DNA from: Piscinibacter sp.
GTDB taxonomy: Bacteria > Pseudomonadota > Gammaproteobacteria > Burkholderiales > Burkholderiaceae_C
Assembly (NCBI GenBank): GCA_019635485.1
Contig: JAHBZL010000006.1
Span: 1 to 64,000, forward strand
Direction of reading: 5' to 3'
DNA length: 64,000 nt
Part shown: piece after piece, positions 1 through 64,000 of the stretch
How positions within the stretch are numbered: position 1 is the stretch's first letter
How the letters are laid out: every line of letters begins with the position of its first letter
Position numbers and translations under genes: made by a program
The notes under the pieces: generated by a model
The model's database searches: none
What the model was told of the DNA's origin: nothing
The model's input: the letters and a program-made list of their open reading frames with translations, nothing else

Positions 1-620
1 CCGGCGGCACGTACCCGAGGGTGCTGTGCGGCCGGTGGTGGTTGTAGTCCTCGCGCCAGTTGTCGATGACGCTGCGCATGTGGCTGAGACTCGCGAACCA
101 GTGCTGCGATAGGCACTCGTCGCGGAAGCGGCTGTTGAAGCTCTCGATGTAGGCGTTCTGCACCGGCTTGCCTGGCTGGATGAAGCGCAGCTCGATGCCG
201 TTGCTGGCCGCCCAGGTCTGCATCGTCCTGCCGGCGAACTCCGGGCCGTTGTCGGTGCGGATCACCTTGGGCAGTCCGCGCTCGGCCTTGACCTGGTCGA
301 GCACGCGGGTCACGTACAGCGCCGGGATCGAAGTGTCCACGGCGATCTGCACCGCCTCCTTGCTGCAGTCGTCCACGACCGTCAGCGTTTTCACCCGCTG
401 GCCGTTGGCCAGCTCGTCGAACACGAAGTCCATGCTCCACACCTCGTTGGGTTGCACTGGCCGCACCAGCGGTTGCCGTTCGGGCACCGGCAGCTTCTTG
501 GGCCGGCGCTTACGCACCATCAGGCCTTCCTCTCAGTAGACCCGGTAGGTGCGCCTGCTGATCGCCCAGCCGTCGATCAGCAGGCGGCTGTGCAGCATCC
601 GGTAACCGTGGCGGCGGTGC
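1..620 (-). pseudogene. IS3-family transposase (OrfB) fragment with an in-frame stop
   Basis: Translating the minus strand gives the C-terminal half of an IS3-type DDE transposase. Visible landmarks are HRRHGYRMLHSRL, then GWAISRRTYRVY, then the integrase core with SMDFVFDEL (first Asp), TDNGPEFAGR (second Asp), QNAYIESFNSRFRDE (catalytic Glu) and the typical ending NHHRPHSTLGYVPP, which runs off the window edge. A TGA at 533-535 interrupts the conserved TYRVYREEGL segment exactly where Arg is expected (CGA to TGA), so a single transition inactivates it. Homology stops near 620 and no N-terminal part or OrfA follows, so the copy is also 5'-truncated. The DDE residues remain intact downstream of the stop. 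This is a dead remnant that marks an old insertion. Confidence 0.85.
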
Positions 621-686
621 CTAGACGCTTCCGCCCCCCCCTTCTCTCCAGTATGCTATCTGGTAACTTAAAGGCGAAGAGGCTTG

Positions 687-1280
687 ATGGCTATAGACAC
701 ATGCGCCGACGAGTCGCATCACGGAAGTACCGATGAGCTGGTGCGGGCACTGGAAGCAGCCTCCGGGACGGATGGGGCGAGCGCCGAGGAACTGTTCCCG
801 CTACTTTACAAAGAGTTACATAGAATTGCTCGTCGCCAACTCTTCCAGAGTGCCGGCCACGTGACATTAGGAGCCACAACTCTGCTTCATGAGGCCTATG
901 TCGGCCTTCGCTCCGGAACCGCGTTGTTCCCTGATCGGGCGAGGTTTTTCTCGTACGCTGCTCGGGCGATGCGGGGACTAATCATTGACTATGTTCGTGA
1001 GCGTCGGGCCCTGAAGAGGGGCGGCGCTTTTGAGCTAACATCACTTGACACTGACGCAGCCGAAAACTTGGTTCAGCCCGATGACTTGTTGCCGCTGGGC
1101 CGAGCCTTGGACGATCTCGCGAAAATGGATCCAGATCTTGCCGAATTGGTTGATCTGAAGTTCTTTAGCGGCTTTTCTTTCTGCGAGATTGCGGAAATGC
1201 GAAACGTGTCCGAGAGGACAATTCGCAGGAGCTGGCAAAAGGCCCGGCTTATACTTCACGACACACTCCGAGATGGGTGA
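687..1280 (+). CDS. ECF-type RNA polymerase sigma factor
   Basis: A 197-residue protein with a sigma region 2 (about residues 30-105, including ARFFSYAARAMRGLIIDYVRERRA) and a sigma region 4 helix-turn-helix (about 135-193, FSFCEIAEMRNVSERTIRRSWQ). It lacks regions 1 and 3, as extracytoplasmic-function sigma factors do. The layout matches the ECF subgroup that I know as TIGR02999. The ATG at 687 is preceded by an AGAGG-like site; a TTG codon directly before it is in frame but less likely. Its 3' end overlaps the convergent transglycosylase gene by 25 bp. No anti-sigma factor gene is adjacent, so control is not evident from context. The target promoters are unknown. Confidence 0.85.
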   Translation: MAIDTCADESHHGSTDELVRALEAASGTDGASAEELFPLLYKELHRIARRQLFQSAGHVTLGATTLLHEAYVGLRSGTALFPDRARFFSYAARAMRGLIIDYVRERRALKRGGAFELTSLDTDAAENLVQPDDLLPLGRALDDLAKMDPDLAELVDLKFFSGFSFCEIAEMRNVSERTIRRSWQKARLILHDTLRDG

Positions 1281-2326
1281 AGAGCCCGCTTGATGCCCAA
1301 TAGGCACTGAGCGTGCGCAGCGCTGTCGATTGGCGCTGACATGGGGCTGCTAGTGACTTCGACGAATCGTCTCGATAGACCTGCGCCGTAGTTTTGCGAT
1401 CGAATTCGGCGCAAGCCTGGCGTTACTCGAACAGGATCGCACCCACCGGATCCGCTCGGCGTCAAATTCAGATCCGGAGGCAGGAATAGTTCACCACGCC
1501 CCCACTCTTGACCATTGATCAAGTTTCTGATCGCAATGAGGCGAGGAACATAGTGGCGCGTCTCTTCCGGAAGACGCAGATCTTGGAAGCGCGTTGACGC
1601 ACCGGCACGTCGGGCATTATCCAAGGCGCGCTCCACGCAGCTTTCACCGCAATTGTAGGCCGCAAGTGCCAAATGCCAGTTCTCGAATCGCTCATACAAG
1701 CGCCTAAGATGCTTTAGTGCCGCGCCCGTAGAGGCCCTTGCGTCCCAACGAAGGTCTTCACCTTGTTTTCCAATCAGCTCCAAGTCTCGCGCAGTCTCCG
1801 GCATGATTTGCCACAAGCCAGAGGCATTTGCCGAAGACTTGGCGTCTTCCTTGTAGGCGCTTTCGACTACAGGGAGTAGCGCAATCTCCATCGGCAGACG
1901 CTCCGCTTCAGTCGCCGCCACGACCATCGCAAACAAGGAATCCGCACGCTCGAGCACGAATTGCAAATTCCGCGGAGATCTCGAGTACCATTTCTCGTAT
2001 TTCCTGACAAGTGGATCATCTAGCCGGGGAACGGCAAATCCCGCCCTTAGCCGATCCCACATTTCTTCGGGCCGCGCGTGTTCGCTTCGAACATGCGGAA
2101 CGGCCGTGAAATGCACCCATGCACGTGGATGCGGCAGGGGCGGCACCCGAGCGTGCGCCGCCACATTGAGGACCACCGAAAGTAGCACCCCCGCCCCAAT
2201 CCTCAAACCCGAGCGGCTACTAGTGCCGTACCGAGATTCACCGCGCGCAAGGCGCTTCAAGCAGCCTCCGGCTTGAGCCCTCAGATCCTGCTCGCTGCGT
2301 GACGGCGCAACCGAAGTCACCTTCAT
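1256..2326 (-). CDS. Lytic murein transglycosylase, SLT domain (MltD-like)
   Basis: A 356-residue protein predicted to cleave the glycan strand of peptidoglycan between MurNAc and GlcNAc with formation of 1,6-anhydro-MurNAc. The SLT/goose-lysozyme-like core carries the catalytic Glu in LPVVESAYKEDAKSSANASG, followed by GLWQIMPETA and the AAYNCGE motif, all typical of family GH23. The ATG at 2326 is chosen because GGAAGA lies 5 bases upstream; an open frame continues upstream without a good ribosome site. A hydrophobic stretch (GLRIGAGVLLSVVLNVAAHA) about 40 residues in looks like a signal or anchor after an unusually long basic N-terminus, so export is likely but the true start could be later. 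No LysM repeats are seen, unlike MltD itself. Confidence 0.8.
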   Translation of the reverse strand: MKVTSVAPSRSEQDLRAQAGGCLKRLARGESRYGTSSRSGLRIGAGVLLSVVLNVAAHARVPPLPHPRAWVHFTAVPHVRSEHARPEEMWDRLRAGFAVPRLDDPLVRKYEKWYSRSPRNLQFVLERADSLFAMVVAATEAERLPMEIALLPVVESAYKEDAKSSANASGLWQIMPETARDLELIGKQGEDLRWDARASTGAALKHLRRLYERFENWHLALAAYNCGESCVERALDNARRAGASTRFQDLRLPEETRHYVPRLIAIRNLINGQEWGRGELFLPPDLNLTPSGSGGCDPVRVTPGLRRIRSQNYGAGLSRRFVEVTSSPMSAPIDSAAHAQCLLGIKRALHPSRSVS

Positions 2327-2705
2327 CAATTCTTCCGAGTTCGCCCCTGCCGTTGCCTCGACATATTCGCCGCGCGTCCTTGGCGGCAAGCGTCTTACGG
2401 GCTTCAGCGTCGGGCCATTTGTACTTGACGTATCGGATGCCCTGGCCACTTCCGGCCAGCTTTTTCGCCAGCGCTCGAAGCTAGACATTCCGCCATGCGC
2501 GGCCCCACGCGAGCCGAACGCCTGGACGTTGTGCGACACATGTCCTGTAGCACCAGCAAGTTGCGATCTTCGGTACTGAAAGGATGCCGTTCGTATGGCT
2601 GGACCCAGCATCACATCTCGACGGGTGCAATTGCCGGACCGAAGCCGGTGGCACGGAAGCCGCTAGTGCGGCGAACAAGTACGCCCAAGCCTACTGCCCT
2701 TCACA
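2327..2705. other. Divergent intergenic region, 379 bp
   Basis: Lies between the transglycosylase and response regulator starts and should hold both promoters. Short open frames here have no recognisable protein features. I see no convincing -35/-10 pair, repeat or RNA gene. Confidence 0.4.
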
Positions 2706-3356
2706 ATGCAGCGAGAACGCCCTGAATTTGTCGCCGGGTTTGGAAATTTGCACCGATCGCCGGCGGTGCTGCTAGCCGATGATCACGCCATCGTGAGGGA
2801 AGGCCTCAAGCGATTGCTTCCGGCCGTTCTCGGAGGTTCGACTTCCTTCCTGGAGGCGGCTGACGGCGTAGGGTTCATGCGCGCACTTGATGCGAATCCG
2901 CAAATTTGCATGGCCATCGTAGATCTGAGGATGCCTTACATGGACGATGGCGCCAAGCTCTTCGAAGCAGCGCGACTGCGCCCTGATGTTTCTGTCCTCG
3001 TGCTATCAGCACTATCCGCACCCGACGTGATTCACCGGAGCCTCCGAATACCCACGGTGTATGGATATGTCGTAAAGGGTGCAGACATCCAGAAGCTTGT
3101 CCGAGCCATCGAAGCAGTATATCACCGCCGAAAGACTGTCGAATTCGTCGAAGACCCGGACTTGAATCATCCTCTGCACAGTCTGTTGACGCCGCGTCAG
3201 CTGGAAATCCGCAGCCTCTTGCGCCAAGGCATGAGCAACAAGTTGATTGCGAGGACGCTCAACATCAGCGAGGGAACGGTCAAGAACCACGTCACCGATA
3301 TTCTCAAGACCTTGAAGGCGTCCAACCGTACTCAAGCGGCGCGGTTGGACGAATAG
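2706..3356 (+). CDS. Response regulator, NarL/LuxR family
   Basis: A 216-residue two-domain regulator. The receiver domain (about residues 20-137) has the acidic pair D25-D26, the phospho-acceptor D73 in IVDLRMPY, and the conserved K124 in YGYVVKGAD. The C-terminal LuxR-type DNA-binding domain (about 160-213) contains LTPRQLEIRSLLRQGMSNKL followed by the recognition helix region ISEGTVKNHVTDIL. All residues needed for phosphorylation are present, yet no histidine kinase is encoded nearby, so the partner must be elsewhere. It is divergent from the transglycosylase gene and convergent with the lipoprotein gene that follows. Confidence 0.88.
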   Translation: MQRERPEFVAGFGNLHRSPAVLLADDHAIVREGLKRLLPAVLGGSTSFLEAADGVGFMRALDANPQICMAIVDLRMPYMDDGAKLFEAARLRPDVSVLVLSALSAPDVIHRSLRIPTVYGYVVKGADIQKLVRAIEAVYHRRKTVEFVEDPDLNHPLHSLLTPRQLEIRSLLRQGMSNKLIARTLNISEGTVKNHVTDILKTLKASNRTQAARLDE

Positions 3357-3365
3357 CAGTTCTGT

Positions 3366-3393
3366 GGGAGGAAGGTCGCTCGACTTACCTCCC
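3366..3393. terminator. Possible bidirectional terminator hairpin
   Basis: GGGAGG at 3366-3371 can pair with CCTCCC at 3388-3393, with an inner GTCG/CGAC helix, between two convergent genes. It overlaps the stop codon of the minus-strand lipoprotein gene. There is no T-run, so termination is only suggested. Confidence 0.3.
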
Positions 3394-5754
3394 GACTTGG
3401 CTGTTCACCTTCCAGTATTGCAACAGCTGCCGCAACGCCTCAGGCTCGTTCGTTGGCGTTGATCCTCCCGCCTGGTCCCTGCTGTTCAGGCCATGGCAAG
3501 ATGCGCAGACGCGGATCTCACCTGGCTGAAACGTCACCCACACACGCTCTCGTACGATCGGGATGCCTTCAGCGTCCGTCGTCTGCCAGGTCACTGCACG
3601 CCGTGCCGGGACCAGCGCCGCGGCTGATCCGTCGGCAGCGATCGCCACGCTTCCCACCGGTCCGGCAGGATTCGGTGGATTGATCGCATTCGGATCATGC
3701 AGCGGCTGTGGAAGACTTCTTCGTCCGGCGTGGAACTTCGTATAGGCTCGAACTTGATCGGCCTGAAAAATCTGGAAGTTCGACAGGCTATAAATTGCAC
3801 CTTGGCGCGTAGCAGAGGTCGTCTTCGCTCCGCCGGGTACCTGGAGATTAAATGGTTGCTGAATGTCAGCGGCATCGCGTCTTGTTACATTGCGCGTGAC
3901 AATTAATGCCAGATTCTGCGATCGCAGCCAAGCACGGAAGTCGGCTTCGTCGACGCTCTGCTGGAGAAACACATTCTTCTCAGGAGTTTCCAGCACCGAT
4001 TGTCTTCGCGCCGGCCTGGGTCGAGCGACCACCTCAATAGCCTCCATTTCCCAGAGCAGCCCAGAGTATGAGGGGTTGGCACTGACGTTGTTCGGGTTGA
4101 ACCAGGAAACAGACTTGGCGATGCCAGGGGTTAAGAGCGTCGAAGTCGGGCCTGCTCCGTAGAGTCCCGACGCGGAGTCCTTTGACAGGAGCCTCAAGCG
4201 AAAGTCCGTCATCCGCGACGGATCTGCGCTCGTGGCGCTGGTATGCGTTGCCACCAGTGCGCCGGTCGTTAGCGGCAGCGGATTGCGGAATCGGCCACCC
4301 AGACTGCCTGCAGAGTCGAGGTTGCCAATCGTCACATCGCTGATTGTCATCTTGTCTGCCGCTAGATTTGGCGCTCCAGCAAGGCTGACGATCTGGTTGG
4401 TCGTGAGCGACCCGAACTCCCGAGCCAGGATGCCCAAGTATGTTCCCGGTCGCAGCGGATCCTCCTTGAGATGGAAGACCCCCCCATCCATCGTCACCGT
4501 CTTGCGGTTTGCTGTTGCCGACAGAGGGGCATTGTCGGACAGCGAAGGGTCATTGACGAAGGTTCGCTGAAGGAAGCCACCCGGTGCCAGCTCATGCCTT
4601 CCGATGTGATTGAGCGTCTCTTCCTCCATTCCGTCCTCGTTCATCTGCCACGGCGTGAAGAGGTTGTTGCGATTGCCGTTGACAGCGCCATACGGCGTAG
4701 TCGTGACTGTCAGCCGCGGCTCTGGAAAGACCTCCGTGTCGGCGCCGGTCGGCACGGCGGCACTGCTCTCGTCGGACAGGTTGTATGCTCCCTTGTCCCC
4801 TGCGTCTCGTTGCTGGTCGCGCTGCAGATGGTCCCAACGCGTGAAGACGATACGACCAAATGAGTCGATGAACGGCGAGAAGGCTCCGCTCGGGGTGTGA
4901 TTGAGAAGTTCGAGTTCTCCGGAAGAAGGATCGAGACCCCAGATGCCCGACACGGCCGGTGTGCTTTCGTACTCGTCCAGGTTGGGGTAGAGATGCGGCT
5001 GCCCGCTGCGCGGGCGATCAGAAGTGAACAAGACGCGCTCGTCCGTTCCATAGAACGGTGACACGTTGTTGTAGTTGGCCGGTTGATTTGGGATCTTCCG
5101 GACGACCGCCGGCTTGCCGGCTTCCAAACCGCTGATCTCATACATCTGCCAATAGAAGGCCTTGCTGGTGGTCGCGGGGGTTGGGCTCCCGACGATCATG
5201 CTAAATAGCGCCTTCTTGCCGCTCCAGTGGACACACGGCTCCCGAACGGCGATTGCACTGTCGCCTTGGAATCCTTCCGCCCCAAAGCCTGCCTCCTTCG
5301 TCAGATTCCGTAGCGTTCCGTCCGGATAGCGGATCCAAAGGTCGCCTCCCCGAGGCACTTGTTCAACGCCTGACTGATGGTTCCCAAAGGTAGTTGCTCG
5401 AGCCGCAAAGTCGTTCAGGATTGGCACCTGGGTCACAAACAGAACGGGATTGATAAGCGATTGAGGTGCAGGTGCCGGTGCGGGTGCGGGTGCAGGTGCC
5501 GGTGCGGGTGCGGGTGCCGGTGCCGGTGCGGGTGCGGGTGCGGGTGCGGGTGCAGGTGCAGGTGCAGGTGCAGGTGCAGGTGCAGGTGCGGGTGCGGGTG
5601 CGGGTGCGGGTGCGGGTGCGGGTGCGGGTGCGGGTGCGGGTGCGGGTGCGGGTGCACTGCCTGCCGGATCCTCACTTCGATCGCCGCCGCACGCGGTGAC
5701 TGCGCTCTGGGCGCAAAGGATGGCCAGTAGAAGAATATTTTGCCTCGGATGCAT
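3385..5754 (-). CDS. Lipoprotein with Pro-Ala linker and C-terminal haem-c motif, hydrazine-synthase-alpha-like fold
   Basis: A 789-residue exported lipoprotein. The signal peptide ends in VTAC with the lipidated Cys at 22, followed after about ten residues by roughly 31 Pro-Ala dipeptides that would form a stiff extended stalk. The globular part contains HWSGKKALFSMIVG, LFTSDRPRSGQPHLYPNLDE and FIDSFGRIVFTRWDHLQR. These are motifs I associate with proteins annotated as carrying a hydrazine synthase alpha middle-domain-like (beta-propeller) region, although this organism is not expected to make hydrazine. Near the C-terminus C750-A-S-C753-H754 is a c-type haem site, which suggests a periplasm-facing or surface electron-transfer role. 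The ATG at 5754 has AGGGG six bases upstream, and the signal peptide fixes this start. Substrate and function are unknown. Confidence 0.7.
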   Translation of the reverse strand: MHPRQNILLLAILCAQSAVTACGGDRSEDPAGSAPAPAPAPAPAPAPAPAPAPAPAPAPAPAPAPAPAPAPAPAPAPAPAPAPAPAPAPAPAPAPAPQSLINPVLFVTQVPILNDFAARATTFGNHQSGVEQVPRGGDLWIRYPDGTLRNLTKEAGFGAEGFQGDSAIAVREPCVHWSGKKALFSMIVGSPTPATTSKAFYWQMYEISGLEAGKPAVVRKIPNQPANYNNVSPFYGTDERVLFTSDRPRSGQPHLYPNLDEYESTPAVSGIWGLDPSSGELELLNHTPSGAFSPFIDSFGRIVFTRWDHLQRDQQRDAGDKGAYNLSDESSAAVPTGADTEVFPEPRLTVTTTPYGAVNGNRNNLFTPWQMNEDGMEEETLNHIGRHELAPGGFLQRTFVNDPSLSDNAPLSATANRKTVTMDGGVFHLKEDPLRPGTYLGILAREFGSLTTNQIVSLAGAPNLAADKMTISDVTIGNLDSAGSLGGRFRNPLPLTTGALVATHTSATSADPSRMTDFRLRLLSKDSASGLYGAGPTSTLLTPGIAKSVSWFNPNNVSANPSYSGLLWEMEAIEVVARPRPARRQSVLETPEKNVFLQQSVDEADFRAWLRSQNLALIVTRNVTRRDAADIQQPFNLQVPGGAKTTSATRQGAIYSLSNFQIFQADQVRAYTKFHAGRRSLPQPLHDPNAINPPNPAGPVGSVAIAADGSAAALVPARRAVTWQTTDAEGIPIVRERVWVTFQPGEIRVCASCHGLNSRDQAGGSTPTNEPEALRQLLQYWKVNSQVGR
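5466..5655. repeat. Hexanucleotide tandem repeat encoding (Pro-Ala)n
   Basis: About 31 imperfect copies of a 6-bp unit (GGTGCG, GGTGCA or GGTGCC on the plus strand), in frame with the minus-strand lipoprotein. Unit variants are clustered, including a run of six GGTGCA units and a run of about ten GGTGCG units, as expected from replication slippage. Length changes keep the reading frame and would only alter stalk length. Confidence 0.9.
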
Positions 5755-6430
5755 GATGTCCCCTGTTTTCGCTTGTGCGTGGCTTCCCCAGAATGTTCGA
5801 AGCCACCGACGCTGTTGTTTAACCCAAGGGTTCGCCATACGGCCACATGACAAAGGTCACCCTGACCCAGGCCAGATCTAGGGTGTGCCAACTCTTACGC
5901 ACTCGAGGCATGTATTTGTCAACCCTGACCGCGGTGTGGGGCAGCGTCAGCCACGTGAATATGAGCCGGCCCAAATTGAGTCGAGGGCTCCAATCGGCGA
6001 CGATGGAACATGGAGCCCGGGAAGCAGAAGCAAAGCCTGAGCAGAAGGCCGCGCCACGTTCACTCGGCGACTGAGGCCTGGGTGGCGATTGTGGTGCGGG
6101 CCAGTAGTAGGATAGTGGCCGAGATCCCGCAAAAGTCGGCGCTCAGTCTCGGTGTCCGGTAGTCGCGGCAGGCCGCTCGCACGCGACTGCCGACGACAGG
6201 AGCTCCAGGTGCAACTCGTCGATTGCGGCGCACTAGCGCCTCTTCGGCTTGTAGGTCGACTTGGTAGTACACCGTGCCGCGGCCAATGCCCAGCAGCACG
6301 GGGCCTGGCTGTAGACCAGCGACTCTCGATCGCCGTCGAGCACGCCTTCCCACAAGTCGTTCTCCAGCGTCGGTTGCAGGTGACTCAGTGTGGCGCGCCT
6401 TAAGGCCCACTGCCGCACGCAATCGGAACT
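5755..6430. other. Intergenic region, 676 bp, possibly a decayed gene
   Basis: No intact gene is evident. On the minus strand, two frames around 6150-6420 each give a protein-like stretch (TLENDLWEGVLDGDRESLVY in one; VLLGIGRGTVYYQVDLQAEE in the other) that would join with a frameshift near 6300. This is compatible with a decayed gene, but I do not recognise a family. The lipoprotein promoter should lie just above 5754. Confidence 0.3.
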
Positions 6431-7006
6431 TTAGGGCACCAGCAGCGGCTGCGCAGGGAGCAACCCTTCCTTCTTCGAGCGGTAGAAGTAGTAGACCGCC
6501 TGAAACGGGACGGCCAATCTGGGCGCGTCTGGAAGGCAGTTTTCATCGGGTGCCTCGCCGCCCACCGTATGCAGTTGTTGAATGCTTGAAATCTCACTCA
6601 AGAGGCCATGGGCACTCCCAGCGGGCTTAGCCCGCAGGAGGAGCCACGGCACTGCTCCAGAAGTTGGACTAGCCACTTTCGCCACCACGTCCCCATGCAC
6701 CGCGCTGCCGTCGACGGCGGCCCAAATCGTGCCGGCGAAGTGGCGGCCTGCGAGCCCCCCCTGAAAGTCGGCCAATGTTGCCTCCGGCCCGAGAGGTGCC
6801 CAGCGAAAAGCGCTTGCCACCCCACCCCTGGCGCATGCGTAGACTTGTAGACCTGTGGCTCTCAGTGCCAGCACGGGTTGGACATCGCTCGGCACCTGGA
6901 GTGCTGGAGGCACGTCCGGTGCTTCCAAGGGCCGCTCAAGCGTCACCCCGCATCCCGAGAGGAGAAAGATGGGGAGCAATAGCGGGTTTTGCTGAAGGGC
7001 CTTCAT
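6431..7006 (-). CDS. DUF3455-type lipoprotein
   Basis: A 191-residue protein with a short lipoprotein signal peptide ending in LLSGC (Cys 19). The mature part resembles DUF3455 proteins: GLQVYACARGG near the start, then GRHFAGTIWAAVDGSAVHG, AVPWLLLRAKP, ISSIQQLHTVGG and the ending VPFQAVYYFYR. The family is widespread in soil bacteria and fungi and has no established function. The ATG at 7006 is chosen because the lipobox follows at the usual distance; the upstream frame has no signal. It follows the rhs gene on the same strand after 260 bp. It is not an obvious immunity protein, because DUF3455 lipoproteins are common without any toxin partner. Confidence 0.75.
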   Translation of the reverse strand: MKALQQNPLLLPIFLLSGCGVTLERPLEAPDVPPALQVPSDVQPVLALRATGLQVYACARGGVASAFRWAPLGPEATLADFQGGLAGRHFAGTIWAAVDGSAVHGDVVAKVASPTSGAVPWLLLRAKPAGSAHGLLSEISSIQQLHTVGGEAPDENCLPDAPRLAVPFQAVYYFYRSKKEGLLPAQPLLVP

Positions 7007-7266
7007 GGCGCGTCTGGGGCAGAGTGTCGCTACCGATGAAGATCGGCATTCGGAAGCGATTGTGGACACGGCACAGCCGGCGGCGCTGTCCTTGCCCAAG
7101 ATCGCAACTCCTATTGCGCAAGTCACGCGATGCAATCAATCGGCGGCTTTGGTTGTACCGGTTGCGACTGGCCCGCCCGCTCGCGATCGGCGACAACCCC
7201 GACCAGTTGCTGGGTACAAGTCACTTCGCACTGTGCCGATGCGAGCGGGCGCTATCCTAAGGTCGC
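7007..7266. other. Gap after rhs where an immunity gene would be expected
   Basis: These 260 bp follow the 3' end of the rhs gene on its own strand. No open frame here has the length, start site and composition of a small immunity gene, and the DNA returns to high GC at once. No strong terminator hairpin was noticed. Confidence 0.4.
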
Positions 7267-9700
7267 CTATTGCGGAATGGGCAGCATCATATTGACAAGC
7301 GCTCTGTCGAGGTGCCACTCTGGCCCATACTTCAGATGATTTCCGGTGGATCGAATTACGTTATCGAGAAATCCTAGGCCGCTGTTCGGCAGGATTCCGT
7401 ACTCGAGCCACTGCGGTATTGAGAAGCCCCCCGAATCCTCCCAAGTCTGCTGCGGATGATTCAGCATTACACCCATCGGATCCCCTACGTGAAAGCCATT
7501 TTTCGTGAATCCACCCTGGAGATCATTAATTGTGTGCCAACGGGTAAATTCCTTTAATTTCAGAAGATCATCCAGATGCCCCTGATTTACTTCGAATTCA
7601 TCAGGAAATCGAAAACCAACAACTTCTCGCTCATCATTATACACGCGGCGTTTGCTCAAATCTCTCATACCTAGCATGTATCTCTCGTACTCGATTGACG
7701 GGGCTATTTTCTCAGGATACACATCGACGCCGTGCTTACCAACTCTGAATGGAAACCCTGAAGTGACGCCACGGCCAATGTATCCGTGTGAGACTTGTCC
7801 TGTGCTGGCAATTTTCTCCATTCCATCCACCTCTAGCGCAATGAGTCCCGGGCTGTAGAGGCCCCAACTCCAGCGCCTCCCATCATGCATGAATGAATTC
7901 GCAGTCCGATCGCTGACCAGCACTTTATCAGCAATTGGAATTGATACTACCGTATCCCTTCCAAGTTCTGGATTTTCGCGCAGGAAGCTCATTTTAACAG
8001 CGCCTTGCCCCAAATATTGCTTGAACTCGCTTGTTTGCACTTCGTGAAGTGGGGAGTTATCAAGCTGCGGACCGGTAACGGCTTCCGGAACCTCCCACTC
8101 TTTCGACCATTTTTCGAATTTGTCTCGGGATATAATATTTCGCTCTCGGGCCGTGAGGTCGACCCAAGGCTTGCCGGGCTGGGCAGCTAGTTCTGGTCCG
8201 ATAGAATAGTCTTGTGGAAAATACCCCTTTGGTGTTTTGTCCCTATCCGAGACGAATGCCACTGCAGGCCCTTGGCCGCCGTGTAGGTAAATGGGGTCAC
8301 CGAAAATATTACCGTCAAGCGATCGATCAAACTCCGGAAGACGCAAGTACGGCCTCTCGGGCGCATACGGTGAGAGCGATTGCGCGCTGGGGGTCGAAGC
8401 GGATGGATCGACGATGACTGATGGCTCGTAGGGCACGGTTCGAATGGGCTTCTCCGGCGCCATAATTTGCCCCGCGACCGCGGGCCGCCCGCCGGTCGGG
8501 CCGCTGGTGTACTCCGGAGTTTCGACAAGTCTTGGGGTGCCCATCGTCGGGCCGCTTCCGCCAAGGATCGTCGGGCCATTTTGGCGTGGCTTATAGTCAA
8601 ATCGCGCTCCGGATCTGAGTGCTCGACGAATAAGTAGTGCTGTAGCTATATTTGCGACAAATTCACCGGCCCCTTCGCGCGTGACCCCTTTATCAATCGC
8701 TTCGGAAATCGATAGCCCGCTGCCAATCGCCGACCACGCGGCCTGCGTAATGGTATTAGTGCTGGCGAGAAAGGCTACGGCTTTTGTCGCGGCCCTGGAG
8801 GCTTCGTCCTGCCAGTCAGGGCCGTCATTTATCCTTCGATTGATAGCAATTTCTTGTGCGTAGTTGCTCTTGCGGCTGCCAGGGATGAAGGCGTCTCGCG
8901 CCATCAGAAACGGCTCAGCGATAGTTGCAGCGACAGATACCAGGAAGCCCTTTCGGTATTGATGTTCGCCATCAAGAACCTGCTCGACACTTAGACCCCA
9001 TTCGTCTGCACGCGCCTGTACCGCACGAAGGTCACGGTCGCGGAGGGCCGCCTGCTCATGCTGATACGTGAGCTCGTTGAGTGCTTCTTCGATCACCATC
9101 TCCGCATCAATGGCTTGCATTCCCATCACAAGCGGAGTAGCTCGTTGCACTTGAGAGTCTGCCGGCACGTCTAGCGTGATTCGAGCCCCCATCGTGTCGA
9201 GGGTTTGGCTCACAGTTCTGGCGGCTGGCGCAGGTTGCGGGCGATATTTTCGAACTGCCGCAGCTCTTGAGCGAAGGTTCGCCTCCGCTGCACTGACAGT
9301 TTTGATTGCGAAGCGCTTCTGAGGGCCCAGCCCCCCCACTTCGTTGATTTGCGCGTATGCGATTTCGTCAGCCTCCTCATCTGCGGTTAGCAGTTCCTCA
9401 GGTACTTCGCCGTAGTCGTAGTGATACTCGTTGAATCGAGCTCCTCCGTCCACGTAGTGCCAAACGCCATCGATCAGGGCCTTATTCGAACAAAGCTCGA
9501 GCGCGGCCGTTCGAATGCAGGTTGTCTTGAACTTCTCGGCGGTTTTGCGGATGGGGATGATGTCGAGATTCTCTTCTTCATTGCCAGCAATAACGACTTG
9601 ATATTCCTGTACTCCTTGGTGCTGCAATCGCAGCGCACGGTTTTCAGTTTCGATGGATTGGGCCTGAGCCAACGCCATTTGGTACTGTTTTTCCTGCGCT
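7267..9700 (-). other. Rhs C-terminal tip region, lower GC than the core, putative toxin
   Basis: From about 9700 down to the stop, base composition becomes visibly AT-richer and codon use changes compared with the GC-rich YD core. This is the usual sign of a tip exchanged by recombination. The tip contains a polar linker, a segment with hydrophobic helices (KGFLVSVAATIAEPFLMARD; ATKAVAFLASTNTITQAAWS), a Pro/Ser-rich stretch, and a final globular part with WHTINDLQGGFTKNGFHVGD and GNHLKYGPEWHLDR. I do not recognise a known toxin family. His and acidic residues near the end would suit a nuclease or hydrolase, but that is only a guess. Confidence 0.55.
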
Positions 9701-12700
9701 CGGCGCTGGTAGTGGTCCTGCGCGAGCCCGAGCCCCAGGCCCACGAGGGTGCCGGTGACGGCCTGGGTGGCGCTCAGCGCAAAACTGTTCCAGCTGTTGG
9801 CTGCCAGGGCCGATTCGCCCAGCGACAGCCCGACCTGTGAGCCGATCAAGCCTGCGGTGCCCAACGGCGACCCCAGGGCGCCGTTCACACCGGCACCCAG
9901 CCAGCCCAGCAGCGAGCCCGCGTTGCCGTTGCCCCCGTTGGCCGCCACGCTGGCGAAGCCCTGCACGGATGCGGTTCCCAAGCCCCAGGCCCCCTTGGCC
10001 AGGGACCCCTGGAGCGCCTCTTTGACGGCCTCGGTCCCGGCGACGCCGCTCAAGGCACCACCCAAAGCCCCCAAGCCGGCACCCACGCCCACCTGGCTCC
10101 AGTTGACGTCCAGGTCGCGGATTCCGCCGTTGGCCACTACCTGACCGGCCAGGGCGCCGCCGGCAGCGCCCACGGCCCCGCCCACCGCACCGGCCAGCAC
10201 ACTGCCCAGAGGCTGCAGCGCGGCGGCCGCCGCCCCGCCGGTGAAGGCCGTCACCACCACGGACACGGCCACCACCAGCGCCACCGACAGCAGTTGCTGC
10301 GTGCTCACGCACTGCGTCGGCGGCGGCGGCGGCAGGTGGATGCCCGAAGTACCGCTGCTGATGATGCTGGCCACGCTGTACGGCGCAAAGGTGCTCGCGT
10401 TGTAGTGCGAGCCCGCGACCACGTTGGGAATGCGGTAGTTCTTGCCCAGCTCTTCGCTCGGCAGCGCCTCGCCGGGCTGGAAGTTCAGGCTGTTGGCATC
10501 GGCGATCAGGTACCACAGGGACTGATCACCCCACACGGCGGCAGCGATGGACTGCAGCGTGTCGCCGCTGCGCACACTGTACGAACCCGGACTGCTGCCC
10601 GGGTAGGCCGCGCTGATGGGGGTGTAGGCGAAGTCGAACTGGGCCGACTCCAGCGTGCCGTTGCCCAGCATGCCCACTTGGTGGCCGTTGGCGAAGTAGT
10701 ACTCGCGCACGCCGCTGCTCGAGGTGCCCGCATCGTCGATCCGCTGGCTCTCCAGGACGATGCGGCCTTGGTTGTCGTAGGCAAAGTCGCTCTCCGTGAC
10801 TTTGTCATCCGCGCTGCCACTGTCGTTGAACACGGTGGCCTTCTTGCTGACCAGCTGGCCCAGCCCGTCGTAGTAGTTGACGGTGATGCCGGTCAGCGTC
10901 TGCTGCGCGCCGCTTTGCTCTGTGACGGACACCTCCTGGCGGCTGGCGCTGCTGCTGCTGTCGCTGTAGGCATAGTGGAACTCGTTGCGCAAGAGCGGGT
11001 TGCCGTCCTCGGACTCGCTGTGCGAGTACCAGTCCATGCTGCCGTCGACGTGGTAGTTATAGAACTGCTCAACGGTGTGGGTCTTCCCGTTGACGGTTTG
11101 CGAGGTCCTGCGCGAGTACAGCTCGCCCGCAGGCAGGTACACATTCTCGATCGTGGTCGCCGGCTCGGAAGTACCGGCGCCTCCCCAGTCGGTGTCCTTC
11201 AGGGCACTCAATCGCTGCGTCTGGACTTCTCCACGCACGCTGTTGTCGCGGTGATCGATGTTCACATAGGCGCTTTCGATGTCCGAGTGACCCAGCGCCG
11301 AGCCCACCTGCGTCGTCGTATAAGTGCCGGTCGGATTGCCTTGGATGTAGATCTCGTCGACGTCGTAGTCGCGCTCGACGATGTGGCGATGGATCAGACT
11401 CTCGTCGATGTCCGTCAGGTAGCCCAGGTCGTCATAGCCGTAGCGCTGCTCGCGCCAGCCATCCCAGGTGAAGACGGCGTAGTCGTGCCCGTCATGGTCG
11501 CCCGACTCCCACGCCACTTGCGCGGTCTGCTCGGCCTTGTCGAAGCTGAAGCTGGTGGCGCGGCGGCCCAGCCCGTCATAGGTGAGCACCGTCTCGCCGG
11601 TGCCGGCGGCCTGTTGCTCCACGCGCTCGTCCAGGTCGCGGGTCAGGCGGCCTTCGGCATCGTAGGCGTAGCGGTGACTGCTGTACTCCAGCGCGTTGTA
11701 CAGCGCATAGACCTTGTGGGTGTTACCCAGCTCGTCGTAGAAATAGTTCAGTCGCTCCAGCGCATTGCCGGTGTTCTGGTCGTCCGCCCACACCCGGTCG
11801 GTGCGGCCGCGCGCGTCGTAGGTGGTATAGGTGGTTTTAGTGATCGTGGGCAGGTAGTTGGTCGGCGCGCCGCGCCAGCCGCTGCGCAGCAGCGTCTCCT
11901 TGGCCAGTTCGCCCTTGACCGTGTAGCCGTAGCTGGAGATGTCGTCGAAGCCGAAGGCATCGGCCTGGCCCACCGTGCCACTGCTGAAGCTGGAGTCGAT
12001 CTGGCGCAGCAGCCCGTTGTCGTGGTACTGGTACTGGCGCAGCGACGTGCTCTGACCCAGCTCGGTCTGCGCGCTGAGCTGGCCGAAGTCGTTGTAGCTG
12101 TGCACCAGCGTCACATCGCCGCTGTCGTGGCTGGTCAACAGCCGCCCGACCGTATAGTCATCCACCGGCACATGGTTCTCGTCGAGCAGGCTGTAGCTCC
12201 AGCTCTTGGTGTAGCCGTCGGTGCTCTCCGAGGTCTTGTTGCCCAGCGCGTCGTATTCGCTGACGGTCAACCAGAACGCGTTGCCGGGCTTGCTGGTCTT
12301 GTGCACCAGTCCGCGCCCGTCGTACTGGGTATAGCTCCAGACCACGTAGCTGCCGTCGTCCTTCAGGTTGTCGGCGCTCGCATAGCGGCGGTTGGCCTGG
12401 TCGTACTGGTAGTACTGCAGCCAGCGCACCACTGGCGTCTGGGCCGAGCCGCTGATATAGGGCCGGCCTTCGCCATCGCGCAGTACGCCGTGGCTGAGGA
12501 CATTGCCGTTGTCGTCATAGGCGTCGACGAACACCGTGCCAAGGTTGTTCTTGGTAGCCACGCGCCGGCCGTGCGCATCATAGAGGTAGTACGTGTTGAT
12601 GCCGGTGGCATCGGTCTCCTGGCTCAGCTGGGCGCCGCTGCCTTCGTACTGGCGGTGGCGCTCGCGCTGGAGGACCGCCTGCGACGTGCCGGCATTCTCG

Positions 12701-15700
12701 GCCCAGTCGAGTTCGGCCACTTCGCGTCCGAGCCGGTCGTAGCGCAGCTCGTGCGTCATCAGCACGTCGTAGTCTTCCTCGAGTCCTCCGTCCTTCGTGT
12801 GGTAGGCCCGGACCTTCGGCGCCGCTTCCTTGATGAGCTGGTTGTCGTGGTTGTACAGGTAGTTCGTCACCGCCCTTTGCGCGGTGTCCACGGTGCCGTC
12901 GGCGTTGGCCACGAAGCCACCCGTGCTGTTGGACAGCACGTTGCCCCAGCGGTCGAAGCTTTGCTCCACGAAGGGAGTCACCGCCTGCTCGAGCATCGTG
13001 TCCTGGGTCGTCGCGAACGAAGCGCTGAACGAGGGCAGGCGCTGGATCACCGCACGGCCCAGCAGGTCGTAGCCGGTCTCGGTGACGCGGGCCACCGTGC
13101 CGTCGCTGCTGGAGTCGTTGCCGCGCTGTTCCTGGCGCGTCAGCAGCCCGGCCAGGTCGTAGTAGTAGCGCGTCAGGCCGTCGGCGGCGGTCTTGGTCAG
13201 CCGGTGGCCCGCGTCGTCATAGGTGTAGCTGGCCGCCTTGGCGCTGAGCAGGCCCTCCAGCGCCGCGCCCAGCGGCGCGGAGCCGGCTTCACCCCAGACG
13301 CGCTGCTCTTCGGCGACTTCGCCGAACGCGTTGTACACCACGCGCTGGCCGCTTTGCCACTCATCCCCTTCGGACACAAACACATCGGTGGCTGCGAGCT
13401 GGCGCCCCAGCGCGTCATAGGCGAAGCGCCGCTCGATCGTGTGCTCGGTCGTGCCCAGCTGGCCCTTGCCACCGTACGCACCCGGGTTGTCCAGATCCAC
13501 ATCGATGTGCAGCGTCTGGCGGATGACGCGCCCGGCATAGTCGAGCTGGAAGTGCGTCACGTTGCCGTTGGCGTCGGTGTTGCTGACGAGGTTGCCAGCG
13601 TGGTCGAAGGCTTGCGAGGTGGTGATCACGCCACCAGCGCCTTGGCCCCCCGGATCGCGCTGGCTGCTGCGCACGTTGCCGAAGGCATCCGTGGTCAGCG
13701 TGGTCACCGGACTGACCAGCACCTGGTTGCCGGCCGCGAACGCATCGACAGCGCCGGCCTTGGCCACAAGCCGCGCCGGTTCGGTCACCCTGATCAACCG
13801 GCCCAGCGCGTCATAGTCCATCGCCGTCACATGACCGGCCGCGTCGGTGCTGGCACGCACGTTGCCCAGTGCGTCGTATTCCTGATGCTGTGTGGTCAGG
13901 TAGCCGTTGCGCCCGGTGCTCTCCAGCTCGCCCGAGGCCTTGGCATAGGTGAGGTTGTAGCGCCGGACATCGCTTTGACGGTTCAGCGTGTCGTAGACGA
14001 TGCCGGTGATGCGATCTTCGTCGCTGTCGACGGGCACGCCCGGCGCCGTCAGCGCGTCGCTGCCCAGCGCACCTGCGACCGCATACTCGATCTTCTGCGT
14101 CAGGTTGCCCAGCACATCGTAGGCGTAGGCCGTGTGGTAGCCCAGCGCATCGATGCTGCGGACCTCACGCCCCATCACGTCGTGGTAGTGCCAGGTGTCG
14201 CGCCACTGGCTGTCGTCCAGCTGGATGCGCTCGCGGTGCACTTCGCCAAAGGCGTTGTACTCGAACTGCGTGATCGCCTGCGCGCTGACGGCGCTGACGC
14301 TGTCGCTGTTGAGTACAGGCTGGGTGGAGCCGTAGTAGTAGCTCGCGACTTGCGGCTGACGCACCTCGGTCTTGCGTCCGAGGTTGTCGTAGCTCATCGT
14401 GATCGTACGCGCGCGGGCGTCGCCCTCGAGCTGCGCCGCCACTTCCTCGGCACGCCAGCTCACGCCGTCGGCCGGCGCGCCGCCGAGGGTCACGCCGTAC
14501 CGGCTGAGCGTCTTCTGCTCGCCGAAGCTGTTGTAGGCGAAGGCACTGACGTGGTTCAGCGCATCGACCTGGTGCAGCAGCTGGCCCAGCGCGTCGTAGG
14601 TGCTGTATTCGTACTGGTAGCTGTCCACGCCCGTGCGGGTACGGGTGCGCACGGTATTGCCCAGCGCGTCGTAGGTCAGCTGCGTTTCTCGGCGGAAGCG
14701 GCCAACCGCGTCGCTGCCTTCAACCTGGCCGGTCTGCGCGTCGTACCAGCCCGGTTGGCTGGTCTTGGTCAGCCGCCCCTGCCGGTCGTATTCGAAGTCG
14801 GTCGTGCGCGCATCGGCCGTGTTGGCCGCTTCGATGCGCTGCTTAAGATCCCCCAGCGCATCGTAGACGAAGTGCGTCTCCAGCGTCCGATCCGTCGCCG
14901 GCGGCTGCGTTTCGCCAGCGAGCTGGAAGCGCAGTGGCGGTGTGCTCTCCTTGACCTTGCGACCCAGCTGGTCGTACGCGTACGTCCACGTGTTGCCTTT
15001 CTTGTCCACGCGGCTGCGCAGGTTGCCCAGCGCGTCATAGGCCAGGCTCTCGCTGAAGCCGGCCGCATCGGTCAGCCCAATGCGACGCCCGCCCGCGTCG
15101 TAGTCGTACGTCTCGCCGCGCGTGCTGCCGTCACCAACCGCGTGGCTGCCACGCAGCGTCTGCAGTTTCGCCTCGCTGCGATCACCGGCCGCCAGCGTCA
15201 CCTTGAAGTCGAACTGGCGCGATTCGGTAACCCGGTCCAGTGCATCGTAGAGCGTCTCGCCGAAGGCGTCGTCAGCCCCCACCGTGAAGCGCTGGCGCCC
15301 GCCGGCGTCGTAGTACATCGCGGTCTTGCGGTCCTGCGCGCTGGCCACCACCGCCGCATTGATCGCCGCATCGTCGAAGGCCCCGAGCTGCACCAGCTCC
15401 GCAAAGGCCGTGTGCTGACTCACCCGGCTCAGCGCGTCATAGTCGGTCTTCTCGAGCACGTAGCTGCCCGTCCCGGCCTGAACCAGCCGCGCGCTGTACA
15501 CCATGCGCCCCAGCGCGTCATAGGCCAGCCGCTGCACCCGGTTGGCCGGGTTCGCACCATCCAGCGCGGCGGCAATGTGCACCTCGTCATAGACACTCAG
15601 CGCCGGCCGCTGCGCATACTCGATGCGGCCGGTGACCTGCCCGAAGCTGTCGTAGGTCTGCTCGCTGACCGTGCCCAGTGCATCCACCATGAAGCGCAGC

Positions 15701-18700
15701 CGACCGTCCAGGTCGTACGCCATGCGGGTGCGCCGCACGCCGGCCAACGTGCCCTCGTCGGCATCGTCGTAGCCCAGGGCCTGGAGCTTGCTGCCTAGCT
15801 CCTGCTCGCTGATGCCTGGCGATGCACTGGTGTCGTTGGCATCGATCCAGTCCGTCTTCACCCACTGGTCGTAGCGTCGGGTCTCGACGACGTTGCCGCT
15901 CGGGTCGTACCGGTTCTCGCTGACGATCCACTGATCGCCCTGGTCCGCCTGCAGCGTAAAGCGCACCTTGTCGCCCGCGTCGTAAACGAACACGCTCTTG
16001 CGGTCCTGGGCACTGGCGAGCACCGCCGCATCGATCGTCTCCGCATCGATGCTGCTCAGCTTGACCGCGCTCGCACGCGCAATCTGGCTGCGCACCCGGC
16101 CCAGGCAGTCGTATTCGATCTGGCTGACCTGGTACTGCAGCTGGCCGTCCGCCGCATCCAGCGACACCGAGCGCACACCGTAGGTCATGCGCCCGGCCGC
16201 GTCGTACACGCTGGCACTGACCGCATCCCGCGCCGCATCGACCACGAGCGCCGCGTCAATCTTACTGCCGTCGAAGCTGACAAGCTTGAGCGCCGTGGCA
16301 AAGTCCGTCTTCTTGACGGCCTGGTTCAGCGCGTCGTACTCCGTCTTGCTCACACCGTAGCGCAGTTTGCCGTCGGCTGCGTCCACGTTCAGCCCCAGCG
16401 CCGCGTACACCTGCCGCCCCGCCGCATCGTACGCATACCCCGCCACTCGGTCCCGCTGCGCATCCGCGAAGCCCGGCGCCTGCACCGCCGCGCCCACCGT
16501 GTCCGCATCGACCGCCCCGGCCAGCACCGCCGCCTTCGCGTAGCTGCGCTCGCCGATCACCTGGTCCAGCGCATCCAGCTGCCGCTCACTGATGCGGTAC
16601 TCCCCCGCCGCCGTCAGCTTGTCCACGCTGTACACCACGCGACCCGCCGCGTCGTACACGCTCACGCTGCGCCGGTCCTGCGCGCTTTGCGCCGCCTGCG
16701 CCGCCTGCGCCACGCTCGCCTCGTCGAACAACACCCCCAGCGTCGTCAGCGCCTGCGCATACCCGCGCACCTCCACCGCCCGGCCCAGCCCGTCGTAGCG
16801 CGTCTCGCTGGCCAGGTACCCACCACCTTGCTTGTGCAGCGTGAAGCGCAGCTGCCCGCCAGCATCGTAGGCGTAGTGCGTGACCTGGTCCACCGCCGTC
16901 ACATCGTCCAGCGCGGCCGCCACCTGCGCCTCGCTGTAGCCACTCAGCGTCGGGCGCCGGGCATGGCTCACCGTGCGCACCACCTGCCCCAGCGCGTCGT
17001 ACACACGCTGCGTCACCGCCCCGGTTGCATCCACCGTGAAGCGCAGCTGGTTGTCCGCATCGTAGGCGTAGTGCTCCCGCTGCACCTGCGCCAGCGTCGC
17101 CGGGTAGCTGTCGTTGTAGCCCAGCGCACGCAGCAGCGCCTGCGCCTCCGCCTCGCTCAGCCCCGGGCTGCCCGTCGTGTCCAGCGCGGCCACCGCCGCG
17201 CTCGTCACCGCCTTGTCGTACCGGCGCAGCTCCACCACGTTGCCCGCCGCGTCGTAGCGGCTCTCGCCAACCGCCAGGCTCACCCCATCGTTGGCGCTCA
17301 CCACGTAGCGCTGTCGCCCCGCCGCGTCATAGACCGTGTAGGTCTTCCGGTCGGCTCCAGCATCCGCAAGGCCCGCCGCCGCAACGGCCGCATCCAGCGT
17401 CGCCTTGTCCAGACCGTCCAGCGCCTGCGTCAGCTCACGCGCGTACTCGGTGCGCACCACTTCGCGCCCCAGCGCGTCGTACCCGTGCTGCACCACAATG
17501 CTGCGGTCGGGCTGGCCGGCACCGTTGCTCGACAGCACCTGCACGCTGTACGCGAGCCGATCGCCCGCGTCGTACACCAACGCGCTGATGCGGTTGTTCG
17601 GATCCGACTCGACCGCGGCCAGCGCCGCCTCAAGGCTCGCCTCGCTGTCGTCAGCCAGCGCCACGGCCGTGGCGTACTCGGTCGTCTTGACCAGCCGGCC
17701 CAGCTCGTCGTACCCGTTGCGGCGGATCAGGTTCTGCCCGCTGGCTCCGGGCTGCAGCACCCTCACCTGGTACTTCACCCGCCCCAGCGCGTCGTACACC
17801 GTGCGCTGCACCTGGTTGCCTGCCTGGCCACGCAGGCCGCCCACCGCCGCGTCCAGCGACGCCTCGCTGAGCTGCCCGCCCGGATCGACCTCGCCCGCGA
17901 AGCGCTCCACGCTGGTGATGTTGCCACCCGCGTCGTACCGGCTCTCCGTCACATGGCCCAGCGCGTCCAGGCTGTAGCGCAGCCGGTTGTTGGCGTCGTA
18001 CACGTACCGCGTGCGCTGCACCTGGCTCAGCGTCGCACTGTCGCCGTCGTCGTAGCCCAGCGCACCGAGCTGCGCGATCAGCTCCTGCAACTGCAGACCC
18101 TGCACCCCCGCGTGGGCGTCGATCCAGCTCTGCGCAATGAACTGGTCGTAGCCCCGCACCTCCACGGCGTTGCCGTTGTCGTCGTAGCGCGTCTCGCTCA
18201 GGCGCCAGTCATCCCCATTGACGGCCGTGAGGGCGAAGCGCACCCGCCCGTCCTGGTCGTAGACGATGCGGCTGCGGGCATCGCCATCATCCTCTGCGGG
18301 TACCTTGAAGGCGCTGGCCACATCACCCACGCCGCTGCTCAGGTGCACCGCGTCGCCGAAGCCTTGGACCACGTTCGGGTCCAGGCGGCTGAGGTACGTG
18401 CGGCTGAAGACCACCCGGCCGTCATCGTCGTAGTGGCTTTCGCGGACCTCGCCCAGTTCGTCGATGACGTGGGTCTGCTGGCCCGCCGCGTCGTACACGT
18501 ACCAGGTGCTGTGCCCGTTGGCATCAATGCGCCGGCTCACCCGACCGGCCGCGTCGTAGCGGTACTGCGTCGTGATGTCGCGGCTGCCCGGTACCCCGGC
18601 GCCGAACTCCGCACTCGGCGCCACCGTCTCCTTCACGCGCCGGTTCGCCCCGTCGAACTCCACCAGGCTCACGCTCAGCTTCTGCGTGCCCGCACCTTGC

Positions 18701-21700
18701 TCCACCCGCACCACGTTGCCCTGCAGGTCGTAGCCGTAGCGGGTGTACAGCTTCAGCCCCCCGCTCACATCGTCCTGCGTGAGCTGCTGCAGCCAGCCAT
18801 GCGCCTCGTACGCATAGCTGCTCACCCGCTGGACACCCGTGCCCAGCGCCTCGGTGACCTTGACCTGCTGGTCCAGCGCGTTGAACTCGTACTGCGTCAC
18901 CAGGTTCAGCCCCTCAGGGTCGACCCGGCGCTGGAACACGCGGTTGACACTGTCGTAGGCGAACTCCACCACCGTGCCGCGCGCATCGATGGTCTGGAAC
19001 ACCCGCCCGCTCTTGTCGTACACCGTCTGGCTCAGACCCTGCAACGGATCGGTCACCTTGGTCAGCGCACCGTTCTTGTCGTACTCGTAGCGCGTGGTGT
19101 TGCCGCGCCCGTCGGTGAGACCGAGCACCTGCCCGTGACGGTTGTACTCGGTGCTGACGCTCACGCCCTGGGGCGTGCTCATCGTCATCCGGCGCGCCGC
19201 ATCGTCGTACTCGTACGTGGTCGCGTTGCCCAGCCCGTCCACGTCCCTGAACACGCGCCCGAACGCGTCGTACTCGGTGCGCCGCTCGCGGTTCAACGGG
19301 TCGGTCACCACGACGGTGCGACCGCTGTCGTCGTACTCGGTGCGGGTCTGCTTGCCCGCCCCGTCGAACGAGCGCGTCACACGCCCGAACGCGTCGTACT
19401 CCATGCGGCTGCGCAGGTTCACGCCGCTGACGTCGCTGGTGCTGGCCACCAGCTGGCCGCGCAGGTCGTAGTCGAACTGGTCGGTGGCCAGCTTGCCGGT
19501 GCCCAGCGCACGGGTCTGCCCCACCAGCTGCCCGTACTGGTCGTACACGTAGGTCTGCGCCACGACGTTGGCCGGGTCGGTGATGCTCAGCACCTGGCCA
19601 CGCTTGTCGTAGTCGTACCGGCTCACCTGGTCGGCCGCAGTGGCACCGGGCAGCTTGCCCTCAATGCCCAGGCTCGCATCGGCCAGCAGCGCGTCGTAGC
19701 TGGCCTGCTCCATCTGCGTGGCATAGCGCCGCGTGGCCTGCACCTGCCCGAACGCGCTGTACTCGGTCTGGCTGACCTGACGCTGCGCGTCCACGGTGTG
19801 GGTCAGCCGGTTCTCGCGGTCGTAGTAGTACAGCGTCGCGTGGCCGTTGGCGTCCACCGTGCGGTTCAGCCGGCCCAGGCTGTCGTACTGGTAGCGCGTG
19901 CCGTACTGCTCGATCGCCTCGTCCAGGCTCAGCGACTGCTGCGCCATCGCCTCGTCACCTCGGCCATCAACGCGCCCGGTGACTTCACCGAAGGCGTTGT
20001 AGCGGATGCGGCTGGCACGCTCGTCCACCCCGCTGCCTTCAGCACGCACTTCGCGCACCATGCGCCCAGCGTCGTCGTACAGGTTGTGCGTGACCGTGGC
20101 CCCGGCCGTGCCGTCCAGCGTCGTGGTCTTGCTCAGCCGCCCCAGCAGGTCGTACTCGAGGGTCGTGGTCTGCTGCGCCCCGGCTCGCCCCTTCAGCGTG
20201 GCCAGCGTGTCCCCAGCCACCACCGTCACCGCCTCCAGGTACCTGCGGCTTTGCTGCTTGTTGCCCGCCGCGTCGTACACCGTCTCGCTCAGGAAGCCGC
20301 GCTCGTCAACCACGCCCACCACGCGGCCCTGGCCGTCGTAGTACAGATGGCTGCTCAGCCCGCTGGTGTCGTCCGGCCGCCATGCCGCAATGTCGTCGCT
20401 GGCCGCAACCACGCCGCCCGTGACCACCGGCGCCTTCACCTGCACCGCCACCATGCGCTCGATGCTCTGCCCGCCCGCATCGGTGGCGCGCAGCACCAGG
20501 GTGTAAAAACCCGCCGCCGTGCCCGCACCGGCCGTCAGCACCCGCGTGGCCGCATCGAAGCTGAAGCCCGCGGGCAGTCCGCCCACCACGCTGTAGCTCG
20601 GGCTCGTGCCACTGGCCGCTGCCACCGTCACGCTGCTGGCCACCCCCGCACTCACCACCACCGGCGCCGGCGACCAGCTCATCGCCGGCCCCTGCACGTT
20701 CATCTCGAAGCGCAGCCGCACGCTGCTGCCCCCGCCGCTGACCTGCACCTCCACCGCCTCGCGACCCGTCACGCCAGGCGTCCCGCCCAGCGTGCCGTCC
20801 GACCCCACCGTCAGCCAGCTCGGCCCGCTGAGCTTCGTGTACGTCAGCACCTGCCCCGCAGGCGCTTGCACCGGCGGCAGCACCGCCACGATGGGCGAAC
20901 CCGTGGCCACCGTCACCGGCCCCATCGGCGCCCACTGCTTGTCCCCCCCAGGCGCAGCAATCGTGACGCTGAAGCTGCGGTCCGTGTACCGCCCTTGCCC
21001 GTCCGTCACCCGCGCCGTCAACATGTACACCCCCGGCTGCGTCGGCAGGCTGTACACCCCTCGCGTCATAGGATCAAAGACCATGCCCTGCGGCAAGGGC
21101 CCGAGGATGGAATACGTCAGATCAAAGCTCAGACCGATCTCATCGTTCGCCGCCGGCAGCTCGAAGCCAGTGAAGACCGCCCCCTGCTGCGCGGCAATGT
21201 CGCCAATCTCGCCCCAGCTCGGGCCGCTTTCGGTCACCACGACGTCGAAGCTCACATCGGTGAACCGCCCGCGCTGGTCGCTCGCGCGCAGACTCACCGT
21301 GGCCGTCTTCGCACCCTGCGGCGGCACGCCGCTGAGCGTCAGCGCCTGCACATCGAAGCTCAGCCAGTCCGGCAGCTGCAGCACACTGAACTTCAGCACA
21401 TCGGCGTCGCCATCCACCGCCCCCAGGCGGTGTTCGAACGGCCGGCCGGCCACCGCCGTCTGCGCCTGGGCCCCCAGCCAGATCGGCGCACTCTGGTCAC
21501 CCGCCAGCTTGCCGCGCTCGCTGTAGCGCACCGTCTTGACCAGCCGCCCCGCCGCGTCGTACACGTTCTCGCTCAGGTAGCCCTGCGCATCCACGCTGCC
21601 CACCTGGCGACCGTCCCGGTCGTACAGCACACGGCTGATGCGCTCGCCCGTGCGCATGGCCGTCACCTGCGACAGCCCGTCATACACCGTCGTGCTCTCC

Positions 21701-24027
21701 ACCCCGAGCTCATCGGTCAGCGTGCTCAGCCGGTTGGCCGCGTCGTAGCCATACTGGCGCACTCGGTCCTGGGCATCGCTGAGCAGGTCCGCCCCGCTCG
21801 CCCCCACGCTCAGACTCACCTTCGTGACCACAGCCCCGTCGTACCAGCCCGCCATGGCCGCCGCCGACACGGTGTTCCGGTACCGGGTCTGCCGGCTCAG
21901 CATCCCCGCGTCGGTGTACTCCATCCCGGTCACCGCACCCTGAGCATCCACCGTGTAGCTCAGCCGGCCCGCCGCATCGTAGAAGTTGAAGCGCCGCTGC
22001 CCCTGCGCGTCTTCGCTCATGCGCAGCCGCCCAGCGTTGTCGTACACGTACTTCGCCGTCGCCCGGCTGACCCCGTCCCCCGTCTCGAGCTGGCTGGTCA
22101 ACCGCCCTCGGCTGTCGTACGTGCGCGTCTGCACCAGCCCCGTGGCCTGGCTGGTCACTTCAATCTTGCGCTGGGCGTCCAGGTACGCCGTGACCTGCGT
22201 GCCAGCACTGCCGCTGCTGCTGGTCAGCCGCCCCAGCCCGTCGTAGCCGTAGCTGCTGAGCACGCTGCGCTGGTCACGCGCCTGCCCACGCACCGCAATG
22301 GTCTGCCTCAGCTGGCCGTGCGCATCGCTGATGTACTCGGTCACCGTCGCCGTCGCATCCAGCACCCCGGCCCCGCTGCCGTCCACGCTCGCGTAGTCCA
22401 CCTGCCTCGACAGGTTGCCCCGCAGGTCGTACTCGAAGTCACTGAGCATCGTCTCGCCCAGCTCCGCCGCACCCAGCTGCCCCACCCACTGGCTCAGCTG
22501 CGCCTGGCTCAGCGGCGTGCTCTCCGGCGCCCCCGCCACTCCAGCGAAGCTGCTCGCGTAGCGGCGCGCCTGCTTCAGCAGCCCCGTCACCGCGTCGTAC
22601 ACGTTCTCGCTGACTCGCCCCTCCGCACTGACCGTGAAGCGCAGCCTCGCGTGCTCGTCGTAAACGTAGCGCGTGCTCTGCGCCCCGCCCGGTTGCCCCG
22701 CACCCCCCACACCGTCCGGATCCGGCGTCTTGTACCGGGTCTCGATCACCAGCTGGTTGTCCGCGTCGTACACCCGCTTGATCGTGTTGCCCGCCGCATC
22801 AACTTCCAGCGTGCGGTTGCCATTGGCGTCGTACCCGTAGGTGATCGCCTGGCCCTGCGCATCCACCACCGAGGTGACGTTGCCCTGCGCGTCGTAGTTG
22901 AAGCTGGTCTTCAGCCGCTGAGCACCCCCCACCACCGGCGCCTCGATAGACTTCAGCCTCTTGTCCGCATCGTAGGTGTAGGTCCACACCTCTCCCACCC
23001 CGTTGGTGATGTCGGTGCTGTTGGCACTGTCGTTGTAGCTGAACTGCAGATACTTGCTCAGCACATCCGTGCTGTCCTGCACGGTCTTGATGCGCCCATC
23101 AGCGTAGTAGCTGAAGTACACCTGCGTGCCGTCGCTTTGCGTGATGCTCGCAATGCGCTGGCTCGCCGGGTCGGACGGGTTCTCGTAGGTGTAGCTGGTC
23201 ACGTACACCTTGCCGTCCGCAGTGCTGTTGTCCGCCCCAGGACTGAGGTCCGTGCTCACCGAGACCAGCCGCCCCACACTGTCGTAGCCGTAACTCACCT
23301 GCTGGATCGCCACCCCCAGCGTCGCCGTCGCCCGCCCCTGCGCATCTTCCACCAGCGCATAGGTCTCGACCTTGCTCAGCCGCACCGCCGAACCCGCCCC
23401 ACCCACGGCCGCATAGCTCAGCACAATCTTCTGGCCACTGGCCTCGTCGGTCAGGCTGCTCAGCCGGCCACTGCCGTCGTAGCCGAACACAACACTGTTC
23501 CCGCTGGCATCGATCTGCCGCTCCAGCCGCCCGCTCTTGCTCGCACTGTCGTAGCTGTAGACCTCCTGCAGCCGGCTCGACCCCTCCGTCCAGATCCACT
23601 GACCATCGGCGTACTGCAGACTGTCGTGCGCACCCGCCCCCTCGCTGCACACGTACACCCCACCATCAAAGCTGTACGCACTCTCGTGACCATCACCGTC
23701 CACCCGCGTGACCACGCTGCCCGCCTCGTTCGGCGCAGCGCCCACCGTCAGCTTCAGCTGCCGCTCCCCCAGCCAGCGCCAGCCATCCCCATCCCCATCA
23801 CTCCACTCACCCAGCGAGTTGTACGTGCGCAAATGCGCCAGATCCAAACCCCGCCCAGACAAACCCTCGTCCCTGGACTGCGAGATCAGGTTGCCCGTCA
23901 CCGCATTGACCATCAGCCTCGTGCCGCCCTGCCCCAGCACCGACTCGCCCGTCACCCCAACACCACCCAGCACGTTCAGCGACGCGTTGAACAGCCCCAG
24001 CCCATTGCCACCAACAATTGCAACCAT
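7267..24027 (-). CDS. Giant Rhs/YD-repeat protein (5586 residues) with Ig-like block, LysM domain and variable C-terminal tip
   Basis: One uninterrupted frame with dozens of YD repeats (YDxxGR/L and variants such as YDALGR, YDAAGR, YDANGN), the sequence that builds the beta-cocoon shell of Rhs and Tc toxins. Order: a non-repetitive N-terminus with no signal peptide; YD repeats to about residue 840; a 370-residue block of putative Ig/cadherin-like modules; a long YD-repeat region with about ten longer-period units; a LysM domain near residues 4480-4535; a glycine-rich hydrophobic segment (about 4570-4770); and a C-terminal tip of about 800 residues. The classic pre-toxin PxxxxDPxGL motif is not present; LysM and the hydrophobic segment stand in its place. 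The ATG at 24027 has GGAG eight bases upstream. Rhs proteins usually deliver C-terminal toxins to rival cells. No VgrG, PAAR or other secretion gene is in the window, so the export route is unknown. Confidence 0.93.
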   Translation of the reverse strand: MVAIVGGNGLGLFNASLNVLGGVGVTGESVLGQGGTRLMVNAVTGNLISQSRDEGLSGRGLDLAHLRTYNSLGEWSDGDGDGWRWLGERQLKLTVGAAPNEAGSVVTRVDGDGHESAYSFDGGVYVCSEGAGAHDSLQYADGQWIWTEGSSRLQEVYSYDSASKSGRLERQIDASGNSVVFGYDGSGRLSSLTDEASGQKIVLSYAAVGGAGSAVRLSKVETYALVEDAQGRATATLGVAIQQVSYGYDSVGRLVSVSTDLSPGADNSTADGKVYVTSYTYENPSDPASQRIASITQSDGTQVYFSYYADGRIKTVQDSTDVLSKYLQFSYNDSANSTDITNGVGEVWTYTYDADKRLKSIEAPVVGGAQRLKTSFNYDAQGNVTSVVDAQGQAITYGYDANGNRTLEVDAAGNTIKRVYDADNQLVIETRYKTPDPDGVGGAGQPGGAQSTRYVYDEHARLRFTVSAEGRVSENVYDAVTGLLKQARRYASSFAGVAGAPESTPLSQAQLSQWVGQLGAAELGETMLSDFEYDLRGNLSRQVDYASVDGSGAGVLDATATVTEYISDAHGQLRQTIAVRGQARDQRSVLSSYGYDGLGRLTSSSGSAGTQVTAYLDAQRKIEVTSQATGLVQTRTYDSRGRLTSQLETGDGVSRATAKYVYDNAGRLRMSEDAQGQRRFNFYDAAGRLSYTVDAQGAVTGMEYTDAGMLSRQTRYRNTVSAAAMAGWYDGAVVTKVSLSVGASGADLLSDAQDRVRQYGYDAANRLSTLTDELGVESTTVYDGLSQVTAMRTGERISRVLYDRDGRQVGSVDAQGYLSENVYDAAGRLVKTVRYSERGKLAGDQSAPIWLGAQAQTAVAGRPFEHRLGAVDGDADVLKFSVLQLPDWLSFDVQALTLSGVPPQGAKTATVSLRASDQRGRFTDVSFDVVVTESGPSWGEIGDIAAQQGAVFTGFELPAANDEIGLSFDLTYSILGPLPQGMVFDPMTRGVYSLPTQPGVYMLTARVTDGQGRYTDRSFSVTIAAPGGDKQWAPMGPVTVATGSPIVAVLPPVQAPAGQVLTYTKLSGPSWLTVGSDGTLGGTPGVTGREAVEVQVSGGGSSVRLRFEMNVQGPAMSWSPAPVVVSAGVASSVTVAAASGTSPSYSVVGGLPAGFSFDAATRVLTAGAGTAAGFYTLVLRATDAGGQSIERMVAVQVKAPVVTGGVVAASDDIAAWRPDDTSGLSSHLYYDGQGRVVGVVDERGFLSETVYDAAGNKQQSRRYLEAVTVVAGDTLATLKGRAGAQQTTTLEYDLLGRLSKTTTLDGTAGATVTHNLYDDAGRMVREVRAEGSGVDERASRIRYNAFGEVTGRVDGRGDEAMAQQSLSLDEAIEQYGTRYQYDSLGRLNRTVDANGHATLYYYDRENRLTHTVDAQRQVSQTEYSAFGQVQATRRYATQMEQASYDALLADASLGIEGKLPGATAADQVSRYDYDKRGQVLSITDPANVVAQTYVYDQYGQLVGQTRALGTGKLATDQFDYDLRGQLVASTSDVSGVNLRSRMEYDAFGRVTRSFDGAGKQTRTEYDDSGRTVVVTDPLNRERRTEYDAFGRVFRDVDGLGNATTYEYDDAARRMTMSTPQGVSVSTEYNRHGQVLGLTDGRGNTTRYEYDKNGALTKVTDPLQGLSQTVYDKSGRVFQTIDARGTVVEFAYDSVNRVFQRRVDPEGLNLVTQYEFNALDQQVKVTEALGTGVQRVSSYAYEAHGWLQQLTQDDVSGGLKLYTRYGYDLQGNVVRVEQGAGTQKLSVSLVEFDGANRRVKETVAPSAEFGAGVPGSRDITTQYRYDAAGRVSRRIDANGHSTWYVYDAAGQQTHVIDELGEVRESHYDDDGRVVFSRTYLSRLDPNVVQGFGDAVHLSSGVGDVASAFKVPAEDDGDARSRIVYDQDGRVRFALTAVNGDDWRLSETRYDDNGNAVEVRGYDQFIAQSWIDAHAGVQGLQLQELIAQLGALGYDDGDSATLSQVQRTRYVYDANNRLRYSLDALGHVTESRYDAGGNITSVERFAGEVDPGGQLSEASLDAAVGGLRGQAGNQVQRTVYDALGRVKYQVRVLQPGASGQNLIRRNGYDELGRLVKTTEYATAVALADDSEASLEAALAAVESDPNNRISALVYDAGDRLAYSVQVLSSNGAGQPDRSIVVQHGYDALGREVVRTEYARELTQALDGLDKATLDAAVAAAGLADAGADRKTYTVYDAAGRQRYVVSANDGVSLAVGESRYDAAGNVVELRRYDKAVTSAAVAALDTTGSPGLSEAEAQALLRALGYNDSYPATLAQVQREHYAYDADNQLRFTVDATGAVTQRVYDALGQVVRTVSHARRPTLSGYSEAQVAAALDDVTAVDQVTHYAYDAGGQLRFTLHKQGGGYLASETRYDGLGRAVEVRGYAQALTTLGVLFDEASVAQAAQAAQSAQDRRSVSVYDAAGRVVYSVDKLTAAGEYRISERQLDALDQVIGERSYAKAAVLAGAVDADTVGAAVQAPGFADAQRDRVAGYAYDAAGRQVYAALGLNVDAADGKLRYGVSKTEYDALNQAVKKTDFATALKLVSFDGSKIDAALVVDAARDAVSASVYDAAGRMTYGVRSVSLDAADGQLQYQVSQIEYDCLGRVRSQIARASAVKLSSIDAETIDAAVLASAQDRKSVFVYDAGDKVRFTLQADQGDQWIVSENRYDPSGNVVETRRYDQWVKTDWIDANDTSASPGISEQELGSKLQALGYDDADEGTLAGVRRTRMAYDLDGRLRFMVDALGTVSEQTYDSFGQVTGRIEYAQRPALSVYDEVHIAAALDGANPANRVQRLAYDALGRMVYSARLVQAGTGSYVLEKTDYDALSRVSQHTAFAELVQLGAFDDAAINAAVVASAQDRKTAMYYDAGGRQRFTVGADDAFGETLYDALDRVTESRQFDFKVTLAAGDRSEAKLQTLRGSHAVGDGSTRGETYDYDAGGRRIGLTDAAGFSESLAYDALGNLRSRVDKKGNTWTYAYDQLGRKVKESTPPLRFQLAGETQPPATDRTLETHFVYDALGDLKQRIEAANTADARTTDFEYDRQGRLTKTSQPGWYDAQTGQVEGSDAVGRFRRETQLTYDALGNTVRTRTRTGVDSYQYEYSTYDALGQLLHQVDALNHVSAFAYNSFGEQKTLSRYGVTLGGAPADGVSWRAEEVAAQLEGDARARTITMSYDNLGRKTEVRQPQVASYYYGSTQPVLNSDSVSAVSAQAITQFEYNAFGEVHRERIQLDDSQWRDTWHYHDVMGREVRSIDALGYHTAYAYDVLGNLTQKIEYAVAGALGSDALTAPGVPVDSDEDRITGIVYDTLNRQSDVRRYNLTYAKASGELESTGRNGYLTTQHQEYDALGNVRASTDAAGHVTAMDYDALGRLIRVTEPARLVAKAGAVDAFAAGNQVLVSPVTTLTTDAFGNVRSSQRDPGGQGAGGVITTSQAFDHAGNLVSNTDANGNVTHFQLDYAGRVIRQTLHIDVDLDNPGAYGGKGQLGTTEHTIERRFAYDALGRQLAATDVFVSEGDEWQSGQRVVYNAFGEVAEEQRVWGEAGSAPLGAALEGLLSAKAASYTYDDAGHRLTKTAADGLTRYYYDLAGLLTRQEQRGNDSSSDGTVARVTETGYDLLGRAVIQRLPSFSASFATTQDTMLEQAVTPFVEQSFDRWGNVLSNSTGGFVANADGTVDTAQRAVTNYLYNHDNQLIKEAAPKVRAYHTKDGGLEEDYDVLMTHELRYDRLGREVAELDWAENAGTSQAVLQRERHRQYEGSGAQLSQETDATGINTYYLYDAHGRRVATKNNLGTVFVDAYDDNGNVLSHGVLRDGEGRPYISGSAQTPVVRWLQYYQYDQANRRYASADNLKDDGSYVVWSYTQYDGRGLVHKTSKPGNAFWLTVSEYDALGNKTSESTDGYTKSWSYSLLDENHVPVDDYTVGRLLTSHDSGDVTLVHSYNDFGQLSAQTELGQSTSLRQYQYHDNGLLRQIDSSFSSGTVGQADAFGFDDISSYGYTVKGELAKETLLRSGWRGAPTNYLPTITKTTYTTYDARGRTDRVWADDQNTGNALERLNYFYDELGNTHKVYALYNALEYSSHRYAYDAEGRLTRDLDERVEQQAAGTGETVLTYDGLGRRATSFSFDKAEQTAQVAWESGDHDGHDYAVFTWDGWREQRYGYDDLGYLTDIDESLIHRHIVERDYDVDEIYIQGNPTGTYTTTQVGSALGHSDIESAYVNIDHRDNSVRGEVQTQRLSALKDTDWGGAGTSEPATTIENVYLPAGELYSRRTSQTVNGKTHTVEQFYNYHVDGSMDWYSHSESEDGNPLLRNEFHYAYSDSSSSASRQEVSVTEQSGAQQTLTGITVNYYDGLGQLVSKKATVFNDSGSADDKVTESDFAYDNQGRIVLESQRIDDAGTSSSGVREYYFANGHQVGMLGNGTLESAQFDFAYTPISAAYPGSSPGSYSVRSGDTLQSIAAAVWGDQSLWYLIADANSLNFQPGEALPSEELGKNYRIPNVVAGSHYNASTFAPYSVASIISSGTSGIHLPPPPPTQCVSTQQLLSVALVVAVSVVVTAFTGGAAAAALQPLGSVLAGAVGGAVGAAGGALAGQVVANGGIRDLDVNWSQVGVGAGLGALGGALSGVAGTEAVKEALQGSLAKGAWGLGTASVQGFASVAANGGNGNAGSLLGWLGAGVNGALGSPLGTAGLIGSQVGLSLGESALAANSWNSFALSATQAVTGTLVGLGLGLAQDHYQRRAQEKQYQMALAQAQSIETENRALRLQHQGVQEYQVVIAGNEEENLDIIPIRKTAEKFKTTCIRTAALELCSNKALIDGVWHYVDGGARFNEYHYDYGEVPEELLTADEEADEIAYAQINEVGGLGPQKRFAIKTVSAAEANLRSRAAAVRKYRPQPAPAARTVSQTLDTMGARITLDVPADSQVQRATPLVMGMQAIDAEMVIEEALNELTYQHEQAALRDRDLRAVQARADEWGLSVEQVLDGEHQYRKGFLVSVAATIAEPFLMARDAFIPGSRKSNYAQEIAINRRINDGPDWQDEASRAATKAVAFLASTNTITQAAWSAIGSGLSISEAIDKGVTREGAGEFVANIATALLIRRALRSGARFDYKPRQNGPTILGGSGPTMGTPRLVETPEYTSGPTGGRPAVAGQIMAPEKPIRTVPYEPSVIVDPSASTPSAQSLSPYAPERPYLRLPEFDRSLDGNIFGDPIYLHGGQGPAVAFVSDRDKTPKGYFPQDYSIGPELAAQPGKPWVDLTARERNIISRDKFEKWSKEWEVPEAVTGPQLDNSPLHEVQTSEFKQYLGQGAVKMSFLRENPELGRDTVVSIPIADKVLVSDRTANSFMHDGRRWSWGLYSPGLIALEVDGMEKIASTGQVSHGYIGRGVTSGFPFRVGKHGVDVYPEKIAPSIEYERYMLGMRDLSKRRVYNDEREVVGFRFPDEFEVNQGHLDDLLKLKEFTRWHTINDLQGGFTKNGFHVGDPMGVMLNHPQQTWEDSGGFSIPQWLEYGILPNSGLGFLDNVIRSTGNHLKYGPEWHLDRALVNMMLPIPQ
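15230..18290 (-). repeat. Long-period repeats inside the Rhs shell (about 80-90 residues each)
   Basis: Within the YD-repeat region, units of about 80-90 residues recur roughly ten times. Each has an Ala/Asp-rich helix-like stretch with DAAV or EASLDAAV, then DRK or DQV followed by VYDAAGR, then a variable strand, then ETRYDALG and RxYA. Examples lie near 15330, 16020, 16250, 16490, 16700, 16930, 17370, 17600 and 17850. Ordinary YD repeats are about 20 residues, so these units insert a helical segment at regular intervals. Units are diverged at DNA level, so this is not a recent tandem amplification. Confidence 0.6.
20390..21500 (-). other. Ig/cadherin-like (He_PIG-type) module block in the Rhs protein
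   Basis: Residues about 843-1212 interrupt the YD repeats with about four modules of 85-100 residues. They show the He_PIG signatures: PIWLGAQAQTAVAGRPFEHR, LPDWLSFDVQALTLSGVPPQ, GVYMLTARVTDGQGRYTDRS, LPAGFSFDAATRVLTAG and VLRATDAGGQSIERMVAVQV. Such modules usually mediate adhesion or act as spacers outside the cell. Confidence 0.75.
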
Positions 24028-24324
24028 CTCTTGAACTCCAGCGCACCACGTCCTGGCGCATCAACAAAACCAAACTCCGCCGCCATCACGCGCGCCAACA
24101 TCACGCGCTTCCTCGCTCGACGCAACTACGCTCAGAAAGAAACTGCGCGCCGACCGCTCGCCAAACCTCTCGACCAGACGGTCTACCCAGAAGGCAAGTC
24201 GACCGTTAGACAGCACGCACGATACTGGAAAGGAAAACAAGCTTGGATAGGAACATCGTCATAGATTTGCTAGGAGAAAATTCACCCTCTAACGGGGCGA
24301 CCCCAACGTAGCTATGACGCTTGG

Positions 24325-24560
24325 GATCCCACTGACCGCTTCTTGGCGGCCGGGCTGCTCGGGCTGCAAAACAAGTCGTCGCGGCCCCAGAGGTCGCCTC
24401 GTGCCATCGAGCCGCAGGTGGCCTACTTCGAGCGCTTGGGCGTACCCACCCAGCGGGTGCTGACCGACAACGCCAAGTCCTTCCACTCAGCCCTGTTCGC
24501 AGCCAGGGCAAGGCAGAACGCTTCATCCAGTCGGCCCTGCTCGAGTGCCGTCTGTTCGCG
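24325..24560 (+). pseudogene. IS481-family transposase remnant, internally deleted
   Basis: Three conserved pieces of an IS481 transposase are packed into about 240 bp. They are an N-terminal piece (AAGLLGLQNKSSRPQRSPRA), a catalytic-core piece (VAYFERLGVPTQRVLTDNAK) and, in another frame, GKAERFIQSALLE from the region around the catalytic Glu. In a complete enzyme these lie over 100 residues apart, so at least two internal deletions and a frame change have occurred. The 300 bp upstream (24028-24324) hold only the rhs promoter region. The remnant overlaps the 3' end of the relaxase gene. Confidence 0.75.
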
Positions 24561-25539
24561 ATGCATCGCACACGGCGGCCGTTTGGGTGTGACCGCGACC
24601 CGGGCTCTCGCGGTTCGGTGCGCCCTGCATGGCCGGCTCTGTCGTGATCGCCATGTCCTGGATGAACTGCTTGATGGACTGCGCCAGTCGCAGGTTGCCC
24701 GGATCTCCGGTCTCGGCCAGCGCCTTGCCGATCTGCATCCAGGCGTGCAGGGCCTGAGCGCGGGTGGACTGTGCCTGCGCGCCCGACTTGGCGGTCGCAC
24801 TGACCGTGCGAAGGCGCCCTTCTTCCCGCGCCTTGATGCGCCACAGCGGGTCGTCGTTGCGGTTGCGGCCACGGGTGGCCTGTCGACTCGCCTCGGCCTC
24901 GACACCCCTGCTCCGCAGCTTCTCGGCGAAGGTCTCGCGCCAGCAGTGCAGATCGGCCTTGCGCGGGTTGAGGCGCCGGCCGTGCCTGGACTCGGCGCGC
25001 ACGCTGATGTGCACGTGCGGGTTGGCCTGGTGGTCGTGCAGCACCATCACGAACTTGTGATCGGCCAGCTCGGCCCGGGCGAACTCGCATGCCGCGCGCT
25101 GCACGGCCAGCGGGTCGGTCCCGCGGGGCATCGACAGCATGATGTTGAAGGCCTCGCGCCGATCGCTGACCTGGTCGATGAAGGTACCGCCGAAGCGCCA
25201 GTCATCGGCCAGCGCGCGCAGCGTGTCCTTGCCGCGCATCGTCTCGCCGCGTTCGTCCTCGATGTCGAGCCGGCCGTTCTTGCTGATGTAGCGGAAATGC
25301 GCGGTGATGGCCTTCATGCCGCGCCCTCCCCCGGTCACCTTGACCATCACCTGGGGCACACGGCGCATCACCGTGGCCTCGATGCGCTGGCGGATGGCGG
25401 CGGCACGGTGGCGGGCCGCCAGGGCGTTCAACCGGGGTTCGGGTCCGGCCCGGACCCTGCGGTTGGCGGGATAGAAGAGCCGGTCTCCCCATTGAATCAG
25501 GACGCCGTCTAGGCGGTTCAGGCGGTTCGCTTCGGACAT
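24523..25539 (-). CDS. Relaxase/mobilisation nuclease, VirD2-like, possibly 3'-truncated
   Basis: A 338-residue protein that should nick plasmid-type DNA at oriT and attach to the 5' end through Tyr. FRYISKNGR (Y84) is the likely nucleophile, and H168, H170, H175 and H177 in LHDHQANPHVHI form the metal-binding HUH-type motif. The start is ATG 25539 with GGAG seven bases upstream; an in-frame TTG at 25557 is less likely. It begins 15 bp after the MobC-like gene, an operon arrangement. The last 30 or so residues lie on the antisense of the IS481 remnant, so the native C-terminus was probably lost. The catalytic domain appears complete. Confidence 0.8.
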   Translation of the reverse strand: MSEANRLNRLDGVLIQWGDRLFYPANRRVRAGPEPRLNALAARHRAAAIRQRIEATVMRRVPQVMVKVTGGGRGMKAITAHFRYISKNGRLDIEDERGETMRGKDTLRALADDWRFGGTFIDQVSDRREAFNIMLSMPRGTDPLAVQRAACEFARAELADHKFVMVLHDHQANPHVHISVRAESRHGRRLNPRKADLHCWRETFAEKLRSRGVEAEASRQATRGRNRNDDPLWRIKAREEGRLRTVSATAKSGAQAQSTRAQALHAWMQIGKALAETGDPGNLRLAQSIKQFIQDMAITTEPAMQGAPNRESPGRGHTQTAAVCDASRTDGTRAGPTG

Positions 25540-25553
25540 GGTCTGCTCCTTCG

Positions 25554-26123
25554 TCAAGGGCCGTTCCGATTCGACGAGGCGCCAATGGCGCCGCGCGGTC
25601 GCAACTCAGCCAGGGCCCGCGAGGCAAGCCCGAGGTGACGCCGGAGATCGCCACCCAGTGCGTCGAGCATCTCGCGATACGGCCTCGCGGCGTGCACGTC
25701 GCCCCGCCGAAGCAGGACGGTGAGATCGCGAATGTTCCTGCTGAGAGTGGCAACCTCGGCGTTAGACGCGACGACAGCAGCGACATGCCCGGCGCGACTC
25801 GATCCGCTTGCCAGCACCGGCACGCCGGACACCAGGCCGGCGAGGAGCGCGCCACGCGACAGGCCGGCGGCGCGAGCCGCGGAAGCAAACCGTTCAGCCT
25901 CCTCGGCCGTGAGTCGAATCGACAGCTTGACGATCGCCTCGCAGTTGCTCGTCGTGGCCTGGGCCTCACCAGGCTCGCCGACCTCCGGCACGCCTAGGTC
26001 TCGTGCCACCGCGGACCGTACCAGCCTCGAGACGCTCACTCGCTCCGCTTCGGCACGCGCCACCAGTGCGGCCTTCAGGCCGCGCATGTCGACCGTGACG
26101 AAGTCATGGGCAGTGGTGTTCAT
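25554..26123 (-). CDS. MobC-like relaxosome accessory protein (ribbon-helix-helix)
   Basis: A 189-residue protein. The N-terminal segment (FVTVDMRGLKAALVARAEAE to VSVSRLVRSAVARDLG) and a second one (IVKLSIRLTAEEAERFASAA) both look like ribbon-helix-helix DNA-binding units. The C-terminal part (VATLSRNIRDLTVLLRRGD) resembles the MobC region that helps a relaxase open oriT. The ATG at 26123 is the first start before the domain; a longer open frame upstream runs through the control region and is not credible. It is transcribed with the relaxase and divergently from stbABC, the order seen around oriT in R388-type plasmids. Confidence 0.75.
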   Translation of the reverse strand: MNTTAHDFVTVDMRGLKAALVARAEAERVSVSRLVRSAVARDLGVPEVGEPGEAQATTSNCEAIVKLSIRLTAEEAERFASAARAAGLSRGALLAGLVSGVPVLASGSSRAGHVAAVVASNAEVATLSRNIRDLTVLLRRGDVHAARPYREMLDALGGDLRRHLGLASRALAELRPRGAIGASSNRNGP

Positions 26124-26301
26124 GAGCCGACGAATGGAGGGGCGCGAAGCGCTTGTGAAATTGGCGGCAAGCCACCTATCTCTGCACTCACCTTGAAGAC
26201 CAGTATTGGCTCGATTCGAGGCAGCCTGCCTGCGAGATTTGGGCCGAAATGCCGCATGCGTTGACCTCACGCGCGCTCCTACGATGGTCTCGACTAACCA
26301 C
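26124..26301. other. Candidate oriT region
   Basis: Noncoding DNA between the MobC-like gene and the stb repeats, where oriT lies in plasmids with this gene order. It is less GC-rich than its neighbours and contains two abutting palindromes, CTCGATTCGAG (26210-26220) and GGCAGCCTGCC (26220-26230). I could not match a known nic consensus, so the nick site is not assigned. Confidence 0.4.
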
Positions 26302-26430
26302 CGCATAGGCGATGCAAAGGCAGTGACCAATCGATGCATAGGCAACGCACAAGGTTGAACACATCGCGGTCACGCGATGCACAAAGGGTGCACAGCGTGC
26401 ATAGCGATTGCGCAGGGCTTGCACAACGCC
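26302..26430. repeat. Two sets of five 11-bp-period direct repeats, probable StbA binding sites
   Basis: Set 1 starts at 26302, 26313, 26324 (degenerate), 26335 and 26346, with units such as TGCAAAGGCAG and TGCATAGGCAA. Set 2 starts at 26378, 26389, 26398, 26409 and 26420, with units such as TGCACAAAGGG, TGCATAGCGAT and TGCACAACGCC. The core is TGCAYA or similar, and the period is 11 bp except for one 9-bp step. In R388, as I recall, StbA binds two sets of five 9-bp repeats separated by 2 bp in the same place between oriT and stbA. The match in number, period and position is strong evidence for the same control and partition site. Confidence 0.75.
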
Positions 26431-26458
26431 TTAACAGCGCTTGACCGACGAGGAGTCG

Positions 26459-26890
26459 ATGAACCTGGTTCCGGTCCGTCCTCCCGGCCCCAACGCACGC
26501 AAGGCTCGAGCGTTCACCGCCGAGATCCTCCAGCTCCGCGCGCAGGGCTACACGTTCGAGGCCATCCGCGAGGCGCTGGCGGGTGCCGGTGTGCACGTGA
26601 GCAACAGCACCGTACAGCGGGAAGCAGCGAGGGCCGCCTCGGAGCATCCCGCGAGCGCTCGAGCCCAAGGATCGGACGAGGGCCCACGCGAGATCCAGGC
26701 GCCTTCGGCCCCAAGCGCTGCTGGGCAGGCCAGTTCGACTGTGTCACTCGCGGCACCTGCCCCTGCGGCAGTCCCGCAGGGCGACCGCGGTGCGCAGGTC
26801 GTCCACGACTTCGACTGCAAGCAGGACGCCGAAGCGTTCTTCGCCGCTCACGAGAGCAACCCCCTCTTCACCACCAAGGAGACCTCATGA
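26459..26890 (+). CDS. stbA: StbA-like plasmid stability DNA-binding protein
   Basis: A 143-residue protein with an N-terminal helix-turn-helix (about residues 10-55: ARAFTAEILQLRAQGYTFEA, then IREALAGAGVHVSNSTVQRE) and a low-complexity Ala/Pro-rich tail. StbA proteins bind repeats upstream of their own gene, repress the stb operon and ensure stable inheritance. The start is ATG 26459 after GAGGAG; an in-frame TTG at 26441 is weaker. The stop overlaps the stbB start as ATGA, so translation is coupled. Identification rests on the HTH, the operon order and the repeats just upstream. Confidence 0.7.
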   Translation: MNLVPVRPPGPNARKARAFTAEILQLRAQGYTFEAIREALAGAGVHVSNSTVQREAARAASEHPASARAQGSDEGPREIQAPSAPSAAGQASSTVSLAAPAPAAVPQGDRGAQVVHDFDCKQDAEAFFAAHESNPLFTTKETS

Positions 26891-27621
26891 AACTCGCCGT
26901 CATCAACTTCTCGGGCAACGTCGGCAAGTCCACGGTGGCTTGCCATCTGCTCTCGCCTCGCATCCCCGATTGCCAGGTCGTCGCGGTCGAGAGCATCAAC
27001 GCCGACAACGGCCAGCCGGTGCGGATCCGCGGCCGGCAGTTCGCCCAGTTGCAGGAGTTCCTGCAGGGCGTCGACAACGTCGTGGTCGACATCGGCGCGA
27101 GCAACGTCGAGGAACTGCTCAAGCTGATGCGGCGCTACCGCGACAGCCAGCGGGACTTCGATGGCTTCGTCGTGCCGACCGTGCCCGACCGCAAGCAGCA
27201 GCAGGACACGGCGGCGACGCTGGCAGAACTGGTGCGCATCGGTGTCCCGCACGAGCGGCTGCGCGTGGTCTTCAATCAGGTCGACGAGGAAGATCCGGTC
27301 GAGACCACCTTCGCGACGCTGTTGGCGTACTGTGCCTCGAAGGGCCTCGCCAAGCCGAACACGGCGGCGGTGATCCCGTTCAACGAGGTCTACTCGCTCG
27401 TGCGTGGAACAGGCCAGTCGCTGGCCGACCTGGCGGCGGATGGGACCGACTACAAGGCCCTGATCGCCAAGGCCGAGTCGCAGCCCGACAAGGTGGCCCT
27501 GGCGCGCCGCCTAGCCATACAGCGGCTGGCACGCGGCGTCATGCCGGAACTCGATGCGTGCTTCGCGGCGCTGGACCTTCAGAGCCTTTCGGCCGGTGCG
27601 CAGGCGGTGCCCACGGCATGA
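26887..27621 (+). CDS. stbB: StbB-like ParA-family ATPase
   Basis: A 244-residue P-loop ATPase starting MKLAVINFSGNVGKSTVACH, with Walker A at residues 9-16 (SGNVGKST, K14). It lacks the extra signature lysine of classical ParA (KGGxxKT), which is usual for the StbB group. VVVDIGASNVEEL (about residue 70) is the Walker A' acidic segment. In R388, StbB is needed for conjugation and counteracts StbA-dependent positioning. It is coupled to stbA and stbC by ATGA overlaps. Confidence 0.75.
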   Translation: MKLAVINFSGNVGKSTVACHLLSPRIPDCQVVAVESINADNGQPVRIRGRQFAQLQEFLQGVDNVVVDIGASNVEELLKLMRRYRDSQRDFDGFVVPTVPDRKQQQDTAATLAELVRIGVPHERLRVVFNQVDEEDPVETTFATLLAYCASKGLAKPNTAAVIPFNEVYSLVRGTGQSLADLAADGTDYKALIAKAESQPDKVALARRLAIQRLARGVMPELDACFAALDLQSLSAGAQAVPTA

Positions 27622-28079
27622 CGAACCCCAGCACGACGCGGGAAGCGCTGATCGTCGATGCGCTCGGCGAGGCTGCGAGACTGATCCGGCGGGTCGAGGC
27701 GCTGGCTCCGGCACTCGACCAGTCGCGGCAGGCCCTCGCCGATGCGCACAGCGGCCTTGCCGGCCAGCTCGCCGCGTTCGAAGCCCAGGTGGCAGCCTTG
27801 ACCGAGAAGGCCAAGGTCCAGACGGTCCAGCACATCCTTGCACGCACCGACGAGGCGGCGAAGCGATCCGCCGAGGTTCAGGCGCGCGCAATGGCCGACG
27901 CTGCGCGTGTCGCGTTCGGCGCAGAGCTCGGCGCCTCGCTGCAGCGCCTGAAGACCATGGCCGAAGCGGAAGCGAAGCCTGCGCGACGGCAGTGGGAGGC
28001 GTGGCTGACGCACGCGGCGGCAGCGGCGACGGCCTCCGCGCTGACCTGGACCGTGGCGGTCACCCTGTGGGCGCATTGA
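27618..28079 (+). CDS. stbC: StbC-like coiled-coil protein with C-terminal membrane helix
   Basis: A 153-residue protein that is mostly helical and Ala/Glu/Gln-rich (about residues 20-115, coiled-coil-like) and ends in one hydrophobic segment (AAAAATASALTWTVAVTLWA), probably a tail anchor. The ATG overlaps the stbB stop by 4 bp. The name follows operon position only; the function of StbC is not established in any system I know. A membrane anchor would fit a role in placing the stb complex at the cell boundary, which is inference. Confidence 0.55.
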   Translation: MTNPSTTREALIVDALGEAARLIRRVEALAPALDQSRQALADAHSGLAGQLAAFEAQVAALTEKAKVQTVQHILARTDEAAKRSAEVQARAMADAARVAFGAELGASLQRLKTMAEAEAKPARRQWEAWLTHAAAAATASALTWTVAVTLWAH

Positions 28080-28108
28080 CCGCCGGCGCACCAGGCGCCT
28101 CAGCCGGG

Positions 28109-28127
28109 TGTACGATTAAATCCTACA
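28109..28127. promoter_or_regulatory. Palindromic operator candidate for parDE
   Basis: TGTACGATTAAATCCTACA is a 19-bp imperfect palindrome (TGTA.GATT / AATC.TACA) lying 15 bp before the parD start and covering the likely -10 region. ParD antitoxins typically repress their own promoter through such a site. Confidence 0.55.
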
Positions 28128-28142
28128 TTCGCGAGGACCGCC

Positions 28143-28433
28143 ATGCGCTCGACCCAGCAGTTCAGCATCACCCTGCCCCACGAGATGGCCGAGGCCGTGC
28201 GGGCGAAGGTCGCGGCCGGCGAGTACGCCACGGAAAGCGAAGTGATCCGCGACGGCCTGCGTGTCCTGCTGGCCCGGGACAGGGCCGTCGAGGACTGGCT
28301 GCGCAAGGACGTGGCCGCGGCCTACGACAAGCTGAAGGCGGACCCGTCGCGTGCAGTGGCGGTCGGCGCCGTCAAGGCGCGACTGGCCGCCGCGCACGCG
28401 AGGGTGACCCGGAAGGCGACTCCCAAGGGCTGA
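28143..28433 (+). CDS. parD: ParD-family antitoxin (ribbon-helix-helix)
   Basis: A 96-residue protein. FSITLPHEMAEAVRAKVAAG followed by EYATESEVIRDGLRVLL is a ParD/CopG ribbon-helix-helix DNA-binding domain. The C-terminal half wraps the toxin in known complexes and is typically disordered when free. GAGG precedes the ATG by six bases. It overlaps the toxin gene, so antitoxin is made first and coupling maintains the ratio. The palindrome upstream is the likely autoregulatory site. The pair would stabilise the island by post-segregational killing. Confidence 0.88.
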   Translation: MRSTQQFSITLPHEMAEAVRAKVAAGEYATESEVIRDGLRVLLARDRAVEDWLRKDVAAAYDKLKADPSRAVAVGAVKARLAAAHARVTRKATPKG

Positions 28434-28735
28434 TCCCCTACTTCGTCGGCTTCGCTCCTGAGGCGTCCGACCAGCTCGTGGAACTGTTCACCTACGTTGC
28501 CGAGCGCAGGTCCCCGGCCGTCGCGGAGCGCTACACAGGTGCGGTGATCGGCACCTGCCAGGGTCTGGCGTTGTTCCCGCTGCGCGATGACATCCGCCGC
28601 CCCGGCCTGCGCGTCACCCACCACAAGGGGAGCACCTTGATCGCCTATGCCGTTGACGAGTGCACTCGGACCGTGTTGGTCCTCGGCATCTTCTACGGTG
28701 ACCAGGACTACGAAGGGGCGCTGTCCGCCGACTGA
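28430..28735 (+). CDS. parE: ParE-family toxin, probable CTG start
   Basis: A 101-residue RelE/ParE-fold protein: IPYFVGFAPEASDQLVELFT at the N-terminus, RYTGAVIGTCQGLALFP, then RRPGLRVTHHKGSTLIAYAV and VLVLGIFYGDQDYEGAL at the end, the full ParE pattern. ParE toxins inhibit DNA gyrase. The family's N-terminus aligns exactly with CTG at 28430, which overlaps the parD stop as CTGA. Upstream in this frame there is no ATG, GTG or TTG that keeps a sensible start, so a CTG start by translational coupling is the simplest reading. The product is full length and probably active. Confidence 0.85.
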   Translation: MIPYFVGFAPEASDQLVELFTYVAERRSPAVAERYTGAVIGTCQGLALFPLRDDIRRPGLRVTHHKGSTLIAYAVDECTRTVLVLGIFYGDQDYEGALSAD

Positions 28736-28780
28736 TGGGCGCCGCGCGCGGCCGAAGGCAAGCGCGGCGCCGGTACTCCC

Positions 28781-28804
28781 GCGGGCCGGCGCACGCCGGC
28801 CCGC
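28781..28804. terminator. Strong GC hairpin between convergent genes
   Basis: A perfect 10-bp stem (GCGGGCCGGC / GCCGGCCCGC) with loop GCAC sits between parE and the convergent gene at 28841. The T-run is weak (CTTTC), so it could be a bidirectional terminator or an RNA-stabilising hairpin. Confidence 0.5.
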
Positions 28805-28840
28805 GCGCTTTCAGAGCGCCGACAGGACGGGCATCGCCGA

Positions 28841-29194
28841 TCAGCACTCGCTTGGCCAGCGCAGGCCCCAGCGCTCGATGACGGCGCGTACACGGGCATC
28901 ACCGTCGGGGACCAGCGTGTGCAGGTCGGCCCGGCCCCAGCGCAGCGCGTCCAGGCAGCACAGCATGTCGTCGCTGATGGCGATGTCGACAGCGCGCAAC
29001 TCGAACAGGTCGAACGGGAAGGCCCGGCCGTTGTAGCTGGCGGCCAGGAAGCGCGCGATGCGCGGGATCTGGCCGGAGTCTCGCTCCTCGGCCAGCTTGA
29101 GCAGCTGCGCGAACGCCTGCGCTCCTGCCTGGGTCGCCTGCCGCGACCTGGTGTCGAATTGCGCGAGTTCGGTTTCGATCGCGTCGGGACTCAT
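28841..29194 (-). CDS. Uncharacterised plasmid-type protein (DUF7673-like)
   Basis: A 117-residue soluble protein with the central motif LAASYNGRAFPFDLFELRAV and the ending DMLCCLDALRWGRADLHTLV. I associate this pattern with small proteins of plasmids and integrative elements next to DUF932 and SSB genes; the DUF name is from memory. The ATG at 29194 is in the expected place for the family. No catalytic motif is visible. It follows the DUF932 gene on the same strand after a 107-bp gap. Confidence 0.6.
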   Translation of the reverse strand: MSPDAIETELAQFDTRSRQATQAGAQAFAQLLKLAEERDSGQIPRIARFLAASYNGRAFPFDLFELRAVDIAISDDMLCCLDALRWGRADLHTLVPDGDARVRAVIERWGLRWPSEC

Positions 29195-29301
29195 TGGCGC
29201 CTCGTTGGACTCGTGCGGAAAGGACCAGCCCGATGGTTGGGCCGATGCGGCACTGCCAGCGCGCCAGATTCGGGGGCAAATCTGGCGCGCCGGGCCTGTG
29301 A

Positions 29302-30165
29302 TCAGCCCTTCAGCTTGCGCATCTCCTCGGCCAGCATCCACAGCGCACGGTTCAGGCTCACGCCCCGGTCGATGCTGCCGACCGGCCGGGTCTGCAACCG
29401 GCGCCCCTGCGCGCTGCGGCCGGGCTGGCCACCGCGGATCACGTTCTCCTGCACGCGCTGGAAGGTCGTCCAGAGGCTGTGCCCGATGTCCTCGGGCCGG
29501 CGCGCCTCGATCAGCTGCTCGGCAGTGACCGGCGCTGGCCGGTGCCCGCCCGTTTCCTCCACGCCGCGCTCGCCGAAGCGCAGTGCCAGGGCGGCCGTCG
29601 CAAAGGCGATCTCCTCGGGCGGCTGGAGCTGCAGCGCCTTCATCGCCTCCGTGTGCTCGTTCACCGCCTCGAACTCGTCGAGCACGCGGAACGCGCCTTC
29701 GATCACCTCGCCCTGGATGTTGCCCTTGTGCGGGATGCGGATGTCCTCCACCACCTCGCCCACCACCAGGCCATTGCAGCAGACGAAGCGGAACATGCCG
29801 GCCAGCATCTGATAGCTGCTGGCGCCGTCGTGGCTGTTGATCAGGATGATCTCGTTCGCCTCGGGTCGCGTCTGCACCTGCCCGGCGTGGCGCATGCGGA
29901 TCATGTGCTTGGTGAACTCCGCCTTGCCTTCGACGCGGCTGGCGCCCTGGGCGACCATGAAGGGCTCGAAACCCTCCTTGCGCAGGCCGCGCAGGACATC
30001 GATGGTGGGGATGTAGGTGTAGCGTTCGGAGCGGCTCGCGTGCTTGCCCTCGGCGAAGATGGACGGCGCCGCGGCGCGCATCTGGTCTTCGCTCAGAGGC
30101 TGGTCGCCACGCATCACGCGGGTGTTGCGGGCAAAGCGGGTCGCCAGGGTCGGGGTCGAGTACAT
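29302..30165 (-). CDS. DUF932 domain protein
   Basis: A 287-residue protein with typical DUF932 landmarks: RYTYIPTIDVLRGLRKEGFE, HMIRMRHAGQ, EIILINSHDGASSYQMLAGM and FRFVCCNGLVVG. DUF932 (phage/plasmid-like protein) is common on mobile elements and has no proven function. Its place beside SSB suggests a role in element DNA metabolism or protection from host defences, which is inference. AAGGA lies eight bases before ATG 30165. It forms a probable operon with ssb upstream and the 117-residue gene downstream. Confidence 0.82.
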   Translation of the reverse strand: MYSTPTLATRFARNTRVMRGDQPLSEDQMRAAAPSIFAEGKHASRSERYTYIPTIDVLRGLRKEGFEPFMVAQGASRVEGKAEFTKHMIRMRHAGQVQTRPEANEIILINSHDGASSYQMLAGMFRFVCCNGLVVGEVVEDIRIPHKGNIQGEVIEGAFRVLDEFEAVNEHTEAMKALQLQPPEEIAFATAALALRFGERGVEETGGHRPAPVTAEQLIEARRPEDIGHSLWTTFQRVQENVIRGGQPGRSAQGRRLQTRPVGSIDRGVSLNRALWMLAEEMRKLKG

Positions 30166-30242
30166 GATGGTTTCCTTCGATCGTTGAATGAGGGTCGAAG
30201 GGCGGGCGCGGCTCAGCGGCATCACGCCCACCCGATGAGGGT

Positions 30243-30713
30243 TCAGGCGTCGGCGTGCGCCGGCTGGCGCGCGCTGCGGGGCTTGCGGCTGGTGGCGGCC
30301 GCTGCGGGCGGCTCGCCACTGCCGTTGCCGGCCTGGGGTGCGCTGTCGTCGCCACGGATGCGGCGCGCTTCGCTCTCGGCGCGGCTGTCGAGGTAGTCGA
30401 TCTCCTCGGCCGTGAACGCCATGCCGTAGACGGTTTCGCCGTCCTTCTCGTAGTTGTTGTTGCGGAGGCGTCCGACGATGTTGACGTGCGAGCCCTTGCC
30501 CAGGTACTCGGCCGCGTTCTCGGCCTGCTTGCCCCACAGCGTCCACTGGATCGCGGTGGATTCCTCCTCGCGCGCTTCGCCCGAGCCGCGTCGCGTGTTG
30601 CTGATCGCGGTCAGCACGGCCTTGGCGATCTTGCCTTCGCGGCCGTTGACGATTTCGAGCTTGACGGCCCCGGCCAGGTGCGCGTGACGCTGGATGACAG
30701 AAACGTTTGCCAT
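30243..30713 (-). CDS. ssb: Single-stranded DNA-binding protein
   Basis: A 156-residue SSB with an OB fold at the N-terminus: ANVSVIQRHAHLAGAVKLEI, then IQWTLWGKQAENAAEYLGKG and HVNIVGRLRNNNYEKDGETV. The C-terminal third is a flexible Gly/Ser/Ala-rich tail. It does not end in the acidic DDDIPF-like tip of housekeeping SSB (it ends QPAHADA), so it probably does not recruit the usual host partners. It is an element-encoded SSB. ATG 30713 has GGAG six bases upstream. Confidence 0.88.
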   Translation of the reverse strand: MANVSVIQRHAHLAGAVKLEIVNGREGKIAKAVLTAISNTRRGSGEAREEESTAIQWTLWGKQAENAAEYLGKGSHVNIVGRLRNNNYEKDGETVYGMAFTAEEIDYLDSRAESEARRIRGDDSAPQAGNGSGEPPAAAATSRKPRSARQPAHADA

Positions 30714-31496
30714 GACGGACTCCAATCGAGAGCAACCAGCCGGGCCCCGGTCCGGGTTCCCTGAAAACTGATCCTCTCGCTCGGACTCCCTTGCTCCCGC
30801 CCACGGGCGGGCGGGGGGTGGGCAAGGCCCCTTCCCTCACGGGAAGGGGTGGGGGATGGGTGGTGTTCTTCAGCAGCCGAAGCAGTGAGCCGGTTTCCCG
30901 GCCCACCGCTTGAAGATCCCCCCACAAGTCCCCCTCGCAATTCGACGGGGGCGCCGTGGGGGGAGCGCGGTGGGACGACTGGCGCACGGGCTGCCCTTTC
31001 CCCACGGGAGCGCAGCGTCGCGGCCGATGTGCCAGCTCGCCTGGCGCAGCGGTTGCAGCGCAGCCGGCCGAACGATCACGAGCAGCGGCGGCTCAGCGGC
31101 CGACGTGCCACCGAGCGCAGCGACTGGCGCGGCGGTCGAGCCGCTGCGAGCACTTCACTGAACCCGGTCTTAGCGACCCGGCTCCGGGCTTGGCGGGTAG
31201 CCGGGGTGACGGTCTGGCACGAGCGCAGCTCACGGAGCGCAGCGCAGTGCGCGAGCAGCGGGCCAGTCCATCAAGCGGGACCGTCGGTCGCGTACTCGCG
31301 ACGGACATCAGGGCTCGCGCTCCACGGCCACGGGAAGGGTCGCCTTCACATGCCGTCGGCGCAGCCGGCCTGGACGTGTTGCGCGAAGGATGGAAGCCCG
31401 TCAGGGTCGAGACCGCGACGAAGGAACGGGCTCGACGCGAAGCACGACAGCCTGACCCCGCGCAGCGGGGACGCGCTCAGCATTGACAATGACACC
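30714..31496. other. Noncoding 783-bp region between ssb and the SPARTA operon
   Basis: This stretch has no credible gene but many structured sequences: an inverted repeat CCCGCCC/GGGCGGG near 30798, a perfect 9-bp hairpin CCCCTTCCC-TCAC-GGGAAGGGG at 30828-30849, two related copies of GGCCGAYGTGCCA near 31021 and 31098, several GAGCGCAGCG words, and the candidate RNA element at 31385-31470. It must also hold the ssb and SPARTA promoters; TTGACA at 31484-31489 is too close to the ATG to serve as its -35. Confidence 0.5.
31385..31470 (+). ncRNA. Candidate structured RNA element upstream of SPARTA
   Basis: Starting from GAAGGATGGAAGCCC (31385-31399), GTCAGG (31400-31405) pairs with CCTGAC (31451-31456). 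GTCGAG (31406-31411) directly next to it pairs with CTCGAC (31431-31436), leaving a 14-base bulge on the 3' side. A tight hairpin CCCCGC-GCA-GCGGGG (31456-31470) follows at once. The nested helices sharing one continuous 5' strand are unlikely by chance. I recall similar GGATGGAAGCCC...GACAGCC elements in noncoding parts of other integrative elements, but cannot verify this. It ends 26 bp before the TIR-APAZ start, so it could be a leader, a small RNA or a DNA-level site. Confidence 0.5.
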
Positions 31497-32888
31497 ATGT
31501 CGACGAAAGCACTCTTCATCAGCCACGCCGCACCCGAGGACAACGCCTTCACTCGATGGCTGGGTGCAAGGCTCGAACTGGCTGGCTACCGTGTCTGGCA
31601 CGACCTCGACCAGCTAAAGGGCGGCGACCCTTTCTGGGACAAGATCGAAGCAGCGATCCGCGGCGAGGCCATCCGCATGATTGCAGTCGTCTCCAAAGTC
31701 TCCATCCACAAGTCCGGCGTCAAGAACGAGTGGGCTGTAGGTGCGACGCTGGAACGCGCACAACCGGGTTTCATCATTCCCGTGTGTATCGACGAGGGCT
31801 TCGACTTCTCTACCTTGCCGATCGAGATCCACCGCAAGAACGTGCTGGGGTTCGGAGCGGGTTGGCACAAGGGCTTGAAGGCGCTTCTCGACACCCTTGC
31901 CGAAGCGGGTATCCCGCGCATTGCGGCGCCCGATCCATCCGTGGCGCTGCACTGGCTTCCGGAAACCAAGGCGGGAGCCATCCTGCGAACCGACAAGGAA
32001 GAGATCCTCGACTCCAACTGGCTGCGCATCTCCTCGCTACCGCCCACCCTGGACAGCGCCAGGATTCTGGGCACGGAGCGGAAGATCAAGGTCAATGACG
32101 AGAACCGGGCCACTCCGTGGTTCGAACACGAGAATCTGATCGTCGGCTTCGCGAAGGCCGCCGACCTTGTGAGCATGATGCGGAACACGGTGATGCTCAA
32201 GGCCGCAAATGCCGTCGATACCGAGGCATTCCTGGAATCGGGCTCGACGCTGGGAACTCAGACGGTTCGGCCGTCAGAAGCGCGCAAGCGAGTCGCAAAC
32301 CTCGTCAGGCAGGCCTGGGAGTTGACGATGGAGGCCAAGGGTCTCGGCAGCTACGAACAGTCGGGCGGGAGGCGCGTGTTCTTCGTCACTCCCGAGTTGA
32401 CCAAGGGTCGTGGCGAACGGGTGGCGTTCATCGACGTGGACGGCAAGCAGCGCCGAAAGGCGCTCAACGGCCGCAGCGAGAAGCGCAAGGCGAACTGGTG
32501 CTACGCCGTGGGCATGGTGCCCGCATTCGACAAACCCTGGCGCATCGAACTCCGATCCACGATCGTCTTTACCGACGACGATGGCAAGCCGCTGGACTCG
32601 GTTGCGAGGGCGCATCGGCTCCGCATGAGCTTCTGCCGGAGCTGGTGGAACGACCGCTGGCGCGGCTTCCTGCGCGCCTTCCTGGCATTGGTCGCGGAGG
32701 GCCAGCCCGAGTTCCGGCTTCCCGTCGGCTCCGGCCGGTTCGTGGTCGTAGCGGCCGAACCGATCCAGTTCACGGCGCCGGTCGGCCTGTCGGACCTGGC
32801 TCCGTCGATAGACCTGGACCCCGTCGACGAGCATGAGGAAGACGAGGCAGATTTCGACGACCTCGATGAAGAGGAGGCGCCGCAATGA
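31497..32888 (+). CDS. TIR-APAZ protein of a SPARTA defence system
   Basis: A 463-residue protein. The N-terminal TIR domain (about residues 1-140) starts KALFISHAAPEDNAFTRWLG and continues GYRVWHDLDQLKGGDPFWDK. Glu 78 in VKNEWAVGATLER sits where the catalytic NADase glutamate of SPARTA TIR domains is found. The remainder (about 190-463) is an APAZ-type region that replaces the Argonaute N-PAZ half and ends in a very acidic tail. In characterised SPARTA pairs this subunit binds the short Argonaute; target recognition triggers oligomerisation and NAD(P)+ hydrolysis, killing or arresting the infected cell. The stop overlaps the Argonaute start as ATGA. ATG 31497 lies directly before the TIR fold, but no good ribosome site is visible, so expression may be low or controlled by the leader. 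Confidence 0.85.
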   Translation: MSTKALFISHAAPEDNAFTRWLGARLELAGYRVWHDLDQLKGGDPFWDKIEAAIRGEAIRMIAVVSKVSIHKSGVKNEWAVGATLERAQPGFIIPVCIDEGFDFSTLPIEIHRKNVLGFGAGWHKGLKALLDTLAEAGIPRIAAPDPSVALHWLPETKAGAILRTDKEEILDSNWLRISSLPPTLDSARILGTERKIKVNDENRATPWFEHENLIVGFAKAADLVSMMRNTVMLKAANAVDTEAFLESGSTLGTQTVRPSEARKRVANLVRQAWELTMEAKGLGSYEQSGGRRVFFVTPELTKGRGERVAFIDVDGKQRRKALNGRSEKRKANWCYAVGMVPAFDKPWRIELRSTIVFTDDDGKPLDSVARAHRLRMSFCRSWWNDRWRGFLRAFLALVAEGQPEFRLPVGSGRFVVVAAEPIQFTAPVGLSDLAPSIDLDPVDEHEEDEADFDDLDEEEAPQ

Positions 32889-34417
32889 GCGCTCGACCCC
32901 AGTTGATCGAGGTGCCCGAGCCCAACCTGCTGTTCGGCCATGGCCAACGCATGGAGCATCCAAAGGATGGCCTCCTGCTCTACGGTCCCAACCAGAACCC
33001 CTGGTCGGGCGGCACCCTGCGCATCGGTGTCGTCGCCACTCGGCCCGGTCTGGAGCGTTACTCGAGATGCGTCGCGAGGCTCGCGCTGCCGATCCCGCCG
33101 AAGAAGGCTGGCGACCCGAATCACACGCACTTTCCCGGCTTCGAGGCGGTCTTCGGTGTCGAATGGCCATCCACACCCGCCACCTGGATCGAGGTCGATG
33201 CGGACGAGCTGGCCCGAGTGATCCGCATCGAAGACCGCCACCAGGCGATCCATCATGCGGTCACCCTGTACTCCGAGGCGATCGTCGAGCACCTGCGCCA
33301 GGGCAGCGAAGCGGGCATCGATCTCTGGATGGCCGTCGTGCCCGAGGACGTGTACCGCTACTGCCGGCCGCAATCGAAGGTGGAGAAGGACGAGCGCCAG
33401 CGTCCGGACACGCTGATGAACAAGGAGGCGGCGACTCGGCTTTTGCAGGCTCCCGGTCTCTTCGAGGAAGACAACGTGGCAGCCGAGGTCTATCTCTACG
33501 AACTGGACTTTCACAACCAGCTCAAGGCGCGGCTGCTGGAGCACAAGGTGGCCGTCCAGGTTCTCCGCGAAACCACCCTGGCACCGGAGGACTTCATCAA
33601 GGCGAACGGCATGCCGCTGCGCGGCCTTCAGGACCCTGCGACGCTGGCCTGGAACCTCGCGACGACCTGCTTCTTCAAGGCCGGAGGGCGCCCGTGGCAG
33701 CTGGGCAAGGCACGCCCCGGTGTCTGCTACGTCGGGATCGTGTTCAAGAAGGACTTCTCGTCTCCCGAACCGGGCAACGCCTGTTGTGGAGCCCAGATGT
33801 TCCTGGAGTCCGGCGACGGAATCGTGTTCCGCGGCGCGGTCGGTCCGTGGATGACGGAGGCCGACGACGACTTCCACCTGCCCCGCGACAAGGCTCGTGC
33901 TCTGATGCAGCTCGTCGTGGATGCCTACAGGAAGAGCCACGGCGGCGAAGCGCCCAAGGAGCTGTTCATCCACGGCAAGACCAGATTCGATGCCGAGGAA
34001 TGGGAGGGCTTCCGCGAAACCGTGCCTGCCGAAACGAATGTCGTCTGCGTGCGCATCAGGCCCGACTCCAGCCTGAAGCTGTTCCGGCACGGCACGACAA
34101 GCATCGGTCGCGGCATAGCCTGGGTGCGGTCCTCGTGGCGCGCATACTTGTGGACGAAAGGATTTGTCCCCCGTTTGCAGACCTATGCAGGCCGCGAGGT
34201 ACCGAATCCGCTTTCAATCGAGATCAGCCGGGGCGAAGCCGACATTGAGCAGGTCATGGCCGACGTGCTGGCCTTGACCAAGCTCAACTACAACACCTGC
34301 ATATACGGTGACGGCGTGCCGGTGACGCTTCGATTCGCCGATGCGGTCGGCGAGATCCTGACCGCCGCGCCGCGCAGGAACGAGCTGCCACCGCTGCCGT
34401 TTCGCTACTACATCTGA
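32885..34417 (+). CDS. Short prokaryotic Argonaute (MID-PIWI), SPARTA partner
   Basis: A 510-residue protein of the length usual for short pAgos (MID plus PIWI, no N or PAZ domain). The MID-like part contains the nucleotide-pocket region (about 150-280) and the PIWI-like part begins near VCYVGIVFKKDFSS. There the first catalytic Asp expected after YxGI is replaced (GIVF), and the later segment LFIHGKTRFDAEEWEGF has no catalytic Asp after the His, so target cleavage is not expected. The protein ends LPFRYYI, like other short pAgos. It would bind a guide RNA and detect complementary single-stranded DNA for the TIR-APAZ partner. It is translationally coupled to it and has no third gene behind. 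Confidence 0.85.
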   Translation: MSARPQLIEVPEPNLLFGHGQRMEHPKDGLLLYGPNQNPWSGGTLRIGVVATRPGLERYSRCVARLALPIPPKKAGDPNHTHFPGFEAVFGVEWPSTPATWIEVDADELARVIRIEDRHQAIHHAVTLYSEAIVEHLRQGSEAGIDLWMAVVPEDVYRYCRPQSKVEKDERQRPDTLMNKEAATRLLQAPGLFEEDNVAAEVYLYELDFHNQLKARLLEHKVAVQVLRETTLAPEDFIKANGMPLRGLQDPATLAWNLATTCFFKAGGRPWQLGKARPGVCYVGIVFKKDFSSPEPGNACCGAQMFLESGDGIVFRGAVGPWMTEADDDFHLPRDKARALMQLVVDAYRKSHGGEAPKELFIHGKTRFDAEEWEGFRETVPAETNVVCVRIRPDSSLKLFRHGTTSIGRGIAWVRSSWRAYLWTKGFVPRLQTYAGREVPNPLSIEISRGEADIEQVMADVLALTKLNYNTCIYGDGVPVTLRFADAVGEILTAAPRRNELPPLPFRYYI

Positions 34418-34422
34418 TGCAA

Positions 34423-34465
34423 CCACCACAGTGGTCATGCGGCGGTGGGCTGACCACTGCGGTGG
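34423..34465. repeat. 15-bp inverted repeat after the Argonaute gene
   Basis: CCACCACAGTGGTCA (34423-34437) and TGACCACTGCGGTGG (34451-34465) pair at 14 of 15 positions across a 13-base loop, starting 6 bp after the pAgo stop. There is no T-run. It may be a Rho-independent-like terminator without a tail, a protein-binding site or a boundary of the SPARTA cassette. The rest of the gap to 34683 shows no gene. Confidence 0.55.
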
Positions 34466-34683
34466 ACGCGGCCAGACGATCGGCGTGCCGATCCAGTCCC
34501 TTTGCACCAGTTCCCGCTCGGGACCTGCAGGGTGCGCCCGCGCACTACCCAGCAAGCAATCGCCACGTTGGCCTCCCCATGGCCGACCGCCCAGAGGAAG
34601 ACTTCTCGCTGCATGTCAAGCGCATCGGCCTCGCCTGACCTGGGCCAGCAGGAACAAGGGGCACCGCGAGTGCCCCCAGGCAC

Positions 34684-35193
34684 CTAGAGCAGCCCGCGCT
34701 CGGCGAAGGACACCACGTCGCCACCGCCCACCACGAGGTGGTCCAGCACGCGCACGTCGACCAGCGCCAGCGCGGTCTTCAGGGTCTGCGTCAGGTACTC
34801 GTCGGCCCGGCTCGGCTCCGGCGCGCCCGACGGATGGTTGTGCGCCAGGATCACCGCCGCCGCGTTCTGCGCCAGCGCCTCCTTGACCACCTCGCGCGGG
34901 TACACCGAGGTCTGCGTCACCGTGCCGCGGAACATCTGCTTGAGCACGATGATCCGGTGCTGCGCATCGAGGAACAGCACGCAGAACACCTCGTGCTCCA
35001 GCGCCCCGATCTCCAGCCGCAGATGATCCTTCACGGCCTGGGGTGACGACATGGTGGCACCGCGACGCACGCGCCGAGACAACACGCGCCGCGCCTGCGA
35101 CAGCACCTCCTCGGCATGTGCAGGACGGTACTGGCCATCGACATCGCGCACCAGCAGGGCATCGGCGTCAACGGCGGAAGAGTTGGAAGACAT
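34684..35193 (-). CDS. RadC-like JAB domain protein of mobile elements
   Basis: A 169-residue protein equal to the C-terminal JAMM domain of RadC (DUF2466): [33 protein letters not shown], then H118-N-H120-PSG and D131 in SRADEYL, the metal-binding set. Short RadC homologues like this are frequent on integrative elements and plasmids. Despite the name, a role in DNA repair is doubtful. GGAG precedes ATG 35193 by seven bases. It is convergent with the SPARTA operon. Confidence 0.82.
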
Positions 35194-35443
35194 GGCGGGA
35201 CTCCGGTCGGTGTCGGGCGGGATTGCCCGAGACCGGAGCACCACGGCGCAGCGCAGCCGTCAGGGTTCGAAGACGGCCGCAGGCCGCAAGCGCCCGCCAC
35301 CGCGGGCGCGCAGACCTTGACGGCGAGAACGGCGTGGTAGCGTGGGTCGACACGGCAAGCCCACCCACGCTCCCCCCATCAACGGTCTCGTCCCACCTGG
35401 CCCTTCCACGGCCCGCGGGCCGGCCCGTCAGGGCAGTGGATGC

Positions 35444-36664
35444 CTACCGCGCCCGTCCGGCGAGCTCCCTCGCCTTCACCTTGGCGGCACGGTGTGACGG
35501 CCGATCCAGCTCTGGAAGCTCGAGCGCCTCGTCGCCAGCGGCATACAGTGGCCCGCCGAAGTCGCTGTCGTAGAACTGGCCATCGCGCTCGCCACCGTCG
35601 TGGTACGCCGCCATCGTCGAGCGCGCCAGGTCGGCGCCACGCTCAAGTGCCAGGTACTGCCACGTCCAGGCGCGAAGGGCATCTCCGGCGTCGATCGCCC
35701 GCTCGGCAGCAGTGCGCAGCCAGTGACCGTCCGCCCAGGCGGCGACCTGGTCTTCCGCCCAGGCGTCCCCGTTGGCAGCCAAGGTCTCGAGCGCGCTTCG
35801 CGATCCCTCCTGTGCCGCCGTGCGAAGCCATCGCTCGCGCGACTCCTCGCTGGGCGCCACGCGAGCCATCTCCAGCGCATCGACCTCCCCGGTCATCCGG
35901 TCGGCCATCGCAATGAACTCCGGGTCTTCGAATGCCTTGCCGTACTCCAGCGCCGCCGCCCGGACGCCGCCCAGCGCGGCGGCCTTCAGGTGCGCCTCGT
36001 ACTTCCGGTACTGGGGCTCGAGGCGCAGGTAGTCCTCGACCCAGCCCCGCTCGATGGTGGTCAGCACCCGCCCCTTCAGCGATTCCTCGTACAGGTAGGG
36101 GTTCGGGCGACCGCAGCGGAGCAGCGATGCCAGCAGGTGGTGCGCCTGCGGACTCGGCGCCGCTGCCGCCTGTTCGAGGCTGCTCAGCAGCAGCGGTGAG
36201 GCGAGTAAGTGACTGCGGGCCGGGCCCGACGCGACCGATGCTCCGGCAGGGAGCTCGGCATCCGGCTCGTCGTCCCAGTCTTCGCTGTCGTCCTCGTCGT
36301 CGGCGTCCACGTCCCCGGAGTCGTCGATCGACGGCGCCGGCAGCAGCGCGGCTCTCAGGTCCGCCCACGGCACGGCCGCTAGCCCGTGCTCCGCGACGAA
36401 GGCCAGGACGGTGGTCGCGAGGGCCGTCGCGGCGGGCTGCGGATAGCCCAGTTGCACGGCGCGTCCGACCATCCCCGGCAAGCCTCCGGTGGGCGCCGAT
36501 CCGACGCCGGCATCGGCGAGCACGGATTCGCTCAGGAACGCGGCCCAGGAGCCGTGGCCGAACGTCGCGGCCAGCAGTTCATGCACGTGGCTGCGCCTCA
36601 CGGGGCAGCCGGCGCGGGTCTGGAGGGTTTGCTGCGCGAGGTGCGCGAGTTCTTTCAAGGTCAT
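35444..36664 (-). CDS. Uncharacterised protein with Sel1/TPR-like helical repeats
   Basis: A 406-residue cytoplasmic protein without signal or membrane segments. The N-terminal 50 residues (MTLKELAHLAQQTLQTRAGC, then HELLAATFGHGSWAAFL) resemble a small helical module found at the start of several element-encoded proteins. Residues about 110-140 are strongly acidic (DVDADDEDDSEDWDD). From about 160 on, Ala-rich helix pairs (WLRTAAQEGSRSALETLAAN; WLRTAAERAIDAGDALRAWT) look like degenerate Sel1 repeats, which mediate protein contacts. I cannot name a function. It is divergent from the AbiE pair. Confidence 0.6.
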   Translation of the reverse strand: MTLKELAHLAQQTLQTRAGCPVRRSHVHELLAATFGHGSWAAFLSESVLADAGVGSAPTGGLPGMVGRAVQLGYPQPAATALATTVLAFVAEHGLAAVPWADLRAALLPAPSIDDSGDVDADDEDDSEDWDDEPDAELPAGASVASGPARSHLLASPLLLSSLEQAAAAPSPQAHHLLASLLRCGRPNPYLYEESLKGRVLTTIERGWVEDYLRLEPQYRKYEAHLKAAALGGVRAAALEYGKAFEDPEFIAMADRMTGEVDALEMARVAPSEESRERWLRTAAQEGSRSALETLAANGDAWAEDQVAAWADGHWLRTAAERAIDAGDALRAWTWQYLALERGADLARSTMAAYHDGGERDGQFYDSDFGGPLYAAGDEALELPELDRPSHRAAKVKARELAGRAR

Positions 36665-36868
36665 GCGTCTTCCTTCGGTCCACCTCGCCGGATCGGGTCA
36701 TGCGCACGCGTTTAAGTCCCCGACGACGAGGCCTTGAAGGGAGATCGATGACGATGAAGGGTGTGCCTGTTTCTACTCGCGTGCAAGTACGGCGGGCGCC
36801 TCGGCACGGATTCTATGCATCCGGCCGCGGCGCTCCAACTGCCCTCCTCGCAGGAACCAGCCTCACCC

Positions 36869-36903
36869 TTGAAAGCCGTCAGAAAACGCGTCATACTTCT
36901 GAC
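36869..36903 (+). promoter_or_regulatory. Promoter and overlapping inverted repeat for abiEi-abiEii
   Basis: TTGAAA (36869-36874) and CATACT (36892-36897) are spaced by 17 bp. The inverted repeat GTCAGAA (36878-36884) / TTCTGAC (36897-36903) brackets the spacer and -10. AbiEi antitoxins in other systems bind inverted repeats in their own promoter, so this is a likely autorepression site. Confidence 0.5.
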
Positions 36904-36918
36904 AACCAAGGATCCGCC

Positions 36919-37515
36919 GTGTCCAACCTCGCCCACCAAGTCCTCGCGCACGCCGCCTCGCTGCCGGAAGGCGCCAGCCTGTCCGCCAAGGCGCTGCTGC
37001 ACCTGGGCAGCCGGGCGGCCGTGGACCAGGTCCTGTCGCGCCTCACCCGCAGCGGTGAGCTGCTGCGCGCCGGCCGGGGGGTCTACGTCCTGCCCGTCAA
37101 GGGCAAGTTCGGGGCACGCGCGCCCGAAGTGGCCAAGGTGGTTCAGGAATGGGCCAGCCAGCGAGGCGAGATCGTCGTCGGCAACGGCGCGGCGGCCGCC
37201 AACGCGCTGGGACTGACCACCCAGGTGCCGGTGCGGCAGGTGTTCCTGACCTCGGGGTGCAGCCGCAAGCTCAGGCTCGGCTCGCAGACGGTCGAACTGC
37301 AGCATGCCCCGCCCTGGCAGCTGCTCTACCCCGGGCAGGCCGCGGGCGAAGCGATCCGGTCGCTGGCCTGGGTAGGCCCCTCTGGGTCGGCAGAGGCACT
37401 GGGCAAGCTGAGGCGCAGGCTGCCGGCGTCGGAGCTTCAGGCCGTCGCCAACGCACGCGCGCGCCTGCCCACCTGGCTGGCGAGCCAGGTCAGCGCGCTG
37501 GTGACCCGTGCCTGA
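36919..37515 (+). CDS. AbiEi-type antitoxin (DUF6088-like)
   Basis: A 198-residue protein. The N-terminal winged helix (about residues 15-65: SLSAKALLHLGSRAAVDQVL, then SRLTRSGELLRAGRGVYVLP) is the AbiEi DNA-binding part, and the rest matches the DUF6088 pattern (VVGNGAAAANALGLTTQVPV; RQVFLTSGCSRKLRLGSQTV). In type IV AbiE systems this protein represses transcription and counteracts the nucleotidyltransferase toxin without tight binding to it. The start is GTG 36919 with AAGGA seven bases upstream; longer upstream frames lack coding character. It overlaps the toxin gene by 8 bp. Confidence 0.82.
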   Translation: MSNLAHQVLAHAASLPEGASLSAKALLHLGSRAAVDQVLSRLTRSGELLRAGRGVYVLPVKGKFGARAPEVAKVVQEWASQRGEIVVGNGAAAANALGLTTQVPVRQVFLTSGCSRKLRLGSQTVELQHAPPWQLLYPGQAAGEAIRSLAWVGPSGSAEALGKLRRRLPASELQAVANARARLPTWLASQVSALVTRA

Positions 37516-38530
37516 CTTCTTCGGCCTGTCGCCCGACGACCAGCGCGAAGCGCTGCTCGTCGCGGCCGAGCGATCAGGCCGTCCGTTGCACCTCCTCGAG
37601 AAGGACGTCTGGGTCGTGTGGGCACTGGAGCACCTCTTCGCAGGCCCGCACGCGAAGCATCTGGTCTTCAAGGGCGGGACCCCCCTGTCCAAGGCCTACG
37701 GCGTCATCCGCCGCTTCTCCGAGGACGTGGACCTCACCTACGACATCCGAGCCATCGCGCCCGACCTGGTCGGGAAGTCCGAGTCGCCCTGGCCCACGAC
37801 CCGCAGCCAGGAGAAGAAGTGGAGCAAGGCGATCCGGCAGCGCCTGGCGGAACTCGTCGCAGGCGAACTGCTCCCCGAGGTCGCCAAGGCGCTCCAGGCG
37901 CAGGGCCTGCCGGCAACCGTCCATGCAGAAGGCGAACAGATCCTCATCGACTACGACGCACTGGGCCAGGGCACCGGCTACGTCCGCCCCTCCGTCCTTC
38001 TCGAGTTCGGCGCACGATCCACGGGCGAGCCCAACGAGCCGAAGCCGGTCGTGTGCGATGCTGCGGCGCACCTGCAGGATCTGAGCTTGCCAACGGCGAC
38101 ACCGCAGGTCATGCGCGCCGAGCGCACGTTCTGGGAGAAGGCCACGGCCATCCACGTCTTCTGCGCGCAGGGCACCTTCCGCGGCGGCGCCCGCTTCGCG
38201 CGCCACTGGCACGACGTGACCCGGCTGCATGCTGCAGGCTTCGTCGACAGCGCAGCCGCGGACCGAGAACTGGCACAGGCCGTCGCTGCCCACAAGAGCG
38301 TCTTCTTCGCCGAATCGGCACCCGATGGCACGACGATCGACTACGGGGCTGCTGTCAAGGGCGCACTGGTTCTCGTACCGAAAGGCGACGCACGCACGGC
38401 GCTGGCCGATGACTACCAACGCATGGTCGAGGATGGCCTGCTGATGGACGATGCCGAGGCCTTCGACAGCATGCTCGAACGCTGCCAGGCACTCGCAGAC
38501 AAAGTGAATGCAATGGTCTGCGGGCCATAG
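37508..38530 (+). CDS. AbiEii-type nucleotidyltransferase toxin
   Basis: A 340-residue protein with the AbiEii/DUF1814 nucleotidyltransferase core: FKGGTPLSKAYGVIRRFSED, that is K55-G56-G57-T58 and S71-E72-D73-V74-D75, which bind nucleotide and metal. RTFWEKATAIHVF is the conserved helix downstream. Related toxins add nucleotides to tRNA or otherwise use NTPs to stop growth, aborting phage infection. The start is GTG 37508 inside the end of the antitoxin gene. All motifs are intact, so the pair is probably functional. Confidence 0.85.
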   Translation: MPDFFGLSPDDQREALLVAAERSGRPLHLLEKDVWVVWALEHLFAGPHAKHLVFKGGTPLSKAYGVIRRFSEDVDLTYDIRAIAPDLVGKSESPWPTTRSQEKKWSKAIRQRLAELVAGELLPEVAKALQAQGLPATVHAEGEQILIDYDALGQGTGYVRPSVLLEFGARSTGEPNEPKPVVCDAAAHLQDLSLPTATPQVMRAERTFWEKATAIHVFCAQGTFRGGARFARHWHDVTRLHAAGFVDSAAADRELAQAVAAHKSVFFAESAPDGTTIDYGAAVKGALVLVPKGDARTALADDYQRMVEDGLLMDDAEAFDSMLERCQALADKVNAMVCGP

Positions 38531-38699
38531 TGCGACCGACTAGGACAGAGCGGTAAGACTCCTGACCCGTTGACGAGTGAACGACTCTGTTCGACCCTCT
38601 AGCGACATCCCCAGTCGCGATCTTGTCGCCGCGGAGCAGCCAGTGAGCCTTGGCATCGCATCCGCGGGGCACGGCCGTTGAAACGCGTGCTCGGCAACT

Positions 38700-38818
38700 A
38701 CATGCAGATCTGCCTTGGCACCCCTGCCGACGGGGTAGGGGTGAGTCCACAGACGCAGGAAGCTGGTGGTGCTCAACTCGTTGACGAGTCCCTCGGAGCG
38801 TGTGAGTGCGATGGCCAT
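38700..38818 (-). pseudogene. N-terminal remnant of an uncharacterised protein
   Basis: The frame from 38818 begins MAIALTRSEGLVNELSTTSF and continues LRLWTHPYPVGRGAKADLHV. This resembles the start of hypothetical proteins whose pattern is SFLSLWSYPNPxGKxGKELCDLLVV. The resemblance ends after about 40 residues, so only a stub seems left at the island edge. The rest of the gap 38531-38833 shows no gene. Confidence 0.35.
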
Positions 38819-38833
38819 GTGCTTCGGGGCCGC

Positions 38834-41410
38834 TCAACCTCGTGCCCGGCCGTTGCGAGGTGCGGCATTCACAGCTTGCTCGCCTGCCGCTCTTGAGAAT
38901 GCTTCATCCTCATCCCACGCCGCACCTTCTGCAAGAAGCGCCTGGAGGGAATCGGACGGCAACTCCGCCCCGGACGATTCGATCACCCGTTCGCACCCTT
39001 GCTGTTCATACGGCCACATCGAGCGGCCCGTCCGTTGGTAGGTGTGCTGAGCGCACCCAGCAAGCTGCACAGCCAAGCGATGTTCGCCCCGGGCGAGCGC
39101 GAGCACAGGCAGGTACGGTAGTAGCGAAAAAGCCGTGCCGACTGCCCGCACCAGCACTTCGCGCCCTGCGTGCAATTCAGCGGCGGCTTCATCGAGCCGA
39201 CCCAGTTCCATAAGCGCCGGCGCCAGGGTCGAGTAGACGTGCGCGGCCGCTGACCCACGGCCGAGTTCCACCGCGCGCGTGATGGCCGCTCGGCACAATT
39301 CGATCGCCGCGTCGAGGTTGCCAAGCGCGCGCTCGGTGTCGGCCAGGTTGGACAGCGCCGCCACCTCGATCGCGCCGCCGGCCTCCCGCGCGAGGGCGAC
39401 ACAGCGCAGTCCCTCTTCGCGCGCCTTGGGCAGTTGATTGCCGAGGTGGTACCAGAGCTCGAGCGCCGCCGCGCGCCGCAGCCGCAGCCGGGGTGACCAG
39501 GATCGAACCTCGATTCGCTCCGCCTCGTCCAGGCTGCGTCCCGCCTGCTCGTGAGTGACCTCGCCGTGGGCCTGTCCCAGCAGGCACAGCGTCCGATACA
39601 GACCCACTTCGTCGTCGCAAGCGCGAAACCCCGCGGCTGCCTGTTCCGCCCATGCGGCCCACTCGCCGACGGGGCTCATGGTGACCCGGCCAAGCCCGGC
39701 AGCCGTCAGCAGGCAGCGCGCCCGCAGCGCTGTCGGCAGTGTGTCGTCGATCCAGGGCAGCAACTTCTGAAGCCACTGCCGGCCTTCGCGCCAAAGGTCG
39801 GTCTCGTTCCACAGCCAGTCGGTCGCTGCGAACAGCGCGACGGCCAGCTCGCGATCGCCGGCTTCGTCGATGGCCCAACCCAGCGCTGCACGCAGGTTGT
39901 CCAGTTCCGGCTCCAGCGCACTCATGACAACGTCGAAGCGCGGCGCATGGGCAATCGCACGATCCGACTCTTCCAGCACCTCGCGCAGCGCTTGCGCGTG
40001 CGCACGCCGCAGCGCCTCGATCTCGTCGGCCTCCGCCAGCCGATCCAGCGCAAAGGCGCGCACGGTCTCGAGCAGGTGGTAGCGCGGCGTGCGTGCGCCC
40101 TGCGCGACGACCAGCGACTTGTCCACCAGCGCGCCGAGCTGCTCGACCACCTGCCATGCGTCGGCTCGCTCGTCGGCGGCCACGCGCTGCGCCAGGGCCA
40201 GCGAGAACCCGCCGACGAACACACCGAGCCGGCGGAACACAGCCCGTTCCGCATCGGACAGCAACTCGTAGCTCCACTCGAACGCGGCCTGCAAAGCGCG
40301 ATGACGCGGTGGCGCCATGCGCGAGCCGACCGTCAGGAGGCGGAAACGCTCGTCCAGGCGTGCGCGGATGCCATCGAGGCCGAGCAGCGGCAAGCGTGCA
40401 GCGGCCAGCTCGATCGCCAGCGGCAAGCCATCCAGGCTGCGACAGATGTCGCCGACGACAGCCAGGTTCTCCGCCGTCAGCGTGAACCCGCACACCACTG
40501 CCCGAGCTCGCGCGGCAAAGAGCTGCAACGCGCCCGACCGGTTCGCGTATTCGACATCGGCATCGGCCACCGGCAGCGCGGAGAGCCGATAGACCTGTTC
40601 GCCCGCGATGCGCAGGCTCTCCTGCGACGTCGCAAGCACGCGCAGCCCAGGTGCTCGATGCAGCAACGCCTGTACCAGCGCGGCGGCTGCCTGCGAAAGA
40701 TGCTCGCAGTTGTCGAGCACCAGCAGCAGGGACTGGGCACGCAAGGCGGCGCCGACCGTGTCGGCCACGGGCGCAGCGTCGTCCGTACCGATGCCGAGCA
40801 CACGGCAGACCAGCGGCACGACCTGCTCCGGCTCGCGCAGCGCCGAAAGGCCCACCCACCACACCCCGTCGGCAAATGTCGAGAGCAGCCGGTGCGCCAC
40901 GGCCTGCGCGAGCGCTGTCTTGCCGACGCCCGATGGCCCGGCCAGGGTGACGACGGCGTTCGAGCCCAGCAGTTCCGCCACGGCAAGGCCGTCTTGCTCG
41001 CGCCCGAACAGCAGCGGCGGGGTCGCCGGCAGGTTGGTTCGTGCGGCCCGAGCGTCAGGCAACACGCCCTCGGGATGAGGTGATCGCTCCTCCGCGGAGG
41101 TGCCCTCGACTGGCGCCACGAACTGGTAGCCGCGTCCAGGGACCGTGACGATCGCGTCGGGACCGAGCAGCTTGCGCAGTGCGGAGACGTGCACCTGCAG
41201 GTTGTTTTCCTCGACGACAAGGCCGGCCCAGACGATCTCGAGGAGCTCCTCCTTCGAAACGACGCGGTCGCGCCGTTCAACCAGTGTCACGAGCACGTCC
41301 ACCGCACGCGCGCGCAGCTTCGCCGGCCGGCCATCGGCCAGGAGGACGCGGCGTGCCACGTCCAGCCGAAAGCGGCCGAAGTGCAGCGGAAGGTCGGGTT
41401 CGGGGGTCAT
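38834..41410 (-). CDS. STAND-type regulator: OmpR-like winged helix, NB-ARC-like ATPase and TPR region
   Basis: An 858-residue protein. Residues about 8-103 are an OmpR/PhoB-type winged helix (LRARAVDVLVTLVERRDRVV, ending TVPGRGYQFVAPV). Residues about 135-420 form a STAND ATPase with Walker A GPSGVGKT (158-165, K164), Walker B LLLVLDNCEH (about 228-237) and LRVLATSQESLRIAGEQVYR. The remaining helical repeats resemble TPRs that usually sense a ligand or protein. Such proteins are transcription regulators that switch by nucleotide exchange. The ATG at 41410 starts right before the winged helix. It is divergent from the acetyltransferase gene at 41550, a plausible target; the trigger is unknown. 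Confidence 0.85.
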   Translation of the reverse strand: MTPEPDLPLHFGRFRLDVARRVLLADGRPAKLRARAVDVLVTLVERRDRVVSKEELLEIVWAGLVVEENNLQVHVSALRKLLGPDAIVTVPGRGYQFVAPVEGTSAEERSPHPEGVLPDARAARTNLPATPPLLFGREQDGLAVAELLGSNAVVTLAGPSGVGKTALAQAVAHRLLSTFADGVWWVGLSALREPEQVVPLVCRVLGIGTDDAAPVADTVGAALRAQSLLLVLDNCEHLSQAAAALVQALLHRAPGLRVLATSQESLRIAGEQVYRLSALPVADADVEYANRSGALQLFAARARAVVCGFTLTAENLAVVGDICRSLDGLPLAIELAAARLPLLGLDGIRARLDERFRLLTVGSRMAPPRHRALQAAFEWSYELLSDAERAVFRRLGVFVGGFSLALAQRVAADERADAWQVVEQLGALVDKSLVVAQGARTPRYHLLETVRAFALDRLAEADEIEALRRAHAQALREVLEESDRAIAHAPRFDVVMSALEPELDNLRAALGWAIDEAGDRELAVALFAATDWLWNETDLWREGRQWLQKLLPWIDDTLPTALRARCLLTAAGLGRVTMSPVGEWAAWAEQAAAGFRACDDEVGLYRTLCLLGQAHGEVTHEQAGRSLDEAERIEVRSWSPRLRLRRAAALELWYHLGNQLPKAREEGLRCVALAREAGGAIEVAALSNLADTERALGNLDAAIELCRAAITRAVELGRGSAAAHVYSTLAPALMELGRLDEAAAELHAGREVLVRAVGTAFSLLPYLPVLALARGEHRLAVQLAGCAQHTYQRTGRSMWPYEQQGCERVIESSGAELPSDSLQALLAEGAAWDEDEAFSRAAGEQAVNAAPRNGRARG

Positions 41411-41549
41411 GCGCTCGGAGACTCGAAGACCAAAAGGATACGGCGCCGCGGCTGCGATTTCAGGAGTTGCCCAAAGACCTGAACAGCACTCCCGCCGACG
41501 ATGCGTGTCTCGCTCAATACGGCATCTCCCCAACTCCGACTCCAGACCC

Positions 41550-42179
41550 ATGGACACCCTGATCCCGACCGACCGCATATCGATGGCGGCCCCCGCACCC
41601 TCCCACGAACCCGGCAGCGCGACCCTGCAAGCCCGTCTGCGCGAAGCGACCGAAGACGACCGGCCGGAGTTGCTGGCCCTGCACCGGGCAGCCCTGGTCA
41701 GTCTCTCGCTGGGTCACTACACCGAAGCCCAAATCCAGTCGCTGCTGCGGCATGTGCCGACGCTCGACGCCTCGCTGCTCGCGGACCGGTCCTACCTGGT
41801 CGCCGAACTCGATGGCCGGATCGTGGCCTGCGGTGGATGGAGCGCGCGCATTCCGGGTTACCTGCCCGTCTTCGGGCAGGGCTGTGCAAGCCCCGACAAG
41901 GCTCGCGCGCCGCTGATCCGCGCCATGTACACGCATCCGGCCTATGCGCGACGCGGGCTGGGCCGGCAGATCCTTGCCGCAGCCGAGCGCGCGGCGCTGT
42001 CGCACTGCTCGCAGGCGCTCGAACTCGATGCACTGCTCGCCGGTGTGCCGCTTTACCTGTCGGCCGGGTACCAGCCGCTCGGCCGGTCGAGCTGGCGGCT
42101 GCCCAACGGCGAGGAGATCGCCATCGTGCGCATGCGCCAGCGTCGCTCGCAGCCGAAGTCCGGCATGCGGATCGTCTAG
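41550..42179 (+). CDS. GNAT-family N-acetyltransferase
   Basis: A 209-residue protein with a GNAT fold: SYLVAELDGRIVACGGWSAR (strands 2-4), AMYTHPAYARRGLGRQILAA (acetyl-CoA loop, R/Q-x-x-G-x-G/A), and LYLSAGYQPLG near the end. The substrate is not predictable. The ATG at 41550 is the first start after the divergent promoter region shared with the STAND regulator. No clear Shine-Dalgarno sequence is visible. Confidence 0.8.
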   Translation: MDTLIPTDRISMAAPAPSHEPGSATLQARLREATEDDRPELLALHRAALVSLSLGHYTEAQIQSLLRHVPTLDASLLADRSYLVAELDGRIVACGGWSARIPGYLPVFGQGCASPDKARAPLIRAMYTHPAYARRGLGRQILAAAERAALSHCSQALELDALLAGVPLYLSAGYQPLGRSSWRLPNGEEIAIVRMRQRRSQPKSGMRIV

Positions 42180-42220
42180 TCGCTCGCCCCCATCACTTCC
42201 AACCCAGCTTGACCATCGAC

Positions 42221-43372
42221 ATGAAACTGACTTCTCCTGCCTTTGCGTTCACACCCATCGCCCTCGCAGCGATCGCCCTCGCGACTCAAACGCCCGCCGC
42301 GCACGCCCAGACCGTCGTGCGCATCGCGCATGTGGCCCCGACCTCCGGCGCGCAGGCCCACTTCGGCAAGGACAACGAGAACGGCGTCCGGCTCGCCATC
42401 GAAGAACTCAATGCCCGAGGCGTCGTCATCGGCGGCAACAAGGTGCGTTTCGAGCTGGTTGCCGAAGACGATGCTGCCGATCCGAAGCAGGCCACCCAGG
42501 TCGCCCAGAAGCTGTGCGACATCCGTGTGGCCGGTGTCGTCGGCCACATGAATTCGGGGACGGCGCTGCCGGCGTCGCGCGTCTACAGCGACTGCGGCAT
42601 CCCGAACATCACCGGATCAGCCACCAACCCGAAGCTCACCCAGGCCGGCTACAAGACCAGCTTCCGCGTGATCGCCAACGACAACGCACTCGGCGCCGGC
42701 GTGGCCGATCATGCGGCCGCGTCGGGCATCAAGACCGTCGCCGTGGTCGACGATCGCACGGCCTATGGCCAGGGCATCGCGGAGGTGTTCAAGCGGACCG
42801 CGCGCGCCCGCGGCCTGCAGATCGTCAGCGAGCAGTTCACGACCGACAAGTCGGTCGACTTCACCTCGATCCTGACCGCGATCAAGGCCAAGGCGCCGCA
42901 GGCGATCTTCTTCGGCGGGGTCGACGCGCAGCTGGGGCCGATGCTGCGGCAGATGGAGCAGCTCGGCATGCGCAGCGTGGCGGTCTACGGCGGCGACGGC
43001 ATCTGCTCGCACAAGCTGCCCGAACTGGCCGCGGGCTCGGCGCTGGTGGATCAGGTCCGGTGCGCGGAAGGCGGGGTCTCGCTCGACCGCATGCCGGCAG
43101 GCAAGGCCTGGAAACAACGCTACGACGCACGTTTCCCCGGCCAGTTCCAGGTCTTCTCGCCGTACACCTACGACGCAACGATGGTCCTGGCGGACGCCAT
43201 GGTGCGCGCGGGTTCGGCAGACCCGTCGGTCTACGTCAGGAAGCTCGCCGACGCGCGCCTGGACGGCGTCACCGCGCGCATCGAGTTCGGGCCCGATGGC
43301 GATCTCAAGAACCCGGCCATGACGCTGTTCCAGTACCGCGGCGGCAAGAAGGCGGCGTTGAGCCTGCACTGA
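42221..43372 (+). CDS. Periplasmic branched-chain amino-acid-type ABC transporter substrate-binding protein
   Basis: A 383-residue LivJ-family protein. A signal peptide is cleaved near AHA/QTVVRIAHV. The two-lobed binding fold shows HVAPTSGAQAHFGKDNENGV, GHMNSGTALPASRVYSDCGI, NPKLTQAGYKTSFRVIANDN and YGQGIAEVFKRTARARGLQI. Ligands of this family include leucine, amides and urea. No permease or ATPase genes are adjacent, so it is an orphan that must work with a transporter encoded elsewhere. The start is ATG 42221. Confidence 0.88.
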   Translation: MKLTSPAFAFTPIALAAIALATQTPAAHAQTVVRIAHVAPTSGAQAHFGKDNENGVRLAIEELNARGVVIGGNKVRFELVAEDDAADPKQATQVAQKLCDIRVAGVVGHMNSGTALPASRVYSDCGIPNITGSATNPKLTQAGYKTSFRVIANDNALGAGVADHAAASGIKTVAVVDDRTAYGQGIAEVFKRTARARGLQIVSEQFTTDKSVDFTSILTAIKAKAPQAIFFGGVDAQLGPMLRQMEQLGMRSVAVYGGDGICSHKLPELAAGSALVDQVRCAEGGVSLDRMPAGKAWKQRYDARFPGQFQVFSPYTYDATMVLADAMVRAGSADPSVYVRKLADARLDGVTARIEFGPDGDLKNPAMTLFQYRGGKKAALSLH

Positions 43373-43376
43373 GTCG

Positions 43377-43889
43377 ATGGGCTCGCAACTGTCCGACCCG
43401 GTCGCACTGGAGGCCGACCTGGCGCGAGCCGACCACGCGCAGGCCACGCTTGCGTTGATGAACGCCTACGCTGCGGACCCGATGGGTGCGGGCTGCCCCC
43501 TGGAGCCCGAGGTGGCTTGCACCCTCGTACCGTGGCTGAGGACTCATCCGACCACGCAGGTCTTCCTGGCCTTCCGCGAGGATGAACCGGTCGGCATCGC
43601 GGCGTGCTTCCTCGGCTTCTCGACGTTTGCCGCACGCCTGCTGCTCAACATCTCCGACTGCTACGTCGTGCCCGCGCTGCGCGGGCAAGGCGTGGGGCGG
43701 CTGCTGATGCAGAAGGTCCAGGCTAAGGCGAGAGAGCTCCGGTGCTGCAAGCTGCCCCTGGAAGTCCAGGAACACAACCATCGCGCCCTTGCCGTCTACG
43801 CGAGAGCGGGCTTCACCCGGTCCGTCCATGTCGAGGCGGCCGGTGAAGCCCTGTACCTGGTCAAGCCGCTTCGCGAGGCCCCGCGGTGA
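43377..43889 (+). CDS. GNAT-family N-acetyltransferase
   Basis: A 170-residue protein with the full GNAT pattern: QVFLAFREDEPVGIAACFLG, CYVVPALRGQGVGRLLMQKV (acetyl-CoA binding, RGQGVG) and EVQEHNHRALAVYARAGFTR at the C-terminus. It starts 5 bp after the binding-protein stop and overlaps the next gene, so it is probably cotranscribed. The substrate is unknown. Confidence 0.85.
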   Translation: MGSQLSDPVALEADLARADHAQATLALMNAYAADPMGAGCPLEPEVACTLVPWLRTHPTTQVFLAFREDEPVGIAACFLGFSTFAARLLLNISDCYVVPALRGQGVGRLLMQKVQAKARELRCCKLPLEVQEHNHRALAVYARAGFTRSVHVEAAGEALYLVKPLREAPR

Positions 43890-44527
43890 TGTGGCTGCCG
43901 CAGTTCCGCTCCGCACCCACGCGCATCCAGTTCGCCAAGGACGGGGCATGGGAGCAGGCCTGGGCCTTCGCGGGCGGCGGTCTGCCGCCCCGATCCGACC
44001 TTCGGGCATACCTTGCCGGGCGCACCGAGATCGCGTTCGAGGCGTTCTTCGGGCGCTCGTTCTTCGGTGTCCGCTTCGTTGGCGAGCCCGCGGAGGTCGA
44101 AGCCTTCGCCGCCAGGTGCCTCGATACCGCCGAGGTCCGGGGCCCGCTCGAGGTGTTCCGCCGGCGGCTCGGGCTGCCGCTGCTCGATGAAATGCCGGCA
44201 TTCGCCGAAGTCGGCTGCGTGAACGCCTGGCGCAGCGTCGGTGCCATCCGCATCTGGGAGCGGGGGCAGCCCGCGATGGACTTCGGGACGATGTGGAGCG
44301 CCGCGCTGCGCAGCGCGGCCGGTCGCGACACGAGTCATGCCAAGGCCATCGAGTTCGCCTACGAGTCACCGCTGCCGCATTGGCTTGGCTTGCCCGTCTC
44401 GGAACCCCACGAGCGCAACCATCTCTCCGCCGCGTTGCTGCGCGATGCCCTGAACCTCGTCACGCAAGCGCCCGACGTGCCGGTGGTCGCGCGGTGTTCC
44501 AGCTGGGGCTGTACGACGGCGGCGTGA
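43889..44527 (+). CDS. Uncharacterised protein
   Basis: A 212-residue soluble protein without recognisable domains, signal or membrane segments. It begins MWLPQFRSAPTRIQFAKDGA and contains EIAFEAFFGRSFFGVRFVGE and RNHLSAALLRDALNLV. ATG 43889 overlaps the preceding stop as TGATG, so coupling favours this start over the GTG three bases upstream. The abrupt end (VVARCSSWGCTTAA) may mean the native C-terminus was changed by a frameshift. Confidence 0.55.
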   Translation: MWLPQFRSAPTRIQFAKDGAWEQAWAFAGGGLPPRSDLRAYLAGRTEIAFEAFFGRSFFGVRFVGEPAEVEAFAARCLDTAEVRGPLEVFRRRLGLPLLDEMPAFAEVGCVNAWRSVGAIRIWERGQPAMDFGTMWSAALRSAAGRDTSHAKAIEFAYESPLPHWLGLPVSEPHERNHLSAALLRDALNLVTQAPDVPVVARCSSWGCTTAA

Positions 44528-44580
44528 AGCACGCCTGCCCGGCCGTGAGCCAATCCGATCGTACTTCGAAGGTGCAACCG

Positions 44581-45018
44581 ATGGATCGCTTCCCACCTGT
44601 CCGCATCCTTGCGGCGATGGCACTGATGACCCTGTTCTCGCTGGCGTGGAATGGCCTGGTGCATGGTCTCGTGCTGGCTTCGCTGAACCAGGCGCTGGCC
44701 GACATCGGCCGGCCCACTGCGGAGCGCAGCCTCGCGCTCGGCCTGCTGCTCACCGCCGGCCTCGCTGCGCTGTTCGTGGCCTCGCTCGCCGCCACCGCCA
44801 GCCTCGATGAGAACGGGCGCATCGCCTGGCGCCACGGTCTGCGTCACGGGATCTTCTTCGCACTCGGTGCAGGGCTGTTGGTCGATCTGAACCAGTACCT
44901 GCTGTATCCGCTGCCGGCTCGGGTGCCGATCGCGTGGTTCGTGGCCGGGTTGCTGGAGTTCTGCCTCGCGGGGTGGTTGGCCGCCCGCGTGCTCGGTCTC
45001 GATCGGCCATGCTGCTGA
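44581..45018 (+). CDS. Small integral membrane protein
   Basis: A 145-residue protein with about four hydrophobic helices (ILAAMALMTLFSLAWNGLVH; LALGLLLTAGLAALFVASLA; GIFFALGAGLLVDLNQYLLY; IAWFVAGLLEFCLAGWLAAR). I do not recognise the family with certainty; the shape recalls DUF1761-like proteins. It overlaps the next gene by 10 bp and lies in the same transcription direction as 42221-45548. Confidence 0.6.
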   Translation: MDRFPPVRILAAMALMTLFSLAWNGLVHGLVLASLNQALADIGRPTAERSLALGLLLTAGLAALFVASLAATASLDENGRIAWRHGLRHGIFFALGAGLLVDLNQYLLYPLPARVPIAWFVAGLLEFCLAGWLAARVLGLDRPCC

Positions 45019-45548
45019 TCCTGCTGGGTCCCAAAGGATGCGGCAAGTCCTTCATCGGTGGGCTGCTCGAAGAACGATTCGGCGTCCGGTTCGTACCGGT
45101 CGAGCCGCTGTGGAAAGCGTACTTCGAGCGCTGCGCCAGTTCGGGAATCCCGCCGGACATCGGCGTCGGCATCGGGGAAGTTCATCCGGTCGTCCGTCGC
45201 GCCCTCGCCGAGTTCAGGCATGTGGCCGTGGAAACCACCGGGGCGTCGCCGCCCATCCTTTCCGACCTGCTGAACCTGGCGCCCAGAGATCAGACCTTGA
45301 TCGTTCGTGTCCAGGCCCCGCTGGGCCTGTGCGTCGCCCGGATCGCGAGCCGGGACGCCACCGCCCACATTGCCGTGGACCAGGCAACGATTCGCCAGAT
45401 CCACGCACTTTCAGAGGCAGTCGACATTGCGCCAGACTTCGTGATCTCGAACGTCGACGTTTCGGCGGATGACCTCGCTCGTGAAGTCGAAGGGGGGCTG
45501 CGACGTGCCGGCCTCCTGGGTGGCACGGATCCGGGCATGCAGGGCTGA
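45009..45548 (+). CDS. P-loop NTPase, shikimate-kinase-like
   Basis: A 179-residue nucleoside-triphosphate-binding protein. MLLILLGPKGCGKSFIGGLL carries Walker A GPKGCGKS (residues 7-14). EFRHVAVETTGASP and TLIVRVQAPLGLCVARIASR fit the adenylate/shikimate kinase fold. It lacks the full shikimate-binding set, so a small-molecule kinase of unknown substrate is the safest call. It overlaps the membrane protein gene upstream, and its stop overlaps the broken gene that follows as TGATG. Confidence 0.7.
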   Translation: MLLILLGPKGCGKSFIGGLLEERFGVRFVPVEPLWKAYFERCASSGIPPDIGVGIGEVHPVVRRALAEFRHVAVETTGASPPILSDLLNLAPRDQTLIVRVQAPLGLCVARIASRDATAHIAVDQATIRQIHALSEAVDIAPDFVISNVDVSADDLAREVEGGLRRAGLLGGTDPGMQG

Positions 45549-45890
45549 TGGAGTACCCCTGGTTGCCGCTGCCCATCATGTCCGTCCATTCAGAGACTTC
45601 GCCCGCCGTGATCATCGAGCCCATAGACCCCGCATCGGGATCGACTGCCGCTGGTGGCCGGGTGGTTCATGGCGGAGTGGCCGGCGTGGTACGGCGCCGG
45701 TGGTGCTGGTGACGTACATGCCGACCTCGCCGCTTTCAGCGCCTCCGAGTCGGCCCTTCCCGTGGGGATGCTGGCCTTCATCGATGGCCAACCCCTCGGC
45801 ACCGGCGCGCTGAAACGGGAGTCCATCGCCAGCCACGCGCATCTCTCGCCCTGGGCCGCGGCAGGCTTCGTGCTTCCGCGGTGGCGCCGG
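45548..45890 (+). pseudogene. GNAT acetyltransferase, frameshifted and truncated
   Basis: Frame 1 gives MSVHSETSPAVIIEPIDPAS. The homologous continuation DRLPLVAGWFMAEWPAWYG, PVGMLAFIDGQPLGTGALKR and LSPWAAAGFVLP is in another frame from about 45635, so one frameshift separates them. The protein then stops resembling a GNAT where the acetyl-CoA loop (GRGxGxxL) should follow. The gene has lost its catalytic half. From 45890 to 46158 I see no further gene. Confidence 0.65.
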
Positions 45891-46158
45891 CTCGCCACCG
45901 CCACAGGCTGTGATCGACGCCAGCACGGTCGCCGCGTGGGATGCGGACAGGCCACCGATCAGGCGGCGGCCAAGCAGGCCTCAGCGAAGGCGTCGTTCGT
46001 CAGTACCCGCTCCTGGCCGGACTCAGCCATTCATCCACGCGCATACACCGTGGAGATGCGCGAGATCAGAACTCGAGACACGCGCCGACCGCGCAAGGCT
46101 GTGAGGCCGCCGACCTGACATCCCGCGTTTCCGTACTTTTTCCGTACCGGCAAGAAAA

Positions 46159-46186
46159 AAGCACCTGGCGTCTCCGCCAAGTGCTT
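46159..46186 (-). terminator. Rho-independent terminator downstream of the tRNA-Val fragment
   Basis: On the minus strand AAGCACTTGGCG-GAGA-CGCCAGGTGCTT forms a 12-bp stem with one mismatch and is followed by TTTTTTC. It ends transcription from the right. A related hairpin follows the intact tRNA-Val at 59138-59157, so fragment and terminator were copied or inherited together. Confidence 0.8.
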
Positions 46187-46203
46187 GATTCATCTACCGA
46201 ATT

Positions 46204-46253
46204 TGGTAGGCGCGATTGGACTCGAACCAACGACCCCCAGCATGTCAAGGTGG
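46204..46253 (-). pseudogene. 3' part of a tRNA-Val(GAC) gene, probable attachment-site remnant
   Basis: Fifty bases match the 3' portion of the intact tRNA-Val at 59179-59255 (anticodon arm, variable loop, T arm, acceptor end and CCA) with one difference, a C/G change in the anticodon stem. The 5' half is absent: beyond 46253 the sequence changes completely. With an integrase gene beginning to read 45 bp away, this is most simply the chromosomal end of an att site in a second tRNA-Val gene. Confidence 0.8.
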
Positions 46254-46297
46254 CGCAAGCGGGTCCGTCGAACCGCCAGGAACACCGACCCCATCGG

Positions 46298-47698
46298 TCA
46301 TAGATCGTCAGCGAGTTCCAGGTCCATCACCTCGGAGGCATCGCGTCTGGCCTTCGCGATCGCATCCCGCGCTGACTTGCCTTGTTCCCACAGGGTCAGC
46401 ATGTCCGCCCAGGCCTGCATCATGATGCGGCGCTCTGCTGCATAGCGCGCCACGTTGTACGTTGCGGCGATGCGGTTCCGAGGGGCATGCGCCAGAGCCA
46501 TTTCGATCCAGCGCTCATCGAACTTGGCCCTGTTCAGGGAGGTGCTGAACGTCCGCCTGAGGTCGTGCACGGTGAACGGCAGAAATTCCGGCACCGTCGT
46601 CTGAATGCGGCTGATCGCCATGGCGATGACCCTGTTCAGGGTCGCATCGCTGATCGGAAGATCGCTGTCGTACCGCCCGGGGTGCAGATATCGGCTCGCT
46701 GAGAAGCAAGATCGCAGCGTCGTGAGGACGTCCAGCGCCTGGTCGCTCAGGTAGACGATGTGCGGCTTGCCGCCCTTCATCCTGCGCGACGGGATGGTCC
46801 AGGTCTCGCCGTCGAAGTCGATCTCGTCCCAGGTGGCGTCGATGAACTCGCCCTTGCGAACGCCCGTCAGGAGCACGAAGCGAACGGCCAGCCGCAGCGT
46901 AGGCATCGTGGCAGCCTGATCCAGCGCCGCGAGGAACAGGCGCAGCTCGCTGGGGGAAAGCGCCCGATCGCGCGGCTCGAAGCGGGCGATGGCGCTGGCC
47001 TGCACGCGCTCGGCCGGATTCGACACCTCGATCCCCTTGCGCTGGACATGCCGGTAGACCATCAGGACGATCTCCCGCGCGTGCACCGCCACCGCAGGAC
47101 CCCGCTGTGCCTTGATGTCATCGCAGAGGGCGGCGAGCCGGTTCGGCGTGATCTCCTCGAGCATCAACTTGCCGAGTGGCTTCTCCAGCGCGCGCTTGTA
47201 GGTCGATCGACGCATGGCGAGCGTGCTGTCGGCGAGTTGCTCGCCCTTGCTCTTCGGGTCGCCCTTGAACTCGAAGTAGCGCTCGACCCACTTGCCGAAC
47301 GTCAGGGCGTCGGTTTCCGCCGCCTTCTTCTCCGCCTTCGCACGCGACGGCGACACGCCCTCGTCGAGCGAACGCTTCGCCTTGATCAGCAGAAGTCGGG
47401 CTTCGGCCAGGGAGAGGCCCATGCCGTAGTCGAGCACGTCCAGGGGCCGGGGTGCGCGCGCCGGGGCGGTCGGATCGTAGCGGCCCAGAGTCAAGGTCTC
47501 GCGCCGCTTGCCGATGCGGTAGTCGAACCGCAGGCTGATGGTCCCCGACGCGGACACGTAGGCATACAGCCCGTCCCGGTCGCTGACCTTGTAGGCCTTG
47601 TCTCGCGGCTTCAGGGCCTTGAGCTGGAGATCCGTGAGGGAGCGGACCCGCGAAGGGACCGCGCTGGCGGACTCGTCCAGGTGGCGTACGACTGACAT
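46298..47698 (-). CDS. Tyrosine recombinase/integrase (P4-type, DUF4102 N-terminus)
   Basis: A 466-residue integrase. The N-terminal arm-binding domain (about residues 20-75) contains AYKVSDRDGLYAYVSASGTI, SLRFDYRIGKRRETLTLGRY and the SLAEAR helix. The catalytic domain has R281 (LLTGVRKGEF), K308, H378-x-x-R381 (HDLRRTF), H404 and nucleophile Y414 (AATYNVARY), so all active-site residues are present. It reads toward the tRNA-Val fragment at 46204. Enzymes of this group integrate islands into tRNA 3' ends. No excisionase or other element gene accompanies it on the right, where guaA follows directly. Confidence 0.9.
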   Translation of the reverse strand: MSVVRHLDESASAVPSRVRSLTDLQLKALKPRDKAYKVSDRDGLYAYVSASGTISLRFDYRIGKRRETLTLGRYDPTAPARAPRPLDVLDYGMGLSLAEARLLLIKAKRSLDEGVSPSRAKAEKKAAETDALTFGKWVERYFEFKGDPKSKGEQLADSTLAMRRSTYKRALEKPLGKLMLEEITPNRLAALCDDIKAQRGPAVAVHAREIVLMVYRHVQRKGIEVSNPAERVQASAIARFEPRDRALSPSELRLFLAALDQAATMPTLRLAVRFVLLTGVRKGEFIDATWDEIDFDGETWTIPSRRMKGGKPHIVYLSDQALDVLTTLRSCFSASRYLHPGRYDSDLPISDATLNRVIAMAISRIQTTVPEFLPFTVHDLRRTFSTSLNRAKFDERWIEMALAHAPRNRIAATYNVARYAAERRIMMQAWADMLTLWEQGKSARDAIAKARRDASEVMDLELADDL

Positions 47699-47710
47699 GA
47701 AGGCCTCACC

Positions 47711-47797
47711 GATACCGTCGCTCGATACCGTCAGCCCGTCTGACGGTACTTTGCGAGCGACTTCAGCGTAGCAGCGCAGCCCGTCATGGATACCGTC
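47711..47797. repeat. TACCGTC repeats upstream of the integrase gene
   Basis: GATACCGTC occurs at 47711-47719, 47724-47732 and 47789-47797. The second copy forms a perfect 9-bp inverted repeat with CTGACGGTA (47740-47748) across a 5-base loop. The cluster starts 13 bp before the integrase ATG. It may be an operator for integrase autoregulation or a set of arm-type recombinase sites. The remaining gap to guaA shows nothing else. Confidence 0.55.
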
Positions 47798-47913
47798 ATT
47801 TGGTCGCGTTCGACGATGAACGTCGACGCACCGCTCTGAACGCTAACCCATTGTCACGTCACGGGAATGTGCGAACCGGCGAACCTCGCCGAACGCTGTC
47901 GAGCCATTCTGGC

Positions 47914-49497
47914 TCATTCCCACTCGATCGTGGCCGGAGGCTTGCTCGAGACGTCGTAGGTGACGCGGTTGATGCCGCGCACCTCGTTGATGATGCGGCT
48001 GGAAACCTTCTTCAGCAGCGCGTACGGCAGCTCGGCCCAGTCCGCGGTCATGAAGTCGCTGGTCTGCACCGCACGCAGTGCGACCACGTGGTCGTAGGTG
48101 CGGCCGTCGCCCATCACCCCGACGCTCTTGACGGGCAGGAACACCGCGAACGCCTGGCTGGTGAGGTCGTACCAGTTCCGCCCCGTGGCCGGGTCGACGG
48201 CCGAGCGCAGTTCCTCGATGAAGATCGCGTCGGCGCGGCGCAGCAGGTCGGCGTACTCGCGCTTCACCTCGCCGAGGATGCGCACGCCCAGCCCCGGCCC
48301 GGGGAAGGGATGGCGGTAGACCATCTCGGGCGGCAGGCCGAGCGCAACACCCAGTTCGCGCACCTCGTCCTTGAACAGGTCGCGCAGCGGTTCGAGCAGC
48401 TTCAGGCCGAGCGTCTCGGGCAGCCCGCCGACGTTGTGGTGGCTCTTGATCGTGGTCGCCTTCTTGGTCTTGGCGCCGCCGGACTCGATGACGTCCGGGT
48501 AGATCGTGCCCTGGGCGAGCCACTTGGCGCCCTTCAGCTTGCGCGCCTCGACCTGGAACACCTCGACGAACTCGCGGCCGATGATCTTGCGTTTGGTCTC
48601 GGGATCGGCGACGCCCTTCAGGTGGCCGAGGAACTGCGGGCTCGCGTCGACGTGCACGACCTTCGCGTGCAGCCGGCCCTCGAACATCTCCATCACGGCC
48701 TTGCCTTCGTCCAGCCGCAGCAGGCCGTGGTCGACGAAGACGCAGGTGAGCTGGTCGCCGATCGCGCGGTGGATCAGTGCGGCGGCCACGCTCGAATCGA
48801 CGCCGCCGGAGAGGCCGAGGATCACCTCCTCGTCGCCGACCTGGGCGCGGATCTTCGCCACCGCCTCCTCGATGTGGTCGCGCATGATCCAGTCGGGCCG
48901 GGCCTGCGCGATCTGCAGCACGAAGCGCTCGAGCAGCGCGCGGCCTTGCACCGTGTGCGTGACCTCGGGGTGGAACTGCACGCCGTAGTAGCCGCGCGCC
49001 TCATCGGCCATGCCGGCGATCGGGCAGCTCGGCGTGGAGGCCATCAGCTTGAAGCCCGGCGGCAGCTCGGTGACCTTGTCGCCATGGCTCATCCAGACCT
49101 TCAGCATGCCGTGGCCTTCGGGCGTGCGGAAGTCCTCGATGCCGTCCAGCAGCTTCGTGTGGCCGTGCGCTCGCACCTCGGCGTAGCCGAACTCGCGGTG
49201 CGTGCTGGCCTCCACCTGCCCGCCCTGCTGCACCGTCATCGTGAACATGCCGTAGCAGATGCCCAGCACCGGCACGCCCAGGTCCCAGACGGCCTGCGGC
49301 GCGCGCAGGTCGTGTTCCTCGTAGGTGCTGGCGTGGCTGCCGGACAGGATGACGCCCTTGGGTGCGAACTCGCGGACGAACGCGTCGCTCACGTCGTTCG
49401 GGTGGATCTCGCAGTAGACATGCGCTTCGCGGATGCGGCGGGCGATCAGCTGCGTGACCTGGGAGCCGAAATCGAGGATCAGGATCTTGTCGTGCAT
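47914..49497 (-). CDS. guaA: GMP synthase (glutamine-hydrolysing)
   Basis: A 527-residue enzyme converting XMP, ATP and glutamine to GMP. The class I amidotransferase domain has [15 protein letters not shown] with the nucleophilic Cys, and the His-x-Glu of VQFHPEVTH. The ATP-pyrophosphatase domain has the P-loop [10 protein letters not shown]. The C-terminal dimerisation domain ends ISRxxx-like in PATIEWE. The length is normal for the family. It is the last gene of a guaB-MFS-guaA operon with gaps of 5-8 bp. The start is ATG 49497. Confidence 0.97.
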
Positions 49498-49502
49498 GGT
49501 GG

Positions 49503-50813
49503 TCAGACGGCGGGCGCGGGTTGCGGTGCGCGCTGGCGGCGGAAGTGGGAAATGGCGAGTGACGCGCCGATGGCCTGCAGCAGCGCGCAGAAGAGGAACG
49601 GCAGCCCGATCCAGACGTCGCCACGCGGCAGGTGCGAGACGATGCCCAGCAGCGGCGCGGCGATGGTCGGGGCGATCACGGCCATCAGGCTGGTCAGGGA
49701 GGCGACCGAGCCGGCCGTCTGGCCCTGGTTCTGCGCGTCGGCGGCGTTGGACACCAGGCTCTGGATCGAGGCCTGCGCGCCGCCGCCCAGCAGCGTGCCG
49801 ACCACGATCACGGCATACATCATCCAGCCGTGGGTCGCCAGGCCGAAGCCCAGGTAGGTCAGGGACGATCCGATCAGGCCGACGGCGGCCAGGCGGCGCG
49901 GCGTGAAGCGCTTCAGCAGGTGCCGCAGCAGCACGCCCTGCACGAGGAAGGACATGATGCCGACGACGAACAGCGACCAGCCGTTCTCCGCCGGCCCCCA
50001 GCCGAACTTGAAGGCGTTGTGCAGCACCCAGCTCGAATGCAGCGTGAACTGGGCCAGCGACGCCAGGCCGATCACCGCGACCAGCGGCCCGACACCCTGC
50101 AGCGCCCGCAACTGGCGCAACGCGGAGAACGGGTGCGCGCGGCGCCATTCGAACGGCCGGCGCCGCGCCGGCGGCAGCGACTCGGGCAGCACGAAGAAGC
50201 CGTACAGCCAGTTCGCGATCGCCAGCGCGCCGGCGGCGAAGAACGGCAGGTGCACGTCGATCGCGCCGAGCAGGCCGCCCGCCATCGGGCCGAGGATGAA
50301 GCCCAGGCCGAACATCGCGCCGAGCAGGCCGAAGCGGCGTGCCCGCTCGGCCGGCGGCGTGATGTCCGCGACATAGGCGTTGGCCACGGCAGCGTTGGCC
50401 TGCAGCGCACCGCTGAGCAGGCGCACCGCGATGAGCATCCACAGCGCGGTCGCCAAGCCAGTCACGATGAAGCTCGCCGCCAGCCCGCTGAAGCCCAGCA
50501 GCAGCACCGGCCGCCGGCCGAAGCGGTCCGACAGCGCGCCGAGGATCGGCGCGGCGAAGAAGTTGGCCACGCCGAACGCGAACGCCACCGCGCCGAACCA
50601 GAAGGTCTGCTCGGCCGGGCTGTCGGTGAAGTTTCCGACGATGAGCGGCAGCACCGGCACGATCAGGCCGATCGCCACCATGTCCAGCAGCACCGTGACG
50701 AGGATGAACGGCATCGCCGCCGTCCTCCTGCCGGCTTCCGCCGGGGCCACGACGGAAGGCGTGGCCGGTGGCGCGTCCGGGGGCGGCCGGGGCCCGCTCG
50801 CGCTGTCCTTCAT
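49503..50813 (-). CDS. MFS transporter, Tet-like
   Basis: A 436-residue protein with about twelve membrane helices and the MFS motif A in [16 protein letters not shown]. The TetA-like pattern continues with [20 protein letters not shown] and GPMAGGLLG. It probably exports a drug or metabolite by proton antiport. Its position between guaB and guaA is notable, as if the exporter were coexpressed with guanine nucleotide synthesis; a link to nucleosides is inference. The N-terminal 33 residues before the first helix are Pro/Ala-rich, so a later start is possible. Confidence 0.85.
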
Positions 50814-50820
50814 GCGCCGC

Positions 50821-52290
<1,470 letters not shown>

Positions 52291-52316
52291 GAGGCAGGCT
52301 CCAGACGCAAAAGCGG

Positions 52317-52322
52317 ATTATA
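52317..52322 (-). promoter_or_regulatory. Candidate -10 element of the guaB operon
   Basis: On the minus strand TATAAT occurs 27 bp before the guaB ATG. No good -35 hexamer lies at the expected distance, so activator dependence or an extended element is possible. Confidence 0.35.
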
Positions 52323-52419
52323 CGGACCGTGCAGGACGGCACGCTTTGTGACCACTTGCCGTCCCGCAACGCAGAGGGGCGCCGCTACACTCGCACGCGT
52401 GACCTGCTGCAGGATCGTC

Positions 52420-52923
52420 ATGCGTCGTCGTCTGCCCGCCCTCTTCGCCCTGATGCTCGGCATCGCGCTGGCGCTGCCGGCCGCGGCGCAATGGAAGTGG
52501 CGCGATGGTGGCGGGCGCATCCAGTACAGCGACCTGCCGCCGCCGGCCGGTGTGCCCGAGAAGGACATCCTGCAGCGGCCCGCATCGGCCGTGACCCGGC
52601 AGGCGCCGGCCTTCGTCGCTGCGCCCGCCTCGGCGGCATCGGCCCCGCCGCTCGCGGCCGCGGGCAAGGAGCCCGAACTCGAGGCCAAGCGCAAGGCCGC
52701 GGAGAAGGAGCAGGCCGAGAAGGCCAAGGCCGAGGAGCAGAAGCTCGCCGCGGCCCGCGCCGAGAACTGCCAGCGTGCACGCAGCCACGCGCGTTCGCTC
52801 GAGAGCGGCCTGCGCATGGCGCGTGTCAACGAGAAGGGCGAGCGCGAGATCATCGACGACAACACGCGCGCCGCCGAGATGAAGCGCGCGCAGGACGTCA
52901 TCGCCTCCGACTGCAAGCAGTAG
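52420..52923 (+). CDS. DUF4124 domain protein, exported
   Basis: A 167-residue protein. The signal peptide RRRLPALFALMLGIALALPA is cleaved after AAA or AAAQ. The DUF4124 motif QWKWRDGGGRIQYSDLPPPA follows at once. The rest is a charged Lys/Glu/Ala helix (about residues 85-125) and an ending CQRARSHARSLESGLRMARV that is typical of these proteins. Function unknown. Divergent from guaB; AGGA lies five bases before ATG 52420. Confidence 0.85.
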   Translation: MRRRLPALFALMLGIALALPAAAQWKWRDGGGRIQYSDLPPPAGVPEKDILQRPASAVTRQAPAFVAAPASAASAPPLAAAGKEPELEAKRKAAEKEQAEKAKAEEQKLAAARAENCQRARSHARSLESGLRMARVNEKGEREIIDDNTRAAEMKRAQDVIASDCKQ

Positions 52924-52930
52924 CGCGGCC

Positions 52931-53224
52931 TCAGCGGCGCCGCCGCGCGGCGTGGTCCTGGCGGTAACGCAGCCGCCGCGCCTCCTTCGGATCGACCTGC
53001 AGCGGCCGGTAGATCTCCACCCGATCGCGTTCGCGCAGCACCGCGTCGAGCGGCTTCATGCGTCCCCAGATGCCGGTGCGCAGCCGCGTCAGATCGAGGC
53101 CGGGATGCCGCCGCAGCAGGCCGCTCGCCTCGATCGCCTGCACGAGCGTCGCACCCTCCGGCAGATCCAGCGTCAACTCGTCCACCTCCCCCGCGCGCGG
53201 GCTGAACGCGACGCTGATGCGCAT
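52931..53224 (-). CDS. rnfH: RnfH-family protein
   Basis: A 97-residue ubiquitin-like-fold protein: ISVAFSPRAGEVDELTLDLP, TLVQAIEASGLL, then LRTGIWGRMKPLDAVLRERD and RVEIYRPLQVDPKEARRLRY, the family signature. It is usually encoded after ratA, as here, and is part of the RatA-RatB(RnfH)-smpB neighbourhood. Its biochemical role is not settled. I choose ATG 53224, 5 bp after the ratA stop; GTG 53239, overlapping ratA, is possible. Confidence 0.9.
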   Translation of the reverse strand: MRISVAFSPRAGEVDELTLDLPEGATLVQAIEASGLLRRHPGLDLTRLRTGIWGRMKPLDAVLRERDRVEIYRPLQVDPKEARRLRYRQDHAARRRR

Positions 53225-53228
53225 GTGC

Positions 53229-53684
53229 TCAGCGCGCACCGTGCACCTGCTCGGCGCGGCGCACGAAGGAGTCGACGAAGGTGTTCGCGATGCGGTCGAA
53301 CACCGGGCTCACCACGGTCTCCAGGGCCTTGCTGCTGAAGGCGTAGCGCATCTCGAACTCGATGCGGCAGGCCAGCGAATCCGCATCGCCCGGCATCGCC
53401 AGCGGCACGAAGCGCCACAGGCCCTCGAGCAGCGAGAACGGGCCGTCGACCAGGTTGACCTCGACCTGGGCATCGGGCTCGTGGGTGTTGCGCGTCGTGA
53501 AGGCGTGGCGCACGCCCGCGTAGTGAAGGTGCAGCCGGGCCGTCACGCCATCGTCGTGCTGCTCGATGATCTCGGCGCGTTCACACCAGGGCAGGAACTT
53601 CGGGTAGTCCTGCACCGCCGTCACCAGCGCGTACATCTCCTGTGGCGAGTACCACAGCAGGACCGACTTCTTCACGTGCTTCAT
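53229..53684 (-). CDS. ratA: RatA-family protein (START-like)
   Basis: A 151-residue SRPBCC/START-fold protein: [33 protein letters not shown] and [19 protein letters not shown]. In E. coli RatA was reported to block 70S ribosome assembly; homologues also resemble coenzyme Q-binding proteins, so the role here is uncertain. Divergent from smpB with a 47-bp gap, a common arrangement. Confidence 0.9.
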
Positions 53685-53731
53685 ACAATGGTCCAAATTG
53701 TATTGGCGGCACCCGGCCCCACATCGCCTTC

Positions 53732-54190
53732 ATGTCCATCGCCGAAAACCGCCGTGCCTTCCACGACTACCACATCGAAGAACGCTTCGAGGCGGGCATG
53801 GTGCTGGAAGGCTGGGAGATCAAGGCGATCCGGGCCGGCCAGGTACAGCTGACCGACGGCTACGTGCTGATCCGCGACGGCGAGCTGTTCCTGATCGGCT
53901 GCCGCATCAATGCGCTGCGCAGCGCGTCGACGCACGTGCATCCGGAGGCGGACCGCACGAAGAAGCTGCTGATGCACAAGGACGAGATCCGCCGCCTGGT
54001 CGGCAAAGTCGAGCAGAAGGGCTTCACCCTCGTGCCGCTGAACCTGCACTACAAGGGCGGGCGCGTGAAGGCAGAGATCGCGCTGGCCAAGGGCAAGGCC
54101 CAGCACGACAAGCGCGAGACCGAGAAGAAGAAGGACTGGGAACGGGAAAAGGGTCGGCTGATGCGGCAGAAGGTTTCAAGCAAGGCCTGA
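53732..54190 (+). CDS. smpB: SsrA-binding protein SmpB
   Basis: A 152-residue tmRNA partner for rescue of stalled ribosomes. [39 protein letters not shown] and [19 protein letters not shown] are family hallmarks, and the basic C-terminal tail ([19 protein letters not shown]) enters the empty mRNA channel. Its 3' end overlaps the convergent metC gene by 15 bp. The start is ATG 53732. Confidence 0.96.
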
Positions 54191-55354
54191 GCGTTGCAGC
54201 GCCTGCTCGCAGTCGGCGATCAGGTCCTCCACGGCCTCGAAACCGAGCGAGAAGCGCACCAGTGCCCCCCGCCAGGCGGGTTGGCGCCGCATCGCGGCGA
54301 GCTGGTAGGGCACCGCGAGGCTGACCGGTCCGGCCCACGAATAGCCTATTTTGAACAGACGCAGCGCGTCGACGAAGGCGTCCACCTGCGCCGGATCGAG
54401 GCGCTCGTCGAAGACCACCGAGAACAGCCCGGCCGCTTGCGTGCAGAGCGCGCGCCAGTGTTCGTGTCCCGGCGCGCCGGGCAACGCCGGGTGCAGCACC
54501 TGCACCACCTGCGGCTGCCGGGACCACCACTGCGCGAGCGCCCGTCCGGCCCGGTCCTGCGCCGCGTAGCGCAGCGGAAGCGTCGGCAGCGAGCGCAGCA
54601 CGGCCTCGACGTCGTTCGCGCCGACGCCCCAGCCCATGCGCATGTGGGTGAACTTCAGCGTCAGGTGCAGCAGTTCGTCGCGCGTGGTCACCGAACCCAT
54701 CAGCACGTCCCCGCCGCCCGACGGATACTTCGTCAGCGCCTGTGTCGAGATGTCCACGCCGAGCGCGAACGGGTCGAACGCGATGCCCGCACCCCAGGTG
54801 TTGTCAAGCGCGACCGTGGCGCCGTGCGCCCGGGCGAGGCGGATCAGCTCGCGCAGGTCCGGGAACTCCATCGTCACCGAGCCGGCCGCCTCCAGCCAGA
54901 CCAGCTTGGTGCCGGGCCGCAGCGCCTGCTCGAATGCCGCCAGGTCGAGCGGGTCGTACAGGTCGTGCGTGATACCCCAGCCCGCCAGTTCGTGCCGCGC
55001 CAGTTCCTTGTTCGGCCCGTACACGTTGTCCGGGATCAGCACATGGTCGCCGGTCTTGAGCAGCGCCATGTCGACCAGCGCGATCGCGGCCAGCCCGCTG
55101 GGCACGAGCAGCGACTGCAGCCCGCCTTCGAGCGTGGCGATGCGCTCCTCGAGCGTGAAGCTGGTCGGCGTCCCGTGCAGTCCGTAGGTGTAGCCCGCCT
55201 TGGACTTCCAGTTGCGCGCACGCAGGGCGGCGACGCTCGGGAAGATCACCGTCGAGGCCTTGTGGACCCCGACCTGCGGCGCGACGAAGCCGTCCGGCGG
55301 CCGGTAGGGATGGTGGATCAGCGCGGTGGCGGGGTCGGGCTTCTCTTCGCTCAT
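54176..55354 (-). CDS. metC: Cystathionine beta-lyase
   Basis: A 392-residue PLP enzyme of the Cys/Met metabolism family, cleaving cystathionine to homocysteine, pyruvate and ammonia. Landmarks are [20 protein letters not shown], the PLP-phosphate-binding region [30 protein letters not shown] and the Schiff-base lysine in [19 protein letters not shown]. It starts 4 bp after the rimO stop, so it is probably in a phaR-rimO-metC transcript. A closely related lyase specificity cannot be excluded. Confidence 0.88.
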
Positions 55355-55358
55355 GGCG

Positions 55359-56741
55359 TCACACCGGCAGGGCCACCAGGTCGTGGCCCTCGGCCGCCAC
55401 GATGCGGGCGCGCGTGAACTCCCCGACCTTCAGCGTCCTGGACGCCTTCTCGGGCGCCAGCAGGCGCACGCGGCCGTCGATCTCCGGCGCGTCGGCATAG
55501 CTGCGCCCCACCCCGCCCTGGCGCCCGAGCGCCGGTGCATGGTCCACCAGCACCTGCATCGTGGCGCCGACCCGACGCCTGAGCCTGTCGGCGGACACCT
55601 GCTCGGCCACGGCCATGAAGCGGGCGCGGCGCTCCTCGCGCAGTTCCGGCGGCAGCATGTCGGGCAGTGCGTTGGCCGCCGCGCCCTCCACGGGCGAGTA
55701 GGCGAAGCAGCCGGCCCGGTCGATCTGCGCCTCGCGCATGAAGTCGAGCAGGTGCTCGAACTCCGCTTCGGTCTCGCCCGGGAAGCCGGCGATGAAGGTG
55801 CTGCGCACGACGAGTTCCGGGCAGGCTTCGCGCCAGCGCTGCAGCCGCTCGAGGTTCTTCTCGCCGCTGGCGGGACGCTTCATGCGCCGCAGCACCTCCG
55901 GGTGCGAATGCTGGAACGGCACGTCGAGATAGGGCAGCACGCCGCCGCGGGCCATCAGCGGCAGGATCTCGTCGACGTGCGGATACGGGTACACGTAGTG
56001 CAGCCGGACCCAGGCTCCGTGCCGCTCGGCGAGCGCGGCGAGTTGTTCGCACAGCTCCGTCATCCGGGTGCGGACCGGCTTGCCGTCCCAGAATCCCGTG
56101 CGGTACTTCAGGTCCACGCCGTAGGCGCTGGTGTCCTGGCTGATGACCAGCAGTTCCTTCACGCCCGACTCGAACAGTCGCTGCGCCTCGGCCAGCACCT
56201 CGCCGACCGGTCGCGAGACCAGGTCGCCGCGCATGCTCGGGATGATGCAGAAGGTGCAGCGGTGGTTGCAGCCCTCGCTGATCTTCAGGTAGGCGTAGTG
56301 CTTCGGCGTCAGCTTGACGCCCTGCGGCGGCACCAGGTCGACGAACGGATCGTGCGGCTTGGGCACGTGCACGTGGACCGCGTCCATCACCTCCTGCGTC
56401 GCGTGCGGTCCGGTCACCGCCAGCACGCTCGGATGCATCTGCCGCACGAGATTCGCCCCGTCCGAGCCCGCCTTGGCGCCGAGGCAGCCCGTGACGACCA
56501 CCTTGCCGTTTTCGGCCAGCGCCTCGCCGATCGTGTCCAGGCTTTCCTTCACTGCGTCGTCGATGAAGCCGCAGGTGTTCACGATCACCAGGTCGGCGCC
56601 GGCGAAGGTGCGCGAAGTCTCGTAGCCTTCGGCGCGCAACTGGGTGAGGATCAGCTCGGAGTCGGTCAGCGCCTTCGGGCAGCCGAGCGAAACGAAGCCG
56701 ATCTTGGGCGCGGCGGGCACCCGGGTCGGGGAGTCGGTCAT
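55359..56741 (-). CDS. rimO: Ribosomal protein S12 methylthiotransferase
   Basis: A 460-residue radical SAM enzyme adding a methylthio group to Asp of ribosomal protein S12. The N-terminal UPF0004 domain has [15 protein letters not shown] and VNTCGFI with cluster cysteines, and the radical SAM motif is [18 protein letters not shown] (CxxxCxxC). The C-terminal TRAM domain covers roughly the last 70 residues. The length fits the family. ATG 56741 precedes the conserved N-terminus by about 12 residues. Confidence 0.95.
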
Positions 56742-56767
56742 GCGGCGATTTTCGCCGATGCCTCCCG

Positions 56768-57367
56768 TCAGCGCTTGGGCGTCAGCGTGCCCATGCCCGG
56801 GAACAGCGTTTCGGCCTGCTTGGCCATCTGCTCCTGCATCTGCAGGAACATGTTCTTCGACTGTTCCAGGTAGTTGCCCATCAGGCCCTGCACCACCGGC
56901 GCCTGGCCCTGCAGGAACTGCGTCCACAGCTCGGGGGACATCGCCTTCGGGTCGTACAGGCCGGCGGACTGCTCCGCGAGACGGTGCTGGATCTCGCTGA
57001 AGGTCTGCAGGTTCTTCTCGAGGTACGAACCCATCATGCCCTGCATCGCGTGGCCGTAGAAGCGGATGATCTGCGAGAGCATCTGCGTCGAGAAGATCGG
57101 CACGCCGCCGGTCTCCTCCTCGAGGATGATCTGCAGCAGGATGCTGCGCGTCAGGTCCTCGCCGCTCTTCGCATCGCGCACGACGAAGGTCTGCCCGTCC
57201 AGCACCATCTGCTTGACGTCGGCCAAGGTGATGTAGCTGCTGTTGCGGGTGTCGTACAGGCGCCGGTTCGGGTACTTCTTCAGCACGCGCATGTCGGCAT
57301 CGTCGGCCGCGGGCGCGGCGGAACCCGCCTCCGGAGAGGTCTTGGCGGGACGACGGTGTGCAACCAT
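56768..57367 (-). CDS. phaR: Polyhydroxyalkanoate synthesis repressor PhaR
   Basis: A 199-residue regulator of PHB storage. The DNA-binding domain is [20 protein letters not shown] followed by [20 protein letters not shown], and the PHB accumulation regulatory part contains [40 protein letters not shown] and a Gln/Met-rich tail. PhaR represses phasin and its own gene, and is released by binding PHB granules. AGGAG lies eight bases before ATG 57367. The 160 bp to the divergent transporter gene should hold its operator. Confidence 0.95.
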
Positions 57368-57527
57368 GCGCGAAGCTCCTTGGGAACCGGCAACTCGCCG
57401 GCCAGCGGGACATTCTAGTGAGGGGGCCTGGGGACAGCCGAGGGGTTTTCCCGCTGCGGTGGCAGGCATGATGCGCGGTCGGGCGACCCGCACGGGTCGC
57501 GATGATCCCGACCGTGGCCATCGGCGA

Positions 57528-59126
57528 ATGATCGAACTGCAGAGTCTCGCAACGTTGGCAGGCGGCCTGGGCCTGTTCCTGCTCGGCATGGGACTGATGA
57601 CCGACGGCCTCAAACTGGCCGCCGGGCCGGCGCTGCACCGCATCCTGACCGGCGCCACGCGCACCCGCACGCATGCGCTGGGTTCCGGGCTCGTGGTCAC
57701 GGCGCTGGTCCAGTCGTCCAGCGCCGTGACGGTCGCGGCCATCGGCTTCGTCAACGCCGGCGTGCTCGCGCTCGGTCCGGCGCTGTGGGTCCTGTTCGGC
57801 GCCAACGTCGGCACGACGATGACCGGATGGATCGTCGCGCTCGTCGGCCTGAAGTTCAAGGTCGAGGCCCTCGCGATGCCGCTGGTCGGGCTCGGCGTGC
57901 TGCTGCGATTGACCGGCGAAGGCCGGCGCAGTGGCGCCGTCGGCACTGCGCTGGCCGGCTTCGGGCTGATGTTCTTGGGCATCGCGCTGCTGCAGCAGGC
58001 CTTCGTCGGGTTGGCCGGTCAGATCAGCCTGCCGCAGGGTGACGGACCCGTCGCCGTGCTCGCGCAGCTCGGCATCGGCTTGCTGATGACGGTGCTCATG
58101 CAATCCTCCAGCGCGGCCATGACCGTGACCCTCACCGCCGCGCACGGCGGCCTGATCGGCCTGCAGGGCGCGGCGGCCGTGGTCATCGGCGCGAACATCG
58201 GTACCACGGTGACGGCGCTGCTGGCCGCCATCGGCGCGACACCGAACGCGCGCCGGGCCGCAACGGCGCATGTGGCGTTCAACCTGCTCACGGGGACGGT
58301 GGCGTTGCTGCTCCTGCCCTGGTTGATCGACGCGCTGGGCCTGGCACGCCGCGCGCTGGGGCTGCCACCGGATCCGGCCGCCCTGCTGGCGCTGTTCCAC
58401 ACGACGTTCAATGTCCTCGGCGTGCTGCTGATGTGGCCGCTCGCGGCGCGCCTCACACGCTGGTTGCAGCGGCGGTTCCGGGCCCGCGAAGAAGACGAGG
58501 CCCAGCCGCGATTCCTGGACGACAACGTGCTCGCCGTGCCCACGCTGGCGCTGGACGCCCTGGCGCGCGAGGTGGCCCGTGCGGGTCAGGTGGCCCTGCG
58601 CATGACACAGGCGGCCCTGGCCGGCGCGGACACGAGTGCCCTGCGGTCGGACGATGCGATCCTCTCGAGCCTGGACGCTGCGATCGAGCGCTTTGTCGAG
58701 CGCCTGCGCAGCGCATCATTGCCCCAGGGGGCCAGCGCGCGCCTGGCCGAGCTGCTGCGCGTGCAGCGTTACCACGAGACCAGTGCCGAGCAGGCCATGA
58801 CGGCGGCGGCACTCGGTCCGTCCGGACAGGCCGACGCGCATGTCGTCACCGCCGATGCGGCGTTCCTGACCGCCGCCACGACGCTGCTGGCAGGTTGCGA
58901 TCCGACCGGGGTAGTGGACACGGCGCGCCTGGACGCCGACCTTGACACCATGGAGGCGCGCTATGCGGACCTCAAGGCCGCCCTGCTGACCGCCGGCGCC
59001 GACGCGAGACTCGCGCTGCCCGACATGGAGCGCGCCTTGAGCCGGGCGAGCGCGTTGCGGCGTTCGCTGCAGCAACTGCACAAGGCGCGCCGGCGGCTTG
59101 CACCGGAACCGGAAGCGGCGGCATGA
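57528..59126 (+). CDS. Na/Pi cotransporter family protein
   Basis: A 532-residue protein. The membrane part has the two inverted QSSS repeats of the NptA/PNaS family ([20 protein letters not shown] and [20 protein letters not shown]) and [11 protein letters not shown] / [14 protein letters not shown]. The last 190 residues form a cytoplasmic PhoU-like helical domain. Likely imports phosphate with sodium or controls phosphate efflux. ATG 57528; divergent from phaR; ends at a hairpin shared with the tRNA gene. Confidence 0.9.
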
Positions 59127-59137
59127 AAACGACAAGG

Positions 59138-59157
59138 GCCTGGCGTTGCCGCCAGGC
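59138..59157. terminator. Bidirectional hairpin between transporter and tRNA-Val
   Basis: GCCTGGCG-TTGC-CGCCAGGC, an 8-bp stem with 4-base loop, serves both the transporter gene and, on the minus strand, the tRNA-Val gene (followed there by CCTTGTCGTTTTC). Confidence 0.6.
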
Positions 59158-59178
59158 TCTTGGCCGTTCTACCGGATC

Positions 59179-59255
59179 TGGTAGGCGCGATTGGACTCGA
59201 ACCAACGACCCCCACCATGTCAAGGTGGTGCTCTAACCAGCTGAGCTACGCGCCT
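59179..59255 (-). tRNA. tRNA-Val(GAC), complete
   Basis: The minus strand folds as a tRNA of 77 nt including an encoded CCA. The acceptor stem pairs AGGCGCG with CGCGCCT, the D arm contains GCTCAGCTGGTTAGAGC, the anticodon arm is CCACC-TTGACAT-GGTGG with anticodon GAC, and the T arm contains GGTTCGAGTCC. Its 3' 50 bases are repeated at 46204-46253. It lies just after relA on the same strand. Confidence 0.95.
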
Positions 59256-59288
59256 GCGTAAGCCCGACAGTATAGCAGGCCGCGCCCG

Positions 59289-61547
59289 TCACTTGCGACG
59301 CGCGCCGCGCACCCCGGCGACCCGCGTGACCAGGCCGAGCACGTGCGCGAGCCGGGCCGAGTCGGCCACCTCGACGGTGAAGGTCATCCACGCCGTGCCG
59401 CCGCGTGCATCCCGCAGCGTCTGGGTGTTCACGCCGGTGACGTTCATCTTCTCCTTCGCGAACACCTCCGAGATGTCGCGCAGCAGTCCCTGCCGGTCGT
59501 TGGCCTCGACGATCACATCGATGGGGTACAGCACCGCCCGGTCCGCCCGCGGCGTGCCCCACTCGACGGCGATCACGCGCTCGGGCGCACGCGACGCCAT
59601 CTGGCGGAAGTTGCTGCAGTCGTTGCGATGGATCGCGACGCCCTTGCCGCGCGTCACGTAGCCGCCGATCGCGTCCGGCGGCGCGGGCCGGCAGCAGCGG
59701 GCCAGGCTGGTCAGCAGCGATTCGACGCCGACCACCAGCACGCCGCCGCGCGAGACCGGCGCACCGTCGTCGCGCGGCTTCTTGGCGGCGATCGCCTCGT
59801 CCGGACTGCGCGGCGGCTCGGCCGGGCGCAGCAGGCTCTCGATGTTGCGCAGCGAGTACTCGTCCTTGCCGACGACCTCGAACAAGGCATCCGCCCCGCG
59901 GAAACCGAGCTGGGCCGCGAGGTCGTCCAGCTTCATCGCGGTGCGGCCCTCGCGCTGCAGCAGCTTCTCGACCGCCTCGCGGCCGCGCGCGATGGTGTCG
60001 CGCTGCGCCAGCGCGTTGAACCAGGCGCGCACCTTGGCACGCGCACGCGAGCTCTGCAGGTAGCCCAGCTCGGCATTCAGCCAGTCCAGCGACGGGCCGC
60101 CTTCCTTGACCGCGGTGACCTCGACCGTCTGCCCGTTCTTCAGCGGCGTGTTCAGCGGCACCATCGCGCCGTCGACGCGCGCCCCGCGGCAGCGGTGGCC
60201 GAGGTCGGTGTGCAGCGTGTAGGCGAAGTCGATCGGCGTCGCCCCGGCCGGCAGCTCGACCACTGCGGCCTGCGGCGTGAACACGTAGATGCGGTCGTCG
60301 AACACGCCGGCAGCGGCCGCCGCGCCGGGCTCCGCACCCTGCTCGACGAACTCGCGCTCCCAGGCGAGCAGCTGCCGCAGCACGGCCTTGCGCGCCTCGG
60401 CCACCTGCGCGTCGAAGTCGCTGCCCGCGCTGACGCCGGCATAGCCCTTCTGCCCGGCTTCCTTGTAGGCCCAGTGCGCAGCGACGCCGTGCTCGGCATG
60501 CTCGTGCATCGCCCGGGTGCGGATCTGCACCTCGACGGCGCGGCCCTCGTCGTCCAGCACGACCGTGTGCAGCGACTGGTAGCCGTTCGGCTTGGGCCGG
60601 GCGATGTAGTCGTCGAACTCGCCCGGCACGACGCGGTAGAGCTCGTGCACGCGGGCCAGCACCGCATAGCAGGCCGGCACATCGGCGACGATCACGCGCA
60701 TCGCGCGCACGTCGAACACACGCGCGAAGTCCAGGCCCTTGCCGCGCATCTTCTTCCAGATGCTGTAGAGGTGCTTCGGGCGGCCCTGCACCTCGGCGCG
60801 CAGGCCGTGGGCAGCCAGGTCGGCGCCGAGCTGGCGCCGGAACGCCTCGACACGCTGCTCGCGCTCGACGCGCTTACCGTCTAGCAGCGCGGCCACCTGG
60901 CGGTAGTGCTCCGGCTCCAGGAAACGGAACGACAGGTCCTCGAGCTCCCACTTGATCTGCCAGATGCCGAGCCGGTTGGCCAGCGGCGCGAACACCTGCA
61001 GCGACTCGGCCGCCAGCGCCTGCGGGCACGGTTGCCGGCTGGCGGCATGCCAGCGCAGCGTCTGCAGGCGCGACGCCAGGCGCAGCAGCACCACGCGCAG
61101 GTCGCGCGAGAACGCCAGCAGCATCTTGCGCACGCGTTCGGTCTGCCCGGCCCGCTGCTCGGGGCCGACCTGCGCCTCGCGGGCGGCGCGCTGGATCTGC
61201 ACCAGCTTGCGCGTGTGCGTGACGAGGCTCGCGTACGACGGCCCGAAGGCCTTCGCGACGACTTCCTCGGGCCGCGTGAGCCAGTCGCCCGCGTACACCA
61301 GGTAGGCCGCCGCCCGCATCGCCGGCGAGGCGCCGATGCCCTGCAGGATGGCGGCGACGCCGTCGGCGTGCGACAGGGCCTCCTCGCCGGTGTCCAGCAG
61401 CCGGCCGGACAGAAGCGGCTCGGCGAAGGCGCGCGCGCGCGCCACGGGGGCCGCGTCGCCCTCGCCTTCCGCGGGCAGCGTCGGCTCGTCGGCCAGCTGG
61501 ACGATGGGGGCCGCCGCTTCCGGGGCCTCCAGCACACCGGTCTTCAT
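59289..61547 (-). CDS. relA: RelA-type (p)ppGpp synthetase
   Basis: A 752-residue RelA/SpoT homologue. The N-terminal hydrolase-like region is degenerate: where active enzymes have a metal-binding HD pair, this has SHADGVAAILQGIG and YLVYAGDWL, so hydrolysis is not expected and the protein is a monofunctional synthetase. The synthetase domain contains RVFDVRAMRVIV and RPKPNGYQSLHTVVLDDEG. The TGS domain begins IYVFTPQAAVVELPAGATPI. The C-terminal ACT domain (IDVIVEANDRQGLLRDISEV) binds regulatory partners. The start overlaps the upstream hydrolase stop as ATGA. Confidence 0.94.
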   Translation of the reverse strand: MKTGVLEAPEAAAPIVQLADEPTLPAEGEGDAAPVARARAFAEPLLSGRLLDTGEEALSHADGVAAILQGIGASPAMRAAAYLVYAGDWLTRPEEVVAKAFGPSYASLVTHTRKLVQIQRAAREAQVGPEQRAGQTERVRKMLLAFSRDLRVVLLRLASRLQTLRWHAASRQPCPQALAAESLQVFAPLANRLGIWQIKWELEDLSFRFLEPEHYRQVAALLDGKRVEREQRVEAFRRQLGADLAAHGLRAEVQGRPKHLYSIWKKMRGKGLDFARVFDVRAMRVIVADVPACYAVLARVHELYRVVPGEFDDYIARPKPNGYQSLHTVVLDDEGRAVEVQIRTRAMHEHAEHGVAAHWAYKEAGQKGYAGVSAGSDFDAQVAEARKAVLRQLLAWEREFVEQGAEPGAAAAAGVFDDRIYVFTPQAAVVELPAGATPIDFAYTLHTDLGHRCRGARVDGAMVPLNTPLKNGQTVEVTAVKEGGPSLDWLNAELGYLQSSRARAKVRAWFNALAQRDTIARGREAVEKLLQREGRTAMKLDDLAAQLGFRGADALFEVVGKDEYSLRNIESLLRPAEPPRSPDEAIAAKKPRDDGAPVSRGGVLVVGVESLLTSLARCCRPAPPDAIGGYVTRGKGVAIHRNDCSNFRQMASRAPERVIAVEWGTPRADRAVLYPIDVIVEANDRQGLLRDISEVFAKEKMNVTGVNTQTLRDARGGTAWMTFTVEVADSARLAHVLGLVTRVAGVRGARRK

Positions 61548-62425
61548 GGCGCGAGCAGGAACTCCCGCACCACCGCCACCTGGTCCGGCTGCACCAGCAT
61601 CGGCGCATGGCCGACGCCGGCGAACTCGTGCAACCGGGCCTTCGGCCCGCGCTGCGTCATCGCCTGCGCCGTGGCGGGGCTCAGCAGGTCGGACTCGGCG
61701 CCGCGCAACAGCAGGGTCGGGCAGGTCACGGCGTCGTAGGCCTGCCACAGCAGCGCCTCACCCGAGCGGGCGAGCTGCGGCGTGACGGCACGGAACGGCA
61801 CCGCGATGGCCGGGTCGTAATGCGGCCTGAAGGCGTCACCGTCGGGTTTGAGCTGCGGCCGCGTCAGTGCCAGCCACTGCTCGCGGCTGTGCGGGCCGAA
61901 GCCGGCCGAGATGGTCTGCAGGTAGTCGGCCGCCTCCTCGACGCTGCCCCAGCGGGCCGGCCGGCCGAGGTAGGTGCCGATCCGCTGCAAGGCGTCGGCC
62001 TCGATCGCCGGCCCGACATCGTTGAGCACCAGGCGACGGATCGGCGAACCGCGCAGCGCGGCCAGCCCCAGCCCGATCAGGCCGCCCATCGAGGTACCGA
62101 CCCAGTCCACCTCGGGCACGTCCAGCCGCGCCAGCAGCGTGACCATGTCCGCCACGTAGGACGGGATCTGGTAGCCCATCGGATCGGACAGCCAGTCCGA
62201 CTCGCCGCGCCCGACCACGTCCGGGCAGATGACGCGGTAGTGCCCGGCCAGCGCCCGGGCCAGCGTGTCGAAGTCGCGTCCCTGCCGGCTCAGCCCGTGC
62301 GCGCAGACCAGCACGCGCGGCGGCGCCGCTGCGCTGCCCTCCCACTCCCAGTAGGCCATGCGGTGCAGGCCGTGGCTGTCCAGGCACTGCACATGCTTCA
62401 GGCGGGGCTCGGCGATGTCGGACAT
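61544..62425 (-). CDS. Alpha/beta hydrolase
   Basis: A 293-residue alpha/beta hydrolase fold enzyme. VLVCAHGLSRQGRDFDTLAR holds the oxyanion loop, VDWVGTSMGGLIGLGLAALR the nucleophile Ser in GTSMGG, and FAGVGHAPML the catalytic His; the acid is probably in LLRGAESDLLSP. Substrate unknown. It is cotranscribed with relA, an arrangement I have seen in related bacteria. The start is ATG 62425. Confidence 0.88.
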   Translation of the reverse strand: MSDIAEPRLKHVQCLDSHGLHRMAYWEWEGSAAAPPRVLVCAHGLSRQGRDFDTLARALAGHYRVICPDVVGRGESDWLSDPMGYQIPSYVADMVTLLARLDVPEVDWVGTSMGGLIGLGLAALRGSPIRRLVLNDVGPAIEADALQRIGTYLGRPARWGSVEEAADYLQTISAGFGPHSREQWLALTRPQLKPDGDAFRPHYDPAIAVPFRAVTPQLARSGEALLWQAYDAVTCPTLLLRGAESDLLSPATAQAMTQRGPKARLHEFAGVGHAPMLVQPDQVAVVREFLLAP

Positions 62426-62482
62426 GGACGCGAATGTTCCTCTTCGATAATCGACTGTAGCAACACCCTCATGGAGAAGCGC

Positions 62483-63265
62483 ATGCTGAAAGCAAAGACC
62501 GCCCTCGTCACCGGCTCGACCAGCGGCATCGGGCTGGGCGTGGCCAAGTGCCTCGCCGCCCAGGGGGCGAATGTGGTGCTCAACGGCTTCGGCGACGCCG
62601 AAGGCCCGCAGGCGGAAGTCGCCGCCGCCGGCGCGGCGCACGGCGTGAAGGTCGGCTACCACGGCGCGGACATGAGCAAGCCGGCCGAGATCGAGGCCAT
62701 GATGGCCTACGCGGCGAAGGAATTCGGCGGCGTGGACATCCTGGTCAACAACGCCGGCATCCAGCACGTGGCCAACGTCGAGGACTTCCCGGTCGAGAAG
62801 TGGGACGCCATCATCGCGATCAACCTCAGCTCGGCCTTCCACACCATGCGCCTGGCGCTGCCGGCGATGCGCGCGAAGAACTGGGGCCGCATCGTCAACA
62901 TCGCGTCGGCGCACGGCCTCGTGGCCTCGGCGCAGAAGTCGGCCTACGTGGCGGCCAAGCACGGCATCGTCGGGCTGACCAAGTCGGCCGCGCTGGAGAC
63001 GGCCACCACCGGCGTCACGGTCAACGCGATCTGCCCCGGCTGGGTGCTCACGCCGCTGGTGCAGAAGCAGATCGACGCCCGCGCCGCCGCCGGCGGGCAG
63101 CCGGTCGACGAGGCGAAGCGCCAGCTGCTCGCCGAGAAGCAGCCCTCGCTGCAGTTCACGACGCCGGAGCAGCTCGGCGAGCTGACCGTCTTCCTGTGTT
63201 CGCCCGCCGGGGCGAACATCAAGGGCGTCGCCTGGGCCGTCGACGGCGGCTGGACGGCGCAGTAG
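62483..63265 (+). CDS. hbdH: 3-Hydroxybutyrate dehydrogenase (SDR family)
   Basis: A 260-residue short-chain dehydrogenase converting (R)-3-hydroxybutyrate to acetoacetate with NAD+, a step of PHB mobilisation. TGSTSGIGLGVAKCLAAQGA binds NAD, NNAGIQHVANVEDFP and NIASAHGLVASAQKSAYVAA with Tyr-x-x-x-Lys give the catalytic site, and the length equals that of characterised enzymes. ATG 62483 is favoured because GGAG lies six bases upstream; ATG 62471 in frame has no such site. Its presence with phaR supports PHB storage. Confidence 0.9.
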   Translation: MLKAKTALVTGSTSGIGLGVAKCLAAQGANVVLNGFGDAEGPQAEVAAAGAAHGVKVGYHGADMSKPAEIEAMMAYAAKEFGGVDILVNNAGIQHVANVEDFPVEKWDAIIAINLSSAFHTMRLALPAMRAKNWGRIVNIASAHGLVASAQKSAYVAAKHGIVGLTKSAALETATTGVTVNAICPGWVLTPLVQKQIDARAAAGGQPVDEAKRQLLAEKQPSLQFTTPEQLGELTVFLCSPAGANIKGVAWAVDGGWTAQ

Positions 63266-63289
63266 GCGGCCGCGGCCCGCGCGCCGCGG

Positions 63290-63994
63290 TCACTTCATCT
63301 GCACCGTGCCGTTGACGTTCACCGTCACGGTGCCCTTGCCCGCCTCGACGGGCAGCGACTCGTCCGCCGCGGCGGACATGGCCTTGGCGCGCACCATCGG
63401 CGCGGCGGCGTACATCACCGGCGAGTCGGCATTGACGCTGACCTCGCGGATCACGTAGCCGGCATAGCCGAACAGCTTGGCGTAGTCGCCCGCCTTGGCC
63501 TTGAAGCGGCCGATCGCCTGCGCGGCGACCTCGCCTTCGACCTTCTCGCGCAGCTCGCGCGACAGGCCGTAGCCGACCCGGGCGATCGTCATCGTCGAGA
63601 TGCGGCCCGTCAGCGCGCCGATGGCGGGCATGTCGCGGCCTTCGATCAGCAGCTCGGCGCTGCCCTGCCAGCCGCTGATGCCGCCCTTGGAGGCGTAGCG
63701 CGGATAGAGCGAGAAGTTGCCGGTCTGCACCTCGAGCTGCCCGGGCCGCGCCGCCTTCCGGGCCTCCGCGAGCGCGGCGTCCAGCGCCTGCTTGAGCTGC
63801 GTCTGCACGCTGGTGGCGTCGGTGCCCTCGCGGGTGGTGGTCAGGGTGACGCTCAGCAGGTCCTTGGTCACCTCGATCGTGGCGCTCGCGGCCAGGCCGA
63901 CCACCCCTTGCGGCGCGGGCGTTTCGGCCTGCGCCAGCGCGGGACCGGCCAGCGCGGCGAGCAGGAGCGATGAGGACAGCAGGGACTTCTTCAT
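63290..63994 (-). CDS. SIMPL domain (DUF541) periplasmic protein
   Basis: A 234-residue exported protein. The signal peptide MKKSLLSSSLLLAALAGPAL is cleaved after ALAQA or close by. The SIMPL/DUF541 fold is visible in VVGLAASATIEVTKDLLSVT, QLKQALDAALAEARKAARPG, LEVQTGNFSLYPRYAS and GWQGSAELLIEGRD. Members such as E. coli YggE affect oxidative stress resistance; the function is not established. It is convergent with hbdH. Confidence 0.88.
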   Translation of the reverse strand: MKKSLLSSSLLLAALAGPALAQAETPAPQGVVGLAASATIEVTKDLLSVTLTTTREGTDATSVQTQLKQALDAALAEARKAARPGQLEVQTGNFSLYPRYASKGGISGWQGSAELLIEGRDMPAIGALTGRISTMTIARVGYGLSRELREKVEGEVAAQAIGRFKAKAGDYAKLFGYAGYVIREVSVNADSPVMYAAAPMVRAKAMSAAADESLPVEAGKGTVTVNVNGTVQMK

Positions 63995-64000
63995 GGGTCG

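Follow-up and report, generated by a model that had tools for sequence, protein, structure and literature searches.

The TIR-APAZ and short Argonaute genes

The 64,000-nucleotide stretch of Piscinibacter sp. DNA analysed here, referred to as the window, contains two overlapping genes that encode a TIR-APAZ protein and a short Argonaute (pAgo):

31497..32888, + strand: TIR-APAZ gene (ATG at 31497, stop at 32886-32888, 463 aa), with TIR at about residues 1-135, APAZ at about 160-430 and an acidic tail at 428-463 (low model confidence)
32885..34417, + strand: short pAgo gene, MID-PIWI (ATG at 32885, stop at 34415-34417, 510 aa), PIWI tetrad lost

The ATGA at 32885-32888 is common to the end of the first gene and the start of the second, so the overlap with a 510-residue short pAgo described in the first-pass annotation of this DNA was read correctly. 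The same four-base overlap is found in 14 of 16 relatives in which both genes are readable and a one-base overlap in the other two (17 loci, of which L046 has no readable TIR-APAZ; starts chosen by script).

The TIR domain is matched by Pfam TIR_2 at residues 7-100 (E 9.3e-19), while the pAgo has no Pfam match at E 0.01 and NCBIfam holds no fitting model for either protein. The PADLOC models cover both proteins almost entirely, that for class I TIR-APAZ at residues 4-458 (E 6e-139) and pAgo_I at residues 6-510 (E 1e-206). Against the PDB, the pAgo matches 8j8h/8ifk over residues 5-510 (E 1e-142), the best five of the 17 sequences listed being SPARTA chains at E 2e-139 or better, and the TIR-APAZ protein matches 8fex over residues 5-431 (E 4e-51), the best eight of 13 listed being SPARTA TIR-APAZ proteins at E 4.4e-46 or better. 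In a search with the predicted TIR-APAZ model (mean pLDDT 76, pTM 0.58), rows 1-35 of the 50 listed were all SPARTA TIR-APAZ chains (best E 8e-34), and after these came SPARHA, SPARSA and SPARDA chains. Superposed over its full length by Foldseek, the model fits loosely (TM about 0.47, rmsd about 20), since its domains are placed with uncertainty; with the partial chains 8jr8_B and 8oze_E the TM to the target is 0.8. The APAZ domain, equivalent to N-L1-L2, is thus recognised by profile, by PDB match and by Foldseek of the model. The pAgo model is poor (mean pLDDT 50) and was set aside, so that the identity of this protein is carried by its sequence. The match of the pair to SPARTA is far beyond chance. 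A phage collection searched with the pAgo gave zero matches.

To compare functional residues, positions published for CrtSPARTA (PMC11156904) and MapSPARTA (PMC10474274) were transferred via HMMER alignments. In the pAgo, 17 of 23 positions mapped from PMC11156904 are identical and six are changed (R72H, D306E, K325D, Y328F, R362K and N484D), among them the contacts R72, K325 and R362, which have become H, D and K. The MID pocket for the guide 5'-phosphate is intact, with Y157, H210, K214, N470 and I510 all identical. The PIWI tetrad is lost: V286, F330, K365 and D486 stand where CrtSPARTA has V284, Y328, R362 and N484, and the valine at the first position bears out the earlier remark that the first catalytic Asp is absent. 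The TIR glutamate E78, also singled out earlier, aligns with the catalytic E77. The SPARTA identity proposed from the letters alone has therefore held up on the PADLOC profiles, the solved PDB relatives and the MID-pocket residues; TIR, APAZ and short-pAgo profiles all found their match, and the guide 5'-phosphate pocket is conserved.

The TIR domain is less uniform. Seven of 12 published positions in the NAD pocket and assembly surface are identical, including the catalytic Glu, and five are changed (T11A, D44P, Y105F, D111E and V113H). In the Maribacter enzyme, T11A, Y105A, D44A, D111A and I110G/V113G impaired NAD+ cleavage (PMC10474274), and the five differences count against full activity of the window SPARTA. 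Since changes at the same places harm the Maribacter enzyme and the exact match is T11A only, full activity of the pair is likely but not certain. Among 14 relatives, T11 is T in nine, A in two and N in three, D44 is kept in none, and Y105 is F in 12 and Y in two.

Relatives of the pair and signs of function

Of 399 genomes of the same family, 19 (the own genome included) have a pAgo match with an E-value of 1e-20 or lower, and in 11 of these 19 a TIR-APAZ match lies beside it. A scan of named genomes gave 17 loci, 14 of them at 70-79% identity, in hosts that include Rhodoferax, Hydrogenophaga, Polaromonas, Methyloversatilis, Zoogloea, Ramlibacter and Ideonella. Among ten neighbouring proteins picked by eye and then scanned, L034 has HmaA and an integrase beside it, L035 an integrase, L037 Lamassu LmuB, L042 a type IIG restriction enzyme together with a weak restriction match, and L043 an HKD-Snf2 helicase; one scanned neighbour at L036 and one at L042 are matchless.

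By tblastn, a WYL-regulator match lies just upstream of TIR-APAZ at six loci (L034, L036, L039, L042, L043 and L047), the WYL domain itself being confirmed by Pfam for L034. Searches with the WYL proteins found none in the window, L035, L037, L041, L044, L045, L046 or L048-L050 (L041 and L046 have less than 1 kb upstream; L038 and L040 lay outside the search). WYL regulators of defence islands are known (PMC9122601), and a word search of the main text of that paper returned neither Argonaute nor SPARTA.

The missing WYL match, set against its presence in six relatives, and the substitutions T11A, D44P, Y105F and V113H could mean that the pair looks intact yet is carried along as a weak or silent passenger, impaired in its NAD pocket and assembly surface and without a regulator. 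However, both frames are intact, the same TIR positions vary in other relatives, and pN/pS stays below 0.4 against the nearer relatives tested, namely 0.30-0.38 for TIR-APAZ and 0.23-0.35 for the pAgo against L034, L036 and L043, with synonymous sites near saturation. Against the distant L048 the values are 0.73 and 0.50, respectively, at saturated sites. We consider a weak or silent passenger unlikely, and SPARTA as an immune system the better description of the pair.

The carrier element and its cargo site

The pair lies in an element whose parts, together with the genes at its probable right end, are as follows:

24523..25557, - strand: MobP1/VirD2-type relaxase (Pfam PF03432 above cut-off; NCBIfam MobP1 at E 9e-30, below its cut-off)
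25554..26123, - strand: NikA-like accessory mobilisation protein (Pfam below cut-off; recurs in the element family)
26887..27621, + strand: ParA-like ATPase (Pfam CbiA just below cut-off; recurs in the element family)
28143..28433, + strand: ParD-like antitoxin (Pfam)
28478..28735, + strand: ParE-like toxin (Pfam; start uncertain)
28841..29194, - strand: DUF7673 protein
29302..30165, - strand: DUF932 protein (PF06067 above cut-off), the best conserved backbone gene with up to 99% identity
30243..30713, - strand: ssb (Pfam SSB PF00436 above cut-off; NCBIfam ssb just below cut-off)
30714..31480, no strand: non-coding spacer lying upstream of ssb and conserved throughout the element family
31357..31480, + strand: hairpin-rich repeated module of about 120 bases on the cargo side of the spacer
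34684..35244, - strand: RadC-like JAB protein (PF04002 above Pfam cut-off; start may be 35193)
36919..37515, + strand: AbiEi-like antitoxin of a second cargo block (PADLOC)
37508..38530, + strand: AbiEii-like toxin of the second cargo block (AbiEii-like by profile, including PADLOC)
46298..47698, - strand: tyrosine integrase adjoining the guaA 3' end, where the island probably has its right end (that the gene belongs to the same element is not proven)
47914..49497, - strand: guaA, first core gene right of the island

The backbone runs in the order relaxase, NikA-like, ParA-like, ParDE, DUF7673, DUF932, ssb, gap and RadC. This block recurs, with some members absent, in genomes of the same family, where 60 of 399 genomes (own included) have a relaxase match at E 1e-40. 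The nearest PLSDB plasmid relaxases are 36-40% identical in the 30 rows listed and include the PromA-type TraS relaxase (AJ304453), whereas the window family has its own ssb-DUF932-RadC block. AJ304453 is plasmid pSB102, a member of the PromA group.

The first-pass annotation was right to place the pair between ssb and radC, in an element of plasmid type that carries a relaxase. The element lies in a contig beside core genes, and members of its family lie in chromosome-sized or core-bearing contigs of several genomes examined. It has the relaxase expected of an integrative and conjugative element (PF03432 above cut-off). Rather than plasmid-derived, the carrier is better called an integrated element of conjugative type. 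The ParA-like gene might be taken to favour another early suggestion, that of copy-number control, in which SPARTA would police its own element or a plasmid form of that element. Nothing further speaks for this, the location beside core genes speaks against it and no replication initiator was recognised among the subset of window proteins scanned, so that we regard it as extremely unlikely.

From guaA (47914) rightwards the window has the look of core genome: gene order is kept in six same-genus genomes, of which G399 was covered only in part, with the exception of a gene at 57528-59126 that is matchless in those six. To the left of guaA, the integrase (45-59% identity) is the sole gene matched beside it, in four same-genus genomes, and G399 has an element with this backbone about 15 kb away from the guaA-side integrase. 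guaA is therefore probably where the island stops. Repeats of the guaA end that could form an att pair were sought in the contig and only 14-base, chance-like matches were found. A tRNA-Val island was also considered, as the 3' end of tRNA-Val recurs as a 50-base copy next to the integrase (46204-46253); core genes separate this copy from the intact tRNA, 13 kb distant, which leaves no simple att pair. The left end of the element lies outside the contig, which starts at window base 1.

Queries with VirB4 and VirD4 of a related element (the naming of the latter rests on matches below cut-offs) gave no match in the own genome, an assembly that is 84% complete. The same VirB4 query matches seven of nine other genomes at 86-99% identity, with one extra match at 25%. 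In relatives VirB4 lies about 17-40 kb beyond the relaxase and here the contig reaches 24.5 kb beyond it, so VirB4 and VirD4 could lie past the contig end, and given this and the completeness of the assembly their loss is not proven.

In the window element the SPARTA pair fills the gap between ssb and RadC, which measures 3962 bases. For comparison, 40 stretches round related elements were taken from the relaxase and DUF932 tables and one from G399; 15 of these 41 have both ssb and RadC, several others being short or without ssb. The gap spans 506-701 bases in six of the 15 and 2430-12397 bases in nine, and the loaded gaps hold heavy-metal, MerR, ParD, NYN, CIA30, AbiE, Hsp70-like and MFS genes. 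SPARTA occupies the gap in none of the 15 and is present in none of the 41 stretches, which makes it a rare occupant of this site; the element at L076 (Ideonella) carries one outside the fetched stretch. The same backbone also occurs in Ramlibacter monticola (L043) and an Ideonella MAG (L045), there with SPARTA beyond the relaxase and in an orientation relative to the backbone opposite to that in the window. Both fall in the subclade L042-L045, which excludes the window with support 1.0 in a tree whose support is weaker among the remaining taxa and whose outgroup branch is long. As these two elements carry SPARTA of another subclade, and carry it beyond the relaxase, the element family has probably gained SPARTA at least twice; separate acquisition is the simplest reading of the two sites, with exchange and rearrangement as alternatives.

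The conserved part of the spacer stops about 16-20 bases before the TIR-APAZ start codon, with the conserved hairpin-rich module placed directly before that start. Rfam found nothing up to E 0.1 in the 24-48 kb part of the window. The RNAalifold structure of the module has a small covariation term (-0.27) and double changes in six of 24 pairs, and a hand-drawn set of four hairpins scored better, though it was drawn after viewing the alignment and related sequences can beat shuffles. The position beside ssb, next to this hairpin-rich spacer, recalls leading regions, which hold ssb and anti-defence genes according to PMC11541004, and SPARTA might accordingly be a leading-region gene expressed from single-stranded DNA on entry. 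In that paper, however, all of the leading-region SSB and anti-defence gene families analysed lie on the T-strand, and since SPARTA lies on the strand opposite to ssb and DUF932, a leading-region gene is in our view very unlikely.

SPARTA on transfer-type DNA and its possible role

A pAgo relative is held by 99 plasmid records, by 82 of them at 80% coverage or more, and 52 of the 99 are predicted to be conjugative. Among the 40 plasmid matches listed, pAgo identity is 41-55% in 33 and 30% or less in seven; the latter could belong to short-pAgo systems other than SPARTA. Annotation places a TIR gene under the match in 13 of the 40, and one lies just upstream in two more that were inspected. On a Sphingobium sp. 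YC-XJ3 plasmid the pair sits between traG/trbB and the relaxase gene rlxS. The first-pass annotation had seen a paradox in an anti-plasmid system carried by plasmid-type DNA; the carriage is real, but with 99 plasmid records and one pair inside a transfer module, SPARTA on transfer-type DNA is not new. Defence borne by mobile genetic elements against rival elements is a general idea already published (PMC8791490), and Argonaute systems in Pseudomonas island hotspots have likewise been described.

Several known systems resemble the window pair. SPARTA of Crenotalea thermophila and Maribacter polysiphoniae (PDB 8ifk, 8u7b and 8fex) has the same two genes, the TIR-APAZ fold, the catalytic Glu, the 5'-phosphate pocket and the dead PIWI, at 46% identity for the pAgo (8ifk_B) and 33% for TIR-APAZ (8fex_A) over the aligned residues mapped; the window pair differs at T11, D44 and Y105 of the TIR and in lying on a relaxase-bearing element. 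The SPARTA-like pairs on large plasmids of Rhizobium, Bradyrhizobium and Sphingobium (pAgo 41-55%, TIR gene under or beside 15 of 40 listed) reach 55% pAgo identity at best among the matches listed and travel with transfer systems other than that of the window. ApsAB of Escherichia coli genomic islands is, according to PMC11096173, an Argonaute-like anti-plasmid pair in an island at a tRNA, and some ApsAB islands also hold AbiE, as the window element does; it differs in consisting of a helicase/nuclease and an Argonaute-like protein without typical PIWI and PAZ. Searches of the open-access literature for SPARTA or Argonaute with plasmids, integrative or conjugative elements and islands, and for the backbone genes, listed no paper whose title or opening of the abstract describes the present element. 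What is new here is a SPARTA example with a well-resolved mobile context, not a new kind of system.

Taken together, we interpret the pair as an immune system of the SPARTA type that travels as cargo on an integrated, conjugative-type element (probability about 0.88). Guide use and NAD depletion are ascribed to the window pair by analogy with the family. TIR-APAZ and pAgo would form a heterodimer, in which the Argonaute would take up as guides short RNAs with a 5'-phosphate, derived from transcripts of the invading DNA. On pairing of the guide with single-stranded target DNA four heterodimers would assemble, whereupon the TIR domains would hydrolyse NAD(P)+ and the invaded cell would die or stop growing. 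The context suggests that the gene pair was inserted at the ssb-radC cargo site, and because that site holds other accessory genes in related elements, SPARTA may shield both the element and its host from other plasmids or from phages.

SPARTA could instead be mainly an exclusion device: guides from resident transcripts would recognise the strand of a second, related element as it enters, and the doubly invaded cell would be stopped. More than one element of the family carries SPARTA, pAgo relatives occur on conjugative plasmids, SPARTA recognises single-stranded DNA with RNA guides (PMC11156904), and two to five relaxases of the family occur together in some related genomes, so co-residence of related elements does happen. 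Those multiple copies, however, equally show that related elements coexist; among genomes with at least two relaxase matches a pAgo match occurs only in G098, with a SPARTA of the window clade at 71%, and G388, with a pAgo of 34% identity; and the carrier would have to avoid targeting itself. Such a main role is distinctly unlikely. A broader form of the idea, which we rate as quite improbable, is that the Burkholderiales element family acquired SPARTA on two or more occasions, at two cargo sites, for use as a transcript-guided weapon of exclusion, in which RNA guides from leading-region transcripts of the resident copy would match the incoming single strand of a related element and doubly invaded cells would be killed while the carrier escapes self-attack.

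Under the preferred reading, SPARTA as cargo of an integrated conjugative-type element, the locus adds a well-preserved Burkholderiales SPARTA whose mobile carrier is clear. Within the carrier family, cargo sites occur naturally in loaded and in empty form, which would allow a direct test of whether SPARTA shields a conjugative element against rivals, and the same sites could show how the carrier avoids triggering its own SPARTA.

Relatives of the TIR-APAZ and Argonaute genes

A WYL-type regulator gene stands immediately upstream of TIR-APAZ in six relatives (L034, L036, L039, L042, L043 and L047), and no match to this regulator was found in the window. The example from L034 is located as follows:

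L034:7723-8616, WYL-type regulator gene, directly before TIR-APAZ

In the Accumulibacter locus (L040, 876-1178), an in-frame TAG stops the short Argonaute frame after 100 codons, although similarity spans all 510 residues; either the gene is disrupted or the assembly is at fault there.

Other cargo and the right side of the island

The ssb-RadC site of a same-genus genome (L059) is occupied by an Hsp70-like gene with unnamed partners (L059:9882-12371 and neighbours), which together are possibly an undescribed defence set. In the window, the relaxase side, which carries a second cargo block in related elements, is flanked by an open frame of 5586 codons (7267-24027) that by eye looks like an Rhs/YD-repeat protein. 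Beyond RadC, an AbiEi/AbiEii toxin-antitoxin pair (36919-38530) forms a second cargo block. Adjoining the integrase gene is a 50-base copy of the tRNA-Val 3' end (46204-46253, 98% identical), 13 kb from the intact tRNA-Val (59179-59255).

A hairpin-rich module upstream of ssb

The terminal part of the conserved spacer upstream of ssb is a hairpin-rich module of 120 bases (window 31357-31480), copies of which were found at 23 loci (L043, L051-L065, L067-L069, L076, L080, L089 and L119). Extra copies lie amid cargo in L053 and L068, and in L057, L058, L061, L063 and L080 the module is located beyond RadC. Matches occur on 122 plasmid records, of which 103 are predicted to be conjugative, 80 of them being from Burkholderia; all of these matches are partial and none reaches 80% query coverage.

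When 27 copies are aligned, a set of four hairpins drawn by hand retains pairing in 94% of paired cells and shows 24 double changes. None of 500 shuffles scored as high, the hairpins having been drawn after the alignment was seen. The module has no match in Rfam. It could serve as a structured leader or a single-strand promoter, or mark the border of the cargo.
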